Positions 1 through 64,000 of a stretch of DNA of 64,000 nt are shown in pieces; the stretch's first letter is position 1, and every line of letters begins with the position of its first letter. The notes under the pieces are model-generated. The model had not been told where the DNA came from. It ran no database searches and was given only the letters and a program-made list of their open reading frames with translations. Position numbers and translations under genes: made by a program. Source of the stretch: Galbibacter pacificus (lineage in GTDB: Bacteria; Bacteroidota; Bacteroidia; Flavobacteriales; Flavobacteriaceae); the NCBI RefSeq assembly GCF_029603165.1, contig NZ_JAQSVC010000002.1, positions 744,001 to 808,000 of the forward strand, given 5' to 3'.

Positions 1-2879
1 GGGAGTATACCATTAATGTGCCCAATGAAAGTGCAATCCTTGTCTTTTCGTTTGTCGGTTTCGACACACAGGAAATCCCCGTTGGGAATAAAACCACCAT
101 CGATGTACAAATGGCCATAAGCACCTCTACTCTTTCAGAAGTAGTTGTAGTTGGTTACGGTAGCCAGCGCAGGGAAGATGTTACGGGTTCCATTGCTTCC
201 ATCAAAGGCGGACAATTACAAGAAGTCCCGGCACCAAATATCTCCCAAGCCTTGCAAGGAAGGGTTGCCGGTGTAGAAATGACCCCTACTTCTTCCAAGC
301 CCGGAGCTTCCATGCAAATCCGTATCCGTGGTACACGCTCCTTAAATGCCAGTAACGACCCATTGATTGTTCTTGACGGAATCCCTTTTGCGGGATCTAT
401 TGGAGATATCAATCCAAACGACATTCAAAGTCTTGATATATTGAAAGATGCATCGGCATCGGCTATTTATGGGTCAAGGGGTGCCAATGGCGTTATCTTG
501 ATTACCACCAAAAAAGGACAAGTTGGACAAGAAGCCAAGATAACTTACAACGGATATTCCGGAATTAAGACCCTCTTCTCAAGGTTCCCAATGATGAACG
601 GAGAAGAGTTTGCCGCCTTGCGTGCAGAAGCCGGTCAATATCAAAATACATTAGACGAATCAGACGATATCAACACCGATTGGCAAGACCTCATTTTTGA
701 AACAGGAGTGCTCATGAGCCATGACATAGGGATTACCGGAGGCACACAAAAAGGTAGTTATAATTTTGGACTCGGTTATTATAAAGATGATGGTGTTGTT
801 CCCTTGCAGGAATACGAGCGTATTTCGTTACGGGCAAATCTTGACCAAAGAATCGGGAATATTTTTCGGGTTGGTCTAACAACCAATAACAATTATGCCA
901 TTACCGATGCCAGTGGGATACCCGCCGTTGGAATGGCATTGGGCAGATCGCCAATAGCAAACCCGTATAATGAAGATGGAAGCCTGAAAAATACCATACT
1001 TGAACAAACATCGGGGGCACAATGGGTTCCTACCAATGACCGTTTTTATTCTTTAGGCGATAAATATATTAATCAAAATAGGGCCTTTAGCTCTTATAAC
1101 AGTATTTTTGGAGAAATTGAAATTCCATTCATAAAAGGGTTAAAATACCGGATTAATTTAGGACTTAACTACCGCCAAAGCAACGATGGAAATTATACAG
1201 GTGAAGGGGTTTTTAGCGGTAATCCGGAAAATGTGTCTACCGCTTCGGTAGCCAATTCGCATACCACCAGTTGGACCGTGGAAAACCTTTTAACTTACGA
1301 AAGGACCTTTGCCGAAAAACACAAACTCAACTTAACTGCATTATACTCATCTCAAGAGGAACGCTACAATAGGTCGTATATGTCGGCCATGGACATTCCA
1401 TCAGATCATTTTCAATTTTACAACATTGGCCGTGCAGAAGGACAGATAAACGTAGATCCTTCCCAGCAATGGTATTCTGTATGGGGCCTAATGTCTTATA
1501 TGGGACGGGCCATGTATTCTTATGACGATAAATATATGTTAAGTGCTACTTTCCGTTCAGACGGTTCGTCAAGATTGGCAGATGGGCATAAATGGCACTC
1601 TTACCCTGCCGTTTCCGCAGGATGGAACATTACCAATGAATCTTTTATGGAAAATAGTAGAAACATCGACCTGATAAAATTAAGGGTAGGTTATGGACAA
1701 ACGGCCAATCAAGCAATAGATCCATATAAAACATTAGGGTTGCTCAATACAAGGCCTTATAATTTTGGCGATCAATTTACTACGGGTTATTATGTGTCCG
1801 AACTTCCCAATGCCGATCTGGGCTGGGAATATTCCGAAACATGGAACTTTGGATTGGATTTTTCATTCTTTAACAACAGGCTTTCGGGAACTGCAGAATA
1901 TTATATTCAAAATACAAAAGATGTACTGCTTGGGGTAAATCTTCCATCTACATCGGGTGTAAATAGTTATACCGCCAATATCGGGCAGACCCAAAACAAA
2001 GGGGTCGAGCTTTCCTTAAACGGTGTAATTTTTGACAATCCCGATGGGTTTACCTGGGAGGCCGGGTTAAATATCTATGCCAATAGAAACAAATTGGTGT
2101 CACTGGCCTCTGGACAAGAACGCGATGAAGCTAACGGGTGGTTTGTGGACCATCCTATTGACGTAATTTACGATTATGAAAAAGTGGGGCTTTGGCAGGA
2201 AGACGACCCTTATTTAGACATTCTGGAGCCCGGTGGGAACCCAGGAATGATTAAGGTAAAATATACTGGAGAATACAATGCAGATGGCACCCCGGTACGG
2301 GCAATAGGGGCCGATGATCGTCAGATTATGAGTCTTCAACCAGATTTTCAAGGCGGATTTAATACGCGCTTGGCTTATAAAAATCTAGACCTTACAGCAG
2401 TTGGCGTTTTTAAAAGCGGCGGGGTTTTAATTAGTTCGCTGTATTCATCTTCTGGTTACTTGAATACATTAAACGGTCGTGCCGGAAATAATGTTAAGGT
2501 AGACTACTGGACTCCCGAAAACACAGATGCTAAATATCCAAAGCCTGGCGGAATACAAAGTAGCGACAACCCAAAATATGGAAGTACTTTAGGGTATTTT
2601 GATGCTTCTTTCTTAAAAGTGCGCACCATATCGTTGGGGTATAATTTTGATCAGGATTTTATTACAAATGCAGGAATAGACAGGTTTAGAATTTACTGCA
2701 CCGTGCAAAACCCATTTGTACTTTTCTCTCCTTATCACGACGAATCGGGAATGGATCCCGAAACCAACTCCTATGGCGATGAAAATGTAGCCGTTGAAGG
2801 CCAAAGGCGCTTGCTCATAATCGGGACAAACACACCGGCAACACGCAATTATTTGGTGGGTATAAATCTAACATTTTAA
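1..2879 (+). CDS. SusC-like TonB-dependent outer-membrane transporter, 5' end cut by window
   Basis: This is the outer-membrane TonB-dependent pore of a SusCD glycan importer. The frame is open from base 3, before the first possible start (a GTG at 18), so the signal peptide and most of the carboxypeptidase-D-like N-terminal domain lie outside the window. What remains begins in the last strands of that domain, then a TonB-box-like segment (EVVVVGYG), a plug domain (ALQGRVAGVEM, then LIVLDGIPF) and a long beta-barrel ending in Phe, as SusC barrels do. SusD follows 11 bp later. GH115, GH43 and acetylesterase genes downstream point to acetylated glucuronoxylan or arabinoxylan oligosaccharides as substrate. 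The substrate is inferred from context; the family call is certain. Confidence 0.95.
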   Translation, partial: EYTINVPNESAILVFSFVGFDTQEIPVGNKTTIDVQMAISTSTLSEVVVVGYGSQRREDVTGSIASIKGGQLQEVPAPNISQALQGRVAGVEMTPTSSKPGASMQIRIRGTRSLNASNDPLIVLDGIPFAGSIGDINPNDIQSLDILKDASASAIYGSRGANGVILITTKKGQVGQEAKITYNGYSGIKTLFSRFPMMNGEEFAALRAEAGQYQNTLDESDDINTDWQDLIFETGVLMSHDIGITGGTQKGSYNFGLGYYKDDGVVPLQEYERISLRANLDQRIGNIFRVGLTTNNNYAITDASGIPAVGMALGRSPIANPYNEDGSLKNTILEQTSGAQWVPTNDRFYSLGDKYINQNRAFSSYNSIFGEIEIPFIKGLKYRINLGLNYRQSNDGNYTGEGVFSGNPENVSTASVANSHTTSWTVENLLTYERTFAEKHKLNLTALYSSQEERYNRSYMSAMDIPSDHFQFYNIGRAEGQINVDPSQQWYSVWGLMSYMGRAMYSYDDKYMLSATFRSDGSSRLADGHKWHSYPAVSAGWNITNESFMENSRNIDLIKLRVGYGQTANQAIDPYKTLGLLNTRPYNFGDQFTTGYYVSELPNADLGWEYSETWNFGLDFSFFNNRLSGTAEYYIQNTKDVLLGVNLPSTSGVNSYTANIGQTQNKGVELSLNGVIFDNPDGFTWEAGLNIYANRNKLVSLASGQERDEANGWFVDHPIDVIYDYEKVGLWQEDDPYLDILEPGGNPGMIKVKYTGEYNADGTPVRAIGADDRQIMSLQPDFQGGFNTRLAYKNLDLTAVGVFKSGGVLISSLYSSSGYLNTLNGRAGNNVKVDYWTPENTDAKYPKPGGIQSSDNPKYGSTLGYFDASFLKVRTISLGYNFDQDFITNAGIDRFRIYCTVQNPFVLFSPYHDESGMDPETNSYGDENVAVEGQRRLLIIGTNTPATRNYLVGINLTF

Positions 2880-2890
2880 AAAAAGGAACA

Positions 2891-4840
2891 ATGAAACGTA
2901 TATACAAAAAGAGCTTTATAGCAACAGCATTACTGATATTTTTCCTTGGATCGTGTTCTAAAGATATTTTAGAAGAACAACCTCGGAGTATTTACGAACC
3001 GGGATATTTTAAAACTGAAAATGGCGTTCTTGGTGGCTTAACGGCCATGTACGCACATTTACGGTATATATATGGGCAGGCCTATTACTATAATTCGTGC
3101 CTTACCGGTACAGATGAAGCCACCTATGCCCAAAGTGCCGATGGAAATTTTAAGGACATGGACCTTTCGGGCGTGGGGCAATTAACGGCCGCCACAAGTA
3201 GAGCTGATGTTCTTTGGGGTACAGCCTTTACCAATATTAATACGGCAAGTGGTATTATTGAAAATGCTTCTGAAGTTGAAAATATTTCGGATGTCCTTAT
3301 TGCAGAAGCGCGCTTTTTTAGGGCTTTCGATTATTTCTTATTGGTGCAGACCTTTGGCGGTGTCCCGTTAGACTTAGGTGCCGGGGAACTTAAATTCAAT
3401 ACTTCAACATCAAGGACTTCCGTTAGGAATACGGTTCCGGAAGTATACACAAAGGCTATTTTTCCAGATTTAGTTACTGCCGTTAACGACTTGCCCGTTG
3501 ACGGACGCGTAACCGGCGGGGCTACCAAAACCCTTGCCCGGCTTTATTTGGCCAAGGCATACCTAACATACGGATGGTGGCTGGAAAACCCAAACAATAT
3601 CCCTACATATCCAGAATCTGGCCGTACCGACTCGGACGGTCATGATGCACAATGGTACTTTCAACAAGCCTACGATGTGGCAACGGCAGCCATAGACAAT
3701 CCCGGGCCATTTATGCTACAGGAAACTTATTACGACGTAAATCTGGCCTCCAATGACAGAAATAGTGAAATATTGCTATATGCCGACCATACCGAAGATA
3801 GCGAACTGTACAATGGCGGAAGCCTTACATACGGAAGTGGTGCTGCCCCCGACAATTTTGCCGTTTGGATGATGACATGGAACTATACCAACCTTAAAAG
3901 CGCTTTAGATGCTGCTTGGACCCAAGAAGCAAGCTCTGTACAGAGAGAGGCCGCTCAGGCATACGGCCGTCCGTGGACCCGTATGTGCCCAACTATTGAT
4001 GTTGTGGAAAATACTTTTGCCGATAAAACAACCGATTCCAGATACGATGGAACCTTTGTAACCACCTTTCGTGCAAACTGGCCAAAAGCAGGCCTTGATG
4101 CGGCTTTCATGTACGGCGCCAATTCAATGGAAATATACCCCGGAGATGCCGTATTAACCTTCTTGGACGAAGAGCCATCGGGAAGCATAGACTATTCCAA
4201 CACACAATACAATAGCGGAATCGGTGCCGGCGTATTGCCTGGCAGGCCAGACTTTGTAATTTCCCCGCAGGGAATAAGTAGGTTTACATATCCGGGGCTC
4301 TGGAAATTGGGTACCTATCGTACCGATAATGGTGATGGATTGGGGCAGCCTAATGCCGGAAGCACACGTCCTTTTAATATTGCCAAGTTTTCCGAACTTT
4401 ACTTTGTAGCGGCCGAGGCGGCTGTTAAAGGAGCTTCGGGAAGCAGAAGTGCCCGCGATTTGATTAACGTTATTCGAGAACGTGCCGGAAAATGGCGTTG
4501 GGACAATAACGGAAATGAAGAAAAAATTGCCGATTACAGTGCCGATATGGCCAGTGCCACGCCAACAACTATAGACATTGATTATGTTTTGGCTGAACGC
4601 TCGCGGGAATTTTACGGAGAAGGATACCGCTGGTTCGATCTGGTACGAACACAAAAGTGGCAAGAGCTTGCTGCTTCCTATACTATTTGCGGACCCGAAC
4701 TGGGTAATCATACGCCTGAAACATTTACAAGGACCATTGAAGATTACCATTATTTACGTCCTATCCCCCAAGGGCAACTGGATGGTATGGAAATGACAGA
4801 GGCCGAAAAAGATGCTTATCAAAACCCGGGATATCAATAA
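2891..4840 (+). CDS. SusD/RagB-like surface glycan-binding lipoprotein
   Basis: Predicted surface lipoprotein that caps the SusC pore and binds glycan. A short signal peptide ends in a lipobox, with the lipidated Cys at residue 22 (FFLGSC). The acidic tract just after it resembles the lipoprotein export signal of Bacteroidota. The 649-residue length, the TPR-like helical N-terminus and the C-terminal block around ERSREFYGEGYRWFDLVR are typical of RagB/SusD. It lies 11 bp after SusC, so the two are surely co-transcribed. A hairpin follows 60 bp after the stop and may partly terminate the SusCD message. Xylan specificity is inferred from the neighbouring enzymes. Confidence 0.95.
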   Translation: MKRIYKKSFIATALLIFFLGSCSKDILEEQPRSIYEPGYFKTENGVLGGLTAMYAHLRYIYGQAYYYNSCLTGTDEATYAQSADGNFKDMDLSGVGQLTAATSRADVLWGTAFTNINTASGIIENASEVENISDVLIAEARFFRAFDYFLLVQTFGGVPLDLGAGELKFNTSTSRTSVRNTVPEVYTKAIFPDLVTAVNDLPVDGRVTGGATKTLARLYLAKAYLTYGWWLENPNNIPTYPESGRTDSDGHDAQWYFQQAYDVATAAIDNPGPFMLQETYYDVNLASNDRNSEILLYADHTEDSELYNGGSLTYGSGAAPDNFAVWMMTWNYTNLKSALDAAWTQEASSVQREAAQAYGRPWTRMCPTIDVVENTFADKTTDSRYDGTFVTTFRANWPKAGLDAAFMYGANSMEIYPGDAVLTFLDEEPSGSIDYSNTQYNSGIGAGVLPGRPDFVISPQGISRFTYPGLWKLGTYRTDNGDGLGQPNAGSTRPFNIAKFSELYFVAAEAAVKGASGSRSARDLINVIRERAGKWRWDNNGNEEKIADYSADMASATPTTIDIDYVLAERSREFYGEGYRWFDLVRTQKWQELAASYTICGPELGNHTPETFTRTIEDYHYLRPIPQGQLDGMEMTEAEKDAYQNPGYQ

Positions 4841-4900
4841 GAATAATCAATCATCAGCAGTTGGATGTTAAATTGATTAGTTTATTTAGTTAGCGGATTG

Positions 4901-4947
4901 AAATAGAGCCTCTCTTGAACAGAGTAGCTCTATTTCTTTCTATTTTT
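4901..4947 (+). terminator. Hairpin between susD and the GH115 gene, possible partial terminator
   Basis: A 9-bp perfect stem (4901-4909 with 4927-4935) is extended by an inner CTCT/AGAG stem and followed by a T-rich run (CTTTCTATTTTT). It sits in the 176-bp gap between susD and the GH115 gene. It looks like an intrinsic terminator or an RNA-processing/stability element that would give more SusCD than enzyme message. No good TAnnTTTG promoter was seen between it and 5017, so read-through to the GH115 gene is likely. Confidence 0.6.
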
Positions 4948-5016
4948 AGAAAAATCATTCAACTTAAAAATAAGTAAGTATTTTTCTCTTATCAACAACC
5001 AACAGAATTTAAATTC

Positions 5017-7869
5017 ATGAAAATTAACATTAAAGAAATACTCCTTATAGTTTTTGCTTTCCTTGTTATAAACAACCTACAATCGCAGGAAAAATATGTG
5101 GTCAATACATCCATCGATAATGGTTTTGCCCTTGCTGAAAACAATAATGTTGCTTCTATTTTATATAGCGACATGGATTATAAAGGGGTGCAAAAAGTAA
5201 TTTTGGACTTGCAGAAAGATATTGAAAGTGTTTCTGGTGCTACCCCAAAACTTTATACAGGTATCGATAATTTGAAGGATTTTCCCATTATTGTGGGCAC
5301 GCTAGGTAAAAGCCCTATTATAAATCAATTAATTGAAAAAAAGTTAATTGATGAATCCAACTTGAATGGCAAATGGGAGAAATTCATTATAAAAACCATA
5401 CAAAATCCATTTCCTGGAATTAAGGAAGCTTTGGTCATTGCGGGATCAGACAAACGTGGCACCATATACGGAATTTACGATCTGTGCACACAAATTGGGG
5501 TATCGCCGTGGCATTTTTGGGCTGATGTCCCCGCTAAAAAAGCCTCAAAAATTTATATAACTCCGGGAACGCATACATTGAACGAACCTAAGGTAAAATA
5601 CCGAGGTATCTTTATTAATGATGAAGCTCCGGCACTTTCGGGTTGGGTGCATGAAAATTACGGGTCTTTTAATGCTGAATTCTACAATAAAGTTTTCGAA
5701 CTTATTTTAAGACTAAAAGGCAATTATTTATGGCCTGCCATGTGGGGGCGTATGTTTTATGTAGATGACCCAAAAAACAAAGACTTGGCCGACGAATATG
5801 GCATTGTAATGGGCACATCTCACCACGAACCGCTAACAAGGGCCCATGCCGAATGGAAAAAATTTGGAACCGGTGCTTGGGATTATAGCACCAATACAAA
5901 AAACCTGGAAGCATTTTGGCGTGCTGGAATGGAAAGAATGGGAAATACAGAAACCATTGTTACCATTGGGATGCGTGGCGATGGCGACGAACCCATGACG
6001 GAAGGCACTGCCATTGAACTCTTGGAAAATATTGTAAAAAAACAACGGGGGATTATTGCAGATGTTACCCAAAAAGACATTACCAAAACACCTCAATTAT
6101 GGGCACTTTACAAAGAAGTACAGGACTATTACGACAAAGGGATGCGGGTACCCGAAGATGTAACCCTTTTGCTCTGCGACGACAATTGGGGGAATATTAG
6201 GAAACTGCCCGTCCCGTCTGATACGCTTCGCCCCGGTGGATACGGAGTCTATTATCATTTTGACTATGTTGGCGGACCGAGGAATTATAAATGGATAAAC
6301 ACCAACCAGATTGAAAGGACTTGGGAACAAATGCATTTGGCATACAAGCACGGGGTAAAAAACATATGGATTGTAAACGTGGGCGACCTAAAACCTATGG
6401 AACTGCCAATTTCGTTTTTTTTAGATTTTGCATGGAATCCAGAAAAATGGAACGCAAATAACCTTCCGGATTATTATGTGCAATGGAGCCGCAGCATTTT
6501 TGGGAATATGCATGCCGAAGAAATCGCCGATATTCTTATGAAATACACAAAGTATAATTCCAGAAGAAAACCCGAGTTGCTTTCTGCTAAAACATACAGC
6601 ATTGTTAATTATGGTGAATCCGACCGTATTCAAAAAGAATTTGAAGCATTATCTAACAAGGCAAAGCATATATATGAGAAAATTCCCAAAGACTACAAAG
6701 ATGCCTATTATCAATTGGTGCTGTTTCCGGTATTGGCAAGCGCCAATTTAAACAACCTGTACATAGAAACGGCAAAAAATAATTATTATGCCGCTCAAGG
6801 AAGGGCGCTTACTAATGAAACTGCTAAAAATGTAAAAAATTTATTTGCCAACGATTCCATTCTCACCAATTATTACCATACAAGCCTAGCCAACGGAAAA
6901 TGGAACCACATGATGTCTCAAACCCATATAGGGTATATTTCCTGGCAAGAACCCAGATATAATGTAATGCCAAAAATAAACCACATAACCATTAAGGATA
7001 AGGCAGCAATGGGCATTGCCATTGAAGGTTCCAACAATTGGTACCCAGAAGTTAAGGAAGGATTGGAACTTCCCGAATTTGTATCTTATGGAAACGAAAC
7101 GCATTTTATTGAAATCTTTAATAGCGGAAAAGAAAGCTTTAAATACAACATTAAACCTGCCAACAATTGGTTACGGTTTTCCCAGAGCAAAGGCACCATA
7201 AAAGAGCAAAAAAGAATATGGATAAGCCTACAGCAGGAAAAAATCCCGAAAGGGCAACATGAAACCTATTTTACAATACAAAAGGGTACCGAACAAGTAA
7301 AGGTTAAAGTAAAGATTAATAACCCTCAACAAACAGATATTAATGGTTTTATGGAAAACGACGGTTATATTTCCATGGAAGCAAAAAACTATTCCCGATC
7401 CGTGGGCACAGAAAATATAAATTGGATTACGGTACCAAACCTAGGGAAAACTTCTTCTGGGGTAACTACCCTGCCCGTTACCGCTGGCATTGAAAAAATT
7501 ACGGAAAGCTCGCCAAGGCTGGAGTTCGACTTTCATTCATTTTCCTCAGGTACGGTAAAAATCCATGCTTACTTCTCCCCCACGTTAAATTACAACCCAA
7601 GCATTGGCCACTATTACGGTATTGGCATCGATGAGGATGCCCCAAAGGTCATTAACTTTCATGAAAACGACAATGAACACAACTGGAACCAATTGGTTGC
7701 AAACAACATAAAAATTATAACAACCAAACTACCCCTTGATAAAGGGGACCATACCCTAAAATATTACATGAAAAACAGTGGTTTGGTGCTCCAAAAAATA
7801 GTCATTGAAACCCAACCGTTAAAAGAAAGCTATTTAGGGCCCAAAGAAAGTGTTGAAATAAAAAAATAA
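5017..7869 (+). CDS. GH115 xylan alpha-1,2-glucuronidase
   Basis: Predicted to remove (4-O-methyl-)D-glucuronic acid from internal xylose residues of xylan, the known GH115 activity. The 950-residue protein has a Sec signal peptide (about residues 1-24, no lipobox), so it is periplasmic. Layout: an alpha/beta N-terminal domain to about residue 190; a TIM-barrel region with family-typical blocks (GWVHENYGSFN, PAMWGRMF, LLLCDDNWGN near 385, VNVGDLKPMELP near 452); a helical region to about 690; and a C-terminal beta-sandwich from about 775 (GYISMEAKNYSR). Length and domain order fit full GH115 enzymes. It is followed after 22 bp by a GH43 gene. The exact catalytic residues were not assigned. 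Confidence 0.93.
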   Translation: MKINIKEILLIVFAFLVINNLQSQEKYVVNTSIDNGFALAENNNVASILYSDMDYKGVQKVILDLQKDIESVSGATPKLYTGIDNLKDFPIIVGTLGKSPIINQLIEKKLIDESNLNGKWEKFIIKTIQNPFPGIKEALVIAGSDKRGTIYGIYDLCTQIGVSPWHFWADVPAKKASKIYITPGTHTLNEPKVKYRGIFINDEAPALSGWVHENYGSFNAEFYNKVFELILRLKGNYLWPAMWGRMFYVDDPKNKDLADEYGIVMGTSHHEPLTRAHAEWKKFGTGAWDYSTNTKNLEAFWRAGMERMGNTETIVTIGMRGDGDEPMTEGTAIELLENIVKKQRGIIADVTQKDITKTPQLWALYKEVQDYYDKGMRVPEDVTLLLCDDNWGNIRKLPVPSDTLRPGGYGVYYHFDYVGGPRNYKWINTNQIERTWEQMHLAYKHGVKNIWIVNVGDLKPMELPISFFLDFAWNPEKWNANNLPDYYVQWSRSIFGNMHAEEIADILMKYTKYNSRRKPELLSAKTYSIVNYGESDRIQKEFEALSNKAKHIYEKIPKDYKDAYYQLVLFPVLASANLNNLYIETAKNNYYAAQGRALTNETAKNVKNLFANDSILTNYYHTSLANGKWNHMMSQTHIGYISWQEPRYNVMPKINHITIKDKAAMGIAIEGSNNWYPEVKEGLELPEFVSYGNETHFIEIFNSGKESFKYNIKPANNWLRFSQSKGTIKEQKRIWISLQQEKIPKGQHETYFTIQKGTEQVKVKVKINNPQQTDINGFMENDGYISMEAKNYSRSVGTENINWITVPNLGKTSSGVTTLPVTAGIEKITESSPRLEFDFHSFSSGTVKIHAYFSPTLNYNPSIGHYYGIGIDEDAPKVINFHENDNEHNWNQLVANNIKIITTKLPLDKGDHTLKYYMKNSGLVLQKIVIETQPLKESYLGPKESVEIKK

Positions 7870-7891
7870 TTATTTTACTGATAACAAATAT

Positions 7892-8992
7892 ATGCACCAT
7901 ACACGCAACAGAATAAAAATAGTTTGGCTTCTTGCCATTGTTTTAACAGGATGCCAAACAACGGCCAAAAAGCAACAGGATACTAAAAGCACTGCTCAGG
8001 CAACACCAAAAAATATGGAAACAGGTTCCCCAAAACCTTTAATAACCAACTTGTATACCGCCGATCCCTCGGTACATGTGTTCAACAACAAACTCTATAT
8101 TTATCCTTCGCACGATATCGACTCCAAAATTGCCAACGATGCAGATGGAAATCATTTTAATATGAGGGATTATCATGTTTTTTCCATGGACAGCATTCCC
8201 GGCAAGGTAACCGACCATGGAACGGCATTGGACGTAGACCAAGTGGCTTGGGCAAAAAAGCAACTATGGGCTCCCGATGCCGCCGAAAAAAACGGTACTT
8301 TTTTCTTTTATTTTCCCGCCAAGGATGCCAATAATGTTTTTAGGATTGGTGTTGCCACTGGAAAAAAGCCCGAAGGCCCTTTTAAGGCGTTAAACACTTA
8401 TATCTCGGGTAGTTTTAGTATCGACCCTAGTGTTTTTAAAGATGATGATGGTAGTTATTATATGTATTTTGGCGGTATTATGGGCGGTCAATTACAAAAG
8501 TGGACAACTGGAAGCTATGCTTCCGAAGATGTCTATCCGGCCGAAGACAGCAGTGCCCTCTGCCCCAAAATTGCCAAACTGTCCAGCAATATGATAAATT
8601 TTGAAGAACCCCCAAAAGACATTCAGATTATCGACAAAAACGGGAAACCATTGTTGGCAGGAGACCATGAAAGGCGTTTTTTTGAAGCAGCTTGGATGCA
8701 TACATACAATGGGAAATACTATTTCTCGTATTCTACCGGAGATACACATAAAATTGTGTATGCCACTGCAAACAATCCATATGGGCCATTTACTTACCAA
8801 GGCGTTATATTAAAACCCGTTGTTGGGTGGACCACTCACCATTCCATTGTAAAATTCAAAGGAAAATGGTATCTTTTTTTTCACGACAGTTCCTTATCAG
8901 AAGGAAAAACACATTTAAGATGCATAAAAGTTACCGAATTACATTATAACAAAGATGGAAGCATACAAACCATCGATCCATATTCAAAATAA
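7892..8992 (+). CDS. GH43 lipoprotein, beta-xylosidase / alpha-L-arabinofuranosidase type
   Basis: Five-bladed-propeller glycosidase predicted to act on xylan side chains or xylo-oligosaccharides. The signal peptide ends at a lipobox with Cys21 (LTGC). The GH43 triad is visible: general base Asp58 (TADPS), pKa modulator Asp178 (SIDPS) and general acid Glu265 (RFFEAAW). It is strongly similar along its whole length to the signal-less protein at 18019-18987, so the two are paralogues for different compartments. It lies in the plus-strand operon between GH115 (22 bp upstream) and the esterase (7 bp downstream). GH43 subfamily and exact specificity cannot be told by eye. Confidence 0.9.
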   Translation: MHHTRNRIKIVWLLAIVLTGCQTTAKKQQDTKSTAQATPKNMETGSPKPLITNLYTADPSVHVFNNKLYIYPSHDIDSKIANDADGNHFNMRDYHVFSMDSIPGKVTDHGTALDVDQVAWAKKQLWAPDAAEKNGTFFFYFPAKDANNVFRIGVATGKKPEGPFKALNTYISGSFSIDPSVFKDDDGSYYMYFGGIMGGQLQKWTTGSYASEDVYPAEDSSALCPKIAKLSSNMINFEEPPKDIQIIDKNGKPLLAGDHERRFFEAAWMHTYNGKYYFSYSTGDTHKIVYATANNPYGPFTYQGVILKPVVGWTTHHSIVKFKGKWYLFFHDSSLSEGKTHLRCIKVTELHYNKDGSIQTIDPYSK

Positions 8993-8999
8993 TAAGAAC

Positions 9000-10925
9000 A
9001 TGAAAAACCTAAGGCAAATTGTAGCTATTTTATTCATTTTAACAACCTTCAATTTATCAAGTCAAATAAGCCTTCCCAAATTAATTTCAGATGGAATGGT
9101 ATTGCAACGTGATATCCCCATAACGGTATGGGGCTGGGCTTCCGCAGAAGAAAACATAACTATTTTGTTTAAAGGAAAAACCTATCATACCAAAGCCGGC
9201 CAAAATGGGAATTGGGAAGTTGACCTTGAAGCTGGAAAAGCTGGCGGGCCCTATACAATGCGCATTAGTGGCTCGAATACCATAGAAGTAAACAATATTT
9301 TGGTGGGCGATGTATGGGTATGCTCCGGACAGTCTAACATGGAAATCCCCATGTCGAGGGTAAAACCTTTGTATGAAGCTGAGATTCCAAAGGCCAACTA
9401 TCCAACGATTCGTTATTTTGAAGTACCTAAAACCTATAATTTTAGTGGAGAACAAGAGCAGATTGAAGGGGGTAAATGGTTAAATACCACGCCAGAAACC
9501 GTACTTAACTTTTCTGCAATTGCCTATTTTTTTGCAAAGGACCTAACAGAACGTTACCAAGTCCCTATTGGCTTAATCAATACTAGCTTGGGAGGCTCGC
9601 CAGCCGAGGCATGGTTGAGCGAAGATGCCCTAAAAAAATTCCCGAAAGCCTATAACGAGCTGTTGCTGTATAAAGACAGCACCTATGTTAACGGCATTAT
9701 TTCCGGGGACCGGGAACGAATTGCCAATTGGTACAGGGAGGTAAACACCAACGATCTGGGAAATGCCCAACATTGGGAAACATTGAATATCGACTCGGCC
9801 AAGGATTGGACAAATATGCAAATCCCCGGCTATTGGAACGACCAGATAGAGACCCGCTTTAACGGCGTTGCATGGTACAAAAAAGCCTTTAAAATTTCCC
9901 CTGCCCATAAAAATGCTTCGGGCAAGCTTTTGCTGGGCCGTATTGTCGATGCAGATTCTGTATTTATAAATGGTCATTTTATAGGCAATACCACATATCA
10001 ATATCCGCCAAGGAGATATAATATTCCAGAAAACATTTTAAAAGAAGGTGAAAACCAAATTACCGTAAAGGTTATAAACGAACGCGGCAAAGGCGGATTT
10101 GTGCCCGAAAAACCTTATCAAATAGTACTAAACGATACTACCATTTCCCTTACTGGAACTTGGAAATTTAAAAAAGGGGTTGCTAAAGAACCTTTAAAAC
10201 CGCAAACCTTTGTGCGATGGAAGCCCGCAGGCCTTTTTAACGCCATGATTGCTCCATTACTAAACTATAAAATACAGGGTGTTATTTGGTACCAAGGAGA
10301 ATCCAATACGGGCAGCCCTGACGAATACCAAGCCCTTTTTTCCACGCTTATCAACGAATGGAGGATACGGTGGAACCTCGGTAATTTTCCGTTCTTGTAC
10401 GTGCAACTGGCCAATTTTATGAAGTCTACCACAAATCCCGAGGAAAGCAACTGGGCAATGTTAAGAAACCAACAATTAAAAACCTTAACAACCCCTAATA
10501 CCGGAATGGCCGTAACGATAGATATTGGAGAGTGGAACGATATTCATCCGTTGAACAAAAAAGATGTTGGGCACCGTTTGGCACTCTTGGCAGAAAAAAT
10601 TGCATATCATGAGAAAAACACGGTGGCTTCTGGACCCCTATATAAATCTTCTGAAATTAAGGGCAATAAGATTGTTGTTTCATTTAACGGCATTGGCAGC
10701 GGATTGGTAGCAAAGAACGGAGATTCCTTACATTCTTTTGCCATTGCGGGAGCCGATAAAAACTATGTGTGGGCAAAAGCAACGATACATAACAATAAGG
10801 TAATTGTTTGGAGCAATTCCATAGCCAACCCAAAATATGTTAGGTATGCATGGGCCAATAACCCAGATAAGGCCAATTTGTACAATAAAGAAGGGCTTCC
10901 CACCAGTCCTTTCCAAACTGAATAG
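9000..10925 (+). CDS. SGNH-fold acetylesterase (SASA / CE20-like) with inserted jelly-roll domain
   Basis: Predicted periplasmic carbohydrate O-acetylesterase, probably deacetylating xylan or xylo-oligosaccharides. The ATG at 9000 is chosen because it starts a clear signal peptide (MKNLRQIVAILFILTT); an upstream in-frame ATG at 8955 lies inside the GH43 gene and would add 15 unrelated residues. Catalytic motifs: the nucleophile Ser112 in GQSNM, the block IWYQGESN near 429-436, and Asp514/His516 in NDIHPLN. Residues of about 250-395 interrupt the hydrolase fold with a GH2-like beta-sandwich (GVAWYKKAF, VFINGHFIG), as in long sialate-O-acetylesterase-like proteins. Sialate as substrate is unlikely given the xylan context. 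It is the last gene of the operon. Confidence 0.88.
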   Translation: MKNLRQIVAILFILTTFNLSSQISLPKLISDGMVLQRDIPITVWGWASAEENITILFKGKTYHTKAGQNGNWEVDLEAGKAGGPYTMRISGSNTIEVNNILVGDVWVCSGQSNMEIPMSRVKPLYEAEIPKANYPTIRYFEVPKTYNFSGEQEQIEGGKWLNTTPETVLNFSAIAYFFAKDLTERYQVPIGLINTSLGGSPAEAWLSEDALKKFPKAYNELLLYKDSTYVNGIISGDRERIANWYREVNTNDLGNAQHWETLNIDSAKDWTNMQIPGYWNDQIETRFNGVAWYKKAFKISPAHKNASGKLLLGRIVDADSVFINGHFIGNTTYQYPPRRYNIPENILKEGENQITVKVINERGKGGFVPEKPYQIVLNDTTISLTGTWKFKKGVAKEPLKPQTFVRWKPAGLFNAMIAPLLNYKIQGVIWYQGESNTGSPDEYQALFSTLINEWRIRWNLGNFPFLYVQLANFMKSTTNPEESNWAMLRNQQLKTLTTPNTGMAVTIDIGEWNDIHPLNKKDVGHRLALLAEKIAYHEKNTVASGPLYKSSEIKGNKIVVSFNGIGSGLVAKNGDSLHSFAIAGADKNYVWAKATIHNNKVIVWSNSIANPKYVRYAWANNPDKANLYNKEGLPTSPFQTE

Positions 10926-11110
10926 TACTTTAAGAATAGTTATTCTTGGGCAATAACAGGTTTTTTAGGTATCTCATAATGTTGTTACCCCACCCAAAGG
11001 TGGTTCTAACCTGTTTGTAAATGGTTGATAGCCTCTTTAAACATGCCTCATTGCCCTTGCAGAGAGCCTCCATGTGTCTCCCGGTATGGGTAATGGGGCA
11101 TGCTGGAACG

Positions 11111-11291
11111 GGGTATGCCCCCTTTCTTTAAAGCCCCTACCCCCTACCGGAAGGATGCAGCAGCCCACCCAAAGGTGGTTCGAAGCACCTTTGGGTGGGC
11201 CAAGGAGTATGTTTAAATAGCCAATAGACATGTCCGAAAAGGGTACATCCCCTTTATTTAGAGCCCCCGGCCCCATGCCGCAAGGGGGCAG
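11111..11291. repeat. Two degenerate ~50-bp direct repeats (11111-11160, 11241-11291)
   Basis: The two blocks share the frame GGGTA..CCCCTTT.TTTA.AGCCCC..CCCC...CCG.AAGG..., identical at roughly 70 percent of positions by eye. A third, weaker relative (ACCCCCTTTTAAAATGGGG) begins near 11315. They flank the hairpin at 11163-11200. The pattern resembles C-run intergenic repeats seen in flavobacterial genomes, but no family name can be assigned here. Confidence 0.6.
11163..11200. repeat. Perfect 15-bp inverted repeat (hairpin)
   Basis: The arms 11163-11177 and 11186-11200 are exact reverse complements (GCCCACCCAAAGGTG and its complement) around an 8-base loop whose core is TTCGAA. The left arm plus loop start, 18 bp, also occurs at 10989-11006. 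There is no T-run on either side, so it is not a classical terminator, though it could act as a stop or processing structure between the two convergent operons. Confidence 0.85.
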
Positions 11292-11439
11292 ATGTCGTTC
11301 TTTTTAGGGCCCGTACCCCCTTTTAAAATGGGGCAATGGGCATGACCAAAGGGGGAATAAGAGGCATAAAAAGGCCATGCCCCCCTTGTTTATCCTAAAA
11401 AAGATATTTTGTGCTATGCCTTTAACATGGCCCACGTAT

Positions 11440-14400
11440 CTAACTTGCCATGGATTCATGCGTGTTTATATATTCTTTTTTAAGATGCGAATCTTTATAC
11501 ACTTTTGGCGAAACCCCATAGAACTCTTTAAAACTTGAAGAAAATTTAGAAACATGCGAGAAACCGGTTGCATAAGTCACTTCAGAAATACTTAAATTTT
11601 TGGTGGCCAACAAATCGCCGGCTTGTTTTAACCTGATGTTCCTCACATAATCACGCGCCGATTGATTGGTTAGCTCTTTAAGCTTTCTATATAGGTGAAC
11701 CCTGCTTATACCAATTTCCCTGGCAATCATTTCTACGTTTAAATCGGGGTTGTCCAGGTTTTCGTTAATTAATTTTGTAACCCTATTGATAAGTTTTTCG
11801 TCGGCCGACCTAATTTGGATGGTCTCCAGTTTGTCTTCCGGGATTTGATTTCCGCCATATGTATTTTTAAGCATCTCCCTGTTATGGATTATGTTCTGGA
11901 CGGTCTTCTTCAAAATCTCCAGATTAAACGGTTTGGAAAGATAGGCGTCTGCCCCGATATCGAGACCGATTATGTTGTCCTGCTCTCTGGACTTGGCCGT
12001 CAATAAAATTAATGGGATATGATTTACATTAATGTTCTTTTTTAATTTCCTGCACAAGGTAACACCGTCCATCTCCGGCATTTTTACATCGCTGATGATT
12101 AAATCCAACGGTTCCTGAAGAATAATGCCGTAAGCCTCTTTTCCGTTGGAAGCCTCTAAAATATGGTATTTTAAAGACAGCTCCCTTCTAAGGTAATTTC
12201 TTATTTCGGCATCATCGTCTATAAGGAGTATGGTGTGTTTTCCTTTACACGGGGCATCTTCCCCATTAGAAACACTATTGGTATTGAACAACGACAAAAC
12301 GGGTTGCGGTTTGTAACACTTTGGAGCCACGGAGCCTGTTAATGGCAAATGGTCTAGTTCTTTAACATTGGCATTTGCCTTTTCCAGCGGTATTTCCATG
12401 ATCAGGCTACAACCTTTTTGATCTTTATTGTTCTCTGCATAAACCTTTCCGTTATGTAAATTAACAATAGAGCGCGTTAAGTGCAGGCCAATTCCCGTAC
12501 CTTCTTTTGGGTGCATTTCGTCTTGGGTAGCACGGTAAAAACGGTCGAAAATCTTTTCAATGGCATGTTCGTCAATGCCTTTGCCGTTATCTTTTACAGT
12601 TATTTTAAAACATTTCTTGCCTGCTTCATTTACAACACTTTCAAGGTTTATTTTAATGTGTCCGCCATTGGGCGTAAACTTAAAAGCATTGGATAGTATG
12701 TTCTGGATGGTCTTATCAAAATAATTGGGGTCTATTGCTGCATACAATTCTTCTTGGTCGTTATGAAATTCCAGGTCGATTTCCTTTGCCTTTTTCTGAT
12801 CTTCAAAAAGGAAACATATATCTTTTATTAAAGAGACCATTTCTACCTTTTGATACTTTAAGTCTATTTGGCCTTTATCAATTTTCCTCATTTCCATTAA
12901 CTGATTGATTAAATGCAGGATACGTTCGGAATTTCGGTGCATGATACGGTATGCTTTTTGGCGATCGGGGTCTATATCGCTCTTCATCATTTTTTTCAAT
13001 GGGTTTGTTATGAGCGACATGGGTGTTTTTATTTCGTGCGAAATGTTTGTGAAAAACTGAATCTTAGCTTCGTTTATCTGGTTTTCATATTGCTGAAGTC
13101 GTATTTTTTCTTTAATCTTATACCGTTGATGAATTTGGTTGTATACGGCCCAAGTAATTAAAACGACGATTATTGTATAGCAAATTTTTGCCCATAATGA
13201 TAAAAACCAAGGCGGCCTTACAATAATGGTGAAGTTTTTAACCGGCGAAAACGACTTAAATTCTTTTGCCTTTACGCGCAAAGAATAGGTTCCCGGAACC
13301 AAATCGTTAAAAGTCAGCATGTTTGATCCCTGCTGAAGGCTTACCCATTCCTTGCCGTTGAGGTTGTAAAAATAAGTTAGCCGTTGGGGTTCTATAAAGT
13401 TGGTGGCCGCAAACTCCAGATTAAACGTATTGTCTTTATGCGATAAAAGCAATGTATCGGCCTTCATGATATCTTTTTCAATAATGGCACGCCCGTTTGA
13501 TTTTGTTGCCGTTGTTATCTCTTTGTTCTGCAAATAGCAGGCCGTTAACCTAATATCGGGTATCTTTCCTTCATCGATAATCTGTTCGGGTTTAAAATAG
13601 GTAATGCCGTTAATTCCCCCAAAATATATGGCATTTTGGTCGTCGTAGGTAACTGCTCCTTTGCTAAACTCGTTTCCTTGAAGCCCGTCGTTAAAATAAA
13701 AATTGGTAAACTGTTGGCTCGCTTTGTTAAACTTAGATATTCCATGGTGCGTACTAATCCACAGGTTGTTCTGCCCATCTCCCTTAATGGCACATACCAC
13801 ATTGCTCGACAGGCCGTCTTTGGTAGAAAAGTTTTCTAGTTTCCACGAGTTTTTGGGCTTGAGGAATATTCCTTCTGAAGTTCCTATCCATAAATTCCCT
13901 TCGGCATCTTCATAAAGTGAATAAATAATTTTATGCGCCAAAACCCGGTTAAGCCCATCAGAAAAAATAAAACTATTGGTTTCAAGGTCAAGGCAACTAA
14001 GTCCGTTATACGTTCCTATATACAATTTGTTTTCTTTGGAATACAGCAGCGTATTGATCCAAAAATTCTGCATTTTATTGTTTGGGTTGTAAGACAGGCC
14101 AATGGTTGTTCCCGTATTCCTGTCCTTTATTTTCCCGGTCTCGAGGTCTAAAGAAAAAAGGCCCGAGCCCATGGAGCCTATCCATAAGGTTTTGTTGCCA
14201 TCTTCGGTGATACTGTATATTCTTTCTACTTTATGTGAGTTTTCATCTTTTATTTCATAATTAAAGTTAAACTCACCGGTGTTTTTATTTAGCGAAGCTA
14301 TTCCGTTTAAATAAGAGCCCACCCAAACCGTATTGTTCGAATCTTCATAGACACTCATAATGGTGGTAACTTCTTTGTTGAGATAGTGTTTTTTTAAATT

Positions 14401-15666
14401 CCCCGCATTGTCCAGGCCGTAAACCCCATCTCCATCGGTACCCACCCATAAATTGTTGTTCCTGTCTTCGTGAATGGCCATAACACTATTGGATCCAATG
14501 GTGTTGTTGTTAATGGATTGATATCCTATATATTTAAAATTATTCGGTTTGTGTGGGATTAGGGCCACCCCTTTTTGGTAAATGCCCAACCATAGGTTAT
14601 GCGACCTGTCTTTAATGATGGAGTGGACCTTGGTCTTGGAAAAGTCGAATTTGTTGATTCCCAGGCTAACATCTGAAAATGTTTCTGTATACGGATTAAA
14701 AACCTTCATCCCGCTGCTGTCGGTACCTATGTATATTTCATCAGGAGAATTTACATAAAGGGTCTTGATAGATAAATGGCATTGCGTATATGGTATTTTT
14801 TTAAAGCTTTTGCTCTTTGGTTCAAACTTGTACAAGCCTTCATTTAGCTTTCCAATATAGATATTCCCGTTGGGTGCCTGGCATATACTGGAGATATTGG
14901 CTTCCGACTCGTTTTTATAAAAATAGCGGGATATGGTGCCGTTTTCTGCAATACAATACACTCCTTTGTCTTGTGTTATCACCCAAAGGTTTCTCTGTTT
15001 ATCCTCAAAAAGCTTTTGAATAAACTCTGATTTAACAACTTCTACGGCTAATCTTCCGGCTACAACACCATTCTCGTTATGCAACTTAAATATACCACTC
15101 CCGGAAGTGGCAATTAACAACTCCCCATTTTTACGTTCCAAGATGGAAGAAACATGGCAATGTTCTTTTGATCCTTGCTTATCAAATAAATCAATCTCGC
15201 TAAAACTTTGTGTTCCCGTGTTGTATTGTTGCAGGCCATTGAAAAAACCGAACAGTAATTGCCCATTTAAAGTTTGGTACATACAACGTACGTAATTGTT
15301 TAAAATGGAGGTACTGTCCTTGGTGCTAAATTTATAGGTCTTAAACTTTGCCCCGTCGTACCTGTTAAGGCCGTCTTCGGTAGCAACCCAGATAAGGCCT
15401 TCTTTATCTTCCAGTACTTGATTGATAAGCGTACTTGAAAGCTTGTTGTCCGTAGAGTAAAACTTGGCGGTTTGAGCCGGAAGCTGAAGGCATATAAGCA
15501 AAAAATACAAATGCCATCCCTTGGCATGCCCTTTTGCATTAAAAAACAACTTTAATGCGCTTTTATACATAAAAGTACAGGTTCTGGTTAGCGTATTTAT
15601 CATGGGTGTAATTGTTAGTTTTAGCATTTGCAACATTGCACAAACGCAATCGTTTGCGTGATTCAA
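11440..15666 (-). CDS. Hybrid two-component system regulator (HTCS), likely xylan-responsive
   Basis: One-protein sensor kinase and transcription factor that would activate the xylan genes on sensing periplasmic oligosaccharides. Order (numbered from the longest frame): membrane anchor near 50-62; about 14 Reg_prop propeller repeats (NLWVGT, LWIGS) at 70-690; Y_Y_Y domain about 745-815; TM about 822-842; HisKA with His877 (SHEIKTP); HATPase with N-box near 989, DNGKG 1026-1030 and GTGIGL 1056-1061; receiver with Asp1193 and Lys1245; AraC-type HTH about 1305-1395. The start is uncertain: ATGs at 15603 or 15570 are more likely than 15666, because a LacI-type operator and a possible TSS fall at 15644-15661. 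All catalytic residues look intact. Confidence 0.95.
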   Translation of the reverse strand: MNHANDCVCAMLQMLKLTITPMINTLTRTCTFMYKSALKLFFNAKGHAKGWHLYFLLICLQLPAQTAKFYSTDNKLSSTLINQVLEDKEGLIWVATEDGLNRYDGAKFKTYKFSTKDSTSILNNYVRCMYQTLNGQLLFGFFNGLQQYNTGTQSFSEIDLFDKQGSKEHCHVSSILERKNGELLIATSGSGIFKLHNENGVVAGRLAVEVVKSEFIQKLFEDKQRNLWVITQDKGVYCIAENGTISRYFYKNESEANISSICQAPNGNIYIGKLNEGLYKFEPKSKSFKKIPYTQCHLSIKTLYVNSPDEIYIGTDSSGMKVFNPYTETFSDVSLGINKFDFSKTKVHSIIKDRSHNLWLGIYQKGVALIPHKPNNFKYIGYQSINNNTIGSNSVMAIHEDRNNNLWVGTDGDGVYGLDNAGNLKKHYLNKEVTTIMSVYEDSNNTVWVGSYLNGIASLNKNTGEFNFNYEIKDENSHKVERIYSITEDGNKTLWIGSMGSGLFSLDLETGKIKDRNTGTTIGLSYNPNNKMQNFWINTLLYSKENKLYIGTYNGLSCLDLETNSFIFSDGLNRVLAHKIIYSLYEDAEGNLWIGTSEGIFLKPKNSWKLENFSTKDGLSSNVVCAIKGDGQNNLWISTHHGISKFNKASQQFTNFYFNDGLQGNEFSKGAVTYDDQNAIYFGGINGITYFKPEQIIDEGKIPDIRLTACYLQNKEITTATKSNGRAIIEKDIMKADTLLLSHKDNTFNLEFAATNFIEPQRLTYFYNLNGKEWVSLQQGSNMLTFNDLVPGTYSLRVKAKEFKSFSPVKNFTIIVRPPWFLSLWAKICYTIIVVLITWAVYNQIHQRYKIKEKIRLQQYENQINEAKIQFFTNISHEIKTPMSLITNPLKKMMKSDIDPDRQKAYRIMHRNSERILHLINQLMEMRKIDKGQIDLKYQKVEMVSLIKDICFLFEDQKKAKEIDLEFHNDQEELYAAIDPNYFDKTIQNILSNAFKFTPNGGHIKINLESVVNEAGKKCFKITVKDNGKGIDEHAIEKIFDRFYRATQDEMHPKEGTGIGLHLTRSIVNLHNGKVYAENNKDQKGCSLIMEIPLEKANANVKELDHLPLTGSVAPKCYKPQPVLSLFNTNSVSNGEDAPCKGKHTILLIDDDAEIRNYLRRELSLKYHILEASNGKEAYGIILQEPLDLIISDVKMPEMDGVTLCRKLKKNINVNHIPLILLTAKSREQDNIIGLDIGADAYLSKPFNLEILKKTVQNIIHNREMLKNTYGGNQIPEDKLETIQIRSADEKLINRVTKLINENLDNPDLNVEMIAREIGISRVHLYRKLKELTNQSARDYVRNIRLKQAGDLLATKNLSISEVTYATGFSHVSKFSSSFKEFYGVSPKVYKDSHLKKEYINTHESMAS
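15644..15659. promoter_or_regulatory. LacI-family-type operator at the HTCS start
   Basis: The 16-bp near-palindrome ACGCAATCGTTTGCGT has a central CG and arms that match except for one base pair. It differs at one position from the E. coli PurR/LacI-type consensus as I remember it. It lies just downstream of a near-consensus -7 box on the minus strand (TTAATTTG, 15668-15675), where a repressor could block HTCS transcription. No lacI-type gene is in this window. Confidence 0.5.
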
Positions 15667-15788
15667 TCAAATTAAATATGCATCAGTTCAAGGAATATGT
15701 TTTTTAAAAACTGCTTCATATAAAAAATCTTTTTTAAATCGGAATGTTATGTAATAGTTAATTTGACTACAAGGTATGTTAATTTAAT

Positions 15789-15827
15789 TATAATTCACAA
15801 TTTTTTATCGAAAAAATGTGAATTATA
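15789..15827. repeat. Large AT-rich inverted repeat
   Basis: The arms TATAATTCACA (15789-15799) and TGTGAATTATA (15817-15827) are perfect complements. Apart from one bulged A at 15800, pairing continues through TTTTTT/AAAAAA to an ATCG loop, giving a 17-bp stem. It could be a dimeric regulator site or an RNA hairpin upstream of the HTCS gene. Confidence 0.75.
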
Positions 15828-16045
15828 GAATTTTTAAGGGTCATTAATTGATATTATGATAATTAAATAGTGAAGTAAATATCGTTTTAAAGGTATTCCT
15901 TACCTATCTATAATGCATAAAATTGAAGAAGTAACCTATTGATAAGGATTGGTAACATGGAAATATAACCGAATACAAACAATGCATTACATTTGAATAT
16001 TGAACAACGGCATCATTGCAAAAAACTATTGAAGATTGTTTTTCC

Positions 16046-16103
16046 AATTATTGGGACTTGGTTTTAGAAATAAATAATTGTTAGTTTTTCAAGCCCAATA
16101 ATT
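16046..16103. repeat. Inverted repeat with 14-bp arms and 29-base loop
   Basis: AATTATTGGG(A)CTTG at 16046-16060 pairs with CAAGCCCAATAATT at 16090-16103, with a single bulged A. No T-run follows. The function is unknown; an operator or a folded RNA are both possible. Confidence 0.65.
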
Positions 16104-16123
16104 AATTAGCTAGTTAAATAGCG

Positions 16124-16158
16124 TAGGCTGTTCCATAAAAGGAGCAGCCTATTTTTTT
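16124..16158 (+). terminator. Strong intrinsic terminator, plus orientation
   Basis: An 11-bp stem (16124-16134 with 16141-16151, one G-U pair in RNA), a 6-base loop, then seven Ts (16152-16158). Read on the minus strand, where the GH43 gene ends at 16197, the hairpin is followed only by a mixed AT sequence. The canonical T-tract is therefore on the strand with no annotated upstream gene. Confidence 0.75.
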
Positions 16159-16196
16159 ATTATCTGCTGAAGTTATTATTTATAAGTCTAATGATT

Positions 16197-17954
16197 TTAC
16201 TTGCTCAACAGCGGAACCCGCTTTTTGGTAGCATACACCCCTATGTTAGTACCCGTAAATCCGTATGAATTTGCTGTAGATAAGTAACGGGCATCTACTC
16301 CCGTTTTTAGTGTTTTCCATTCTGAAGTGTTGCTTGCATATTGAAATTCAAAATTAAGACCGTTTGAAATTACCTTTAAATGAAATAGTTTTTCACCGGT
16401 TTCCAGATTTTTTTCGGTCAAAATTTCCCGACCATCTTTCGTTATTTTTTCAACAAGTATTTTTGGGCTTTTTTCATTTCCGGTCAAGGTAAATGCATAC
16501 TGATGTGTTTCATCTTTCATAAGAAGAATGCCAGCGGCCTCATGCAAACCTGAAGGCTCAAAATAAACCGTGGTTTCTGCTTCAAATTTATGGTGTTGAA
16601 GGCGGCGGGAAACAAAGGCCGGGGTTTTTAGTTCTACCGTATTTACATCGGCACAGGAAAGTGCCAAATAGCCCGGAATATCTTTTAAAGAATATAAATT
16701 CTTTCCATCTCCCCGAATGGTAACCCATTCTTTTGGAAGCAGGGAATCTGTAAAATCATCGGTTATGCTAAAATTGCCGTAAGTTGTTTTTTTAGCACGT
16801 ATGCTACCGGGCATTTTTATAATTCTAGGTATTGTTTCATTTTCTCTGGTCATGTATGGAAAACCGCTTTCATCCCATTGTACGGGCATTAAAAAAGTTT
16901 CCCGGCCCAGGTTTTCAAAATCGTTGTCTATGGGGCGGCATGCCAAAAATACGGCCCACCAACTACTGTCTTTCTTTTGGATAAGGTCGGCATGCCCGGC
17001 ACAGGTAATGGGCAATGGCCTGTTTGGGTCTAAGTGTTTCTGGGTAAGTATGGGGTTTTTGTTCCACGGTTTGTAGGGACCCAGCACCGATTCGGACTTA
17101 AATATAACTTCGCGGTGGTTTACCGAGGTTCCCCCTTCTGCACACATTAAATAATAACTTCCATTAATTTTATACACATGGGGGCCTTCTATCCAAATAG
17201 GTTTTTCTGATAGGTCAACCCCGCCGTTAACAATCATTTTTCGCGGCCCCTTCATTGTTTCCGTTTTTACGTCAAACTCCTGTATGCGTATAGCCCGGTG
17301 CCCTTCGTATTGGCTGCCGCCATCTGGGGCATCGTTGTTAACCACATAGGCTTTCCCATCGTCATCAAAAAAGAAAGAAGGGTCAATACCTTGAACTTCC
17401 GGCAACCAAACCGGATCGGACCAACCCTTGAAGGGGTCTTTCGTTTTAACAAAAAAATTGCCCTTTTTTATGTTGGTCGTTATCATGTAATATGTTTTGT
17501 TATGGGGGTTATAACTTATGGCCGGGGCAAAAATCCCTTCGGTAATACGCTGGCCATCCAAAGGCAATTGTTCCGGCCGGTCCAAAACATGCCCTATCTG
17601 TTTCCAGTTTACCAAATCTTTGCTGTGAAAAATGGGAACGCCCGGATAATAAGAGAATGTGCTGGTTACCAAAAAATAATCTTCTCCGTTGGAACATATA
17701 CTTGGATCGGAATACCAGCCCGGCAAAATAGGATTGTAGAAATAAGAATTGTCCGGCAGCGTATTTTCATTATAAAAATCGTCTTTTCCAGTATATTTAA
17801 AATCATCAAAATATGCCGTTGATTTTTTAAATGGAATAGTCCCGATTTCTTTTTCATTTGATTTTGAACCCGTATTACAAGACTGGAAAAAAATCATGAT
17901 AAAAGAGACGAACACCCATAAGCGGTACCCATTTTGTTTTTTTAATGAAAACAT
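16197..17954 (-). CDS. GH43 lipoprotein with C-terminal concanavalin-like domain, beta-xylosidase type
   Basis: Predicted exo-acting glycosidase on xylo-oligosaccharides. The signal peptide carries a lipobox at Cys26 (FFQSC). The N-terminal GH43 propeller (about 70-375) has the base Asp83 (GWYSDPS), pKa modulator Asp191 (QGIDPSFFF) and acid Glu256 (WIEGPHV). The C-terminal half (about 395-585) is a beta-sandwich of the kind attached to GH43 beta-xylosidases, which shapes the +1 site. It is the last gene of the run MFS, GH10, GH43, GH43, 64 bp after the previous stop. Beta-xylosidase is the best guess; arabinofuranosidase cannot be excluded. Confidence 0.9.
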   Translation of the reverse strand: MFSLKKQNGYRLWVFVSFIMIFFQSCNTGSKSNEKEIGTIPFKKSTAYFDDFKYTGKDDFYNENTLPDNSYFYNPILPGWYSDPSICSNGEDYFLVTSTFSYYPGVPIFHSKDLVNWKQIGHVLDRPEQLPLDGQRITEGIFAPAISYNPHNKTYYMITTNIKKGNFFVKTKDPFKGWSDPVWLPEVQGIDPSFFFDDDGKAYVVNNDAPDGGSQYEGHRAIRIQEFDVKTETMKGPRKMIVNGGVDLSEKPIWIEGPHVYKINGSYYLMCAEGGTSVNHREVIFKSESVLGPYKPWNKNPILTQKHLDPNRPLPITCAGHADLIQKKDSSWWAVFLACRPIDNDFENLGRETFLMPVQWDESGFPYMTRENETIPRIIKMPGSIRAKKTTYGNFSITDDFTDSLLPKEWVTIRGDGKNLYSLKDIPGYLALSCADVNTVELKTPAFVSRRLQHHKFEAETTVYFEPSGLHEAAGILLMKDETHQYAFTLTGNEKSPKILVEKITKDGREILTEKNLETGEKLFHLKVISNGLNFEFQYASNTSEWKTLKTGVDARYLSTANSYGFTGTNIGVYATKKRVPLLSK

Positions 17955-18018
17955 AGACTTTTTCTTTTTTGTATTGAATTAAATATTTTTTACCGCACCA
18001 ATTCAAAATATTGATGCT

Positions 18019-18987
18019 TTAATCTGTACCGTTGATTATTTTAATGGTACCGTCTTCATTATATTCCATTTCGCATACCTTCAAGCTCCTTAACCATGTT
18101 CTACCTCCGGACGGCACGCTATCGTGATGAAACAAATACCATTTCCCCTTAAAGGAACTAATTCCGTGGTGCGTAGTCCATCCCACAACCGGGGTAAGGA
18201 TTACACCTTGGTAGATAAAAGGGCCGTAAGGGTTATCACCAATGGCATAACAAATACGGTGCGTATTCCCGGTGGAGTACGAAAAATAATATTTCCCTTG
18301 ATACTTGTGCATCCATGAAGCTTCAAAGAAACGCCTATCGTGGTCTCCTGCGGAAATGGGAACCCCGTTAACATCTACAATTACAATTTCTTTAGGGCTT
18401 TCGGCAAAAGACAGCATATCTTTAGACAATTTGGCAACCCTTGAGGGCAATGCAGGGCTATTGTCTTCTGGTTCGTGTCCGCATTCTATGGCCTTATTGT
18501 TTCGGTAACGCTGCAATTGTCCGCCCCATATTCCGCCAAAATACATGTAATGCGAGCCATCGTCATCCTCAAAAACACACGGGTCTATAGAGTAACTTCC
18601 CTTCATTGGTGCATCAACTGGTTTAAAGGGACCGTATGGCTGATTGCTTACGGCAACTCCTATTCTAAATATGTCAAGTTCGTCCTTTGCAGGAAAATAC
18701 ATATAATATTTACCGTTTTTATGGGCTACGTCGCAATCCCAAAGTTGCCTGTTGGCCCAAGGAATATCTTTAATGTCTAAAGCCACGCCATGATCGGTAA
18801 TTTCTTCATCAATGGTTTCCATAGACAATACATGGTAATCTTTCATGTTGAAGTGATCGCCATTATCGTTTTCGGGAATGCCCGAATCTATGTCGTGCGA
18901 AGGATATATGTACAGTTTGTCATTAAAAACATGTACCGAAGGATCGGCCATGTATAAATGATCTAATAAGTATTTCTTTTGTTTCAT
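18019..18987 (-). CDS. GH43 without signal peptide (cytoplasmic paralogue)
   Basis: Close paralogue of the GH43 lipoprotein at 7892-8992, well over half identical by eye, but starting directly with the catalytic domain (MKQKKYLLDHLYMADPS). With no signal peptide it should be cytoplasmic. The triad is present: Asp15 (MADPS), Asp135 (SIDP) and Glu222 (FFEASW). At 322 residues it is a single-domain GH43. It lies between the GH10 gene (103-bp gap) and the two-domain GH43 gene. Next to an inner-membrane sugar symporter, it most likely hydrolyses imported xylosides or arabinoxylo-oligosaccharides. Confidence 0.88.
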   Translation of the reverse strand: MKQKKYLLDHLYMADPSVHVFNDKLYIYPSHDIDSGIPENDNGDHFNMKDYHVLSMETIDEEITDHGVALDIKDIPWANRQLWDCDVAHKNGKYYMYFPAKDELDIFRIGVAVSNQPYGPFKPVDAPMKGSYSIDPCVFEDDDGSHYMYFGGIWGGQLQRYRNNKAIECGHEPEDNSPALPSRVAKLSKDMLSFAESPKEIVIVDVNGVPISAGDHDRRFFEASWMHKYQGKYYFSYSTGNTHRICYAIGDNPYGPFIYQGVILTPVVGWTTHHGISSFKGKWYLFHHDSVPSGGRTWLRSLKVCEMEYNEDGTIKIINGTD

Positions 18988-19090
18988 CTGTTAATATTTT
19001 ATTGTTTTTAATGGTCAGATGGAATGTGCCTTTAATTATTATCCCGGTCGGTATCTAAAATTTAGTTATGGGCATTTTATAGTAACCGGG

Positions 19091-20206
19091 TTATTCTGAA
19101 AGCGTTTGCTTAATTATTTTGTCTACTATGGGTTTTGGGGCATAATTTCTACTAAATAGCAAAGGATAATCCTTCCTCCCGGGAACAGGCCAATTATTTT
19201 TCCAACTATTGGCATCGGTAACGCCCCATAAAGTAACCCTTGTAACGGCTTTTTTATGTTTTTCAAAAAGTTTAAAAAACGATAAATACCTTTGCTCAAA
19301 AGCAGTTGTAACCGAGTCTGGAACCGATTCCCGATAGGGATCCATTTGTTGTTTGTACTCAAAACTTTTTGTTACTTCTGCCCCCGCATTTTTGTCGGGG
19401 AAAGGCAATATGCTTATGTCCATTTCGGTAATCATCACCTTACATTCCAGCGAAGAAAAAGCCTCTAAACTGGCTTCAAAATCTTTAATATCGGGATTGT
19501 CCAGGCCCAAATGAGATTGCATCCCAATGGCATCTATGGTTATTCCCTGCTTTTGAAGTTTTTTCACCATGGCCACTACCCCATTCCGCTTTGCGGGAAT
19601 AGACATGGAATAATCATTGTAATACAGTTCGGCATCGGGATCTGCTTCACGGGCAAATTGAAAAGCCAGTTTTATATAATCCTCACCTATAATTTGATAA
19701 AATTTTGAGCTCCTGTATGTTCCATCATCGTTAATTGCTTCGTTAACAACGTCCCATCCCTTTATTTTTCCTTTGTAGCGTGTCACGATGGTTTGAATGT
19801 GATTTTTCATTCGGGCTATTAAAGTTTCTTTTGAGACCATTTTTCCAGCATCATCAACAAAAAACCAGTCTGGAGCTTGAGAATGCCAAATCAAGGTGTG
19901 GCCCGTTACCACCAAATTATTGTCCGTACCAAATTGAACAAACTTATCTGCCAGGGAAAAGTCAAATTTATCTTCCCGGGGGTGAATCCTCTCGCTTTTC
20001 ATACAATTTTCGGCAACAATGGCGTTGAACTGCTTTTTTATAATATTGGTGGCCGCCGTATCTTTTCCCATTATTTGATAAGCGTTCATGGCGGTGCCAA
20101 TTAAAAACTTCCCTTTAAATGCTTCTTTTAGGGTTAACGAAGTTTCTTGTGCATTCACATAAAAAATTGTGAAGCATACTATTAATATTGTCTTTATTAA
20201 TTTCAT
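19091..20206 (-). CDS. GH10 endo-beta-1,4-xylanase
   Basis: Cleaves the xylan backbone. A Sec signal peptide (about 1-20, ending VNAQ) has no lipobox, so it is periplasmic or secreted. GH10 hallmarks in order: HTLIWHSQ near 103-110, acid/base Glu156 in WDVVNEAIND, and nucleophile Glu261 in MITEMDISIL; a C-terminal LWGVTDANSW block follows. The length of 371 residues is a plain GH10 catalytic domain without carbohydrate-binding module. It starts 26 bp after the symporter stop, so they are likely co-transcribed. It is the only clear endo-xylanase in the locus. Confidence 0.95.
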   Translation of the reverse strand: MKLIKTILIVCFTIFYVNAQETSLTLKEAFKGKFLIGTAMNAYQIMGKDTAATNIIKKQFNAIVAENCMKSERIHPREDKFDFSLADKFVQFGTDNNLVVTGHTLIWHSQAPDWFFVDDAGKMVSKETLIARMKNHIQTIVTRYKGKIKGWDVVNEAINDDGTYRSSKFYQIIGEDYIKLAFQFAREADPDAELYYNDYSMSIPAKRNGVVAMVKKLQKQGITIDAIGMQSHLGLDNPDIKDFEASLEAFSSLECKVMITEMDISILPFPDKNAGAEVTKSFEYKQQMDPYRESVPDSVTTAFEQRYLSFFKLFEKHKKAVTRVTLWGVTDANSWKNNWPVPGRKDYPLLFSRNYAPKPIVDKIIKQTLSE

Positions 20207-20232
20207 CTATTTAAAATTTCATTTGTATCAAG

Positions 20233-21708
20233 TTATCCAACCCGGCGTTTCTCTAAATCTTCTTGAATTTGCATTTCTTTACGTTTGCCAATTTCATACA
20301 TAAACAAACTTGCAGCGGCCAGTAAAAAGGTAATGGCCGGATATATGCTTACGGATAATTGTATTCCTAAAACAGCTTTTTCTGATTGTTCGGTTAAAAG
20401 CTCGTTATAACCGTAAAACCCAAGAATCCCGGCCACCAATGCTCCGCCAATGCTCAATCCGGCCTTTAGGCCAAAAATCATGGCCGAAAAAATTATGGCG
20501 GTGGCACGGCGGTTGTTTTTCCATTCTGAGTAATCGGCAACATCAGCAATCATTGCCCACAAAAGCGGTGTGGAAATTCCATAAAAGAAACCATGTATGC
20601 ACTGTGTAACAAAAACCAGGTAAATAGCTGAAGGACTGTAAAAATAAAAAGCAATCAAGGTAATTGCAGAAAGTACGATGCTGTAGCCAAAAACATTACG
20701 CTTTCCGTATTTATCGGCAATGGGCTTAGAAATTCCTATTCCAACAATCATCATTACAATACCAATAGCGTTAAAAATGCTAAAACCAGAAGTAGCGGGA
20801 TCGTCTGGCCATTTAAAGCCATGCATTCCCATGGAAACAAGAAGCTTGTTAAGATTTGCTATTAAGGAATTGAAGCCAATATCGTTAAGAAACTCCTGAA
20901 GGCCGGTAACGCTTAAATAATTATCAAAATAATAAACATACATGCCCCCCTTTAGGGAAAGGGTTATAAAAATAAAAATGGTGGCCAACAGCATGGCAAA
21001 CCAAGGTTTGTTTTTAAATAAATCTTTTAAATCGTCCTTAACGGAAGTTTTTTGTTCCTCCTTTGGTTGGATCCGTTCCCGGGTGGTCAAAAAAGTAATA
21101 ATAAAAAAAATAATTCCAATAATGGCAAACATGGTAATAGCCCTTTCAAACCCGAGTGTTTTACTTCCGTCACCAAGAATATAAACCAGTGGCAAAAGCA
21201 AACTTTGCACGAGAAACTGCGCAATCATAACCGCAGTAAACCTATAGGAAGATATACTGTTCCTTTCTTTCATGCTACCCGTCATGACACCGCTTAACGA
21301 GGCATACGGAAGATTGTTTGCCGAATAGATAACAACCAGCAATATATAGGTAATCAAGGCATAGGTTATTTTACCATTTAAACTGTATTCGGGGGTCCTG
21401 AACGCCAAAATTGCCATTAATCCAAAAGGAATGGCCGTCCATAATATCCATGGCCGGAATTTTCCCCATCGCGTTTGGGTCCTGTCGGCAATAATTCCCA
21501 TAACGGGATTAAAAAAAGCCCCTGTCATCCCGCCAACAAAAATTATGGTAGATGCAATGTTTGGCAGGATTTTGTATACATCTGTATAAAAAAATGCCAA
21601 AAAGGTCATTAGGGTTTGAAAAATCAAATTGGCAGCCAAGTCGCCTAAACTATACCCCAATTTTTCCAAAAAGGAAATTTTTTGTTCGCTTCCTCTCATC
21701 TTAATCAT
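20233..21708 (-). CDS. GPH/MFS-type sugar:cation symporter, likely xyloside importer
   Basis: Inner-membrane transporter predicted to import xylose or xylo-oligosaccharides. The 491-residue protein has about 12 hydrophobic segments and typical MelB/XylP-like features: KLGYSLGDLAANLIFQ at the N-terminus, GIIADRTQTRWGKFRPW in the loop between TM2 and TM3, and SLSGVMTGSMKERNSISSYR later. A central hydrophilic loop holds ERIQPKEEQK. An alternative ATG 9 bp further in (21699) is equally possible. It is the first gene of the minus-strand xylanase operon, with a TAnnTTTG-type promoter about 150 bp upstream. Substrate is inferred from the neighbours. Confidence 0.9.
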   Translation of the reverse strand: MIKMRGSEQKISFLEKLGYSLGDLAANLIFQTLMTFLAFFYTDVYKILPNIASTIIFVGGMTGAFFNPVMGIIADRTQTRWGKFRPWILWTAIPFGLMAILAFRTPEYSLNGKITYALITYILLVVIYSANNLPYASLSGVMTGSMKERNSISSYRFTAVMIAQFLVQSLLLPLVYILGDGSKTLGFERAITMFAIIGIIFFIITFLTTRERIQPKEEQKTSVKDDLKDLFKNKPWFAMLLATIFIFITLSLKGGMYVYYFDNYLSVTGLQEFLNDIGFNSLIANLNKLLVSMGMHGFKWPDDPATSGFSIFNAIGIVMMIVGIGISKPIADKYGKRNVFGYSIVLSAITLIAFYFYSPSAIYLVFVTQCIHGFFYGISTPLLWAMIADVADYSEWKNNRRATAIIFSAMIFGLKAGLSIGGALVAGILGFYGYNELLTEQSEKAVLGIQLSVSIYPAITFLLAAASLFMYEIGKRKEMQIQEDLEKRRVG

Positions 21709-21857
21709 GGTTACAATTGGTTGACAGCTTAACAGAAATGCTATTTACGAATGAATTTTTCACACGTTTAAATGTTCGTTTCATCTATTTAATACGTTTA
21801 CTTCTGAATAAAAAAACTTAGCCCTTTCCATATATCCATGGAAATGGACGTGGTAAA

Positions 21858-21865
21858 CAAATTTA
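21858..21865 (-). promoter_or_regulatory. Predicted -7 box for the symporter/xylanase operon
   Basis: TAAATTTG on the minus strand is a perfect TAnnTTTG box, the Bacteroidota sigma-ABfr -7 element. It implies a 5' leader of about 140 bases before the ATG at 21708. No clear -33 TTTG is present. Three CGTTTA/CGTTTC motifs follow at about 21757-21802 and could be regulator contacts. Confidence 0.45.
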
Positions 21866-21993
21866 TTTTCAAGCTTTTAATACTGCTGAATTATTTGTTA
21901 CAATTAGTTTACAATAGGTTACACAAAGCATATTTCTTGCTCTTTACAAGCTTTTTTGGCTACCTAAAACATTTTTTATGCTTAAAAAAACTA

Positions 21994-23550
21994 TTACGGT
22001 GCTAACTGTTCTTTTATGTGGAAGTAATTAAAGTCTGCATACCCGCCTGCTGTTTTTGTAGCATAATTAAACAGGCCAAAACGGTAGCCCATAAAGTGGG
22101 AAAGGGTATATTTCATTTTTAGTTGATTTCCTATGGAATGCCATGATTTCCCGTCCAAACTATAATAAAATTGAGCCGTGTCCTTCATTTCATTATAATT
22201 GCACGCAGCGCTGAGGTAAACGGTATTGACAGTTATTGGAATTTTTGCATGGATCGTGGGTTTACCAGATTCATAATTTACCTGAACGATGTACTTTTTC
22301 CCGTTTTTATATTGAACCCCTACATAACCGTAATATTCCTGTAAAAGAACCAGTCCGGCCACATCGCCTTCTTTCATTTCAGAAATATCAACAGCAGTGC
22401 TGCCGTTGCATATGGGGCCAAAGGTACGTTGGGTCAAGGTGTTTTTTGTTGCCACCACGGAAGAGTCCAAACGGTTGGTTGTCAATCGAAGATACCCCTG
22501 TCTATCGGTAACCGACCAATAATCTTCATCCGGGTTATGGTTCCATTGCCATACCAACGGCAAGAAAGGTTCGTTTGCTTCTCGGTTAAACTCGTCGGAA
22601 TTTACTATTCCGGGAATCAAGCCATTGCTAGCCGGAAGATTTAACGTTGACGGGACTTTGCCGTTAACCCCTAAAACCGGCCAATTATTTTCCCAATGAA
22701 CAGGAACCAAATAAGGAATGCGGCCTACAGCGCCATTATCCTTAAAAAGATAGGCAAACCATTTGCCATCGGGTGTGTCAATTAATCCTCCTTGAGCTAC
22801 ACCTTTGTCTTGAAAGGTTAACCTACCTTCATATGGACCGCCAATTTTATCTGCCCGGTGCACGACCACTGTTCGCATACCCCCTTTTGGCCAGGTAATA
22901 TTGAATAAATAATATTTGCCCTTCACCTTAAAAAGTTGAGACCCTTCTGCTGGGAGTGCAATATCGTTACCTGCCGGTGCGCTTGCATTTGTTATAAGCG
23001 TTCTTTTGGTGCTTTCTTTAAACCCGGACAAATTTTCTTTTAGTTCTACTATTTTAAGGTCTCCGCCACCATAAATCATGTATATTTTTCCATCATCGTC
23101 AAAAAACAAGGTATTATCGTGAAAGCTCGGCTTAAAAGAAAGTTCTTTCCATTTGCCACTTTCTATATCATCGGTTGAAAATATATACGTTTTCCCGGTA
23201 GTCGATGAAAAAGTAGAAACATAAAACGTACCCTCGTGATAACGCAAACTGCTCGCCCATGAGCCTTTTCCGTAGGCATTTTCGCCGCTTTCCAGATTTA
23301 GGGCATCGGTATTCCCCAATGTTTCGTAAGCATAAGATGCCAATTCCCAATTTATCAAGTCGGTAGATTTCATAATGGGCACCCCAGGATTCATATGCAT
23401 GGTCGTACTGCTCATGTAATAGGTATTTTCAACACGGATCATGGACATATCGGGAACATCTGCATAAATAATCGGGTTTTTTGCGGTTTCTTGCCCGGTC
23501 GCTATTTCAGAAAAAAATAGAACGAGTAATATTTTTAGATAAATTTTCAT
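21994..23550 (-). CDS. GH43 (XynD-like) with C-terminal beta-sandwich
   Basis: Predicted beta-xylosidase or alpha-L-arabinofuranosidase, exported by a Sec signal peptide (about 1-20) with no lipobox. The N-terminal propeller shows the base Asp34 (DVPDMS), an Asp in FHDNTLFFDDDG (Asp145) and acid Glu202 (PAEGSQLF). The C-terminal region (about 320-515) is a concanavalin-like module of the GH43_C2/DUF1349 type (FGPICNGSTAVDI, YGYVGVQYKNGK). It differs clearly from the other three GH43 proteins here and has its own promoter. It belongs to the xylan locus by position and family. Confidence 0.9.
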   Translation of the reverse strand: MKIYLKILLVLFFSEIATGQETAKNPIIYADVPDMSMIRVENTYYMSSTTMHMNPGVPIMKSTDLINWELASYAYETLGNTDALNLESGENAYGKGSWASSLRYHEGTFYVSTFSSTTGKTYIFSTDDIESGKWKELSFKPSFHDNTLFFDDDGKIYMIYGGGDLKIVELKENLSGFKESTKRTLITNASAPAGNDIALPAEGSQLFKVKGKYYLFNITWPKGGMRTVVVHRADKIGGPYEGRLTFQDKGVAQGGLIDTPDGKWFAYLFKDNGAVGRIPYLVPVHWENNWPVLGVNGKVPSTLNLPASNGLIPGIVNSDEFNREANEPFLPLVWQWNHNPDEDYWSVTDRQGYLRLTTNRLDSSVVATKNTLTQRTFGPICNGSTAVDISEMKEGDVAGLVLLQEYYGYVGVQYKNGKKYIVQVNYESGKPTIHAKIPITVNTVYLSAACNYNEMKDTAQFYYSLDGKSWHSIGNQLKMKYTLSHFMGYRFGLFNYATKTAGGYADFNYFHIKEQLAP

Positions 23551-23620
23551 ATTTATTTTTTGATATTTTTCTACTGATTGGTTTATAGTTGTCTGTATGC
23601 TTACCTACCAAGGTTTAAAA

Positions 23621-23628
23621 CAAATATA
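23621..23628 (-). promoter_or_regulatory. Predicted -7 box for the 21994-23550 GH43 gene
   Basis: TATATTTG on the minus strand fits TAnnTTTG and sits about 70 bp before the ATG at 23550, a reasonable leader length. No convincing -33 element is seen. Confidence 0.5.
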
Positions 23629-23759
23629 GGGTTTGATGCTTTTAAATGATATTTGTATGTTACAAATCCTTAATAATGCGATACATAGTCTATTTACCTA
23701 CATAAAATGACACCAGTGCTAAGAATCTTCAAATAAGCAAAGGCACTTTTATATGATTT

Positions 23760-23767
23760 TAAATTTG
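23760..23767 (+). promoter_or_regulatory. Predicted -7 box for the histone-like gene
   Basis: TAAATTTG is a perfect TAnnTTTG box on the plus strand, 68 bp before the ATG at 23836. With the minus-strand box at 23621 it makes a divergent promoter region between the GH43 and histone-like genes. Confidence 0.5.
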
Positions 23768-23835
23768 AACTTCTGCCATCTTTTCTACTAAAATTATTGC
23801 CTATATTGCAGGCTTTAACTTATTAAAATTAAAAT

Positions 23836-24012
23836 ATGAAAGAATTAATTAGTAAAATCGAAACCGAAATCGAAGCCTTTCAAAAAGATGCAAACAGCCA
23901 ATTGGAAAGTGGTAATAAAGCAGCTGGAACTAGAGCCCGTAAATCGTCTTTAGAACTTACAAAATTGTTCAAGGAATTTAGAAAGGTTTCTTTGGAAGCT
24001 TCAAAAAAGTAA
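23836..24012 (+). CDS. Histone H1-like (Hc1 family) small protein
   Basis: A 58-residue protein, MKELISKIETEIEAF at the start, then GNKAAGTRARKSSLELTKLFKEFRK and a C-terminal EASKK (quoted in parts). This is the short Hc1-like histone found widely in Bacteroidota, thought to bind DNA. It lacks the long Lys/Ala/Pro tail of chlamydial Hc1. It is monocistronic, with a TAnnTTTG box upstream and a strong terminator 10 bp after the stop, which supports it as a real and well-expressed gene despite its size. Confidence 0.85.
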   Translation: MKELISKIETEIEAFQKDANSQLESGNKAAGTRARKSSLELTKLFKEFRKVSLEASKK

Positions 24013-24021
24013 ATAAAAAAG

Positions 24022-24052
24022 AAGAGGTTGCCTTGTCGGGCAACCTCTTTTT
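24022..24052. terminator. Bidirectional intrinsic terminator
   Basis: An 11-bp perfect stem (24022-24032 with 24039-24049), 6-base loop, followed by Ts on the plus strand and by CTTCTTTTTTA on the minus strand. It serves the histone-like gene and, in reverse, the convergent phosphatase operon. Confidence 0.85.
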
Positions 24053-24197
24053 AAATAACTTGCTAACTAATTATTCAAAATGTGAAAACTAACTCTCGGC
24101 ACAAAGTTGGATATATATTTTTTAAGGCATGTTACCTGTAAATTATCAAAATATTAATTTGATCCAACAACTATCCCAAAGCCGTTTTCAGTAAGAA

Positions 24198-25976
24198 TTA
24201 TTTGTTAATAGCCTTCCATATTTTCTTAAAAATCGATGTGTTTTCAAAAACACCCTTAAAATTTTCCGCTTGCGGGCCATATGCAAAAACGGGCACCATA
24301 ATTCCGGTATGGTCTACGGTCAAAAAATCGGCCTGTACGGTACCGCTTTCTATATCTCCACCAACAATGCCCAAACCAGAGGTTTCATGGTCGGCGGTAA
24401 TTACCACCAACGTATTTTTATGAGTATCTGCAAAACGAAGTGCTTGGGCTATGGCCCGATCGAAATCAAGCATTTCTTTAATTATACCCTGAATGTTATT
24501 GGAATGTCCGCCATTATCTATTTGAGCACCTTCAACCATTAAAAAAAACGGTTCCTCTTTAGAACCAAGCACTTCAAGTGCCTTATGGACACTATTTGGC
24601 AACGCATTCTCTCTTCCATTTATCATCGAAGGGGCTTTTTCGTCCCCAAGATAAACCGCGATTGGCTGATTAAAATCGGTAAATGAGTCAATCGTTACCG
24701 TTTTAAACTGCTTTCCAATGGTATTTTCTTCATTTTTACCCCCTGCCATAAAAAAGTCAAGTTTGCTATGCACAAGGTCCTCCACGATTCCATCTGTATT
24801 ATCACGCTCTGCACGGTACGCATAAAAAGATGCTGGGGTTGCCCCATAAATGGCATCGGTAGAAACAATAGCGGTATTAAACCCCTGCTGGTTTGCCATA
24901 GTTACTAAATTGTCAAGCGCCTTTCCTGCCGGGTCCACGCCAATGGCCCGGTTGTTGGTTTTAGTACCGGTAGCCATTGCAGTTGCGCCTGCGGCCGAAT
25001 CGGTTATTAAATTATCAAAAGATGCGGTTTTAGCCAATCCAACATCCTTAATTCCGGTTAGCGTAAGCTCCCCACGGTTGGCAATCATGGCAGCCGATAT
25101 TTGTGCAAGCCCGTTTCCGTCGCCAATCATTAAAATGATATTTTGCGGGGTTTCGTCCTTGTTATATCCATAACCCGGTTTATATATTTTTATTGGCTCT
25201 TTTTGGCTATAAGTATTATTGGCAAGCTTGCTTAAATATTGTTTTGCAAGTGCCGGCTCATCGGTATTTATGTAGTCTACGCCCAGCTTTGCCAAATTGG
25301 CCCATGCCGTTTTGGTATCGGGAGTTGCCCAGAACCTAAATGGCTTTGAAACATCATGTGCCTTTTTAATGGCGTCTTCTACCTTTTCCTGCTCCTTGGC
25401 CACCATTCTTCCATAACCGTTCCATACAGTATATGTTTTAAAGCTTACACTTACCAAGGCTACTTTTTTTAAGTCTATTTTGTCCAGATTGTTCAGGTTT
25501 TGATGGTCAAACCATATAAAATCGGGATAATTATTGTAGTCTTCAGGCTCAGGCCGGTTTCCCGAAATTACAAAGCGTATTTTTTTATTGTCTGTAACGG
25601 ATGGGTACCTTTTAAGGACTTCGACCAATTTATCAAGGGTTTTATAGGCATCAGATTTTATATCGACCAATAATTGCAATTCCCTTAACTCTCCCAACGC
25701 CGCCAAACTTTCCAATTTTTTTAAGTACATGTTCTCCAAAGTGGCCTTGGCAACTATCTCATCTTCGCTATGCGTTACATAAAGTTCATTGTTTTTAAGA
25801 AAAATGTCGGCTTCTATGGAAGCGGCACCATTACTAAAAGCATACCAAAACGGGAGTTGCTGTTCGTAATCGTTGTGGGAATGTACCTTAAAGGTTTCCT
25901 GAGCGAATAACGTACAATTGATTCCGTTGGAAAGCAATAAAAAGTAGGCCAAGGTTAATTTTAGAATATTCTTCAT
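24198..25976 (-). CDS. Fusion of GDPD/PI-PLC-like domain and alkaline phosphatase
   Basis: Predicted secreted two-domain phosphatase. After a signal peptide (about 1-26), residues 30-260 form a GDPD/PI-PLC-superfamily barrel of the HNDY type: His34-Asn-Asp-Tyr, Glu55/Asp57 in IEADIF and His69 in THSED. Residues 275-592 are a PhoA-family alkaline phosphatase with MIGDGNG (Asp286), the nucleophile Ser327 in TDSAAGATAMATG, GAQIDNGGHSNN and TADHETSG metal-binding blocks. It could split a phosphodiester and then release phosphate from the monoester. It follows SusD by 79 bp in a SusC-SusD-phosphatase operon, which links substrate uptake to organic phosphate. Confidence 0.9.
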   Translation of the reverse strand: MKNILKLTLAYFLLLSNGINCTLFAQETFKVHSHNDYEQQLPFWYAFSNGAASIEADIFLKNNELYVTHSEDEIVAKATLENMYLKKLESLAALGELRELQLLVDIKSDAYKTLDKLVEVLKRYPSVTDNKKIRFVISGNRPEPEDYNNYPDFIWFDHQNLNNLDKIDLKKVALVSVSFKTYTVWNGYGRMVAKEQEKVEDAIKKAHDVSKPFRFWATPDTKTAWANLAKLGVDYINTDEPALAKQYLSKLANNTYSQKEPIKIYKPGYGYNKDETPQNIILMIGDGNGLAQISAAMIANRGELTLTGIKDVGLAKTASFDNLITDSAAGATAMATGTKTNNRAIGVDPAGKALDNLVTMANQQGFNTAIVSTDAIYGATPASFYAYRAERDNTDGIVEDLVHSKLDFFMAGGKNEENTIGKQFKTVTIDSFTDFNQPIAVYLGDEKAPSMINGRENALPNSVHKALEVLGSKEEPFFLMVEGAQIDNGGHSNNIQGIIKEMLDFDRAIAQALRFADTHKNTLVVITADHETSGLGIVGGDIESGTVQADFLTVDHTGIMVPVFAYGPQAENFKGVFENTSIFKKIWKAINK

Positions 25977-26055
25977 ATTTATTTACAGCTTGTTTTATTT
26001 ATAGCATTCTGGTTTTTTTACCCAAAAACACTAGTATTTCATACAAAAATAAGTA

Positions 26056-27798
26056 TTAGTACCCTTCGTTTTGTTCTAAATATCCCGAAACATTGGAAGC
26101 ACCATCAATGGCATCCTGCGGGATTGGGAATAGTCTATGGTGTACATCTGCATCGGTTTTTTCTGTCCAGGAATCTTCATAATGACCAAAGCGGATTTGG
26201 TCGGTTCTTCTAAAACCTTCCCAATATAGTTCAAAACCACGTTCCCTATAAAGCGTCTCTAGGTCAACAGCCGGTAAAGCCGCTGGAATTGGCGCACGTG
26301 CCGTTCTGGAAGTGCGTACCACATTTACATCGGCCAAGGCTCCTGCATTGTCGCCATTTCTCAATTTGGCCTCTGCACGCATCAAATAAATTTCGGCATA
26401 CCTCATTAACACCAAATCCACGCTACTATAATTATTTCCGTTAGGCGAAGTATGGCTAAATTGATATTTAGAAGTACGGTAACCATTGGCATGGCGCCTT
26501 CCTTCGTTTGAAAAATCAACTTGCAGTACGTGGTTTACATAGCCCACATCTTTGTCGGGGCCATTTCCTTTTGTCTGTTTTACCGGATAGATACGATACC
26601 CCCCGTCGCAGGTATAAAAAGACCCGTTTTCGTCTTTTCTAGGCCCCCAAATAATGCCACGTATTATTCCCCTGTCAATTTCAAAATCTTCCGCAGCAGT
26701 ACAATAATAATGGTCTTCATCGTTCAACGGTGAAAGGCCGGTAAGGTCTTGAAGTGCTTCCGGGATGTCTTGATTCTTTTTATAGAACCTTGCATCGGCT
26801 TCTGCTGGGTCTACATTTCCGTAGGCATCTACCCAAGTTTGATAAAAATCGGATGTAATTGCCGGGCCATCGGTACCGTCTGCGCTAGGAAATTCGGGTC
26901 TTGGAAACCATGAGCCCGCAAGCGACCAATATGCCCAACGGCTATGTTCGTTGTTCATTACGCCCCGCTGGTCTGCCGCAAAGATCAGCTCGGGATTGTC
27001 ATGGTTATCGTCGTTGAACAAATCGAAATATTCTGGAGAGAATGAAAAATTGCCCGAATTTATTATTTCATTGGTATAGGCAATTACCTTGTCCATATCT
27101 TCATTGGTGAAGCTTGGAGTTCCATATGGATCGCGATATACGGCCGCATTAAGATACAATCTTGCCAAAAACCCCAAAACAGCCGCTTGGGTTATCCTTC
27201 CGGGTCCTTTTTGGGTATTTATTACATCTACCACCGAGATTAATTCGCTCTCAATATAATCAATGGCTTCCTGCCCGCGGAGTATCTGGGAAATTTCTTC
27301 TGAAGATTCTTTTTTAAACGCAATTCCCCAGCTATCCAATGTCAACATATTCAAGTATGCCCTTAAAGCTATCATTTCGTTAAGAGCTCCTTCGGCCTCT
27401 GTATTTCCCGCCTCGGCAAGTGGTTTTAATACTTCAATAGCCGAAAGGGTCCTGGAGATATTTTTGGTAAGCTCGTTCCAGGAACTTCCCACCAAATCGT
27501 TGCTTGGGGAAATATTATGTGTATGCGCTTCCAGAAATTTCCCACCATCGTACCAATCTGTACCGCCACGATAGGGCAAAATAGCCTCATCGGCAGGGAT
27601 TAACTGCAATCCGTAATAATTGGTATGCCTCCAGGTCCACGCAATCTGGCCATAAGCCGGGGCTATGGCTCCACTTACAGCCTCTGCCTGCCCGCTACCT
27701 TCCAAGGATTCGTCTATAACTTCTTCGTCTAAATCGGTACAACTTAAATTGGACAATAAGCTAATCCCGAAAAGTGCAATTATAATTTTATTCTTCAT
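26056..27798 (-). CDS. SusD/RagB-like lipoprotein of the phosphatase operon
   Basis: Surface substrate-binding partner of the SusC just upstream (19-bp gap). Lipobox with Cys20 (LSNLSC) followed by an acidic run (TDLDEE), a likely surface export signal. The 580-residue length, DLVLMRYAEIYLMRAEAKLRNGD and ERGFELYWEGFRRTDQIRFG blocks are typical RagB/SusD. The only enzyme in the operon is a phosphatase, so the ligand may be a phosphorylated or phosphodiester-linked compound rather than a plain glycan; this is inference. Confidence 0.95.
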   Translation of the reverse strand: MKNKIIIALFGISLLSNLSCTDLDEEVIDESLEGSGQAEAVSGAIAPAYGQIAWTWRHTNYYGLQLIPADEAILPYRGGTDWYDGGKFLEAHTHNISPSNDLVGSSWNELTKNISRTLSAIEVLKPLAEAGNTEAEGALNEMIALRAYLNMLTLDSWGIAFKKESSEEISQILRGQEAIDYIESELISVVDVINTQKGPGRITQAAVLGFLARLYLNAAVYRDPYGTPSFTNEDMDKVIAYTNEIINSGNFSFSPEYFDLFNDDNHDNPELIFAADQRGVMNNEHSRWAYWSLAGSWFPRPEFPSADGTDGPAITSDFYQTWVDAYGNVDPAEADARFYKKNQDIPEALQDLTGLSPLNDEDHYYCTAAEDFEIDRGIIRGIIWGPRKDENGSFYTCDGGYRIYPVKQTKGNGPDKDVGYVNHVLQVDFSNEGRRHANGYRTSKYQFSHTSPNGNNYSSVDLVLMRYAEIYLMRAEAKLRNGDNAGALADVNVVRTSRTARAPIPAALPAVDLETLYRERGFELYWEGFRRTDQIRFGHYEDSWTEKTDADVHHRLFPIPQDAIDGASNVSGYLEQNEGY

Positions 27799-27817
27799 TT
27801 TTGAAGTCTTTTTTTGA

Positions 27818-30754
27818 TTAAAATGATATGTTTAAACCGAACAATAGAGTTCTTGTTTTTGGGTAGTTGAAATAATCGATCCCGAAAGTCTGAATACCGT
27901 CAATAGTAAGGTTTGAATTAATTTCAGGGTCAAATCCGCTATACTTTGATATTACAAACAAATTCTGCCCTGTAACCGAAAACCTGATGTTATGGATTAA
28001 ATCTCCCATCCCTAATAACTCCGGCCTTAAATTGTAGCCCAATGTGGTGTTGTTTAACCGCAGGAAATCACCATCTTCCAGATAACGTGTAGAAACAGTG
28101 TTAGAATTGGTAATATCTTCGTTTTCGTATTGTGTTACAATATCGGTGGTATTAAAGTTGGAAGCCAATAGTCCTTTTGTAAAGAGGGACATTGCCGTAT
28201 GGTTGTATACCTTGTTTCCGGAAACCCCATTAAAGTTAATCCCCAAATCGAAATTCTTGTACTTTAGATTTACGTAAAAGGCATAAATAATATCCGGCAA
28301 GGCGCTTCCGGCCACCCTACGATCATCAGACAAAATACTTAGGCCGTCGTCTCCAATGCCCATAAATTCCTGCATGTAAAAAGACCCTATGGCCTCTCCG
28401 TTAAGGTTCCCGTTAATGGTGGCATCGGTTTGCCCGGCACCTTGTGCAGCTCCCGTTGTTAAAACTTCATATGGAGAATCTACCACTTCATTGTTGGTGT
28501 AAGAAATGTTCCCGCCTATATTAAAAGTAAAGTTATTGCTGAAGTTTCCATTGTAGTCCAAAGAAAATTCTACCCCGCTATTTTTAATTTCCATGTCCGG
28601 AATATTGGTCCAATATTTATCGGTTGGCTGAACCGGGTCTGCCGGGGTTACTTCAAGCAATATATTTTCTGATACTTTATTGAAGTAATCTATGGTTCCC
28701 GTTAACCTGTTATTAAAAAAGCCAAAGTCCAGACCGATATCGGCTTGTGTTGAAACTTCCCATTGAATATCGGGGTTTGCCAAGCGTGTGAAAATTGTAC
28801 CATACGGATAATCCTCAATAGAACTTTCGTCGCCGTTTATCGGATAAGAATCGTTATCATCTTTACTATCGGTATAACTTAATTTGGTGATTTTTGATGG
28901 AATTTCCTGATTTCCGGTCTTACCCCAACTGGCCCTTAATTTTAGGTTGGTTACCACGCTTGAGGCGCTTAAAAAATCTTCGTTCATGATGTTCCACCCC
29001 AATGCAACCGATGGAAAATAACCATATTTGTTGTTCTCCCCAAATTTTGAAGAACCATCTCCCCGCATGGTTGCGGTTATTAAATACTTGTCGTTATAAA
29101 TATAATTAAGCCTCCCAAAAAAAGACTGAAGCTCGTTTTTAACAGCATACGTGTCCATATAAGTCGGGGTGCTCTCTCCACTAATCTGGTCTTGGTATTT
29201 TGGGTCGACTCCATTATCAGAGAATCCTTCCATTCTAAAACTCTTTTGCTCCTCGTATGTCTCTTGGTATGTTTGTCCCACTAAAAAAGTGAAGTTGTGC
29301 TTATCCTTAAAGAAATTATAGGTCAATGTATTTTCCACCAGCGTATTCTTATTGGTGGTGTAAATAGAATTTAAAGACCCGTTTGTATAATCTTCCAACA
29401 AAGAATATGGTTTGTATTGAATATCCCTATTGGTTGAAGAATAATCTACGCCAAGGCTCAACTTATAGGTAAGCCCCTTTACTATTTTTATTGAAGGGGC
29501 AATATTTGCCAAAATACGGTTGTTAACCGCCTCATCGCTATATATTTCTTCTCTGGTAAAAGGATTTAGCATATTTTCCAACAAAGTAGGCTTACCATTG
29601 GTATAAACTGGCGTTGTAGGATTAAGTTGAAGCATGTTCCCAACAATTGATTGAGCATCTGCCCTTGCGTTTTCGATCCTGTTGGCCGTTAAATTGTACT
29701 CTACCCGCAAATGGTCGTTGAATGCCTTTTGCATAAGGTTTAAGCGACCGGAATACAATTTTAGGTCGTTGGACTTTAATATACCCTCTTGATCGTTTAC
29801 ACCCAACGATGCACGGTACGAAAAATTATCGGAAGCATTGCTCAACGAGAAATTTACATTTTGAGAAAAGGCTGTCCTGGTCAATTCGTCCTGCCAATCT
29901 GTGTTGGCCCCGCCATCATCTAAAGTTCCCCCAACAGCTACCACTTGCTGCCTAAATTCATCGGCACTAAAAACATCCACTTTATTGGCCAAGGTAGAGA
30001 AACCGGAAGTCACGCTCAGGTCCATCTGGGCCTTATCGGTTTTTCCATTTTTGGTTGTTATCACAATTACCCCATTTGCACCCCTCGACCCGTAAATGGC
30101 CGTTGCCGATGCATCTTTTAAGACATCTATTTTTTCAATGTCCTGCGAGTTGATAAAGTTTAAAGGGTTGGTGGCAACCCCTGTGGACGAGTTGTCCAGT
30201 GCAAAGCCATCGATAACGTACAAAGGTGTTGTTCCCGAACGCAAACTACCTACCCCGCGGATAATTACATCTTGTGTGGCACCGGGTTCGCCACTAACAA
30301 CCGACACATTTACACCGGCAACCTTTCCTTGGAAAAGCTGACCGGGGTTTGTTGCCAATCCCTTATTGAAGTTTTCGTTATTAACCGAACCGATAGCCCC
30401 TGTAACATCGGCCCGCTTTTGGGTACCATAACCAACTACAACAACATCTTCCAATTGCATTTGGTCGGTCTGCATCGCTATTGTAAGCGGTTGGCTGCCC
30501 GTAACTGTTATGGTTTGGGACTGCATTCCAAGATAACTAAACTTAAGGACATCGCCCCTTTCAGCTTCTATGCTAAATTTTCCGTCAAAATCGGTAACGA
30601 CCCCTATATTTTTCTTCTCAACGGTTACATTAACACCTGGAATGGGGGAATCGTTTTCGTCTAAAACTAGACCTGTAATGGTAGCCTGCGACCAACTTAC
30701 GGAGGTCCAGCCTATCAATACTAAAATTACTACTAAATTTAGGTTTTTAATCAT
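27818..30754 (-). CDS. SusC-like TonB-dependent transporter of the phosphatase operon
   Basis: Complete 978-residue SusC. Signal peptide about 1-22 (ending SWSQ), carboxypeptidase-D-like domain about 25-105 (ITGLVLDENDSPIPGVNV), TonB-box-like DVVVVGYG near 110, plug (LFQGKVAGV, LYVIDGFAL, GSRGANGVIVITTK), then a barrel ending in ISF. It is the first gene of SusC-SusD-phosphatase. No perfect -7 box was found upstream, but a tandem 9-bp repeat at 30856-30873 may be an activator site. Substrate unknown. Confidence 0.96.
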   Translation of the reverse strand: MIKNLNLVVILVLIGWTSVSWSQATITGLVLDENDSPIPGVNVTVEKKNIGVVTDFDGKFSIEAERGDVLKFSYLGMQSQTITVTGSQPLTIAMQTDQMQLEDVVVVGYGTQKRADVTGAIGSVNNENFNKGLATNPGQLFQGKVAGVNVSVVSGEPGATQDVIIRGVGSLRSGTTPLYVIDGFALDNSSTGVATNPLNFINSQDIEKIDVLKDASATAIYGSRGANGVIVITTKNGKTDKAQMDLSVTSGFSTLANKVDVFSADEFRQQVVAVGGTLDDGGANTDWQDELTRTAFSQNVNFSLSNASDNFSYRASLGVNDQEGILKSNDLKLYSGRLNLMQKAFNDHLRVEYNLTANRIENARADAQSIVGNMLQLNPTTPVYTNGKPTLLENMLNPFTREEIYSDEAVNNRILANIAPSIKIVKGLTYKLSLGVDYSSTNRDIQYKPYSLLEDYTNGSLNSIYTTNKNTLVENTLTYNFFKDKHNFTFLVGQTYQETYEEQKSFRMEGFSDNGVDPKYQDQISGESTPTYMDTYAVKNELQSFFGRLNYIYNDKYLITATMRGDGSSKFGENNKYGYFPSVALGWNIMNEDFLSASSVVTNLKLRASWGKTGNQEIPSKITKLSYTDSKDDNDSYPINGDESSIEDYPYGTIFTRLANPDIQWEVSTQADIGLDFGFFNNRLTGTIDYFNKVSENILLEVTPADPVQPTDKYWTNIPDMEIKNSGVEFSLDYNGNFSNNFTFNIGGNISYTNNEVVDSPYEVLTTGAAQGAGQTDATINGNLNGEAIGSFYMQEFMGIGDDGLSILSDDRRVAGSALPDIIYAFYVNLKYKNFDLGINFNGVSGNKVYNHTAMSLFTKGLLASNFNTTDIVTQYENEDITNSNTVSTRYLEDGDFLRLNNTTLGYNLRPELLGMGDLIHNIRFSVTGQNLFVISKYSGFDPEINSNLTIDGIQTFGIDYFNYPKTRTLLFGLNISF

Positions 30755-30855
30755 GCTATTTTAATTAGTTGAATATTAATCAGCGAAGTAATAACATGAA
30801 TTACTAAGGCGGGTTATGCTTAAGTAATGAAAACACTAATGTTTGTAAAGGTGAA

Positions 30856-30873
30856 CGTTAACAACTTTAACAA
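30856..30873 (-). promoter_or_regulatory. Tandem 9-bp direct repeat upstream of SusC, possible activator site
   Basis: On the plus strand CGTTAACAA is followed directly by CTTTAACAA; on the coding strand this reads TTGTTAAAG-TTGTTAACG. It lies 102-119 bp upstream of the SusC ATG. Direct repeats fit response regulators such as PhoB, but it does not match the E. coli Pho box, so the regulator is unknown. Confidence 0.35.
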
Positions 30874-30985
30874 AAAGTTATGTACGTAAAAAGAATAAGA
30901 AATCCCTTGGCATAAAATAAACCTATAACCTATTACTTATCAGGTATTTGATGTTTATTTATTCCGAAGGAAAAAACTTAAGTTA

Positions 30986-31858
30986 TCAATGTTTCTTTTT
31001 GAATATTTTTTTAATAAGAATCACCACGAAAACTGTTACAGAACCAACGATTAAACCAGTAAGGAAGTCTTTAATTATTGAAGGCATGTTTGGAAGGATA
31101 TGATGAAGGTACTCGATATTATGATTAAAGATCCCTCCCGAGACCAATAAGAGCGCAAGTGTTCCCACCACCGACAGTCCTTTTATAACCCATGGCAAAG
31201 AATTTACGAGGAATTTTCCTATTTTATCGGATATGGTATTGTCCTCATCGTTTAACTTAATGAGCTTATACCCATAATCATCCATTCTAACAATAAGCGC
31301 TACAATTCCATAAACCCCGATTGTGGCCAAGATGGCAACTATGCTAACCACAAGAATCCTTGTTTCCAAAGGTTCTTCAATAACGGCCCCCAATGCAATT
31401 ATTACAATTTCTATGGAAAGTATAAAATCGGTTAGTATTGCCTGTTTTATCCTGCTTTTTTCAAATTCTTCAAGTTCTTCCTCGGGAATGGTCACTGGCG
31501 TTTCTTCATCAACGGTTGGTGCATGCGGGAAAATAAATTCGTATATTTTTTCGGCTCCTTCGTATGCCAGGTATATTCCGCCCAAAATCAAAATAACAAT
31601 AATGGCAACTGGTAGGTATGCACTAAGCAAAAAGGCAATGGGTAAAATAATGAGCTTGTTAAGGAAAGACCCCTTTGTAATGGCCCATAATACAGGTATT
31701 TCCCTATTGGCTACAAAACCCGTAGCCTTTTCTGCATTTACTGCCAGATCGTCGCCCAATATCCCGGCGGTCTTTTTGGTTGCTATTTTGCTCATGGAAG
31801 CAACATCGTCCATTAATGCAGAAATATCGTCTAATACCGCAAAAAAACCTGATGCCAT
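30986..31858 (-). CDS. DUF808 family integral membrane protein
   Basis: A 290-residue inner-membrane protein of the DUF808 (YedI-like) family, recognised by the N-terminus MASGFFAVLDDISALMDDVA and the segment TKKTAGILGDDLAVNAEKA. At least six hydrophobic segments follow (around 70-95, 140-160, 168-190, 215-240, 262-282). The C-terminus is Lys-rich (KKIFKKKH). The biochemical role of DUF808 is not known to me. It stands alone, with no close same-strand neighbour. Confidence 0.85.
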   Translation of the reverse strand: MASGFFAVLDDISALMDDVASMSKIATKKTAGILGDDLAVNAEKATGFVANREIPVLWAITKGSFLNKLIILPIAFLLSAYLPVAIIVILILGGIYLAYEGAEKIYEFIFPHAPTVDEETPVTIPEEELEEFEKSRIKQAILTDFILSIEIVIIALGAVIEEPLETRILVVSIVAILATIGVYGIVALIVRMDDYGYKLIKLNDEDNTISDKIGKFLVNSLPWVIKGLSVVGTLALLLVSGGIFNHNIEYLHHILPNMPSIIKDFLTGLIVGSVTVFVVILIKKIFKKKH

Positions 31859-31997
31859 AGAAATATAATTTTTATTGATTGATTAGCTCTTTTTACTCAC
31901 TACGCGAGATTTATAATGCCTCGAATGTTTGCACCGAGGTTGTATACTTCAAACAAAATAAAAGAATATTATCCAAATAGTATACAGAACATGTTAT

Positions 31998-32993
31998 TTA
32001 ATCGAAAAATTTTTCCGAGTGCCATGTTTCGGTAGAATCTGCTGCGTTGGCAACTATTAAATATCCTTCTATTTCGGGATCGTTTTCAATAAACTTCTTG
32101 GATTTTTCCTCGCCCATGGCCATACAGGCTGTAGCATACGTATCGGCAATAGCCGATGATTTAGCTTTAATGCTAACGCTAAGCAGGTGATGCTCTACCG
32201 GAAATCCGGTTTTGGGGTTTACTATATGCGCATGTTTTTTGCCAAGGCTATCGTAATAAAATTTGCGGTAACTCCCAGAGGTGCTAAGTCCGGTATTTTT
32301 TAAGCGAACGGTACTTATAACACTTCTTTCTTTAACCAACGGGTCAAAATTAGGGGCTTCAATACCAATTAGCCAAGTTTTGCCCTTTTGGTTTAAGCCA
32401 CGGCACTGCATTTCGCCACCAATTTCCAACATATAGTTTTTTACCCCGCTTTTGTCCAGAATTGAAGCCAAGGCATCTAGCGTATACCCCTCGCCCATGG
32501 CACTTAAATCTATTGCCGCATTTGGTTTTAAAAAAGTTATTTTAGTTGTCTCCACCGTCAAGATACTGTCAAAAGCTGTTAAACCCAGTAATTTGTTTAC
32601 CTTAAGGGTATCTATCTCTGAACGGTTTTCGAATTTTGACTTCCATGTACTTATTAACGGATAAATGGCAGGATTAAAATAACCATTTGTCTCGGTATAA
32701 TAATGCTTTGCTTTATGCAGCATATCCAAAAAGGTTGCCGAAGGATTGTTGTAAATCCCTGTTTTATTAAGAATAGATATTTGAGACTCGGCAACATACG
32801 TATTGGCCGCAATATTAACTTGCTGAAAAACGGAATCTATCTGTTTTGTATAATCTTTTTCTGAATCTATTTGAAAGTGATAATACGTACCAAACACATC
32901 TCCTTTTAAATCTTGATAGGTGGTACTTTTTTCTTGCTGGCAGGCTATTATAAACAGTGCTGAAAATATGCCCATTGCAACCTTGTAATACAT
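31998..32993 (-). CDS. apbE: FAD:protein FMN transferase (ApbE-like lipoprotein)
   Basis: Transfers FMN from FAD to Thr/Ser of periplasmic flavoproteins such as Nqr/Rnf subunits. The ATG at 32993 is preferred over 33020 because it puts a lipoprotein signal (ending FIIACQQ) at the N-terminus. Family blocks: DVFGTYYHFQID near the start, AIDLSAMGEGYTLDAL, NYMLEIGGEMQCRG and the C-terminal HAHIVNPKTGFPVEH with the expected Asp/Thr metal-binding region. At about 331 residues it is full length. No flavoprotein target is encoded nearby. Confidence 0.9.
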   Translation of the reverse strand: MYYKVAMGIFSALFIIACQQEKSTTYQDLKGDVFGTYYHFQIDSEKDYTKQIDSVFQQVNIAANTYVAESQISILNKTGIYNNPSATFLDMLHKAKHYYTETNGYFNPAIYPLISTWKSKFENRSEIDTLKVNKLLGLTAFDSILTVETTKITFLKPNAAIDLSAMGEGYTLDALASILDKSGVKNYMLEIGGEMQCRGLNQKGKTWLIGIEAPNFDPLVKERSVISTVRLKNTGLSTSGSYRKFYYDSLGKKHAHIVNPKTGFPVEHHLLSVSIKAKSSAIADTYATACMAMGEEKSKKFIENDPEIEGYLIVANAADSTETWHSEKFFD

Positions 32994-33056
32994 TTTATCT
33001 ATAATTTTAATGGAATGCAAAAGTAACCAATTTAGTTAATGATGTTTTTTAATTTT

Positions 33057-33094
33057 TTAACCCTGCCCGATTGCCGTTCGGGCAGCGTGGTTAA
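33057..33094. other. GC-rich hairpin overlapping the stop of the 33091-36795 gene
   Basis: An outer TTAACC/GGTTAA stem (33057-33062, 33089-33094) stacks on an 8-bp CTGCCCGA/TCGGGCAG stem (33063-33070, 33078-33085) with a 3-base bulge. The stop codon of the minus-strand fusion gene lies in the outer stem. A-runs rather than T-runs follow on both strands, so it is an imperfect terminator at best. Confidence 0.55.
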
Positions 33095-36000
33095 AAATTC
33101 ACTCCTAACTTTAAGGCAAATCGGTTTCCTTCCTTAGAATTAAACAGAGACATATCCATATTAATTAGCTTGCTTGCCACTATAAAAACACCTCCGCCAA
33201 AAGAGTTGTGCCAAAGTCCGGAGTCATCGTTTTCCAGCCACACCCTTCCACAATCGGCACCTCCGTACAGCCCCAATTGAATTGGGAGTATCCTTGTTTT
33301 AAAAGAATTAAAGGTATAACGGACATCGCCATTGAAAACCAAACTGTTTTTTCCGGTAAACCTATTAATTCTATAGCCCCTTAAACCACTGTTCCCGCCA
33401 AGAAAGGGCGCCTGATAAAACTCAAAATCATCGCCAAAGTTTAATTGGCTTTGCACATTTGTTTTTAAAACCAGTTTGTGGTCTTTGCTTAAACGGTTAT
33501 AAAATGTAAGTTGAGGTTTTAGGTAGACAAACCCATGCCCGGAATCGGATAAATTGAAAGTATATCCCGTAATTGCATTAAAGAACATCCCCCTGCTCGG
33601 GTTAATACCAAGGTCGTAACTTTTGTATGTATAGCCCAATTCCAATGTAGTAAAGTACTTCCAGTTGAAAAAATCATCATCTAAGTTGTATTCCCCTATA
33701 AAGCGGTCCGGAGTATCATCAACTTGGGCCCCTTCAAAAATAAAGGTTCCTCTAAATGTGCTTCCATACGGCGATCTTTTGGTAAGCCCCAAATATCCTT
33801 TAAGGTTACTTAAATTTGTTCGGTAGTAATCCATCCCGAGATCGTCTTCCAGATTTTCGGTTTCATTGCCATATCCATAGAAATTCCTTGCATATGTAGG
33901 GCTGTTATATTTAGCGCCAAAAGAGAGGTTTAATTTTTTTAATAAACCTGCCACTTCTCCATCATAAGTAAATTCAACACCTTGTGTTGCAAAATGATAA
34001 CGTGCCCCAAAGCTGTGCTTTGTAGAAAAAGGGTTCCTTTCAAAACCATAATTGGTTATTGTATAGTTTAAGCCCGCTATAACTCCGGCATCTGGATTAA
34101 AACCTAGCCCGGGAACCAATGTATATGTTGAATATTTGTTTTTATTGTACGTAAAAATATTGTTCTCGTATATATCAGTAAAGCGTTTCACACCTCCATT
34201 GTTAACCGCGACGGTATTGTTTTTTGATTTATAATCGTAAAAACGCACTTTTTTGCCGTTATTGATTTTAAATGTGTCGTTATTTTGGCCTCCAACCAAA
34301 CGTACCATTATGGGATTTTTAGCCTTGCCGCTCACTTCAAATATATCTTTATCGTCCAAGCCATAAATCCATATTTCCTTGGTAATATTGCTGTTAAAAA
34401 TCCTGTCTACTATTACATCGGCTTTTTTTCCGTCTTTTATCCTAGAAATAACTACGTGTGTTTCTTTATTTTTGGCACGTATTACTTCAATATAATCATC
34501 TTTATCGGTACCAAACAATACGGCTACTTTATTTAATGTTTTGTAATAATTGTTTGCAATATTCCCCAAAAGCACTTTTCGTTCTTTTAAGGTCGTTTTT
34601 ATTTTTTCTAAAGATTGGTCCTGTACTTCCCGGGGCACTTGTTTAAATGCTTTTTCAATTACATCATCTGTAAGGTTTTCTTGTATATAGGCCGCTTCTT
34701 CCTGCCAAACGGGCAAAGTGCTGTTTTGAATAAGAACACGGTCCATTGGCATTGGTTCGGTATTAAACCATTCTATATTTTTAAGCTCAGGTTCGTAACG
34801 CTGCATCATTTTGGCCGGTGCTACCAATGTTCTTACTGAACTCAAGAAAGCACCATCAAAATCGGAAAAAGCCTGATCTCTGTCCCTCGGTATGGGGCGG
34901 TATATTTTTTTATTTCCTTCATTAAACTCTGCCCACCGCCATTGATCGGTATGCCTGTCCCAGTCGCCAATGAGCATGTCGAACAAACGCGCCCTGATGT
35001 ATGCCCTTTCATCTAAGGTATATTTCTCGTCTTCCCGTAAATTATCAAAAAGGTCGTCTGTACTTTCAATATCATCGGGTCGGCCAAAACTTTCCAGATC
35101 TTGGTGCTCTTTTCCGGGCCGTTCTTCTATTAAATACAGTTCGTCCCCATATTCATCGTTATACTTTCCAAGCCTTTGTTGTTTGGGTATGTAATACAAT
35201 TTAGGATTTGTATGATAAACCCCAACGGCATTAGACAATATCGGGATTGGATAGGCAGCATATGGATGTGCCGATGTATAGAAATCCAGCAAAAGATCTT
35301 CTGGCAGGGTTTGGGTAAGATCTTCCGTAGTTAAAATCTTGTCTTTCAGCACAACACTTTGCAAAAACTGAACGGCACTTTTTTTAACCGCCCTCATGTT
35401 GTATTCCTTGCCTCGCTTATCTACAAGCCTTAATGTTTTTGTTTGATGCCCGCCGCCCATGCGTATTGGCGTGAGACCACCGTATAGCGTATCCAGAACA
35501 GCTACTTTTGCCTTAATGGACGTTCCATATATCTCGCGGTAATGGTCGCCCCAAAAGCCTTTGTAGGTATTTGAAACTTCTGTTTTCTCTTTGGGGTAAA
35601 CCGAAGTGGTAATGTAGCTCGGGTAATTTTTAGGGAAATTATAGTTTTTAATGGCCGGAGTAGGCGGATAAACTTCCGTTTGAAAAGCAAGCATTTCCTT
35701 ACTGTCTACAGCCGTAAAAAACCTCACCCATGAAGATCCGTCTTTATAAACGTCAATAATGGCATATCCCTGTTTCCCCGAACCAAAAATTGCATTTCCG
35801 GTTAATTTTGTTGCTGATTCTTTTGAGCCGGAACCTGCAATTACCTGTTTTATTTTATTGTTGACGATATATTGTAGGGAATGGTCGTGGCCCGATGCAA
35901 ATATTACATTTGCCGGCGCTTCTATGGCAATGGATTCTATTCTTTTTTTAAATTCCTGATATCGTTGGTTTTGAGTATCTTGAATAGAAACTCCGCCAGA

Positions 36001-36795
36001 TTTTCTAACATGCTCGATCAATGATGCTATTCCGGGCATGGGAACCTTGCTTTGAAATGGAAACAATTGTTTCCCGGCCGCAAAATACCCACCATGTGTT
36101 CCATATGTAAACAATGGATGATGAACCGCCACAATGATGGTTTTTCCTTCATTTTTTTTCAGCATTCCTTCAAACTCGATAAAAAATTTCTTTCTCGTTT
36201 TTATTTCACAATCGTCGTTTATGGTCGGGTGCTTGTCCCAATCTTCTAAAAACCACTGAGAATCTATCGTTATTAAATGAACCGCTTCAGAAATTTCTAT
36301 TTCGTCCAAACCGCATACATCACTTGGTAATAAAACTCTTTTTCTTTTAATAATACCCTCAATAAAATCTTCTTGCCTTTCTATTCCTTTAACCCCGCCA
36401 TTGTACCAGTCGTGGTTCCCGGGAATAAAAATTACTTTGGCAGCTACATCTTTTACGGCATTTATTTGGGTGGTTAATTGGTACTCGGCATTTTCCCTAT
36501 TTGCCCCGTCTTCCGGGGGCATTCCATCGGGATAGATGTTGTCGCCCAAAAAAATGGCAAAATCATTTTTAGTACTTTTAGACACAGCCTTCCGGAAAAG
36601 CTTTAAGGCATCAGACGGTTCGCTGTTGTTAGACCCTCCCGCATCGCCTATTAAATAAAAACGCCGGTCTATTTCTTTATTTTGGGAATCTTCCTTGTAA
36701 TTTTCCCTTACAAATTTCGACTGGTATGTTGCACAGGAAAACAGGCAGCACAAAAAAAGGAAGAGGAGGGTTTTATCAAAGTATTTTTTTATCAT
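33091..36795 (-). CDS. Fusion: metallophosphoesterase, kinase-like domain and Omp85-type barrel
   Basis: A 1234-residue outer-membrane protein with a lipobox (LFSC, Cys21). Residues about 45-320 are a calcineurin-like phosphoesterase: GDAGG (Asp51), GDN (Asp85), GNHD 126-129, HH 225-226, GHDH 302-305. Residues about 435-650 look like a FAM20/CotH-type kinase: Gly-rich loop MGGGHQTK (446-453), AVKK (469-472), GDWDRH (catalytic Asp613 candidate) and PRDRDQAF (636-643). Residues about 905-1234 form a surface-antigen/BamA-like barrel (GGNSGLRGY, ending in Phe). Similar lipoprotein-barrel phosphoesterases are known as unnamed families in Bacteroidota; the kinase-like reading is mine. Substrate unknown. 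Confidence 0.85.
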   Translation of the reverse strand: MIKKYFDKTLLFLFLCCLFSCATYQSKFVRENYKEDSQNKEIDRRFYLIGDAGGSNNSEPSDALKLFRKAVSKSTKNDFAIFLGDNIYPDGMPPEDGANRENAEYQLTTQINAVKDVAAKVIFIPGNHDWYNGGVKGIERQEDFIEGIIKRKRVLLPSDVCGLDEIEISEAVHLITIDSQWFLEDWDKHPTINDDCEIKTRKKFFIEFEGMLKKNEGKTIIVAVHHPLFTYGTHGGYFAAGKQLFPFQSKVPMPGIASLIEHVRKSGGVSIQDTQNQRYQEFKKRIESIAIEAPANVIFASGHDHSLQYIVNNKIKQVIAGSGSKESATKLTGNAIFGSGKQGYAIIDVYKDGSSWVRFFTAVDSKEMLAFQTEVYPPTPAIKNYNFPKNYPSYITTSVYPKEKTEVSNTYKGFWGDHYREIYGTSIKAKVAVLDTLYGGLTPIRMGGGHQTKTLRLVDKRGKEYNMRAVKKSAVQFLQSVVLKDKILTTEDLTQTLPEDLLLDFYTSAHPYAAYPIPILSNAVGVYHTNPKLYYIPKQQRLGKYNDEYGDELYLIEERPGKEHQDLESFGRPDDIESTDDLFDNLREDEKYTLDERAYIRARLFDMLIGDWDRHTDQWRWAEFNEGNKKIYRPIPRDRDQAFSDFDGAFLSSVRTLVAPAKMMQRYEPELKNIEWFNTEPMPMDRVLIQNSTLPVWQEEAAYIQENLTDDVIEKAFKQVPREVQDQSLEKIKTTLKERKVLLGNIANNYYKTLNKVAVLFGTDKDDYIEVIRAKNKETHVVISRIKDGKKADVIVDRIFNSNITKEIWIYGLDDKDIFEVSGKAKNPIMVRLVGGQNNDTFKINNGKKVRFYDYKSKNNTVAVNNGGVKRFTDIYENNIFTYNKNKYSTYTLVPGLGFNPDAGVIAGLNYTITNYGFERNPFSTKHSFGARYHFATQGVEFTYDGEVAGLLKKLNLSFGAKYNSPTYARNFYGYGNETENLEDDLGMDYYRTNLSNLKGYLGLTKRSPYGSTFRGTFIFEGAQVDDTPDRFIGEYNLDDDFFNWKYFTTLELGYTYKSYDLGINPSRGMFFNAITGYTFNLSDSGHGFVYLKPQLTFYNRLSKDHKLVLKTNVQSQLNFGDDFEFYQAPFLGGNSGLRGYRINRFTGKNSLVFNGDVRYTFNSFKTRILPIQLGLYGGADCGRVWLENDDSGLWHNSFGGGVFIVASKLINMDMSLFNSKEGNRFALKLGVNF

Positions 36796-36858
36796 ATTTT
36801 CAATTAAATGCAGATTTTATCGTAATATTATATTCAAAGATCTAGATATTAAAATTCC

Positions 36859-38034
36859 ATGAACGATATAGTTGATAAGTCGTCGGACTATGTAAAAAAC
36901 TTACTAATTACGAAGTTAGGTAAAAACTATTTATATCATAATCTGATCCATACAGAAAGAGTAGTTTCGAGTGCAAAAAAATTATGCGAAGCACTTAAAA
37001 TATCTGCTGAAGATGAAGAAATTATTATGCTTGCTGCTTGGTTCCACGATACGGGATATACGCAAAACCCTACCGAGCATGAAAGGGAAAGCTGTAAAAT
37101 TGCCAAACAGTTTTTAGAAGAAAATGGCTACAATAATACCGAAAAGCTCAACAAGGTATGCAGTACCATTATGGCCACTAAAATGGGCGCACTGCCCCAA
37201 AATATATTGGAAAAAATAATTAAGGATGCCGATAGTTCCCATTTGTCAAAAGAAAGTTATGTTAATACTTCTGAGATACTGCGACAAGAATTGGCCGCTA
37301 CCGGTGTGGCCGATTTTTCCATGGACGAATGGAGGAACAAAAACATAAAGCTTTTTGCAACCATGCACCAGTATTATACGGCTTATGCTATTGAAAACTG
37401 GAGCGAGGGCAAGATTAACAACCTAAACCAACTGATTAAAAAAAACAAAAAGGACAAACAAAAGGAGAAGAATGAAAAATTAAAGGCCAAGCTGAAGCAG
37501 GAAAACCCCGAAAGAGGCGTACAAACCCTCTACAGGGTTGCGCTACGCAACCATATTCAGCTTAGTTCTATTGCAGATACAAAAGCAAACATCCTCCTTT
37601 CCATTAATGCCATTATTATTTCGTTGGCCCTTTCCAACCTGATTCCAAAATTAGATAGTCCCTCCAATAGCCATTTGGTGTTGCCTACTTTGGTACTGGT
37701 TATTTTTAGTGTTATCTCGGTAGTTTTTGCCATCCTTTCTACCAAACCAAATGTTACAAGAGGAGAATTTACCGATGAAGATGTTGCCCAACGCAAGGTA
37801 AACCTGCTATTTTTCGGTAATTTCCATAAAGTTCCTTATAAAAAATATGAATCGGTTTTAAGAGAAATGACCAAAGAAAAGGAATATATTTACGAATCTT
37901 TGACCATGGACCTGTATAATCTTGGGCTTGTATTGGCCAAAAAATATAAACTCTTACGAATTACTTATATGGTATTTATGGTAGGGTTGATACTATCGGT
38001 CTTTTCTTTTATTATAGCTTTTTCGTTTATTTAG
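36859..38034 (+). CDS. HD phosphohydrolase domain fused to Pycsar-effector-like (DUF5706) membrane domain
   Basis: Residues about 20-185 are an HD domain with the full motif: His31 (LIHTERV), His63-Asp64 (WFHDTGY) and Asp123/Asp125 (IKDADSSHL). A Lys-rich linker (195-215) leads to the DUF5706 region (222-391), the membrane domain of PycTM effectors: LSSIADTKANILLSINAIIIS (in parts), TM segments about 243-261, 272-294 and 367-389, and the conserved NLLFFGNFH block. In Pycsar such domains respond to cCMP/cUMP and damage the membrane. No pyrimidine cyclase is adjacent, so this may be a stand-alone nucleotide-sensing or house-cleaning version. Its stop overlaps the next gene's stop by 8 bp. Confidence 0.85.
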   Translation: MNDIVDKSSDYVKNLLITKLGKNYLYHNLIHTERVVSSAKKLCEALKISAEDEEIIMLAAWFHDTGYTQNPTEHERESCKIAKQFLEENGYNNTEKLNKVCSTIMATKMGALPQNILEKIIKDADSSHLSKESYVNTSEILRQELAATGVADFSMDEWRNKNIKLFATMHQYYTAYAIENWSEGKINNLNQLIKKNKKDKQKEKNEKLKAKLKQENPERGVQTLYRVALRNHIQLSSIADTKANILLSINAIIISLALSNLIPKLDSPSNSHLVLPTLVLVIFSVISVVFAILSTKPNVTRGEFTDEDVAQRKVNLLFFGNFHKVPYKKYESVLREMTKEKEYIYESLTMDLYNLGLVLAKKYKLLRITYMVFMVGLILSVFSFIIAFSFI

Positions 38035-40390
38035 CAATTACCTTCATAAGATCGTTAAACGTCAATGGGCTCTTTCCTTCGGCATAGGTATACAATATTT
38101 CTACCGACATGGCCTTTAGCCCAATAACGCCCTGTAATTCCTCCAGTTCGTTAATTTCAACATTGTCGTAAAGCATGCCCTTTGCCTGCAATAAACGTAT
38201 GTACCTTAAATATTCTTCTTCTTCCTTTTTTTGAGAATACACAATGGTAATCTTGCCAGGTTTGGTTATGCGTTCGTTGGTGCCTTTAATATGTGCCTTG
38301 TCTATACGTTTCTTTATTATTTCATATCTGGCATTGTAGGTCCCGTCGACATCAAAGCGTTTTTCGTCCATTCTAAATTTAATAGTAAGCGGAGAACTGT
38401 GCACCAAAATCAAGGAAGTAACGTCCAAAGGCACTTCAAGGCTTGGTTTTAGCTCGTAATATGCATTTTCCATGGCACACATTACCACCAATTGCCATAA
38501 TTTTAGGTTTTGAAGGTATATATCGCTGTAATTTTTTGTAGGCGCAATAGCATTTCCGATATACATGGTGTGGTCTACCCCATCGGTTTTGTACCTTTCA
38601 AAATAATGGGGGAAAATATGTTGGGCCTCGACTTGTTTTTCATCCAGTATCCTGGCCATTTTTTTGTTCATGCTTGTAACGGCATCATCATATTTTCTAC
38701 GTTGGTCGTAAATCATTTTCAAAGATGGGTCCAACGCCTTTTCATAATGAGCCACCATTGCTGCCAGGGAATTGTTGAATATGGCTATTTGCTCCAACGA
38801 TGGATGTATTTCTTCTTTTAGAAAATCCATCACAATTTGTTCGGTCCCTGTTTTAAAAGATTTTTTTACTTCTTCTAAATACGACAATACCCTAAATTGA
38901 TATTCCTCATAAATTGGGAATTTCATCAAACTGGTGACACGGTCGAATATTAGGCTTAACTGTTCAAGCTGCGTTATTAAATCTTTTTGGGTTGCCTTGT
39001 TCCTGGCTATAGACGAGTTTTTAATGTCTATTTGCCCATACAAAGGAAATACATCCTTAAAAACAATATCTTTAAAAGAAATAATATTCCCTCTGCTTTT
39101 TTCTTCCAAATAATGTTTTACCTCTTTTACAAATTTCCACTTTACACTTTCGTGAATGGAAGTATACTCATTTTGAATAATCGCCTCTATGGCATTGGCA
39201 TGCTCGTTTTTATTACGGATAACCGCTGCGGTGATATACGGAAGAACATCGTTAAGCTTGTTGGCATTGATGCTGTTTAACTCGTATTTTCTTTTAGAAA
39301 CCAGTTCTAGTACGCCCAAAAGCTCTTTTTCGTTTGTTATGGGAATTAAAATGGCGCTTTTATATCCTTGGTGGTATAATGCCCTATATGGCATTGCGCC
39401 TTGCGATAATTTATAAGCTTTCTCAATATCTGAAATTGAAAAGTATTTTTTTTCGCCTTTGAGGATCTGACTCGATTTTTCGCACAAAATGGTGTCGCAG
39501 TCTTCTTCATGCTTTTCCCATAGCAAATAACTGGGCAGCCCTTTGGTTAATTTTTCAAAAACATACGAATGCTCATCGTATCCAGAGAAACCCGTTTGTA
39601 AATCGCTAATATTGAAAATAGACCGGAATATTTCCTGAAAACGGTTTAAAAGTATGGCATCGCTGGACGATTGTTCCAACAAGGTCGTTTTTAAGTCGGA
39701 AATAGAATCGTCTATGGTTACGTCAAAAATATTAGAAATAACAAAGCCGCTCGCAATCCAACTATTGGGCGGAAATTTTTCTTTCCATAACTCAAGGTTG
39801 TCAAAACCATCCAAGAGTTCTTCGATATCTTTATCGGTAAGGGTCTTTGCTTTATCGGTCGGGAGAAATTCCATAAAGTCTGCATTGTACTGTATTCTAT
39901 AATGCCTTAAAACACCGTTCTTGTCTGGAATGTCGTAAAAAAGTGGTTTTTTATAGGCCAGGTCCCCTTTTTTATAATAAAACGATAAAATTACGGCACA
40001 TTGAAGAATGTACATTTGTTCCTCGGGCACGTTCCTAATTTGCAAATCATAACCGTCCCCGGCATCTTTTAATATTTTTTTAAAGCGTTGAGAAGATTTA
40101 AAGATGTTATTGTCAAAAGGAAGTCCGGCCGTTTTTATTTCGTTGTTGGAAAGTATGGGCGAAAACGAATCCTGTAAAAGTATTTCTATTTGTTCTTTGT
40201 AATCCCCGCATTTGTTTAAGTCTGAAAAACCATGCCTCAATTCCGGATAAGCATCTGCCATTTCAAGTATTTGCCTTGCATTTTCGGCCTGAAGCTTCGA
40301 GCCGTTCTTGGCTACTTCTTCGTACATTTCCAAAAGTTTATTAAAACTAATGCTTATTTTAAATGGGGAATCGTGTAAATAGCTTTTCAT
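38027..40390 (-). CDS. Large GAF-domain protein of unknown function
   Basis: A 787-residue soluble protein, no signal peptide or TM. Residues about 245-392 resemble a GAF sensor domain (GYKSAILIPI, ELLGVLELVSKRKYELN). The N-terminal 1-240 and C-terminal 400-787 parts match nothing I recognise; the C-terminal part is helix-rich (LSYLEEVKKSFKTG, DQRRKYDDAVTSMNKKMARIL) and then mixed (SPLTIKFRMDEKRFDVDGTYNARYEI in parts). No histidine kinase, cyclase or HTH motif was found. It is convergent with, and overlaps by 8 bp, the HD-DUF5706 gene. A role as partner or sensor for that gene is only a hypothesis. Confidence 0.65.
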   Translation of the reverse strand: MKSYLHDSPFKISISFNKLLEMYEEVAKNGSKLQAENARQILEMADAYPELRHGFSDLNKCGDYKEQIEILLQDSFSPILSNNEIKTAGLPFDNNIFKSSQRFKKILKDAGDGYDLQIRNVPEEQMYILQCAVILSFYYKKGDLAYKKPLFYDIPDKNGVLRHYRIQYNADFMEFLPTDKAKTLTDKDIEELLDGFDNLELWKEKFPPNSWIASGFVISNIFDVTIDDSISDLKTTLLEQSSSDAILLNRFQEIFRSIFNISDLQTGFSGYDEHSYVFEKLTKGLPSYLLWEKHEEDCDTILCEKSSQILKGEKKYFSISDIEKAYKLSQGAMPYRALYHQGYKSAILIPITNEKELLGVLELVSKRKYELNSINANKLNDVLPYITAAVIRNKNEHANAIEAIIQNEYTSIHESVKWKFVKEVKHYLEEKSRGNIISFKDIVFKDVFPLYGQIDIKNSSIARNKATQKDLITQLEQLSLIFDRVTSLMKFPIYEEYQFRVLSYLEEVKKSFKTGTEQIVMDFLKEEIHPSLEQIAIFNNSLAAMVAHYEKALDPSLKMIYDQRRKYDDAVTSMNKKMARILDEKQVEAQHIFPHYFERYKTDGVDHTMYIGNAIAPTKNYSDIYLQNLKLWQLVVMCAMENAYYELKPSLEVPLDVTSLILVHSSPLTIKFRMDEKRFDVDGTYNARYEIIKKRIDKAHIKGTNERITKPGKITIVYSQKKEEEEYLRYIRLLQAKGMLYDNVEINELEELQGVIGLKAMSVEILYTYAEGKSPLTFNDLMKVIAK

Positions 40391-40481
40391 GCCAAAAGTA
40401 TTATATCTTTATGTCTGTCGGTTATTCCTACAAAACTTACAATAGCATACTGTAAAAATACAAATAAAATATACGCAGCAA

Positions 40482-40519
40482 TAAAAAGAAATATGCCCCG
40501 ATAGGTATGTTCAGGGCAT
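40482..40519 (-). terminator. Intrinsic terminator of the GH20-like operon
   Basis: On the minus strand ATGCCC (40514-40519) pairs with GGGCAT (40493-40498), followed by ATTTCTTTTTA. It lies about 30 bp after the stop of the GH20-like gene. Confidence 0.55.
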
Positions 40520-40547
40520 TAAACCATATAAAATATTAAGGCCAAGC

Positions 40548-41600
40548 TTAAAAGATAGCCTTAAATGTGGTGGCTTCATTCACTTCTTCATTTTTATTGT
40601 CTTCAAACATGTCCATAAAGTTTTCGGCACTTGTCCAAACGGTATGCAGCATTCCTTTGTACCTGTCTTTCATTTCATCGGTAGCGTTGCTTCTTAAATC
40701 TTTAAGCATTTGTTGTTGTGTTTTTGCCACTTCGGGCTTTCTCCAAGAGCAAGTGGCCACATCAAAGCCGTGCATGGCAAAATAAGACGCCGTTGGGTCT
40801 GCCCTTTCGTAATGCCAATCGCAAATCATTACATCTTTGGGGATCAAGTTAATGGCCCTATACGTATTGTTCATGCTTGCTTCCCACATTCCCATTCCGG
40901 TTGTTTTACCATCAATAAGCCTATCTCCCCAAATCCATAAACGCTTTCCCGAAGCTGCCAAATGGTTCCTTATTTTTGTTACTTCTCCAGCATATAGCTC
41001 GGCTTTGTCCCTTCCGCCACATCTGGGACAATTTGGGTCTGCTATATAAAAAACTTCGTCCATTCCCGCATGAAAAGCATCTGCTTTAAAAGCGGCAGTT
41101 ATTTCATCTACCAAATCAAATACTACTTTGTGCACTTTTGGATGAAGCGGACAATAGCTTTTACAATATAGCCCATCTTTATTTGGCCACTCGTATTCTT
41201 TGGGCATTTCTATTTGTGGGGTTTCGTCAAATTCCGGGTATATTTCCAAAAGCTTTCCCAAAGATTCCGCCCAGGACTGATGCCCCAATAAATTTATCTG
41301 CGGAATAATTTTAATACCGGACTTCACGCATGCTTCAACAATTTTATCAACATCGGCCTGTGTCAAACCATCTTTTTCAGCCAATTCGGGATGCGATTGG
41401 TATATGAAGTTATAATCTACCCTTAAAACCATGGTATTGACCTTCCGTGGGGCAACTTCTTCTTCTATAAATTTTACAAACCTGTCCACGCTTTTATGTT
41501 GGGGCGCTGCTATGGCCAAACCCCTTAAAGGCAAGGTGTCTTGCGCCAATAAAGTAAAGTTGATGCATAGAAAAAATAATAGCAAATACGTATTCTTCAT
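40548..41600 (-). CDS. GH20-like (beta-hexosaminidase-type) TIM-barrel glycosidase
   Basis: Predicted exported glycosidase. The ATG at 41600 is chosen because it starts a signal peptide (MKNTYLLLFFLCINFTLLAQ); the upstream start at 41654 lies inside the preceding gene. The protein has a GH20-like barrel with the Asp181-Glu182 pair (HAGMDEVFY), INLLGHQSWAESLGKLL and a late WTSAENFMD block. At 350 residues it lacks the extra N-terminal domain of ordinary GH20 enzymes, and a CPRCGG sequence follows the active-site strand. N-acetylhexosaminidase activity is possible but not assured. It lies 4 bp after the DUF5009 gene. Confidence 0.75.
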   Translation of the reverse strand: MKNTYLLLFFLCINFTLLAQDTLPLRGLAIAAPQHKSVDRFVKFIEEEVAPRKVNTMVLRVDYNFIYQSHPELAEKDGLTQADVDKIVEACVKSGIKIIPQINLLGHQSWAESLGKLLEIYPEFDETPQIEMPKEYEWPNKDGLYCKSYCPLHPKVHKVVFDLVDEITAAFKADAFHAGMDEVFYIADPNCPRCGGRDKAELYAGEVTKIRNHLAASGKRLWIWGDRLIDGKTTGMGMWEASMNNTYRAINLIPKDVMICDWHYERADPTASYFAMHGFDVATCSWRKPEVAKTQQQMLKDLRSNATDEMKDRYKGMLHTVWTSAENFMDMFEDNKNEEVNEATTFKAIF

Positions 41601-41604
41601 TTTT

Positions 41605-42798
41605 TTATAATTTAAGTTTGATATTGATTTTTGATAAAAGGGCGGCAAAGCCAATCATGGCAAATGCCCAAACAACAGAGCCCAAAACTGCCAGTAATAC
41701 CGATTCTTCCTGCTTGTAAAACAAAATATTCAACCCCAGTCCCCAAATGGTAAAATAAATAATATCGGGGGCAAGATATGTGGTAAGCGAGTTTTGCCCG
41801 GCGGGTTTAAATATAGCGCTCCATTTTATAAGCTTTAAATAATCTATTATGAAGAAAAGAACACAAAAAACCAAAATGCTTATACCGTTACAGATCATGG
41901 CCCAGCTTGGAGTTCCCTGAATTTTTGAAATAATAAACCAGTTTCTCAATACAAAACCGCTTGCTAATACCAATATTCCAAAAGGAAGCAATATTTTAAA
42001 CAATTTATCTGGTTGAAGCTTGTATTTTTTTAAAATCATACCTATCAAAAGCCCGCAAATAACAATTGAAGGTACATTGCCACTCACCAAAACTCCAAAA
42101 TAAAGTGCTATCCCGTCTAAAAAAGTTAAAAGTCCAAGCAGTGATAGTACATTCAAGGCAATAAAGAGTACCCAGATCAAGCTAACCTTTACAAAGCTTC
42201 CTTTTGCAAGCAAATAAGTAACCGAAGTGGCAAAATACCCCCAGCCTATCAAGCCTAAAATGCCCCACCAACTGGTAATTAACCATTGCGGGTCATTGGG
42301 GGTTCCTGCCTTAAAAATAAAGGCAAGTATAATTAAACCAATAACGCCAATGAGTTTTAATGCCTTGAAAACAATATTGTAATATTTAGAGTTTGGGTAC
42401 GTATTCCAAATTAAAAATATAGAAACATAAACCAATATGGCCCAAAGGTTTTGGTTTATCCCGGCCAATTCCGGGTTTAACCTATGGATATTGACCATCA
42501 AGACCCCAATTAACAACAAGCTCAGGGTTCTAACTACAATGTGCCAAAGAAGTTTGGCCGTGCCCTCTCCTTTTTTTTGTCTGGACATAAAGGCAAATGG
42601 TATGGACAAACCAACCATGAACAAAAAGCCCGGAAAAACCCAGTCGGCTAATCCCATGGCGTCTTCGGTAGCTTTGGTATGCACCATCCATTTTGGCACA
42701 CCGGGTTCGTATAAGTCGTTAACAAAAAGCATGAGGAACAAGGTAATTCCCCGCATTATATCGATAGCTAATATCCGATTGAAGTTTTTTGCATTCAT
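41605..42798 (-). CDS. DUF5009 / HGSNAT-like membrane acyltransferase
   Basis: Polytopic inner-membrane protein (about 397 residues, roughly 10 TM segments) similar to heparan-alpha-glucosaminide N-acetyltransferase and NagX-like proteins. Evidence: the N-terminus RILAIDIMRGITLFLMLFVND and the loop LADWVFPGFLFMVGLSIPFA. The start is the ATG at 42798, directly after the preceding stop (42802); a TTG at 42801 is less likely. It is the middle gene of a three-gene operon. The family is thought to transfer acetyl groups to sugars across membranes, which would fit an amino-sugar-linked glycosidase next door; that is inference. Confidence 0.75.
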   Translation of the reverse strand: MNAKNFNRILAIDIMRGITLFLMLFVNDLYEPGVPKWMVHTKATEDAMGLADWVFPGFLFMVGLSIPFAFMSRQKKGEGTAKLLWHIVVRTLSLLLIGVLMVNIHRLNPELAGINQNLWAILVYVSIFLIWNTYPNSKYYNIVFKALKLIGVIGLIILAFIFKAGTPNDPQWLITSWWGILGLIGWGYFATSVTYLLAKGSFVKVSLIWVLFIALNVLSLLGLLTFLDGIALYFGVLVSGNVPSIVICGLLIGMILKKYKLQPDKLFKILLPFGILVLASGFVLRNWFIISKIQGTPSWAMICNGISILVFCVLFFIIDYLKLIKWSAIFKPAGQNSLTTYLAPDIIYFTIWGLGLNILFYKQEESVLLAVLGSVVWAFAMIGFAALLSKINIKLKL

Positions 42799-42801
42799 CA
42801 A

Positions 42802-43590
42802 TTAATATTTAAATACATTTCCTTTTTTATCCGTAGAAACCACATATTTTAAAGCAGCAATTACCATCCTGTTTTGAACAGCTTCCTTAAAAATCCTGCT
42901 CCCGTGACCTATATTCATATAAACCATCCTGTATTTTGTGTGCGTCCAAACTACTGGGGTATCACCACCTTGAATAATGTCTTTTAGCCCAAATGGATAG
43001 TTGTCTTCCGAAAGGGATGCCAATACTTTTACATCGAGATTTTCGCGCGGGCTGGGTTTCCACTGGTACCATTCATTAGCTGGTGCTATATAAGTTTTGG
43101 GCATGCCTTTGGTTACGGGGTGCATTGTATCTTCGACTACGATTTTTGCTGGCATTGGCGGCCAATTATTGGTATAAAAAACAGCGCCGCCCAAAAAATC
43201 AACAAACCATGGCCAATTGGTAGTTTTATCGTTGTATGCAGATACATGAAACCCGAGCCATCCACCGCCATTGTCCATATATTTTTCAAAAGCTGCTCTT
43301 TGCTGTTGGGTATGCGGAAAATCGTTTAACATGATTATCAACGAATACGATTGCAGATCGTCCAACAATAAATCGTCCATATTGGTTGTTGTTTCCAATA
43401 TAAAACCATCTCCAATGGTTAAATCTTTTAAGTAAGCAATTGCGTCATTAGCAAAATTTACATGGGCTTCTTCTACTTCCGTGCTATAAAAGGCCAAGGC
43501 TTTAAACCTGGGGAACTGTGCGAAAGAATAAAACGAACATAATAGAACAAAGAGATATAGATTTTTCTTAAAAAAAAGTTGTAATAACAT
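42802..43590 (-). CDS. ThuA-like protein
   Basis: A 262-residue exported protein (signal peptide about 1-24, LLCSFYSFAQ). It has the ThuA (trehalose-utilisation) fold, a glutamine-amidotransferase-like alpha/beta domain: FKALAFYSTEVEEAHVNFA, GGGWLGFHVSAYNDK and PVVWTHTKYRMVYMNIGHG. ThuA-like proteins are common in glycan loci and their biochemistry is poorly defined. It is the first gene of the operon with the DUF5009 and GH20-like genes, which abut it with gaps of 3 to 4 bp. Confidence 0.8.
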   Translation of the reverse strand: MLLQLFFKKNLYLFVLLCSFYSFAQFPRFKALAFYSTEVEEAHVNFANDAIAYLKDLTIGDGFILETTTNMDDLLLDDLQSYSLIIMLNDFPHTQQQRAAFEKYMDNGGGWLGFHVSAYNDKTTNWPWFVDFLGGAVFYTNNWPPMPAKIVVEDTMHPVTKGMPKTYIAPANEWYQWKPSPRENLDVKVLASLSEDNYPFGLKDIIQGGDTPVVWTHTKYRMVYMNIGHGSRIFKEAVQNRMVIAALKYVVSTDKKGNVFKY

Positions 43591-43898
43591 GGTTTTAGGT
43601 TGGTTGAATTTACTGAATTCATCTTGACTTTTTTGATTGAAGCTAAGATGAGTTCGTTATAAAACGTTCCTAAATTAAATATTAAATTATTGTAAACAAT
43701 TAGTTTTCCGCAACTTTTTTTTGCGGTAAAATTATCGAGGTTGTTTAGCTACAATCTGCTGTTGTTGGTCTAAAAAACAATGTTCGGATTATTTAAAATG
43801 AAGATATTAGTTGTTTTTTCATACACTGGGCAATTTCGGCCTGCCCCGTCCCAATACCAAAAAGCAATCAAAAGGATGCTTATTCTCGGCAACGAAAC
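43591..43898. other. 308-bp intergenic region between fucose operon end and ThuA operon start
   Basis: AT-rich, no gene. The only structure is a small hairpin, CCGCAA (43708-43713) with TTGCGG (43721-43726), with no T-run in the direction of the upstream operon. It should contain the end of the fucose operon and the promoter of the ThuA operon, but no TAnnTTTG box was found on the minus strand. Confidence 0.6.
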
Positions 43899-44696
43899 TT
43901 AAATTTCCCCTTGAGGTTTTATAGCACGGTCCAAATGCACATATCCACCATCTACATACAGCAATTGCCCGGTAGTATGGCTGGATTTAGAAGAAAGTAA
44001 AAAAGCTGCTGTATTGGCTATTTCTTCCGGGGTTGTCATTCGGTTTTCCAACGGAATACGAGCTGTAATTTCATTTAACTTTTCTTCTGGGTTCGAAAAC
44101 GTATGAATCCACTTTTTATACAAAGGGGTATAACTTTCGGCAACCACAATGGCATTTACCCTTACTTTATAAGGCAATAATTCTACCGCCCATTCGCGCG
44201 TTAAGGCATTTCGGCCACCATTGGCGGCGGCATAGCCCGAAGTCCCGCCTTGCCCCGTTTCTGCCGTTTTAGAGCTTATGTTTACAATGGCTCCTTGATT
44301 TTTCTTTAATTCCTTCAAACAAAAATGTGCCATTAAGTAGTAATGGGTCAAGTTCTTGTTGATCGATGCCATAAAACTTTCAAAATTGCCATTTTCGAGT
44401 GAAACCCCATCGTTAACCCCGGCATTATTTACCAATCCGTGAATGGTTCCGTGGGTTTCTATTACTTTGGCAACAACCTTTTTACAAGCATCCGGATCGG
44501 TAAGTTCTGCTAAAACGTAATCGGTTTTTCCGCCATTTTCTTTAATTTCTGTTACGGCCTTTAAAACATCTTTTTCCGTGCGTCCAACAATAATAGGCAA
44601 TGCGTCCTCCTTGGCCAAAACCCTGCTAATTCCAAGCCCAATGCCTTTATCGCCTCCGGTTACTAGTATAATTTTATCTTTCAATGCTAAGTCCAT
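43899..44696 (-). CDS. SDR-family oxidoreductase, probable L-fucose dehydrogenase
   Basis: Predicted to oxidise L-fucose to L-fuconolactone, the first step of the pathway completed by the other genes here. Classical SDR features: TGGDKGIGLG (13-22) for NAD(P) binding, NNAG (90-93), Ser141/142 and Tyr155. The expected catalytic Lys four residues after Tyr is Asn159 (GYAAANGGR), and the codon is a clear AAT. It is 4 bp after the GH29 gene and last in a seven-gene operon. The fucose role rests on operon context. The missing Lys may mean altered chemistry or a different reaction. Confidence 0.75.
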   Translation of the reverse strand: MDLALKDKIILVTGGDKGIGLGISRVLAKEDALPIIVGRTEKDVLKAVTEIKENGGKTDYVLAELTDPDACKKVVAKVIETHGTIHGLVNNAGVNDGVSLENGNFESFMASINKNLTHYYLMAHFCLKELKKNQGAIVNISSKTAETGQGGTSGYAAANGGRNALTREWAVELLPYKVRVNAIVVAESYTPLYKKWIHTFSNPEEKLNEITARIPLENRMTTPEEIANTAAFLLSSKSSHTTGQLLYVDGGYVHLDRAIKPQGEI

Positions 44697-44700
44697 ATTC

Positions 44701-46779
44701 CTAATCTTTTAGTATGCCAATTTCTGCATAAGTTGCCCGCACATCGTCGCCCGCCACTTTTATTGCCTTCAATTTAATATATTGCGCTTCAACGGGAGCA
44801 AAATTTACCTCCTGTTTTATTCTGTTGTTTACAATATTCCCAAATTCTCCTAGGGAGATTTTCTTCCAGTTTTCCCCGTTCGTGCTTACCGAAAACTCAT
44901 AATCGGTTATAATCCCAAACGGAAATCGGGCCTGCATCGGTGTGTACGAAAATCCTTTTACAACTATATTTTCCCCAAAATCTATACTAATTTCCCTTGT
45001 CGTATCGCTGGCATCGGTCGTCCAATACGTTTCAGGGTTGGCATCTATTACCTTTGCAAGAGCTGTTTGTTCTCCAGAAGAAGCTTCCAGCACCTTCCAG
45101 TTCTTTTTGGCGGTTTCCAGTTTTTTGGTCAACACCCCTGTTTGCTCCTCTGTTTCGGGATTGTATGCAATTACTTTTAATATTTTTGGTTCGTTCACCA
45201 TAAAAGGTCGGGAATATTTAGGTGAATTTAAAGTAGGTTCTGTTCCGTCAACGGAATAATAAATTTCTATGGCATCATCGGGAACTTGCAATGAAACCAT
45301 TCCATTTTTATTTCTTTTGATGATGGGCTGCACCAATAAATTAGGGGCATTGTACAAGGCAATATTCGACAGCAAAATAGATCCTTTTGATGCTTCTATT
45401 GCTATTTTCACTTTTGATGCCTCTATCCTATCAAACCTTAAAATCCGTTTATAACCAATAGTTGTTTGTTCGTCAATAAGTTGCCATTTTCCATCTACTT
45501 TGGCTTCTATTTTAAACTTTTTAACGCGCTGCCCAAGCGGAATGTATTCCTGCAATAAAACCCGGTTTACCATTTGTGGCTTATGGAATGAAAGCGTAAC
45601 GCTTGCCGAAGTAACCGAATCTTCCGTTGCCCAATACGTGTTTTGGTTGCCATCAATGGCCATGTGGGCCCTGTAATTTTTGCTGCGGCTATTGGAAGCC
45701 TCTGTTTTTGCCTCCGAAGCCACATTTTGGGCAAAATCCTTATCCAATTGCCTGCGGAGCTTCATCAGTTGAATTGAATCTTTTTCGTGAACCAGCCCAC
45801 GTTTGTCTACAGGGATGTTCAACAAGAAAGATGCATTTCTTCCAACCGATTTGTAATAAATATCCACCAATTGCGCCAAGGTTTTTACTTGATGATCTTC
45901 CGAAGCATGATAATACCAGCCCGGCCTTATGGAAACATCGGCTTCGGCAGGCAACCAATGTGTACCATCTTCGTGACCGCTTCGCAATTCTTTGTAGCGT
46001 GGCCAGCCGGGGTATATTTCATCGCGCCGCATAATGCTCCAATTGGTTTCGTTTGCCCAGCCTTCTTCATTGCCCACCCAACGTATATCGGGGCCGCCAT
46101 CGCTAAAAATAACGGCTTTTGGCTGTAGTTCCCTAACAATTGCAATGGCCTTTTCCCATTGGTAATAGGTTTTATTGTCTATTTTGCGTTCTTCATTGGC
46201 ACCGCCGTAATACCCCGTTCCGCCGTTGGCCCCGTCAAACCAAACTTCAAAAATATCGCCATAATTGGTCAATAACTCTCGTAACTGCTGATGGAAAATA
46301 GCAACGTATTCGGGTTTACCGTAATTTTTATTGTTTCGGTCCCAAGGAGAAAGGTACACGCCAAATTTCAATCCGTTTTCCTTGCAAGCTTCTGCCAATT
46401 CTTTAACAATATCCCCTTTTCCATTTTTGTAAGGCGAATTATTAATGGAATGCTCGGTAGTTTTGGTAGGCCATAAACAAAACCCGTCATGATGTTTTGC
46501 TGTTAAAATAATGCCTTTCATCCCTGCTTTCTTCACTGTTTTTGCCCATTGCCGTGTATCGAGATGGGTGGGGTTGAACGTTTTAGGCGATTCGCCTCCC
46601 AAGCCCCATTCCATGTCTGTAAACGTATTCATATTAAAATGAACAAACGCATAATACTCCAACGGTTGCCATGCCAATTGCCTTTTGGAAGGTATTGGCC
46701 CGACGGGTGCAGGTTCTTTCTCGGCACAGGAAATAAAAGCAAGTGCGGTAAAAAATAGCAGGAAAACTTGTTTTGTCAT
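44701..46779 (-). CDS. GH29 alpha-L-fucosidase lipoprotein with F5/8-type C modules
   Basis: Predicted to release L-fucose from glycans. The ATG at 46779, one base after the GH95 stop, is chosen; another ATG at 46791 would overlap GH95 by 11 bp. Lipobox FISC near residue 18. The GH29 barrel has KHHDGFCLW, GVYLSPWDR and the nucleophile Asp in EVWFDGANG (residue 186 from the longer start). Then come an F5/8-type C (CBM32-like) module (about 350-480), a short chitobiase/hexosaminidase C-terminal-like module (IYYSVDGTEPTLNS) and a second F5/8 C module at the end (SGEQTALAKVIDANPETYW, in part). It is co-transcribed with GH95, suggesting fucosylated oligosaccharides as substrate. Confidence 0.92.
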   Translation of the reverse strand: MTKQVFLLFFTALAFISCAEKEPAPVGPIPSKRQLAWQPLEYYAFVHFNMNTFTDMEWGLGGESPKTFNPTHLDTRQWAKTVKKAGMKGIILTAKHHDGFCLWPTKTTEHSINNSPYKNGKGDIVKELAEACKENGLKFGVYLSPWDRNNKNYGKPEYVAIFHQQLRELLTNYGDIFEVWFDGANGGTGYYGGANEERKIDNKTYYQWEKAIAIVRELQPKAVIFSDGGPDIRWVGNEEGWANETNWSIMRRDEIYPGWPRYKELRSGHEDGTHWLPAEADVSIRPGWYYHASEDHQVKTLAQLVDIYYKSVGRNASFLLNIPVDKRGLVHEKDSIQLMKLRRQLDKDFAQNVASEAKTEASNSRSKNYRAHMAIDGNQNTYWATEDSVTSASVTLSFHKPQMVNRVLLQEYIPLGQRVKKFKIEAKVDGKWQLIDEQTTIGYKRILRFDRIEASKVKIAIEASKGSILLSNIALYNAPNLLVQPIIKRNKNGMVSLQVPDDAIEIYYSVDGTEPTLNSPKYSRPFMVNEPKILKVIAYNPETEEQTGVLTKKLETAKKNWKVLEASSGEQTALAKVIDANPETYWTTDASDTTREISIDFGENIVVKGFSYTPMQARFPFGIITDYEFSVSTNGENWKKISLGEFGNIVNNRIKQEVNFAPVEAQYIKLKAIKVAGDDVRATYAEIGILKD

Positions 46780-46780
46780 T

Positions 46781-49153
46781 TTACTTTTCAATTTTATTCA
46801 GCCCTTCGCCCAAATACATTTTTGTATTTGCCTTTAGGTTAATTGTTTTTGTAGTGCTTCCGTATTTTACATCAACAGATTTATTTATCGGGGAAAGCAA
46901 GGTCAATGTAACCAATTTCCCGTTATTCCACGTTATGCCTACCTCGATATTTCCTCTTGCTATAAGTCTGCTTATCTTTCCTGTTTTCCAGTTTTCCGGC
47001 AACGTTGGCAGAATGCGCAAGAAACCTTCATGCGATTGCAGGAGAAGTTCTGCAACTCCTGCGGTATAGCCAAAGTTCCCGTCGATCTGAAATGGCGGAT
47101 GCTCGTCAAACAAATTATCGGCCAGGGAAATTTCAAAAAACTTATTGATATTTTCTTCTGCCGATTGTTTATCGAGCAACCTCGCATTGAAATTAATCAT
47201 CCATGCCCTGCTCCATCCTGTACCGGCACCACCATGTTCCAACCGGTATGCTATAGTTTTTTTGGCAGCTTCAAAGGCTTCAGGGGTTGCTTCGGTAATA
47301 TCGTCTCCAGGATGCAGTGCATATAAGTGCGATATGTGCCTATGCCCTTTCTCCGGTTCATCATATTGTTTGTCCCATTCTAAAATACGTCCGTCTTTGC
47401 CTATAATTACCCCCGATTTTAAATCTTTTTGCTTTGCTTTTACTTCAGCAATAAAATCATCTTCAATATTTAAAACGGTAGCCGCCTGTAAAGTATTGGC
47501 AAACACCTCGGCTATAATCTGTTGTCCCATTGCCGTGCCTCTTGACACGGCCGCGGGCTTTCCATCGGTAGCGAGATAGGAGTTTTCGGGAGATGTTTCC
47601 GGGTACGAAATCCATTGCCCCGTGGCTTGGTCCTTTTGTAACCAATCCAAGTAGAACAAGGCCATTTCCTTTAAGTACGGATATGCTCTTTCCTTTAAAA
47701 AAGCTGTGTCTTGCGTAAAACGGTACTGCTCCCAATAATGTTGGGCAAGCCACCCGCCACCGTGTATCCACGACCCCCAAAAGGGCTGTGCCGCGCGCAT
47801 AAACGTAGGCGCCCATATATCGGTGGTATGATGCACCACGGCACCGCGATTGATTCCATATTGTTCTTTGGCCGTAACTTCCCCCCTTTTTACCAGTTTA
47901 TCGGCAAAATCAAATAGCGGCAGTTGGCATTCACTTAAATTGGTAACCCCGGCGGGCCAGTAATTCATTTGTAAATTGATGTTTAAATGATAATCGGCAT
48001 TCCACGGCGCAACAATATGGTTGTTCCACAGCCCTTGAAGGTTTGCGGGGTTGGTTCCCGGCCTGGAACAGGAAATTAATAGGTAACGCCCATACTGGAA
48101 AAGCTTTGCTTCCAGGTCCAGATCGGGCTTCCCGGCTTTAAATTTTTGCAACCGTTCGTCTGTTGGAAGCGAATCCAAAGTTTCCCTGCCCAACTTAAAA
48201 GCCATACGGTTGTATAACTTACCAAAATCTTCGGTATGCTTTTTTAAAAGTTCATCAAACGGTTTTAAAGATGCCTTTGCCATATTTTCTTCGGCTACCT
48301 TCTCAAATTCTTCGTGATAAAACGAGGTTTGCGTTACCAAATAGATTACCGCCTTTTTCACGCCCCGTAATTCCAGCTTCCCATTATTGGATTTTATTGT
48401 CCCCGAGTCTGTTTTTGCCTTCAAACGGGTTTGAAAGTGCACCCCATCCTTCATTGGGTGCGGCTGATCGGCTACTTTTCCTTCCAATTGGGTAACGGTG
48501 CCATTCATTACCATTTCGTTTTCTTCCGGTGTATGTATTTCCACGGTTGGTTTCCCTGCATCGTCGGGCCTTGATAATTGCAGGTCGAAATCCATTCCCG
48601 CGCCTGCCGATGTTTCCAATTGAATAACCAATGCATCATCTGGCCGGGAAGCTATTACCTTTTCGGTATATAATTCCCCATCTACTTCATACGTTACAGA
48701 AGCCAATGCGTTTGCAAAGCTCAATCCGCGTTTGTATTTGGTAACTTTACCCTTGTGCTTAAAATCTATAAGCAGGTCTCCCGCAGTTTGGTGCGACCTT
48801 GTAATCCCTTTAAACGAAAATTTATCAACAATAAACTTATCGGCTTCATGCACTTTGCCTTCATCAATTAATCTTCTCAGTTCTTTTAAATCTTCGGGGG
48901 TCCCTTTGCTGTTCCCAAGGTTAGCGCCCCCGGGCCACATGGAATCTTCGTTTAACTGTATGTGTTCTTTATTGGTATCTCCAAAAACCATGGCACCCAA
49001 ACGCCCGTTTCCCACTGGAAGTGCCTGCATCCAATCTTTTGCTGGCTGTTTGTACCAGATATCGGTTGTACTGTTCTCTTTTTGTACCGATGCCTCCTTG
49101 CAGGAAGAAAGAAACATTGCCATAAAAGCTAGGCCAAGGTATTTTAATTTCAT
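46781..49153 (-). CDS. GH95 alpha-L-fucosidase (alpha-1,2-type or alpha-L-galactosidase) lipoprotein
   Basis: An inverting glycosidase of 790 residues with lipobox Cys18 (FLSSC). N-terminal beta-sandwich (WMQALPVGNGRLGAMVFGD), then the (alpha/alpha)6 catalytic domain with the Asn391/Asn393 pair (HLNINLQMNYWP), a Glu in EWDKQYDEPE (near 592) that fits the general acid, and Asp691 in FQIDGNFGYTAG, all matching the GH95 active site. Most GH95 enzymes cut terminal alpha-1,2-fucose; some act on L-galactose. Adjacent GH29 and fucose-catabolic genes favour fucose. It starts 14 bp after the lactonase gene. Confidence 0.93.
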   Translation of the reverse strand: MKLKYLGLAFMAMFLSSCKEASVQKENSTTDIWYKQPAKDWMQALPVGNGRLGAMVFGDTNKEHIQLNEDSMWPGGANLGNSKGTPEDLKELRRLIDEGKVHEADKFIVDKFSFKGITRSHQTAGDLLIDFKHKGKVTKYKRGLSFANALASVTYEVDGELYTEKVIASRPDDALVIQLETSAGAGMDFDLQLSRPDDAGKPTVEIHTPEENEMVMNGTVTQLEGKVADQPHPMKDGVHFQTRLKAKTDSGTIKSNNGKLELRGVKKAVIYLVTQTSFYHEEFEKVAEENMAKASLKPFDELLKKHTEDFGKLYNRMAFKLGRETLDSLPTDERLQKFKAGKPDLDLEAKLFQYGRYLLISCSRPGTNPANLQGLWNNHIVAPWNADYHLNINLQMNYWPAGVTNLSECQLPLFDFADKLVKRGEVTAKEQYGINRGAVVHHTTDIWAPTFMRAAQPFWGSWIHGGGWLAQHYWEQYRFTQDTAFLKERAYPYLKEMALFYLDWLQKDQATGQWISYPETSPENSYLATDGKPAAVSRGTAMGQQIIAEVFANTLQAATVLNIEDDFIAEVKAKQKDLKSGVIIGKDGRILEWDKQYDEPEKGHRHISHLYALHPGDDITEATPEAFEAAKKTIAYRLEHGGAGTGWSRAWMINFNARLLDKQSAEENINKFFEISLADNLFDEHPPFQIDGNFGYTAGVAELLLQSHEGFLRILPTLPENWKTGKISRLIARGNIEVGITWNNGKLVTLTLLSPINKSVDVKYGSTTKTINLKANTKMYLGEGLNKIEK

Positions 49154-49167
49154 GTTGGTCGGTTTTT

Positions 49168-49989
49168 TTAGTTGTCTATATTATAAAATTGTATGGCATT
49201 TGTACCCATTACCCTTTCCAGTTGATTGCCTTTGAAGTAATTGGTCATAATTTCCTTTACCTCTTTGTATTGGGCAGCGACCAGGCAAACAGGCCAATCG
49301 GAACCAAATAGTAATCTTTCCGTTCCAAAGGCATTGGTTGCCACCTCAAGAAAGGCAGTAAGGTCTTGCCCGTTCCATTTAAAGTTTTCTGCCTCGGTAA
49401 CCAGGCCGGAGACCTTACAAGACACATTTTTATGCATGGCTAGCCCGGTAATGGCATCTTTCCATTGTGTATCCATACCGTTGGATACTGCCGGCTTTGC
49501 CATATGGTCGAGCACAAACTTTTGCCGGGGGAAACTACGTACCAAATTAATTGCCTCGTTTAGTTGCCAGGGCTTAATTAATATATCGTAACTTAGATTA
49601 TACTTACCCAAGGCCTTTATTCCCCTTCGGAAGTTACTTTGTTCCATAAATCCCATAGGTTCTGCTTGGACAATATGCCGAACTCCCTTAAATTTTTTAT
49701 ATGATGTAAAATGAAGCAGCCGTTCCTCCACATTTTCGGCCAGCAAATCTACCCAGCCAACGACCCCTTTTATAAAATTGTGCTCTTCTGCTAGTTTCAA
49801 CAGGAAATCAGTCTCTTCTTCCGACTGATCTGCCTGAACTGCCACGCAACCATCCATATTATTTTGCTCCAAAACATCTTTTAGGTCGGCGGGCATAAAA
49901 TCCCTGCGGATTTCCTTCATAGCATCGGTTATCCAAGCATCACGAACCGGGTTGAACTGCCAAAAATGTTGGTGGCTGTCTATTTGCAT
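49168..49989 (-). CDS. Amidohydrolase, probable L-fuconolactone hydrolase
   Basis: Predicted cytoplasmic lactonase of the COG3618 amidohydrolase family, opening L-fucono-lactone to L-fuconate. It begins with the metal-binding motif IDSHQHFWQF and has the late Asp in LLFGSDWPVC; the 273-residue length fits. The position in an operon with a fucose dehydrogenase, L-fuconate dehydratase and downstream steps makes fuconolactone the best substrate call; rhamnonolactone is an alternative for the family. Gaps are 5 bp to the FAH gene upstream and 14 bp to GH95 downstream. Confidence 0.85.
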   Translation of the reverse strand: MQIDSHQHFWQFNPVRDAWITDAMKEIRRDFMPADLKDVLEQNNMDGCVAVQADQSEEETDFLLKLAEEHNFIKGVVGWVDLLAENVEERLLHFTSYKKFKGVRHIVQAEPMGFMEQSNFRRGIKALGKYNLSYDILIKPWQLNEAINLVRSFPRQKFVLDHMAKPAVSNGMDTQWKDAITGLAMHKNVSCKVSGLVTEAENFKWNGQDLTAFLEVATNAFGTERLLFGSDWPVCLVAAQYKEVKEIMTNYFKGNQLERVMGTNAIQFYNIDN

Positions 49990-49994
49990 TGTAA

Positions 49995-50855
49995 TTACAC
50001 TTTTTGGTATGCCTTTGCCGTTTGTTTGGAAACGCCCAAGCCTTCTATTCCCAATTCTACCTCATCGCCGGGCCGTAAATAACGTTGTGGTTTTAAGCCC
50101 ATCCCTACACCAAAAGGGGTTCCCGTGGAAATAACATCTCCGGGGAGCAATGTCATAAACCCGCTAATATAACTTACAAGGGTCGGGATATCAAAAACAA
50201 AGTCGGACGTGCTGCTGTCCTGCATCATTTGTCCATTAAGCTTCAACCATAGGTGCAGGTTGTTTGCATTAGCAATTTCATCTTTGGTAGCAATAAAAGG
50301 TCCCAGCGGTGCAAAAGTATCGCAGCTCTTTCCTTTTACCCATTGCCCCGATCGTTCTATTTGAAATTCCCTTTCGCTATAATCGTTGTGCAACACATAG
50401 CCTGCAACATGATCCATGGCATCTTCTTTGGCAACATACGAAGCTTTTTTACCGATTACAAAGGCAAGTTCTACTTCCCAATCGGTTTTTTTACTGTCCT
50501 TTGGAATAATTAGATCGTCGTTGGGACCCACAATGGCCGATGTTGCCTTAAAAAACAGTACCGGCTCCTTAGGAATGTCCATCCCGCTTTCTTCGGCGTG
50601 TTTTGCATAGTTAAGTCCAACGCATATCAATTTTGAAGGCCGTACCAAGGGCGGACCCAAGCGTACCTCGGTTGAAATTTCCGGGCAGTTGGCCTTGTTT
50701 GCACGCAACCATGCAAGCAATCTATCCACACCCCCGTTACCAAAGAAATCTTCGTTGTAATCTTCTCCAAAAGCAGTTACGTCTATGCGCTTTCCATCTT
50801 CAAGTTGTATTCCCGGTTGTTCTTTACCTGCTTGTCCAAATCGAATTAGTTTCAT
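49995..50855 (-). CDS. FAH-family hydrolase, probable 2,4-diketo-3-deoxy-L-fuconate hydrolase
   Basis: Predicted last step of the oxidative L-fucose route: hydrolysis of 2,4-diketo-3-deoxy-L-fuconate to pyruvate and L-lactate. Fumarylacetoacetase fold: KLICVGLNYAKHAEE, PVLFFKATSAIVGPND, DWEVELAFVIGKKA (metal-binding Glu residues), HNDYSEREFQ and GDVISTGTPFGVGMG. The 286-residue length is typical. It lies 20 bp after the SDR dehydrogenase and 5 bp before the lactonase. The step is assigned from family plus operon context. Confidence 0.88.
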   Translation of the reverse strand: MKLIRFGQAGKEQPGIQLEDGKRIDVTAFGEDYNEDFFGNGGVDRLLAWLRANKANCPEISTEVRLGPPLVRPSKLICVGLNYAKHAEESGMDIPKEPVLFFKATSAIVGPNDDLIIPKDSKKTDWEVELAFVIGKKASYVAKEDAMDHVAGYVLHNDYSEREFQIERSGQWVKGKSCDTFAPLGPFIATKDEIANANNLHLWLKLNGQMMQDSSTSDFVFDIPTLVSYISGFMTLLPGDVISTGTPFGVGMGLKPQRYLRPGDEVELGIEGLGVSKQTAKAYQKV

Positions 50856-50875
50856 CTATATATTTTTTGTTGTAT

Positions 50876-51652
50876 TTATCCGTTTAACTTTATAAACCCG
50901 CCATCAATGGGGAAATCTGTTCCCGTAATAAACGATGCCTCATCGCTACACAGGTACAGGGCAAGATTGGCAATCTCCTCTGGCTTTCCCATCCTTCCCA
51001 TGGGTTGTGTTTTAGACAACTTCTCAAACATTTCCTTTTCTTTCCCAGGATAATTGCTGGCAATAAAGCCATCTACAAAAGGTGTGTGTACCCGTGCCGG
51101 GGAAATGGAATTACAACGGATGTTCGCTGCAACATAATCCTTTGCTACCGAGTATGTCATGGTTAACACCGCACCTTTGGACATGGAATACGCAAACCTA
51201 TCGGAAATCCCTACCGAAGATGCTATGGATGCCATATTGATAATTACGCCGCCGCCATTGTTTTTAAACACTGGCACCAAAGCATGCATGCAATTGTATA
51301 CCCCTTTTACGTTCACGTTGTAAATACGGTCGAAATCTTCTGCCGAAGTGTGTTCCACGTTCCCCACATGCGCAATCCCGGCATTGTTGATTAAAATATC
51401 CACTGTATGCCCTGCAACTATCTCTGCTACAACGCCGCTTACCTGTTCCTGGTTGGATACATCGCATTTTTTCCAGCTTCCCTTCCCTCCTTTGGCAAGT
51501 ATGCCTTCTATGGTTTCCCGCGCATTGACCTCGTTGTGCTCCAAGATGTGCACAAAGGCGCCGTTTTGGGCAAAATTCTCGGATATCGCTTTCCCGATAC
51601 CGCTTCCGCCACCGGTTATAATAGCTGTTTTATTTTTTAAACTGAATCCCAT
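50876..51652 (-). CDS. SDR dehydrogenase, probable 2-keto-3-deoxy-L-fuconate dehydrogenase
   Basis: Predicted to oxidise 2-keto-3-deoxy-L-fuconate at C4. The ATG at 51652 (MGFSLKNKTAIITGG) is chosen; the longer start at 51685 would overlap the dehydratase gene by 16 bp and add no conserved residues. It has TGGGSGIGKA, NNAGIAH, the Ser block NMASIASS and an intact YSMSK catalytic motif, in contrast to the other SDR of this operon. The spacing of 17 bp after the dehydratase and 20 bp before the FAH gene supports one transcript. Confidence 0.88.
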   Translation of the reverse strand: MGFSLKNKTAIITGGGSGIGKAISENFAQNGAFVHILEHNEVNARETIEGILAKGGKGSWKKCDVSNQEQVSGVVAEIVAGHTVDILINNAGIAHVGNVEHTSAEDFDRIYNVNVKGVYNCMHALVPVFKNNGGGVIINMASIASSVGISDRFAYSMSKGAVLTMTYSVAKDYVAANIRCNSISPARVHTPFVDGFIASNYPGKEKEMFEKLSKTQPMGRMGKPEEIANLALYLCSDEASFITGTDFPIDGGFIKLNG

Positions 51653-51669
51653 GTAAATAATCGTTTCTG

Positions 51670-52977
51670 TTATACTGATTTCCATTCCTTTCCTTCCGGA
51701 AAGCTGTAATCTTGTATTGATTTGCTCTTCATAGTAATGCTGTACCCCGGCTTTTGTGGCGGCATGTACGCACCGTTCCTTATAACTACCGGATCTAGGA
51801 AATGCTCGTGCAAATGGTCTACATATTCTATCACCCTGTTATCCATAGAGCCGCTTATGGCAATAAAATCTATCATCGATAGGTGTTGCACGTATTCGCA
51901 AAGTCCAACGCCCCCGGCATGCGGACAAACAGGTATGTTAAACTTGGCCGCCATGAGCATTATGGCAAGATTTTCGTTTACCCCACCTACCCTACAGCTG
52001 TCTATCTGGCAAATTTGCATGGCGTTGGCCTGCATTAACTGTTTAAAGATAACCCTATTCTGGCAATGTTCTCCGGTAGCTACTTTTATGGGAGCAATAG
52101 CCTTTGCAATCCTTGCGTGGCCCAGAACATCGTCGGGACTGGTGGGTTCTTCTATCCACCAGGGGTCGAACCTTTTAAGGGATTCCATGTTTGTAATGGC
52201 TTCATCTACGTCCCACTTCTGGTTGGCATCCATCATTAGCTGTAGGTCCCCGCCTATCTCCTCCCGGATAATGGTTGCCCGCCTTATGTCGTCTTCCAGG
52301 TTAGAACCCACCTTGATTTTCATATGTTTAAAGCCTTCTTTCTTTGCTTCCCGGCACAACCGTCGCATTTTTTCATCGGCATAGCCCAGCCAACCCGCAG
52401 ATGTGGTATATGCCGGGTATCCTTTTTTAAGCAAATAATCAATCCGTTCCTGTTTTCCTTCTTCTTTGGCCTTTAAAAAGGCAATGGCCTCTGCCGGGGT
52501 AACAACATCGGTTATATAGGTAAAGTCTATGCACCTTACCAGTTCTTCGGCAGGCATATCTGCCAAGAGTTTCCACAGGGGTTTCCCTTCTACCTTTGCA
52601 TAGAGGTCCCATACGGCATTTACCAGGGCGCCCGTGGCCAAATGGATAATTCCCTTCTCTGGCCCGAGCCAGCGCAATTGGCTATCGCCCGTTATTAGTT
52701 TCCAAAAAGCCCCCATGTTGGCGGTAAAACCCGATAACTTTTTGCCTTTTATTAAATACGACAACGATTGTATGGCCGCTGCGCACAATTCGTTCCCCCT
52801 ACCTATGGTAAAGGTAAGCCCATGCCCTTCGTACCGTGTATCATCAGTTTTTAGTATTACATAAGCAGCAGAATAGTCTGGATCGGTGTTCATTGCATCA
52901 GAACCATCCAAAAATTTACTGGTCGGGAACCGTATATCCTTCACCAGCACATCTATAATAGTAATTTCTTTATCCAT
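51670..52977 (-). CDS. L-fuconate dehydratase (enolase superfamily)
   Basis: Dehydrates L-fuconate to 2-keto-3-deoxy-L-fuconate. The N-terminus DVLVKDIRFPTSKFLDGSDAMN (in parts) and the long insert are characteristic of FucD-type enzymes. Catalytic features: MKIKVG (KxK lysines), metal ligands in LMMDANQKW, WIEEPT and ATGEHC, and the general His in CPHAGGVGLCEY. The start at 52977 is preferred over 52998 because a predicted -7 box at 52996-53003 would put the TSS between them. It is the first gene of the seven-gene fucose operon, following the AraC regulator gene on the same strand. Confidence 0.93.
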   Translation of the reverse strand: MDKEITIIDVLVKDIRFPTSKFLDGSDAMNTDPDYSAAYVILKTDDTRYEGHGLTFTIGRGNELCAAAIQSLSYLIKGKKLSGFTANMGAFWKLITGDSQLRWLGPEKGIIHLATGALVNAVWDLYAKVEGKPLWKLLADMPAEELVRCIDFTYITDVVTPAEAIAFLKAKEEGKQERIDYLLKKGYPAYTTSAGWLGYADEKMRRLCREAKKEGFKHMKIKVGSNLEDDIRRATIIREEIGGDLQLMMDANQKWDVDEAITNMESLKRFDPWWIEEPTSPDDVLGHARIAKAIAPIKVATGEHCQNRVIFKQLMQANAMQICQIDSCRVGGVNENLAIMLMAAKFNIPVCPHAGGVGLCEYVQHLSMIDFIAISGSMDNRVIEYVDHLHEHFLDPVVIRNGAYMPPQKPGYSITMKSKSIQDYSFPEGKEWKSV

Positions 52978-52995
52978 CGTATAAATTATCCTTTT

Positions 52996-53003
52996 CAAAT
53001 TTA
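52996..53003 (-). promoter_or_regulatory. Predicted -7 box of the fucose operon
   Basis: TAAATTTG on the minus strand, a perfect TAnnTTTG, 19 bp before the chosen ATG of the L-fuconate dehydratase gene. The implied TSS near 52990 gives a very short leader. No clear -33 element. Confidence 0.45.
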
Positions 53004-53069
53004 TTTTAGAAGGATATTAAATTCCACCCCTGAGATTACAAACCATGATACTTTTTTTGCCCTTGGCGT

Positions 53070-53942
53070 CTATTGAGCATATAAATTGAGAAATTCAGTA
53101 GGCGACATCTTCTTTATCTTTTTAAACTGCCTATTAAAGTTGGAAATGTTGTTAAACCCGCTATCGTAACAAATAGATAGTATCTTTTGTTTCCCCTCCA
53201 ACAAAAGTTTGCAGGCATACCCTATTCTAATCTCGTTTAAATAGGCTGTAAATGTTTTACGGTGGATGCGTTTAAAGAACCTGCTAAAAGCCGAAGGGTT
53301 CATATGGATAATCCTGGCCACATCTATGGCACTTATGGGGTGATTAAAGTTTTTAAATATGTACTCGTAGACTGTTTTTAGGTTTTTATTGTCCCCTTCG
53401 CTAAAAGAAGTCAGGAAACCCTTGCTCGATAGTACACTATAGCTCTTATGACGTGCCAATTGGTCCAGCACGTCGAGCAATAACAACAACTTTTTAAAAG
53501 GCGACAGCGACGCATCGGCTTCTGTCTTCTTCAATAGGTCTACAGTTTGGGTAGGAAGGTTGTGGAACACCATACCTTGCTGTGCTTTGTCCATAAGATG
53601 GTTTATTTGCCTTAACTCTTTGGTGCCCATAAAGGAATTTCCTAAAAAATCCTTTCTAAAGTGAATAGAAATGGCATCTGCACGTAGTTTGGACCCATCT
53701 TGGTAATATGTGGCATCGTTTATCCACATATGCGGAAGGTTTGCCCCTATTAACACCACGTCTCCCTCATGAAATTTCTCGATACTATCGCCAATAAAGC
53801 GTGTTCCCGTACTTTTTAGTACCAACACGAGCTCTAATTCGGGATGATAGTGCCAAACTTTGAGAAAATGCTTGTGTTTGTTTCTGGTAACCGAAAAAGA
53901 ATTGAACTCTGCGTCTGTTCTGTCTAAATAATGAAGCTTCAT
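53070..53942 (-). CDS. AraC-family regulator, probable fucose-responsive
   Basis: A 290-residue cytoplasmic regulator. The N-terminal part is a cupin-like sensor (WHYHPELELVLVLKSTGTRFIGD, in parts, with EGDVVLIGANLPHMW). The C-terminal 190-288 carries two HTH motifs of the AraC type (ISAIDVARIIHMNPSAFSRF and ILSICYDSGFNNISNFNRQF). It lies 92 bp upstream of the L-fuconate dehydratase ATG on the same strand, and across a 411-bp region from a divergent GH88 gene, so it could control both. The effector (fucose or a pathway intermediate) is inferred. Confidence 0.85.
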   Translation of the reverse strand: MKLHYLDRTDAEFNSFSVTRNKHKHFLKVWHYHPELELVLVLKSTGTRFIGDSIEKFHEGDVVLIGANLPHMWINDATYYQDGSKLRADAISIHFRKDFLGNSFMGTKELRQINHLMDKAQQGMVFHNLPTQTVDLLKKTEADASLSPFKKLLLLLDVLDQLARHKSYSVLSSKGFLTSFSEGDNKNLKTVYEYIFKNFNHPISAIDVARIIHMNPSAFSRFFKRIHRKTFTAYLNEIRIGYACKLLLEGKQKILSICYDSGFNNISNFNRQFKKIKKMSPTEFLNLYAQ

Positions 53943-54353
53943 GGTGGCCCTGTAATACTGCTATTTAAAAACCGAATGTACAAATATTTATCTTTTCTAT
54001 CATTTTACCTTTTTTGGGTATCAAAAAGCAGTTCTTATGTATTTTATGTACCTGCACACGCATATTTTTTGCCTGCAATCGTATTTTTCACCTCTGCACA
54101 TGCACATTTTACCTCTGCAATCGCATTTTTTTGCCTGCTTATCCATTTTTTTGGCTTCCCACGTACAAGTTTTAACTTCCTATGTATCTTTTTCCCTTCC
54201 TCATATATATCAAATAACTACTAAATAGTTATAAAGTGTCATTTTTTCTTCTGAAGGAAAACTATGTTTAAGAAAGATTGTATTTTGTGATGCATAACCT
54301 AATTAATGTCAACCAAAAAAGAATATTTAAGCAATCTTATAACCTAAACATCG
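53943..54353. other. 411-bp divergent regulatory region between AraC and GH88 genes
   Basis: It contains the 21-bp-period T-tract array (54031-54196) on the AraC-proximal side and an AT-rich stretch on the GH88 side. Near 54281 TATTTTG is one base short of the TAnnTTTG -7 consensus. No gene is supported: the open frame running through the array encodes a low-complexity repeat with no start context. Confidence 0.6.
54031..54196. repeat. Array of eight imperfect ~21-bp repeats with phased T-tracts
   Basis: Units start at about 54031, 54051, 54072, 54091, 54112, 54134, 54155 and 54176 (lengths 19-22). Each begins CCT(CT)GCA or CTTCC, has a purine/pyrimidine step such as ATCG or ACGC, and ends in four to seven Ts. 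Examples: CCTCTGCAATCGCATTTTTT and CCTGCTTATCCATTTTTTTG. A T-tract every two helical turns predicts intrinsically bent DNA or a stack of regulator sites. Confidence 0.7.
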
Positions 54354-55547
54354 ATGAAAAACCGTTACTTACTTATAATTACCATTTGCTGTTTGCTGTT
54401 GTCGTGCCAAAAACAAGAAACAAACTTGAGTACGCAAATAGATAAGGCTTTACAAACAGCCGCAGAGCAATACATATACATGGCCAACCGCCTGCCCGAT
54501 GGCCGTTTCCCTAAAACATACCATAAAACTACCGATAGCCTGGAAACAAGCAACTCTGGGTGGTGGTGCAGTGGTTTTTATTCGGGTACGCTTTTATATT
54601 TATATGAAGCGATGGGCGATGCCGAATTAAAAAACGAGGCCTTAAAATCGTTGCAGGCCCTTAAAAAGGAACAATACAATACTTCTACGCACGATTTGGG
54701 GTTTATGATGTACTGTAGCTTTGGCAATGCCGAACGGCTTGAAGACTCCAAAGCATATGAAACAATCTTGATGAACAGTGCCAAATCTTTGGCTACGCGC
54801 TACAACGATACCGTTAAGGCCATACGTTCCTGGGACAGCGCCCCCTGGAACAAGGCCGAAAAAGGCGATCTGGTTGTTATTATAGATAATATGATGAACC
54901 TAGAGCTCCTCTTTTGGGCAAGCAAGCATAGCGGAGACCAAAAATATGCCAACATAGCCATTGCACATGCCAACACGACCTTGGAAAACCATTTCCGGGA
55001 AGATTACAGCTCGTACCACGAAGTAATTTATAGCGAGGCCACGGGAAAGGTAAAGAAACGCATTACCAATCAAGGTGCCGCAGATAATTCGGCATGGGCC
55101 CGCGGACAGGCATGGGGACTTTATGGATATGTGGTTATGTACCGGGAAACAAAAAATGAAAAGTACCTGCAACAGGCCACCAACATTGCACATTTTATAC
55201 TGAATCATCCAAATTTCCCCAAGGACGGCGTACCTTATTGGGATTTTAACGCACCGAATATCCCGGATGCCCTACGAGATTCGTCGGCCGCAGCAATTAT
55301 AGGCGCTGCGCTCATGGAACTCTCTACCTATACCGATGGGAAATACCTTGCCGAAGCCGAAAATATATTAAAAACCCTGCTCTCTCCCGAATACCTTGCA
55401 CAAAAAGGTACCAACGGCGGATTTATTTTAAAGCACGGCGTAGGGCACATGCCTGCCAACTCGGAAGTAGACGTTCCCTTGACCTATGGCGATTATTATT
55501 TGGTAGAAGCTTTGCTAAGGTATAAAAAGCAACAGGCCGCCCAGTAA
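54354..55547 (+). CDS. GH88 unsaturated glucuronyl hydrolase lipoprotein
   Basis: Removes 4,5-unsaturated uronic acid from oligosaccharides made by polysaccharide lyases. The signal peptide has lipobox Cys18 (LLLSC). The (alpha/alpha)6 barrel shows SGWWCSGFYSGTLLYLYE, Asp114 in THDLGFMMY and Asp178 in IIDNMMNLELL, the two catalytic Asp of the family; AAIIGAALMEL is near the end. Length 397 fits GH88. It is divergent from the AraC regulator of the fucose operon. A substrate containing both fucose and a uronic acid would explain the association, but no lyase gene is in the window. Confidence 0.9.
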   Translation: MKNRYLLIITICCLLLSCQKQETNLSTQIDKALQTAAEQYIYMANRLPDGRFPKTYHKTTDSLETSNSGWWCSGFYSGTLLYLYEAMGDAELKNEALKSLQALKKEQYNTSTHDLGFMMYCSFGNAERLEDSKAYETILMNSAKSLATRYNDTVKAIRSWDSAPWNKAEKGDLVVIIDNMMNLELLFWASKHSGDQKYANIAIAHANTTLENHFREDYSSYHEVIYSEATGKVKKRITNQGAADNSAWARGQAWGLYGYVVMYRETKNEKYLQQATNIAHFILNHPNFPKDGVPYWDFNAPNIPDALRDSSAAAIIGAALMELSTYTDGKYLAEAENILKTLLSPEYLAQKGTNGGFILKHGVGHMPANSEVDVPLTYGDYYLVEALLRYKKQQAAQ

Positions 55548-55612
55548 CGGGAACGGGATGTTAAATACATTATAATACCGTTGCCATGTGGCCGGCGTGC
55601 GTATCTATTTAA

Positions 55613-55620
55613 TATCTTTG
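55613..55620 (+). promoter_or_regulatory. Predicted -7 box of the DCC-family gene
   Basis: TATCTTTG fits TAnnTTTG and lies 25 bp before the ATG at 55645. No -33 element at the expected spacing. Confidence 0.45.
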
Positions 55621-55644
55621 TAACAGTAAACAGCTATACACAAC

Positions 55645-56070
55645 ATGGAGCACCTGGAGGACAAGAAAATTATATTATTCGATGGCGTATGCAACCTTTG
55701 CAATAGCACCGTGAATTTTGTTATTGAAAGGGACAAGAAAGACGTGTTCCGCTTTGCTTCATTACAAAGCGATATAGGAAAAAAGCTGTTATCCGAAAGA
55801 AATATAGACCCCTCGGTTACAGATTCCATTGTACTTATAGAGCCCAATGTGGCCTATTATGTAAAATCGTCAGCCGCCTTGGAAATTGCAAAGGAAATTG
55901 GCGGTTTTTGGAGCGTTCTTGGTGTTTTTAACTATATTTTGCCAGAAAGCCTCCGCGATGCCCTGTATAATTTTATTGCCAGGAACCGCTATAAATGGTT
56001 TGGCAAAAAAGAAGGTTGCCCGCTCCCTACCCCAGAACTTAAAGCAAAGTTTTTGGACCAGTACCCATAA
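55645..56070 (+). CDS. DCC-family thiol-disulfide oxidoreductase-like protein (DUF393)
   Basis: A 141-residue protein with the eponymous motif at its N-terminus: ILFDGVCNLC, giving Asp13 and the Cys16-x-x-Cys19 pair. A thioredoxin-like fold is known for the family, but its substrates are not established. Conserved FRFASLQSD and the C-terminal NRYKWFGKKEGCPLPTPE block support the call. It is monocistronic, convergent with ackA. Confidence 0.88.
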   Translation: MEHLEDKKIILFDGVCNLCNSTVNFVIERDKKDVFRFASLQSDIGKKLLSERNIDPSVTDSIVLIEPNVAYYVKSSAALEIAKEIGGFWSVLGVFNYILPESLRDALYNFIARNRYKWFGKKEGCPLPTPELKAKFLDQYP

Positions 56071-56071
56071 A

Positions 56072-56107
56072 AAAAAGGGAAACCAAGCCATATTGATTGC
56101 CCTTTTT
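56072..56107. terminator. Possible bidirectional terminator between DCC gene and ackA
   Basis: AAAAAGGG (56072-56079) pairs with CCCTTTTT (56100-56107) across a 20-base loop. It starts right after the DCC stop and lies 20 bp beyond the ackA stop. The stem is short and AT-rich, so the call is tentative. Confidence 0.4.
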
Positions 56108-56126
56108 ATATGTTTCGTACGAACAT

Positions 56127-57314
56127 TTATACCAGCAACTGGTAACTTTGCTTGGCTATTTCCAATTCTTCGTTGGTAGGGATGACCAAGACCAATACCT
56201 TGGACGATTCCTTGCTAATAATCCTGTTCTCGCTGGAGCGTACATTGTTTTTGTAGTTTTCAAGCTCTATGCCCAAATAATCCATATCCTGACAGACCAT
56301 GCGCCTCAACACACTGCTGTTCTCGCCAATTCCCGCGGTAAACACGATTACATCCAGTCCGTTCATGGCCGCCGCATAGGCACCAATGTACTTTTTAATC
56401 CGGTAAGCGTTCATTTCCAGTGCCAATTGGCATTGCTGGTTGCCGTTGGCGGCGGCTTCTTCTATTTCGCGCAGGTCGCTGTAGCCCGTTAGGCCCAACA
56501 TGCCACTTTTTTTATGGAGCAGTTCGCTAACATCGTTGAGGGAATACCCCAATGTATTTACCATATAAAAAATAATGGATTGATCTATGTCGCCGCTGCG
56601 CGTACCCATAATAAGGCCGTTCACAGGAGCAAAACCCAGCGAATGGTCTATACTTTTCCCGTTCTTAATGGCGGTAATGCTGCAACCGTTCCCCAAATGG
56701 ACGGTAATTACCTTTGATTTCTTTTTACTGATAAAATCCTGTGCCTTCTCTGCAACATATTTATGGCTTGTACCGTGAAAACCGTACACCCGGATGTAAT
56801 TTTCGTCTAATAATTTATTCGGAATGGCATATCGGTATGCCCTTTCCGGCAACGTTTGATGAAAAGCCGTATCGAAAACGGCAATTTGCGTTGCATTGGG
56901 AAATACCTGTTCGGCCACCTCAATGCCCGTATAATTATGCGGGTTGTGCAGCGGGGCCAAGGAAAACAAGCGCTTTATAGTGGCCTTTACATCTTTGTCT
57001 ATTACAATGGTATCGGCAAAATCTTTACCGCCATGTACTACGCGGTGGCCAATGGCATCGATTTCTTCTATATTGGCAATGGCGCCTTTCTCGGTATCCA
57101 TCAATAAAGCAGCTATTCTTTTTAACCCTTCTTCGTGATTGGCAATTTTAACCTGCTCGGAAATGTTCATCTTCTTCGATTTGTAATGAATGGCCGAATT
57201 GTCCAGGCCAATTCGCTCAACAAGGCCGGCGGCTATTACTATTTCACCCGGCATTTTAATAAGTTGAAATTTTATGGAAGAACTTCCCGAATTGATGACT
57301 AATATTTTTTTCAT
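56127..57314 (-). CDS. ackA: Acetate kinase
   Basis: Interconverts acetyl phosphate plus ADP with acetate plus ATP. The 395-residue protein has the family signatures: INSGSSSIKFQL at the N-terminus, GHRVVHGGKDF, FDTAFHQTLPE, GFHGTSHKYV, HLGNGCSI and FTAGIGENSS near the C-terminus, all ASKHA-fold phosphate and nucleotide blocks. It lies 50 bp after pta on the same strand and is co-transcribed with it. Confidence 0.97.
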   Translation of the reverse strand: MKKILVINSGSSSIKFQLIKMPGEIVIAAGLVERIGLDNSAIHYKSKKMNISEQVKIANHEEGLKRIAALLMDTEKGAIANIEEIDAIGHRVVHGGKDFADTIVIDKDVKATIKRLFSLAPLHNPHNYTGIEVAEQVFPNATQIAVFDTAFHQTLPERAYRYAIPNKLLDENYIRVYGFHGTSHKYVAEKAQDFISKKKSKVITVHLGNGCSITAIKNGKSIDHSLGFAPVNGLIMGTRSGDIDQSIIFYMVNTLGYSLNDVSELLHKKSGMLGLTGYSDLREIEEAAANGNQQCQLALEMNAYRIKKYIGAYAAAMNGLDVIVFTAGIGENSSVLRRMVCQDMDYLGIELENYKNNVRSSENRIISKESSKVLVLVIPTNEELEIAKQSYQLLV

Positions 57315-57364
57315 ATTTCCTTATTCTAATTCTCTGTTTCCTTTATTTTTATTTCTGCTCCCAG

Positions 57365-59458
57365 TTATATTCCCTGCGCCTGTATTGCGGTTATAATAAC
57401 CGTATTAAAAACATCGTCTACGGTACAGCCCCGGCTCAAATCGTTCACCGGTTTGTTGAGGCCCTGCAACATGGGGCCTATTGCCAAAGCACCGGTTTCC
57501 CTTTGCACGGCTTTGTAGGTATTGTTTCCCGTATTCAGGTCGGGGAATATCAATACGCTTGCCTGTCCGGCTACTTCAGAGTCGGGCAATTTGCTTTTTC
57601 CTACGGTAATGTCTACGGCGGCGTCGTACTGAATGGGGCCTTCGACCTTTAAGTCCGGGCGTTGGCTTTTTACTATTTCGGTGGCCTGCCGCACCCTGTC
57701 CACATCGGCTCCTTTCCCCGATGTACCGGACGAATAGGAAAGCATGGCTATTTTAGGTTCGATACCAAAGGCGCTACTGCTTTCGGCCGATGAAATGGCA
57801 ATTTCGGCAAGTTCTTCGGCGGTAGGGTTTGGGTTAATGGCACAATCGCCAAAAATAGACACACGATCTTCGAGGCACATAAAAAATATGGAAGATACCA
57901 CCGAGACCCCGGGTTTGGTTTTTATAAACTGAAGTGCCGGGCGAATGGTATGCTGTGTGGTATGTACCGCGCCAGAGACCATTCCGTCTGCGTGCCCTTT
58001 GTAAATCATCATGGTGCCAAAATAAGAGACATCGCTCATCCAATCGCGGGCAATGTCCATGTTTACGTTTTTATGCTTCCGCAGTTCGTAGAAAGTAGTA
58101 ACGTAATCGTTAAAATGTTCTGATTCTGTAGGGTTTACAATATGTAGTTTTTCAACATCGAGCACAATTCCCAGATTGTTTATTTTATCCAGGATCTTGT
58201 CCTTCTCGCCAAGCAAGGTAATATCTACAATATCAATGGCCAGTAAACGGGCCGTGGCGTGTAAAATCCTGTCGTCGGTACCTTCGGGCAGAACAATGTG
58301 CTTTTTGGCCTGCCGTGCGCGGGTTATAAGTCCGTACTGAAACATTCTTGGGGTAACCCCTTTTGTTTTTTTAAAGCTGGTAAGGCGTTCTGCAAGCGTA
58401 TCTATGGAAACATGGCTCTCGAAAGTACTAATGGAGGTTTCTATTTTCGGAATGCTATCCGCATAGATATTCGATTTTATATTCCCTACCTTATTGGTTA
58501 CGCCAAATGTACCGCCTTCAACCGAAATAATGGGAACCACCTGCGACAAACCGTCTATTAATTTTAAAATAGGTTCTTCCGGGATAAGCCCGCCCGTTAA
58601 AATAATACCCGATATGCGCGGATAATTACTGGATATGTTGGCCTGCAAGGCGCCCAAAATAATGTCTGCCCTGTCTCCGGGGGTAATAACCAAGCTGTTG
58701 TGCCTTAATTTGGTAATGTAGTTTCTTAATTGCATGGCCCCAACACCAAAACTCCCTGTTTGATTGTCCAGGAATTCTTCTCCAAAAAGTACTTTCCCGT
58801 CCAGCTCCAGAACAATTTCTTTTATAGTTGGGTTCGCCAGCGATTCTAGCCGCGGAATTGCAAATACATCCACATCTTCCGGGAGAAAATTTCTAAGCTC
58901 TTTTTTAGCAACTTCCAAGTTTTCGGCATTTATTTTATTGGCAATGACCGCTATTACGTTTACATCTTTATTGATAAATGTATTGTATGCCAATTGCAAG
59001 CTCCCGGCCAAGTCTTCTTTTGTTTTATGCACGCCACTGGCAACCAAAATGGCAGGAATGCCCAGATTCTTGGCTATTAACACATTTACATCGAACTCAA
59101 AAACGCTTCCTTCACCAGAAAAATCGGAGCCTTCCACCAAGATAAAGTCGAACTGTTCTTCAAGTTGCTTGTATTTTTGAATAATGGTATCGATAATTTC
59201 TCCAGACTTTCCTGTATTTCTTTTCTGGATTACTTGGTTTCTGGTAAATGCATACGCATCATCATAAGACATATCAACATCAAAATAAGAAAGTACCGTA
59301 TCTATATGGTTGTCCTTTTCTCCTTTTTTATCGTCTATAACCGGCCTAAAATAACCTACTTTTGCCGTTTTCCCCAACAAGGTGCGCATTAAGCCCAATG
59401 TTATGAGGGATTTACCACTATTGGATTCTAACGTAGCAATATAAATGCCTTTATTCAT
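57365..59458 (-). CDS. pta: Phosphate acetyltransferase, long form
   Basis: Makes acetyl phosphate from acetyl-CoA. The 697-residue long form has a BioD-like P-loop domain at the N-terminus (LESNSGKSLITLGLM), a middle DRTGG domain (about 210-340) and the catalytic PTA_PTB domain from about 370 (ITRARQAKKHIVLPEGTD, YSSGTSGKGADVDRVRQAT in parts, GPIQYDAAV, FPDLNTGNNTYKAVQR). It is first in the pta-ackA operon, with a candidate promoter at 59524. Confidence 0.97.
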   Translation of the reverse strand: MNKGIYIATLESNSGKSLITLGLMRTLLGKTAKVGYFRPVIDDKKGEKDNHIDTVLSYFDVDMSYDDAYAFTRNQVIQKRNTGKSGEIIDTIIQKYKQLEEQFDFILVEGSDFSGEGSVFEFDVNVLIAKNLGIPAILVASGVHKTKEDLAGSLQLAYNTFINKDVNVIAVIANKINAENLEVAKKELRNFLPEDVDVFAIPRLESLANPTIKEIVLELDGKVLFGEEFLDNQTGSFGVGAMQLRNYITKLRHNSLVITPGDRADIILGALQANISSNYPRISGIILTGGLIPEEPILKLIDGLSQVVPIISVEGGTFGVTNKVGNIKSNIYADSIPKIETSISTFESHVSIDTLAERLTSFKKTKGVTPRMFQYGLITRARQAKKHIVLPEGTDDRILHATARLLAIDIVDITLLGEKDKILDKINNLGIVLDVEKLHIVNPTESEHFNDYVTTFYELRKHKNVNMDIARDWMSDVSYFGTMMIYKGHADGMVSGAVHTTQHTIRPALQFIKTKPGVSVVSSIFFMCLEDRVSIFGDCAINPNPTAEELAEIAISSAESSSAFGIEPKIAMLSYSSGTSGKGADVDRVRQATEIVKSQRPDLKVEGPIQYDAAVDITVGKSKLPDSEVAGQASVLIFPDLNTGNNTYKAVQRETGALAIGPMLQGLNKPVNDLSRGCTVDDVFNTVIITAIQAQGI

Positions 59459-59523
59459 TGTTCTTTTTTATAATTTGGAATAAACGCGGGGGATGGTATC
59501 GCTTATATTTTTCATTTTCATAT

Positions 59524-59531
59524 CAAAAATA
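59524..59531 (-). promoter_or_regulatory. Predicted -7 box of pta-ackA
   Basis: TATTTTTG on the minus strand fits TAnnTTTG, 65 bp before the pta ATG. No clear -33 element. Confidence 0.4.
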
Positions 59532-59685
59532 CGCTATATAAAACAGCTTTCCTAAATGTTTTAATACCTTTATCGCCTAATTTGAATTTATAAAGATGTC
59601 CGCACGGAAATTTAAACTTTGTTCAGCAAAAATTAAGATTTCATTTTTTGTGCAAACAGCTGAATTTTAATTAATTTCAATATAC

Positions 59686-60924
59686 ATGAAACGATTGTTC
59701 ATAAATATAAAAGAATTATTGCAAGTAAGGGAAGCCAACATCCTTAAAGTAAGCGGAAAGGACATGAAGGTATTGCCAAGCCTTAAAAATGCCTTTCTCC
59801 TTGTTGAAGGCGATACCATTGCAGCATATGGGACCATGGGCTCGGCCGATACAAAAAATGCAGATGAAGTAATTGATGCTACCGGAAAAACGATACTCCC
59901 TACATGGTGCGACAGCCATACACATTTGGTATATGCCGGAAACCGCGAGCAGGAATTTGTAGACCGGATAAACGGGTTGACTTATGAAGAAATTGCCAAT
60001 AAAGGAGGCGGGATTTTAAATTCGGCAAAAACCCTGCAACAAACCCTGGAAGAAGAACTTTATGAACAATCCAGAAAACGGCTGGAAAATGTTATGAAAC
60101 TGGGCACCGGGGCCATTGAGATAAAAAGCGGTTACGGACTTACCGCCGAAGCAGAAATAAAAATGCTCAACATAATAAAAAAGTTAAAGGAAAACTATCC
60201 GGCAACCATAAAAAGCACCTTTTTGGGTGCCCATGCCGTTCCCGAAAACTATAAAAACAATAAAGACGGGTATGTACAAAAGGTAATTGACGAAATTTTA
60301 CCGGAAGTTGGCAAAAGCAAACTGGCCGATTATATTGATGTGTTTTGCGAAAAAGGCTATTTCTCGGTAGCCGATATGGAAGCCATTTTAGAAGCCGCAA
60401 AAACACATGGGTTGACACCCAAAGTCCATGTAAACCAATTTAATGCCATTGGAGGGATTCAAGCTGCCGTAAAGCACCGTGCACTAACGGTAGACCATTT
60501 GGAGGTAATGCCAGATGAAGATATTGAAGCCCTAAAAAATACCGGGACCATGCCCGTGGGGCTTCCGTTATGCTCTTATTTCCTGAGCATTCCTTATGCT
60601 CCGGGAAGAAAGCTTATTGAAGCAGGACTGCCTTTTGTTCTGGCAACCGATTACAACCCCGGTTCATCGCCCAGCGGAAACATGAACCAAGTTGTTGCGG
60701 CCGCCTGCATAAAAATGAAGCTTACCCCGGCAGAGGCCATTAACGCGGCTACCATAAACGGTGCCCATGCCATGGGCGTATCCAGAACCCACGGAAGTAT
60801 TACCAAAGGAAAGAAAGCAAATATTATTTTAACCAAGGAAATACCTTCATACGGATTTTTACCATACGATTTTGGGAACAACAATATAGATAAGGTGATG
60901 ATAAACGGAGAGTTTGTATCGTAA
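59686..60924 (+). CDS. hutI: Imidazolonepropionase
   Basis: Third step of histidine degradation: hydrolysis of imidazolone-5-propionate to N-formimino-L-glutamate. The 412-residue amidohydrolase shows CDSHTHLVYAGNREQEF (metal-binding His), EEIANKGGGILNSAKT, GTGAIEIKSGYGL, FLGAHAVPENY, KVHVNQFN and LATDYNPGSSPSGNM. hutG lies 1.7 kb downstream on the same strand; hutU and hutH are not in the window. Confidence 0.96.
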   Translation: MKRLFINIKELLQVREANILKVSGKDMKVLPSLKNAFLLVEGDTIAAYGTMGSADTKNADEVIDATGKTILPTWCDSHTHLVYAGNREQEFVDRINGLTYEEIANKGGGILNSAKTLQQTLEEELYEQSRKRLENVMKLGTGAIEIKSGYGLTAEAEIKMLNIIKKLKENYPATIKSTFLGAHAVPENYKNNKDGYVQKVIDEILPEVGKSKLADYIDVFCEKGYFSVADMEAILEAAKTHGLTPKVHVNQFNAIGGIQAAVKHRALTVDHLEVMPDEDIEALKNTGTMPVGLPLCSYFLSIPYAPGRKLIEAGLPFVLATDYNPGSSPSGNMNQVVAAACIKMKLTPAEAINAATINGAHAMGVSRTHGSITKGKKANIILTKEIPSYGFLPYDFGNNNIDKVMINGEFVS

Positions 60925-60951
60925 TTCTAAACAAGTTACTTATAAAAAATC

Positions 60952-61012
60952 AACATTCAACTTTCTAACATTCAACTTTCTAACATTCAACTTTCAAACT
61001 TTACAACTTTCA
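60952..61012. repeat. Short tandem repeat, three 15-bp units plus decayed copies
   Basis: AACATTCAACTTTCT occurs at 60952-60966, 60967-60981 and 60982-60996 (last base changed), followed by related AACTTT/ACAACTTTCA pieces to 61012. It ends 15 bp before the gntK ATG, so copy-number change could alter the leader or promoter spacing of gntK. Confidence 0.85.
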
Positions 61013-61027
61013 AACTTATAAAAACAC

Positions 61028-61531
61028 ATGAAGACCACTCAACCAATAGCCATCATAATTATGGGGGTTTCCGGATCGGGAAAAACAACCATTGGCGAAC
61101 TGCTTTCATCCAAAACCAACATTCCCTTTGCCGATGGCGATAGTTTTCATCCGCAGAAAAATATAGACAAGATGGTGGCCGGGCATCCTTTAAACGACCA
61201 GGACCGTTTAGGCTGGCTACAGGAAATTAATAAGTTTTGCACCAAAAACATTAAACAGGGCAAAAGCTGTATTGTGGCCTGTTCTGCCCTGAAACAATCT
61301 TACAGGGCCATTTTGCAAAACGGCATTAAAGAACAAATGGTGTTTGTGTATCTTTTGGGCACTTTTGAACTTATACAAGAACGCTTGGGCAAGCGGAAGT
61401 CTCATTTTATGCCTGCATCGCTGCTTAAATCACAATTTGAAGCCTTACAGCCCCCAAAAGATGCAATTACAATGGACATTGACAATACGCCGACTGCAAT
61501 TGTGGAAAAAATCGTGGAGCAATTGCCATAA
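61028..61531 (+). CDS. gntK: Gluconokinase
   Basis: Phosphorylates D-gluconate to 6-phosphogluconate. The 167-residue protein has the Walker A loop MGVSGSGKTTIG, the substrate block FADGDSFHPQKNIDKM, DDQDR-like NDQDRLGWL, and the late ACSALKQSYR and GTFELIQERLGKRKSHFMPASLL-type blocks (in parts) of GntK. No gluconate transporter or dehydratase is beside it; it stands between the two hut genes. Confidence 0.93.
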   Translation: MKTTQPIAIIIMGVSGSGKTTIGELLSSKTNIPFADGDSFHPQKNIDKMVAGHPLNDQDRLGWLQEINKFCTKNIKQGKSCIVACSALKQSYRAILQNGIKEQMVFVYLLGTFELIQERLGKRKSHFMPASLLKSQFEALQPPKDAITMDIDNTPTAIVEKIVEQLP

Positions 61532-61542
61532 TTTTATAAAAA

Positions 61543-61572
61543 AAGCATCAGTTGAAAGGACAACTGATGCTT
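61543..61572. terminator. Bidirectional intrinsic terminator
   Basis: A perfect 12-bp stem (61543-61554 with 61561-61572) and 6-base loop. On the minus strand it is followed by a long T-run, a strong terminator for the 61601-62503 gene; on the plus strand, for gntK, the tail is weaker (TTCTCTAT). Confidence 0.85.
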
Positions 61573-61600
61573 CTCTATGTAAATTGGTTAGTTACTATGT

Positions 61601-62503
61601 TTAGCGTAGGTCAAACTCAGTAGAACCCAGTTCTTTTAAATTCTGGTCGTACACTACAACGCTATATTTTCCTTCAACAAAATCTTCCCCTTCTTTATTG
61701 ATAAAATCGCATACATCCAACGTAGTATTTTCATAATAAAAGCTGGAAGCCTTGCTATAAGTCACACTTACAGACTCGGTAGTTTCATCGCCTTCTTTGG
61801 CGGCTACGGCACGTTCTCCCATTATAGTCCCTTGAGGGTCTGTTACCTGGATATAAAACTGCTTAGCACCTGGCTTTGTAATTTTATTGGCACCTACGGT
61901 ATAGCATATTTTAAGTTTATCTGCCCTTCTGTTGTTTTTTACCGAAACAATTTTACCGCTATTACGCTCTTTTACGGCTTCAGCAGAAAATTTTGAAAGC
62001 CCTAAAGCAGCTCCGGTTTCTACAACCTTGGCCAATTGTGTGTTTTGCATAATTAAAGAATCTGCAAACATGGACTGCTCTTGTAAAGCAACTTTCGTGC
62101 TGTCTCTTTGCATGGCCAACATGGTATTTGACGTTCTAAGCGAATCGTTTTGGGCAAGCAAATATTCGCGTTCTTTGGTAAGTTGCTGTACCTGCCTTCT
62201 ATAACGGGAAAGCGAGCTTATATCGGCTTTCATTTGTTTTACAGAGTCTATATAGGTAGCAATTTTATTACGTGCTTCTACCAATTCGGCATTTGCCGAT
62301 TCACTTTCTGAAATAGCCCTGTCGTAATCCGACTTTAAGTTATTAAGGTCATCTATCACGAGGTTTTTCTCTTTATTAAGCTTCTGTGTTGTTTCTTTCT
62401 TATTGTTATACAGGCTAACTGTATAAATAAGGGTACCGATTAAAGCGGCAGCTAGCAAACCTGCTATAACTTTTAAACCATTATTGTTCTTTGTTTCTGT
62501 CAT
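61601..62503 (-). CDS. Membrane-anchored coiled-coil protein of unknown function
   Basis: A 300-residue protein with one N-terminal TM segment (about 9-30, LKVIAGLLAAALIGTLIYTV), a long heptad-rich coiled coil (about 33-155: KKETTQKLNKEKNLVIDDLNN and further) and a C-terminal mostly beta domain (about 190-300: DKLKICYTVGANKITK, KQFYIQVTDPQG). Similar proteins are widespread in flavobacteria without a known function. It is monocistronic, with its own terminator, and divergent from hutG. The coiled coil is probably periplasmic. Confidence 0.7.
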   Translation of the reverse strand: MTETKNNNGLKVIAGLLAAALIGTLIYTVSLYNNKKETTQKLNKEKNLVIDDLNNLKSDYDRAISESESANAELVEARNKIATYIDSVKQMKADISSLSRYRRQVQQLTKEREYLLAQNDSLRTSNTMLAMQRDSTKVALQEQSMFADSLIMQNTQLAKVVETGAALGLSKFSAEAVKERNSGKIVSVKNNRRADKLKICYTVGANKITKPGAKQFYIQVTDPQGTIMGERAVAAKEGDETTESVSVTYSKASSFYYENTTLDVCDFINKEGEDFVEGKYSVVVYDQNLKELGSTEFDLR

Positions 62504-62634
62504 AAGTTTGTTTTTTTTAAAATTTGGTTCAGCAATTTAATCAATCTTTTTTAAATTGCTTTACGAATATATATACGCATAAAAAAAAGATTTAGATTAT
62601 TTACATTCTTTTAATTGTACCTTAACATTATCTT

Positions 62635-63651
62635 ATGGCATCTAATTTGGTTGTATACGACCTAAAAAAAATAACTACTTTAATTGCTCCCAGAAAGGGA
62701 GAGCAAAAGCTGGGGGAACACATTGAACTGCTTCATGTAAACGATACTTTGGAGACACAGCTTAGCAGTTCTGATGCTAAGTATGTATTACTGGGAATAC
62801 CCGAAGATATTGGCGTTTCCGCAAATTTAGGCAAGACCGGTACCCGAAATGCATGGAATACTGCCCTGCCCTTTATTTTAAACATACAGCATAACAGCCA
62901 CACAAAAGGAAACAAAATACTTTTACTTGGACATCTTGATTTTTCTGGGGAACTTGAATATATAGATTCCTTGAGCGGTGAAGAAAAAATAGAAGAAGCC
63001 AGAAAGATTACCGAAAGCATAGACAAAGAGGTGGCCGACCTTATATATAAAATAACAGCCAGTGGCAAAAAGGCCATTGTTGTTGGCGGTGGCCATAATA
63101 ATGCCTACGGATTGCTAAAAGGCACCTCGCTCGCAACGGGAAGTGCAGTTAACTGCCTGAACGTAGATGCGCATACCGATTTTAGAAAACGGGAAGGAAG
63201 GCATAGCGGGAACGGGTTTTCGTATGCTTTCCACGAAGGTTTTTTAAACAATTACTATATTTTTGGAATACATGAAAATTATACATCAAAAAAAATATTC
63301 AAGGCCATTGAAAAGAAAAAAAAGATCAAGTACAGTACTTTTGAAGACCTTTTTATAAGAAGGGACAAAGGTTTTGATTTTGAACTCAATGAGGCCATAG
63401 ACTTTATAAAAACCGAAAAATACGGCCTGGAAATCGATATGGACTCTATCGAAGGGATGCCCAGCAGCGCCAGGACAAGTTCTGGTTTATCATTAAATAT
63501 GGTGCGGGAGATTGTTTTTAAAGGTAAAAAAAGTAAAAACAATGCCTACATACATATTTGTGAAGCGGCACCCAATACAAAAAACAATACCGAAATAACC
63601 CAAGTGGGCAAGGCCATTGCGTATTTGGTATCCGATTATATAAGAAAATAA
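62635..63651 (+). CDS. hutG: Arginase-family hydrolase, probable formimidoylglutamase
   Basis: Predicted to hydrolyse N-formimino-L-glutamate to glutamate and formamide. The ureohydrolase metal-site blocks are present: VGGGHNNAYG, NVDAHTDFR and EIDMDSIEG. Length 338. hutI nearby on the same strand makes the histidine pathway the best assignment; arginase or agmatinase are alternatives with slightly different motifs. It overlaps nothing and abuts the following GNAT gene (stop TAA directly followed by ATG). Confidence 0.85.
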   Translation: MASNLVVYDLKKITTLIAPRKGEQKLGEHIELLHVNDTLETQLSSSDAKYVLLGIPEDIGVSANLGKTGTRNAWNTALPFILNIQHNSHTKGNKILLLGHLDFSGELEYIDSLSGEEKIEEARKITESIDKEVADLIYKITASGKKAIVVGGGHNNAYGLLKGTSLATGSAVNCLNVDAHTDFRKREGRHSGNGFSYAFHEGFLNNYYIFGIHENYTSKKIFKAIEKKKKIKYSTFEDLFIRRDKGFDFELNEAIDFIKTEKYGLEIDMDSIEGMPSSARTSSGLSLNMVREIVFKGKKSKNNAYIHICEAAPNTKNNTEITQVGKAIAYLVSDYIRK

Positions 63652-64000
63652 ATGAACGTTGAAATAATTCCCTTCCGGCAGGAATATGCTATTGATTTTA
63701 AAAACCTGAACATAGAATGGCTTGAAAGGTTTTTTGTTGTAGAACCCCATGACCACGATGTACTGCTTCATTGCAAGGAAAACATTATAGACAAGGGCGG
63801 GGCCATATTTTTTGCGAGACTCAACAATGTCATTGTTGGCTGTTTTGCCCTTATGAAAATAGAAAGTGGGGTATTCGAGCTTACCAAAATGGCAGTTTCT
63901 CCCAACTACCGCGGCCATAAAATTGGTCAGAAATTATTACAGTTTTGCATAAGCCATGCAAAAGAACAAACGTTTAAAAAAGTTGTCCTGTACTCCAGCA
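63652..64000 (+). CDS. GNAT-family N-acetyltransferase, 3' end cut by window
   Basis: The ATG at 63652 immediately follows the hutG stop, implying translational coupling. The 116 codons present contain the GNAT core: AIFFARLNNVIVGCFALM (strands 2-4), FELTKMAVSPNYRGHKIGQKLL (in parts), with the acetyl-CoA pyrophosphate loop as RGHKIG in place of the usual R/QxxGxG/A, then the start of strand 5 (KKVVLYSS). The substrate is unknown. The gene runs off the window edge. Confidence 0.85.
   Translation, partial: MNVEIIPFRQEYAIDFKNLNIEWLERFFVVEPHDHDVLLHCKENIIDKGGAIFFARLNNVIVGCFALMKIESGVFELTKMAVSPNYRGHKIGQKLLQFCISHAKEQTFKKVVLYSS

Follow-up and report, generated by a model that had tools for sequence, protein, structure and literature searches.

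A fusion gene and its divergent neighbor

Here, we describe a gene of Galbibacter pacificus that encodes a 1234-residue lipoprotein in which a phosphoesterase, a kinase-like domain and an Omp85-type barrel are predicted to share one chain. The gene lies in the 64,000-nucleotide stretch of DNA that was analyzed (the window), and a genome search returned a single match for its product. The features of the locus are as follows.

33091..36795, minus strand: fusion lipoprotein gene (phosphoesterase / kinase-like / Omp85), 1234 aa, ATG start
36733..36795, minus strand: signal peptide and lipobox, last residue Cys21 (from sequence)
35656..36663, minus strand: purple-acid-phosphatase-type metallophosphoesterase domain, residues 45-380, predicted from Pfam PF00149, profile matches and metal-ligand conservation
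34516..35574, minus strand: putative CotH-like kinase domain, residues about 408-760 (AlphaFold2 model, CotH structure match, hhalign to CotH)
35434..35460, minus strand: Gly-rich loop MGGGHQTKT, residues 446-454 (alignment conservation)
35380..35382, minus strand: strand-end lysine K472, VAIK-like position, at the end of model strand 69-77
34942..34968, minus strand: catalytic-loop motif GDWDRHTDQ, residues 610-618 (conservation, hhalign register)
34876..34884, minus strand: DxD metal motif D638-R-D640, DFG-like position (conservation, hhalign register)
34156..34515, minus strand: all-beta linker in place of POTRA domains, residues 761-880 (model secondary structure)
33094..34134, minus strand: Omp85-type 16-strand barrel with C-terminal Phe, residues 888-1234 (model, structure matches)
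33373..33384, minus strand: LRGY motif, residues 1138-1141
36796..36858, no strand: divergent intergenic region of 63 bp, common to the fusion and partner genes
36859..38034, plus strand: partner gene, HD domain and PycTM membrane domain (Pfam PycTM E 2e-32, HD E 1e-10; co-occurrence, adjacency)
38027..40390, minus strand: protein of 787 aa, GAF match below threshold

From the N to the C terminus, the order is phosphoesterase, kinase-like middle domain, all-beta linker and 16-strand barrel. Pfam recognizes Metallophos at residues 45-237 (E 4e-12) and Omp85 at 1024-1150 (E 2.5e-6), with no credible match between the two. The lipobox reads L-F-S-C21; a strict lipobox pattern is present in only 77 of the 128 rows of the full-length alignment, although the Cys column is C in 126. 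Only proteins whose match began at residue 75 or earlier entered this alignment, which leaves out many copies with a decayed phosphatase, and among the 128 proteins thus selected, 117 keep all 14 residues checked. The three parts can also be found apart: at locus L077, kinase, phosphatase and barrel are three separate adjacent genes, and in eight examples (L065-L072), the kinase domain stands alone without a barrel, with an N-terminal membrane anchor predicted in six of the eight.

Predicted folds and conserved sites

Purple acid phosphatases of the TRAP type work as acid phosphatases through a Tyr-Fe centre and are defined by the five motifs GDxG, GDxxY, GN(H)D, VxxH/HH and GHxH, and all five are present in the phosphoesterase domain, as GDAGG (residues 50-54), GDNIY (84-88), GNHDW (126-130), HH (225-226) and GHDH (302-305). 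Profiles of TRAP/ACP5 (E 7e-9) and GAP50 (E 1.5e-5) match this domain, and the pattern GDxG, GDNxY, GNHD, HH, GHxH is common to all three; the domain studied here, a putative enzyme, differs from them in belonging to a membrane-anchored fusion. By sequence, the PF00149 domain is thus a predicted phosphatase of the purple-acid-phosphatase/TRAP type.

The middle third is predicted to adopt a kinase fold. This domain has no Pfam family, and phmmer and profile sequence searches of the PDB missed the fold, so that it was found only through an AlphaFold2 model (residues 396-905, pLDDT 90.6, pTM 0.91). In VIA-align, the first-ranked among the matches listed was CotH 5jd9 (Z 15.0, 254 aligned residues, rmsd 4.2); PI4KII was on a par with it (Z 14.9), and CtkA (Z 13.1) and HipA (about 11) followed. 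hhalign of the middle domain with CotH gave a modest probability of 58 (P 1e-4) over 169 columns, placing GDWDRH on the NxD loop and DRDQAF on the DxD of CotH. CotH and HipA are kin, and as a comparison pair they scored 59.5 (P 9e-5); the middle domain matched HipA weakly (8.8, P 0.004), and controls against the phosphoesterase gave 2.8 (P 0.016) and 0.1. All features of the HipA/CotH/PI4K-type kinase-fold superfamily are present, i.e., the Gly-rich loop (GGGHQT, 447-452), the strand-end Lys, the catalytic-loop Asp (in GDWDRH, 610-615) and the metal Asp (in PRDRDQAF, 636-643). Of 85 aligned middle domains, one of them from the window, 81 have K472, all 85 have D611, 82 each have D613 and Q618, and 80 each have D638 and D640; in the 128 full-length rows, K472 and D613 are kept in 127 each and D640 in all. 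The domain would share its fold and the register of catalytic-loop Asp and DxD with the CotH spore-coat and secreted kinases (PF08757; 5jd9, 5jda). It differs from them in having GDWDRH..Q where CotH has NxD...N and in its fusion to a barrel, and the window protein does not match Pfam CotH, which is touched by two of 30 relatives (best E 0.013). With PI4KII/PI3K lipid kinases, HipA and CtkA, it shares the fold class but no PDB sequence match. FAM20 chains were absent among the best 50 matches listed in each of two structure comparisons and may rank below them.

In the modeled barrel, 16 strands were counted, BamA and TamA structures were matched (Foldseek BamA E 7e-11), and the PF01103 match lies above the Pfam cut-off for the Omp85 superfamily. 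LRGY occupies what we take to be the Omp85 loop-6 motif position, with R1139 in 128/128 rows. Pfam finds no POTRA domain in the protein; the all-beta stretch sits before the barrel instead. This linker matches no Pfam family and has a conserved GGxxxD (835/836/840), with G836, D840 and D817 each in 128/128 full-length rows; presumably, it resembles calcium-binding RTX repeats.

A preliminary description from the sequence alone had proposed a lipoprotein joining phosphoesterase, kinase-like domain and Omp85 barrel, and this is borne out by the open reading frame, Pfam, the AlphaFold2 models and motif conservation. The complete calcineurin-type metal site that it placed in the first third has every motif and conserved ligands, and the 16-strand model matching BamA/TamA agrees with its BamA-like barrel. 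Its Gly-rich loop, AVKK lysine, GDWDRH and PRDRDQAF are present and conserved in both alignments, and the likeness to CotH kinases, drawn from their order, is upheld by a modeled kinase fold for which CotH is the top-ranked solved structure. A non-kinase fold or unconserved Asp and Lys residues had been named as refuting outcomes; neither occurred.

Divided arrays and a conserved partner

Where copies of the gene lie side by side, they usually share out the two active sites: of 14 distinct arrays, 13 combine a single copy whose phosphatase is intact and whose kinase site is altered (13 copies in total) with one or two copies in which the kinase is intact and the phosphatase decayed (17 in total). 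Six kinase residues were checked in the phosphatase-decayed copies, and 44/44 retain the full set. In a tree of one set of arrays, the kinase-altered copies form a single clade with a support of 100; therefore, the 13 divided arrays are not independent events. The signature of these copies is rather uniform, mostly H615E, Q618H and D638N, so their function may be changed rather than lost. Array L125 holds one fully intact copy, and in one genome, two copies on different contigs (L242, L243) are both fully intact. That the sites are usually divided between duplicated copies suggests that the kinase and phosphatase domains are both genuine working enzymes.

A Pycsar-type inner-membrane PycTM protein, often fused to an HD domain, is a conserved partner. 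Among the matches listed, which reach to about E 1e-26, PycTM was found in at least 93 of 111 carriers of the kinase domain vs at least 4 of 185 other genomes, and outside the family of the window organism in at least 66 of 83 carriers vs at least 4 of 183 others (raw counts, kinship ignored); in 47 of these 66 carriers, the two genes lie within 6 kb. The 787-aa GAF-like protein is a frequent neighbor of the pair in Flavobacteriaceae (44/80 loci).

The fusion family was matched in 91 of 120 genomes of the family of the window organism, and the kinase domain in 114 of 296 Bacteroidota genomes, 3 of the 114 being weak. The device was earlier called unusual; it is indeed a two-enzyme fusion, but one that is common in Bacteroidota.

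A putative two-enzyme protein at the outer membrane

The architecture is in part already known. Heinz & Lithgow described in 2014 an Omp85 “Metallo” subfamily with PF00149, termed a metalloprotease, N-terminal to the barrel and conserved at the genus level, as well as subfamilies whose N-terminal domains are different or missing (PMC4104836). The protein studied here is alike in architecture and differs in having a predicted phosphatase-type domain, an additional kinase-like domain and a phylum-wide distribution; the word “kinase” is absent from the 2014 text available (PMC4104836). None of the titles and abstract openings seen in the open-access literature, preprints excluded, reports the kinase-like domain, arrays with divided sites or a pairing with PycTM. 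New here are the division of active sites in arrays, the PycTM partner and the polyphosphate-type genes at part of the diverse loci. Two published proteins were set aside: a Riemerella metallophosphoesterase, given in a review table as a T9SS effector, is probably a different protein, and OMP76, described as TonB-dependent-receptor-like, is not the window protein.

The enzyme domains are probably periplasmic rather than surface-exposed, as the chain had at first been described. An Omp85 barrel with an even number of strands, enzyme domains N-terminal to it and an N-terminal lipid anchor that in most rows is without an acidic export signal all point to the periplasmic side. PlpD (PMC11116518) is a patatin-Omp85 protein that likewise carries its enzyme domain in the periplasm; it differs in being a patatin lipase with POTRA and a single enzyme.

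Starting from the three predicted folds, the conservation of catalytic residues in both sites, the divided sites and the PycTM pairing, all computed here, we favor as reasonably probable an outer-membrane-anchored, periplasm-facing protein with two enzymes, a CotH-like kinase and a TRAP-type phosphatase. The barrel and the N-terminal lipid would keep both domains on the inner side of the outer membrane. The kinase domain would phosphorylate a protein, lipid or glycan of the envelope, or attach another phosphoryl-type group to it, the phosphatase domain would take phosphate off the same or a linked substrate, and the inner-membrane partner may feed or govern the process. The periplasm is not known to hold ATP, so ordinary kinase chemistry would have no obvious donor; polyphosphate, as donor or linked metabolite, is our guess. 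A works-like analogue is the Fam20A-Fam20C pair, in which a kinase of the secretory pathway is activated by a kinase-dead paralogue; it is likened by function rather than by sequence and, in contrast to the present protein, is not fused to a phosphatase (PMC7948968).

Instead of transferring phosphate, the middle domain could be a pseudokinase that binds or scaffolds a phosphorylated envelope ligand for the phosphatase or the barrel. Kinase sites are degenerate in several distant members (L063, L064, L075, L076 and L047 in one alignment; both sites altered in L080), kinase-altered copies are retained alongside an intact phosphatase, and Fam20A provides a precedent of a secreted pseudokinase regulating an active paralogue (PMC7948968). 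However, the near-invariance of K472, D613 and D640, and the kinase residues kept in every phosphatase-decayed copy, needless for a mere scaffold, make this reading unlikely. We also give little credence to a central role of the barrel as a BamA/TamA-like assembly or translocation factor, with the N-terminal domains in the place of POTRA and the enzymes tuning the barrel. The matches to BamA/TamA and the invariant R1139 fit such a role, as does the assembly or translocation function of the Omp85 proteins studied before PlpD (PMC11116518), but the stand-alone kinase domains, the separate barrel gene at L077 and the continued constraint on catalytic residues speak against it.

A further reading, in our view doubtful, is a polyphosphate device: the kinase-like domain would draw on or bind polyphosphate in the periplasm, and the phosphatase would shorten the chains, together with PPK1/VTC, SixA, Ppx and HD-PycTM. 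Polyphosphate-type genes (PPK1, SixA-like, Ppx/GppA or VTC) occur in 11 of 40 diverse loci (PPK1 in 8), as confirmed by Pfam in example loci, and genes for CotH, Porin_O_P and PAP2 lie close by in L051, L052 and L057. In the flanks examined of closer loci, however, PPK1 was near in 0/44 and 1/79, and SixA-like, Ppx and VTC genes were not found. By genome, PPK1 was matched in 79/91 carriers vs 22/29 non-carriers, no clear association in raw counts that leave out phylogeny and in which many family-set non-carriers have small genomes, and the single-contig carriers G032 and G113 have no PPK1 match; as an obligate partner, PPK1 was rejected on these counts. The co-occurrence with phosphate genes that had been suggested as a check is thus seen in part of the diverse loci and not for PPK1 across genomes. 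A Pycsar system consists of a pyrimidine cyclase adjoining a PycTM or PycTIR effector, and the PycTM domain gives our partner the membrane domain of a Pycsar/CBASS effector. Among PADLOC models, those for PycTM recognize the partner (E 1e-18), and PDC-M03A, a weak candidate-defence model, fits residues 597-747 of the fusion protein (E 3e-4). Nevertheless, a cyclic-nucleotide stress or anti-phage response is very unlikely: most carriers have both genes, often next to each other, where defence genes are expected to be patchy, and in the part of the neighbors scanned, no cyclase was recognized as conserved, although L056 may hold one by eye.

Extending the favored two-enzyme reading, we suggest, tentatively and with considerable doubt, a system for envelope phosphorylation throughout the phylum Bacteroidota, in which a periplasmic CotH-like kinase and an opposing phosphatase on one chain would use a non-ATP donor, with polyphosphate as candidate, under PycTM/HD control, and in which duplication would split the enzymes onto sister chains. 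Altogether, these findings assign a predicted kinase fold to a large Pfam-less domain common across Bacteroidota, correct the labeling of an Omp85 subfamily as “metalloprotease” and give the PycTM genes of Bacteroidota a partner, while the side-by-side copies provide natural separation-of-function alleles. If our reading is true, the bacterial outer membrane would have a module for reversible phosphorylation in a place where ATP is not expected, and how periplasmic phosphorylation is powered would become a directly testable question.

Architecture and orientation of the fusion lipoprotein

The fusion gene occupies the coordinates assigned to it in the preliminary description, is the single match in the genome and lies divergently from the gene for its HD-PycTM inner-membrane partner:

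33091-36795, minus strand, fusion lipoprotein ORF, 1234 aa
36859-38034, plus strand, HD-PycTM gene, upstream of the fusion gene across a 63-bp gap

The N-terminus carries a lipobox ending in Cys21. This column is Cys in 126/128 full-length rows, a set in which decayed copies are under-represented because matches had to begin by residue 75. Export of a lipoprotein is signalled by acidic residues after the Cys; in the 77/128 rows with the strict lipobox pattern, A-T is the commonest continuation after the Cys, and among the sequences listed an acidic stretch directly after it is rare. Pfam identifies a calcineurin-type phosphoesterase (residues 45-237) and an Omp85 barrel (1024-1150) in the protein, with no POTRA and no credible family between residues 237 and 1024. 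An all-beta linker contains the conserved motifs GLDDKD and GGQNND (window 34276-34362, residues 812-840), which we take to resemble RTX calcium-binding repeats.

The calcineurin-type metal site is complete, as originally proposed: all five blocks (GDAGG, GDNIY, GNHDW, HH and GHDH) are present, and D51, D85, Y88 and H226 are conserved in 123, 124, 127 and 128 of the 128 full-length rows, respectively. Because of the GDNxY tyrosine and profile matches to TRAP/ACP5 (E 7e-9) and GAP50 (E 1.5e-5), the domain is, as judged by sequence, of the purple-acid-phosphatase type. The full-length model (pLDDT 87.1) has a predicted barrel of 16 strands that matches BamA/TamA, in agreement with the suggested BamA-like barrel. 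The accompanying idea that the enzyme domains are surface-exposed is unlikely by analogy, because an Omp85 barrel with an even number of strands is expected to hold its N-terminal domains on the periplasmic side, where the enzyme domain of the Omp85 barrel protein PlpD lies (PMC11116518).

A kinase-like middle domain nearest to CotH

The extent of the middle domain is defined by stand-alone homologues of about 365-430 aa, which align solely to residues about 383-781. Six of the eight fetched forms (L065-L069, L072) start with a predicted membrane anchor; in the other two the start codon may be misplaced. Relatives of about 850-920 aa combine the middle domain and barrel without the phosphoesterase, and at locus L077 the kinase-like part, phosphoesterase and barrel are three consecutive genes.

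Pfam reports no family over this domain in the window protein and 30 relatives, among which sub-threshold matches were to CotH (2/30) and HipA_C (1/30). The AlphaFold2 model (74 sequences; pLDDT 90.6, pTM 0.91) bears out a kinase-like fold. Foldseek ranked CtkA (E 7e-5) before COQ8A (3e-4) and PI4KII (6e-4); in VIA-align, CotH (Z 15.0) and PI4KII (Z 14.9) tied for first place, followed by CtkA (13.1) and PI3K-type and HipA chains (about 11-12). In model numbering (residue number minus 395), K472 is the last residue of strand 69-77, helix 201-214 leads into the GDWDRH loop, and strands 224-231 and 234-241 precede the DxD; this order is that expected for the CotH/HipA/PI4K kinase class.

In a profile comparison with 18 CotH proteins gathered from the phylum, including CotH neighbours of loci L051, L052 and L057, the middle domain matched CotH with probability 58 (P 9.8e-5), placing GDWDRH on the CotH NxD loop and DRDQAF on the DFD motif. 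With the same alignments, the comparison of CotH with HipA, which are kin, reached the same score. HipA matched the middle domain weakly (8.8), with the same loop nonetheless aligned. Of two control comparisons with an unrelated phosphoesterase alignment, one scored 2.8 over nine columns (P 0.016) and the other 0.1. Thus, the proposed likeness to CotH holds in fold and in the register of the catalytic loop and DxD, but it does not extend to PF08757 membership, given the lack of a Pfam match. We conclude that the domain represents a new family within the HipA/CotH/PI4K fold class, one that stands closest to CotH but lies outside PF08757. Separately, PDC-M03A, a candidate-defence model from PADLOC, weakly matches window 34555-35007 (residues 597-747; E 3e-4), perhaps reflecting a related kinase fold.

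Division of active sites between gene copies

All 14 catalytic positions checked are intact in 117/128 full-length rows. Ten of the 11 exceptions are members of side-by-side arrays of the fusion gene; the eleventh, the distant L080, is altered at both sites. We examined arrays at six Flavobacteriaceae loci (L122, L123, L125, L129, L135, L140) and nine chosen by coordinates from family genomes (L208-L215, L228); L122 and L208 are identical in sequence, so that 14 arrays are distinct. All but one of them (L208-L215, L228, L123, L129, L135 and L140, 13 arrays) share a pattern: exactly one copy is phosphatase-intact and kinase-altered (13 copies; changes mostly H615E, Q618H and D638N), and one or two copies are kinase-intact and phosphatase-decayed (17 copies). 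The exception, L125, has one fully intact and one phosphatase-decayed copy. No array copy has lost both sites, and the apparent absence of the first motif from the second L135 copy reflects the start chosen; the motif is intact.

Outside arrays, 24/27 further paralogues fetched are phosphatase-decayed and kinase-intact (L216-L227, L229-L236, L238-L241), and three have both sites intact (L237, L242, L243). L234 and L236 have lost H305, their first five phosphatase positions being absent through the start chosen. Loci L134 and L142 add two phosphatase-decayed copies. Across these arrays and paralogues, the six kinase residues checked are kept in 44/44 phosphatase-decayed copies.

In a tree built by a quick method from 73 rows (residues 400-1234 without catalytic columns), the 13 kinase-altered rows included form one clade with support 100, and the phosphatase-decayed label needs five changes, at least four of them forced by well-supported branches. 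On this basis, there seems to have been more than one loss of the phosphatase in copies that retained the kinase, and the single kinase-altered lineage has retained the phosphatase beside kinase-intact sisters. Two cooperating activities would be expected to leave such a divided pattern. A new function may also underlie the uniform changes seen in the kinase-altered clade; an analogue is the pseudokinase Fam20A, which serves as activator of its paralogue Fam20C (PMC7948968).

Genomic setting and significance

A partner relative lies within the flanks of 57/80 Flavobacteriaceae loci (79 sampled plus the window), on the opposite strand in 52/57. Among 120 family genomes, with lists compared by hand, strong partner matches (E <1e-90) occur in 89/91 carriers versus 0/29 non-carriers; the genomes with weaker matches are G047, a carrier, and G025 and G037, both non-carriers. 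Among the matches listed that cover PycTM in 296 phylum genomes, the counts are 93/111 carriers of the kinase domain versus 4/185 others, or 66/83 versus 4/183 without the window's family; these matches reach near E 1e-26, so that weaker ones in non-carriers would be missed, and many are PycTM without HD. The distance is at most 6 kb in 47 of the 66 and at most 15 kb in 54, whereas 10 have the match on another contig. All co-occurrence counts are raw and ignore shared descent. PycTM, a Pycsar/CBASS effector membrane domain, stands here in a conserved and apparently housekeeping setting across Bacteroidota.

The window holds several other genes of note. A 787-aa protein (38027-40390) with solely sub-threshold GAF matches is found near the pair in 44/80 Flavobacteriaceae loci. 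An alkaline phosphatase with a GDPD_2 match (24198-25976) lies about 7 kb from the fusion gene, with a TonB receptor (27818-30754) in between. A probable fucose-use cluster (44701-53942) encodes alpha-L-fucosidase, GH95, amidohydrolase, FAA hydrolase, enolase-like and SDR proteins and an AraC regulator.

The suggested co-occurrence with phosphate genes received a mixed answer. At 40 diverse loci chosen blind to their neighbours, tblastn found PPK1, SixA-like, Ppx/GppA or VTC genes at 11 (PPK1 8, SixA-like 8, Ppx 1, VTC 1; examples confirmed by Pfam), including a VTC domain near the kinase-barrel gene of L055. Near the kinase-barrel genes of L051, L052 and L057 there are also genes for CotH kinase, Porin_O_P and PAP2, and 10/40 loci have an SdiA-regulated (phytase-like propeller) gene among the neighbours. 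However, PPK1 is near the gene in 0/44 near loci (flanks about 1.5 kb) and 1/79 Flavobacteriaceae loci, VTC in none of either, and PPK1 is present in 79/91 carrier versus 22/29 non-carrier genomes. Because these closer loci and genome-level counts speak against it, the polyphosphate link is a lead rather than a finding.

Heinz and Lithgow (2014) described an Omp85 "Metallo" subfamily with PF00149, called metalloprotease, and the word kinase is absent from the text consulted (PMC4104836). Among the titles and abstract openings listed by a literature search, none described this kinase domain, arrays with divided sites or the pairing with PycTM. The kinase domain is the uncharted part of a known architecture. 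The phosphate donor is the puzzle; both activities look real at the sequence level, because the catalytic sites are conserved and divided between copies and the phosphatase seems to have been lost repeatedly with the kinase kept.
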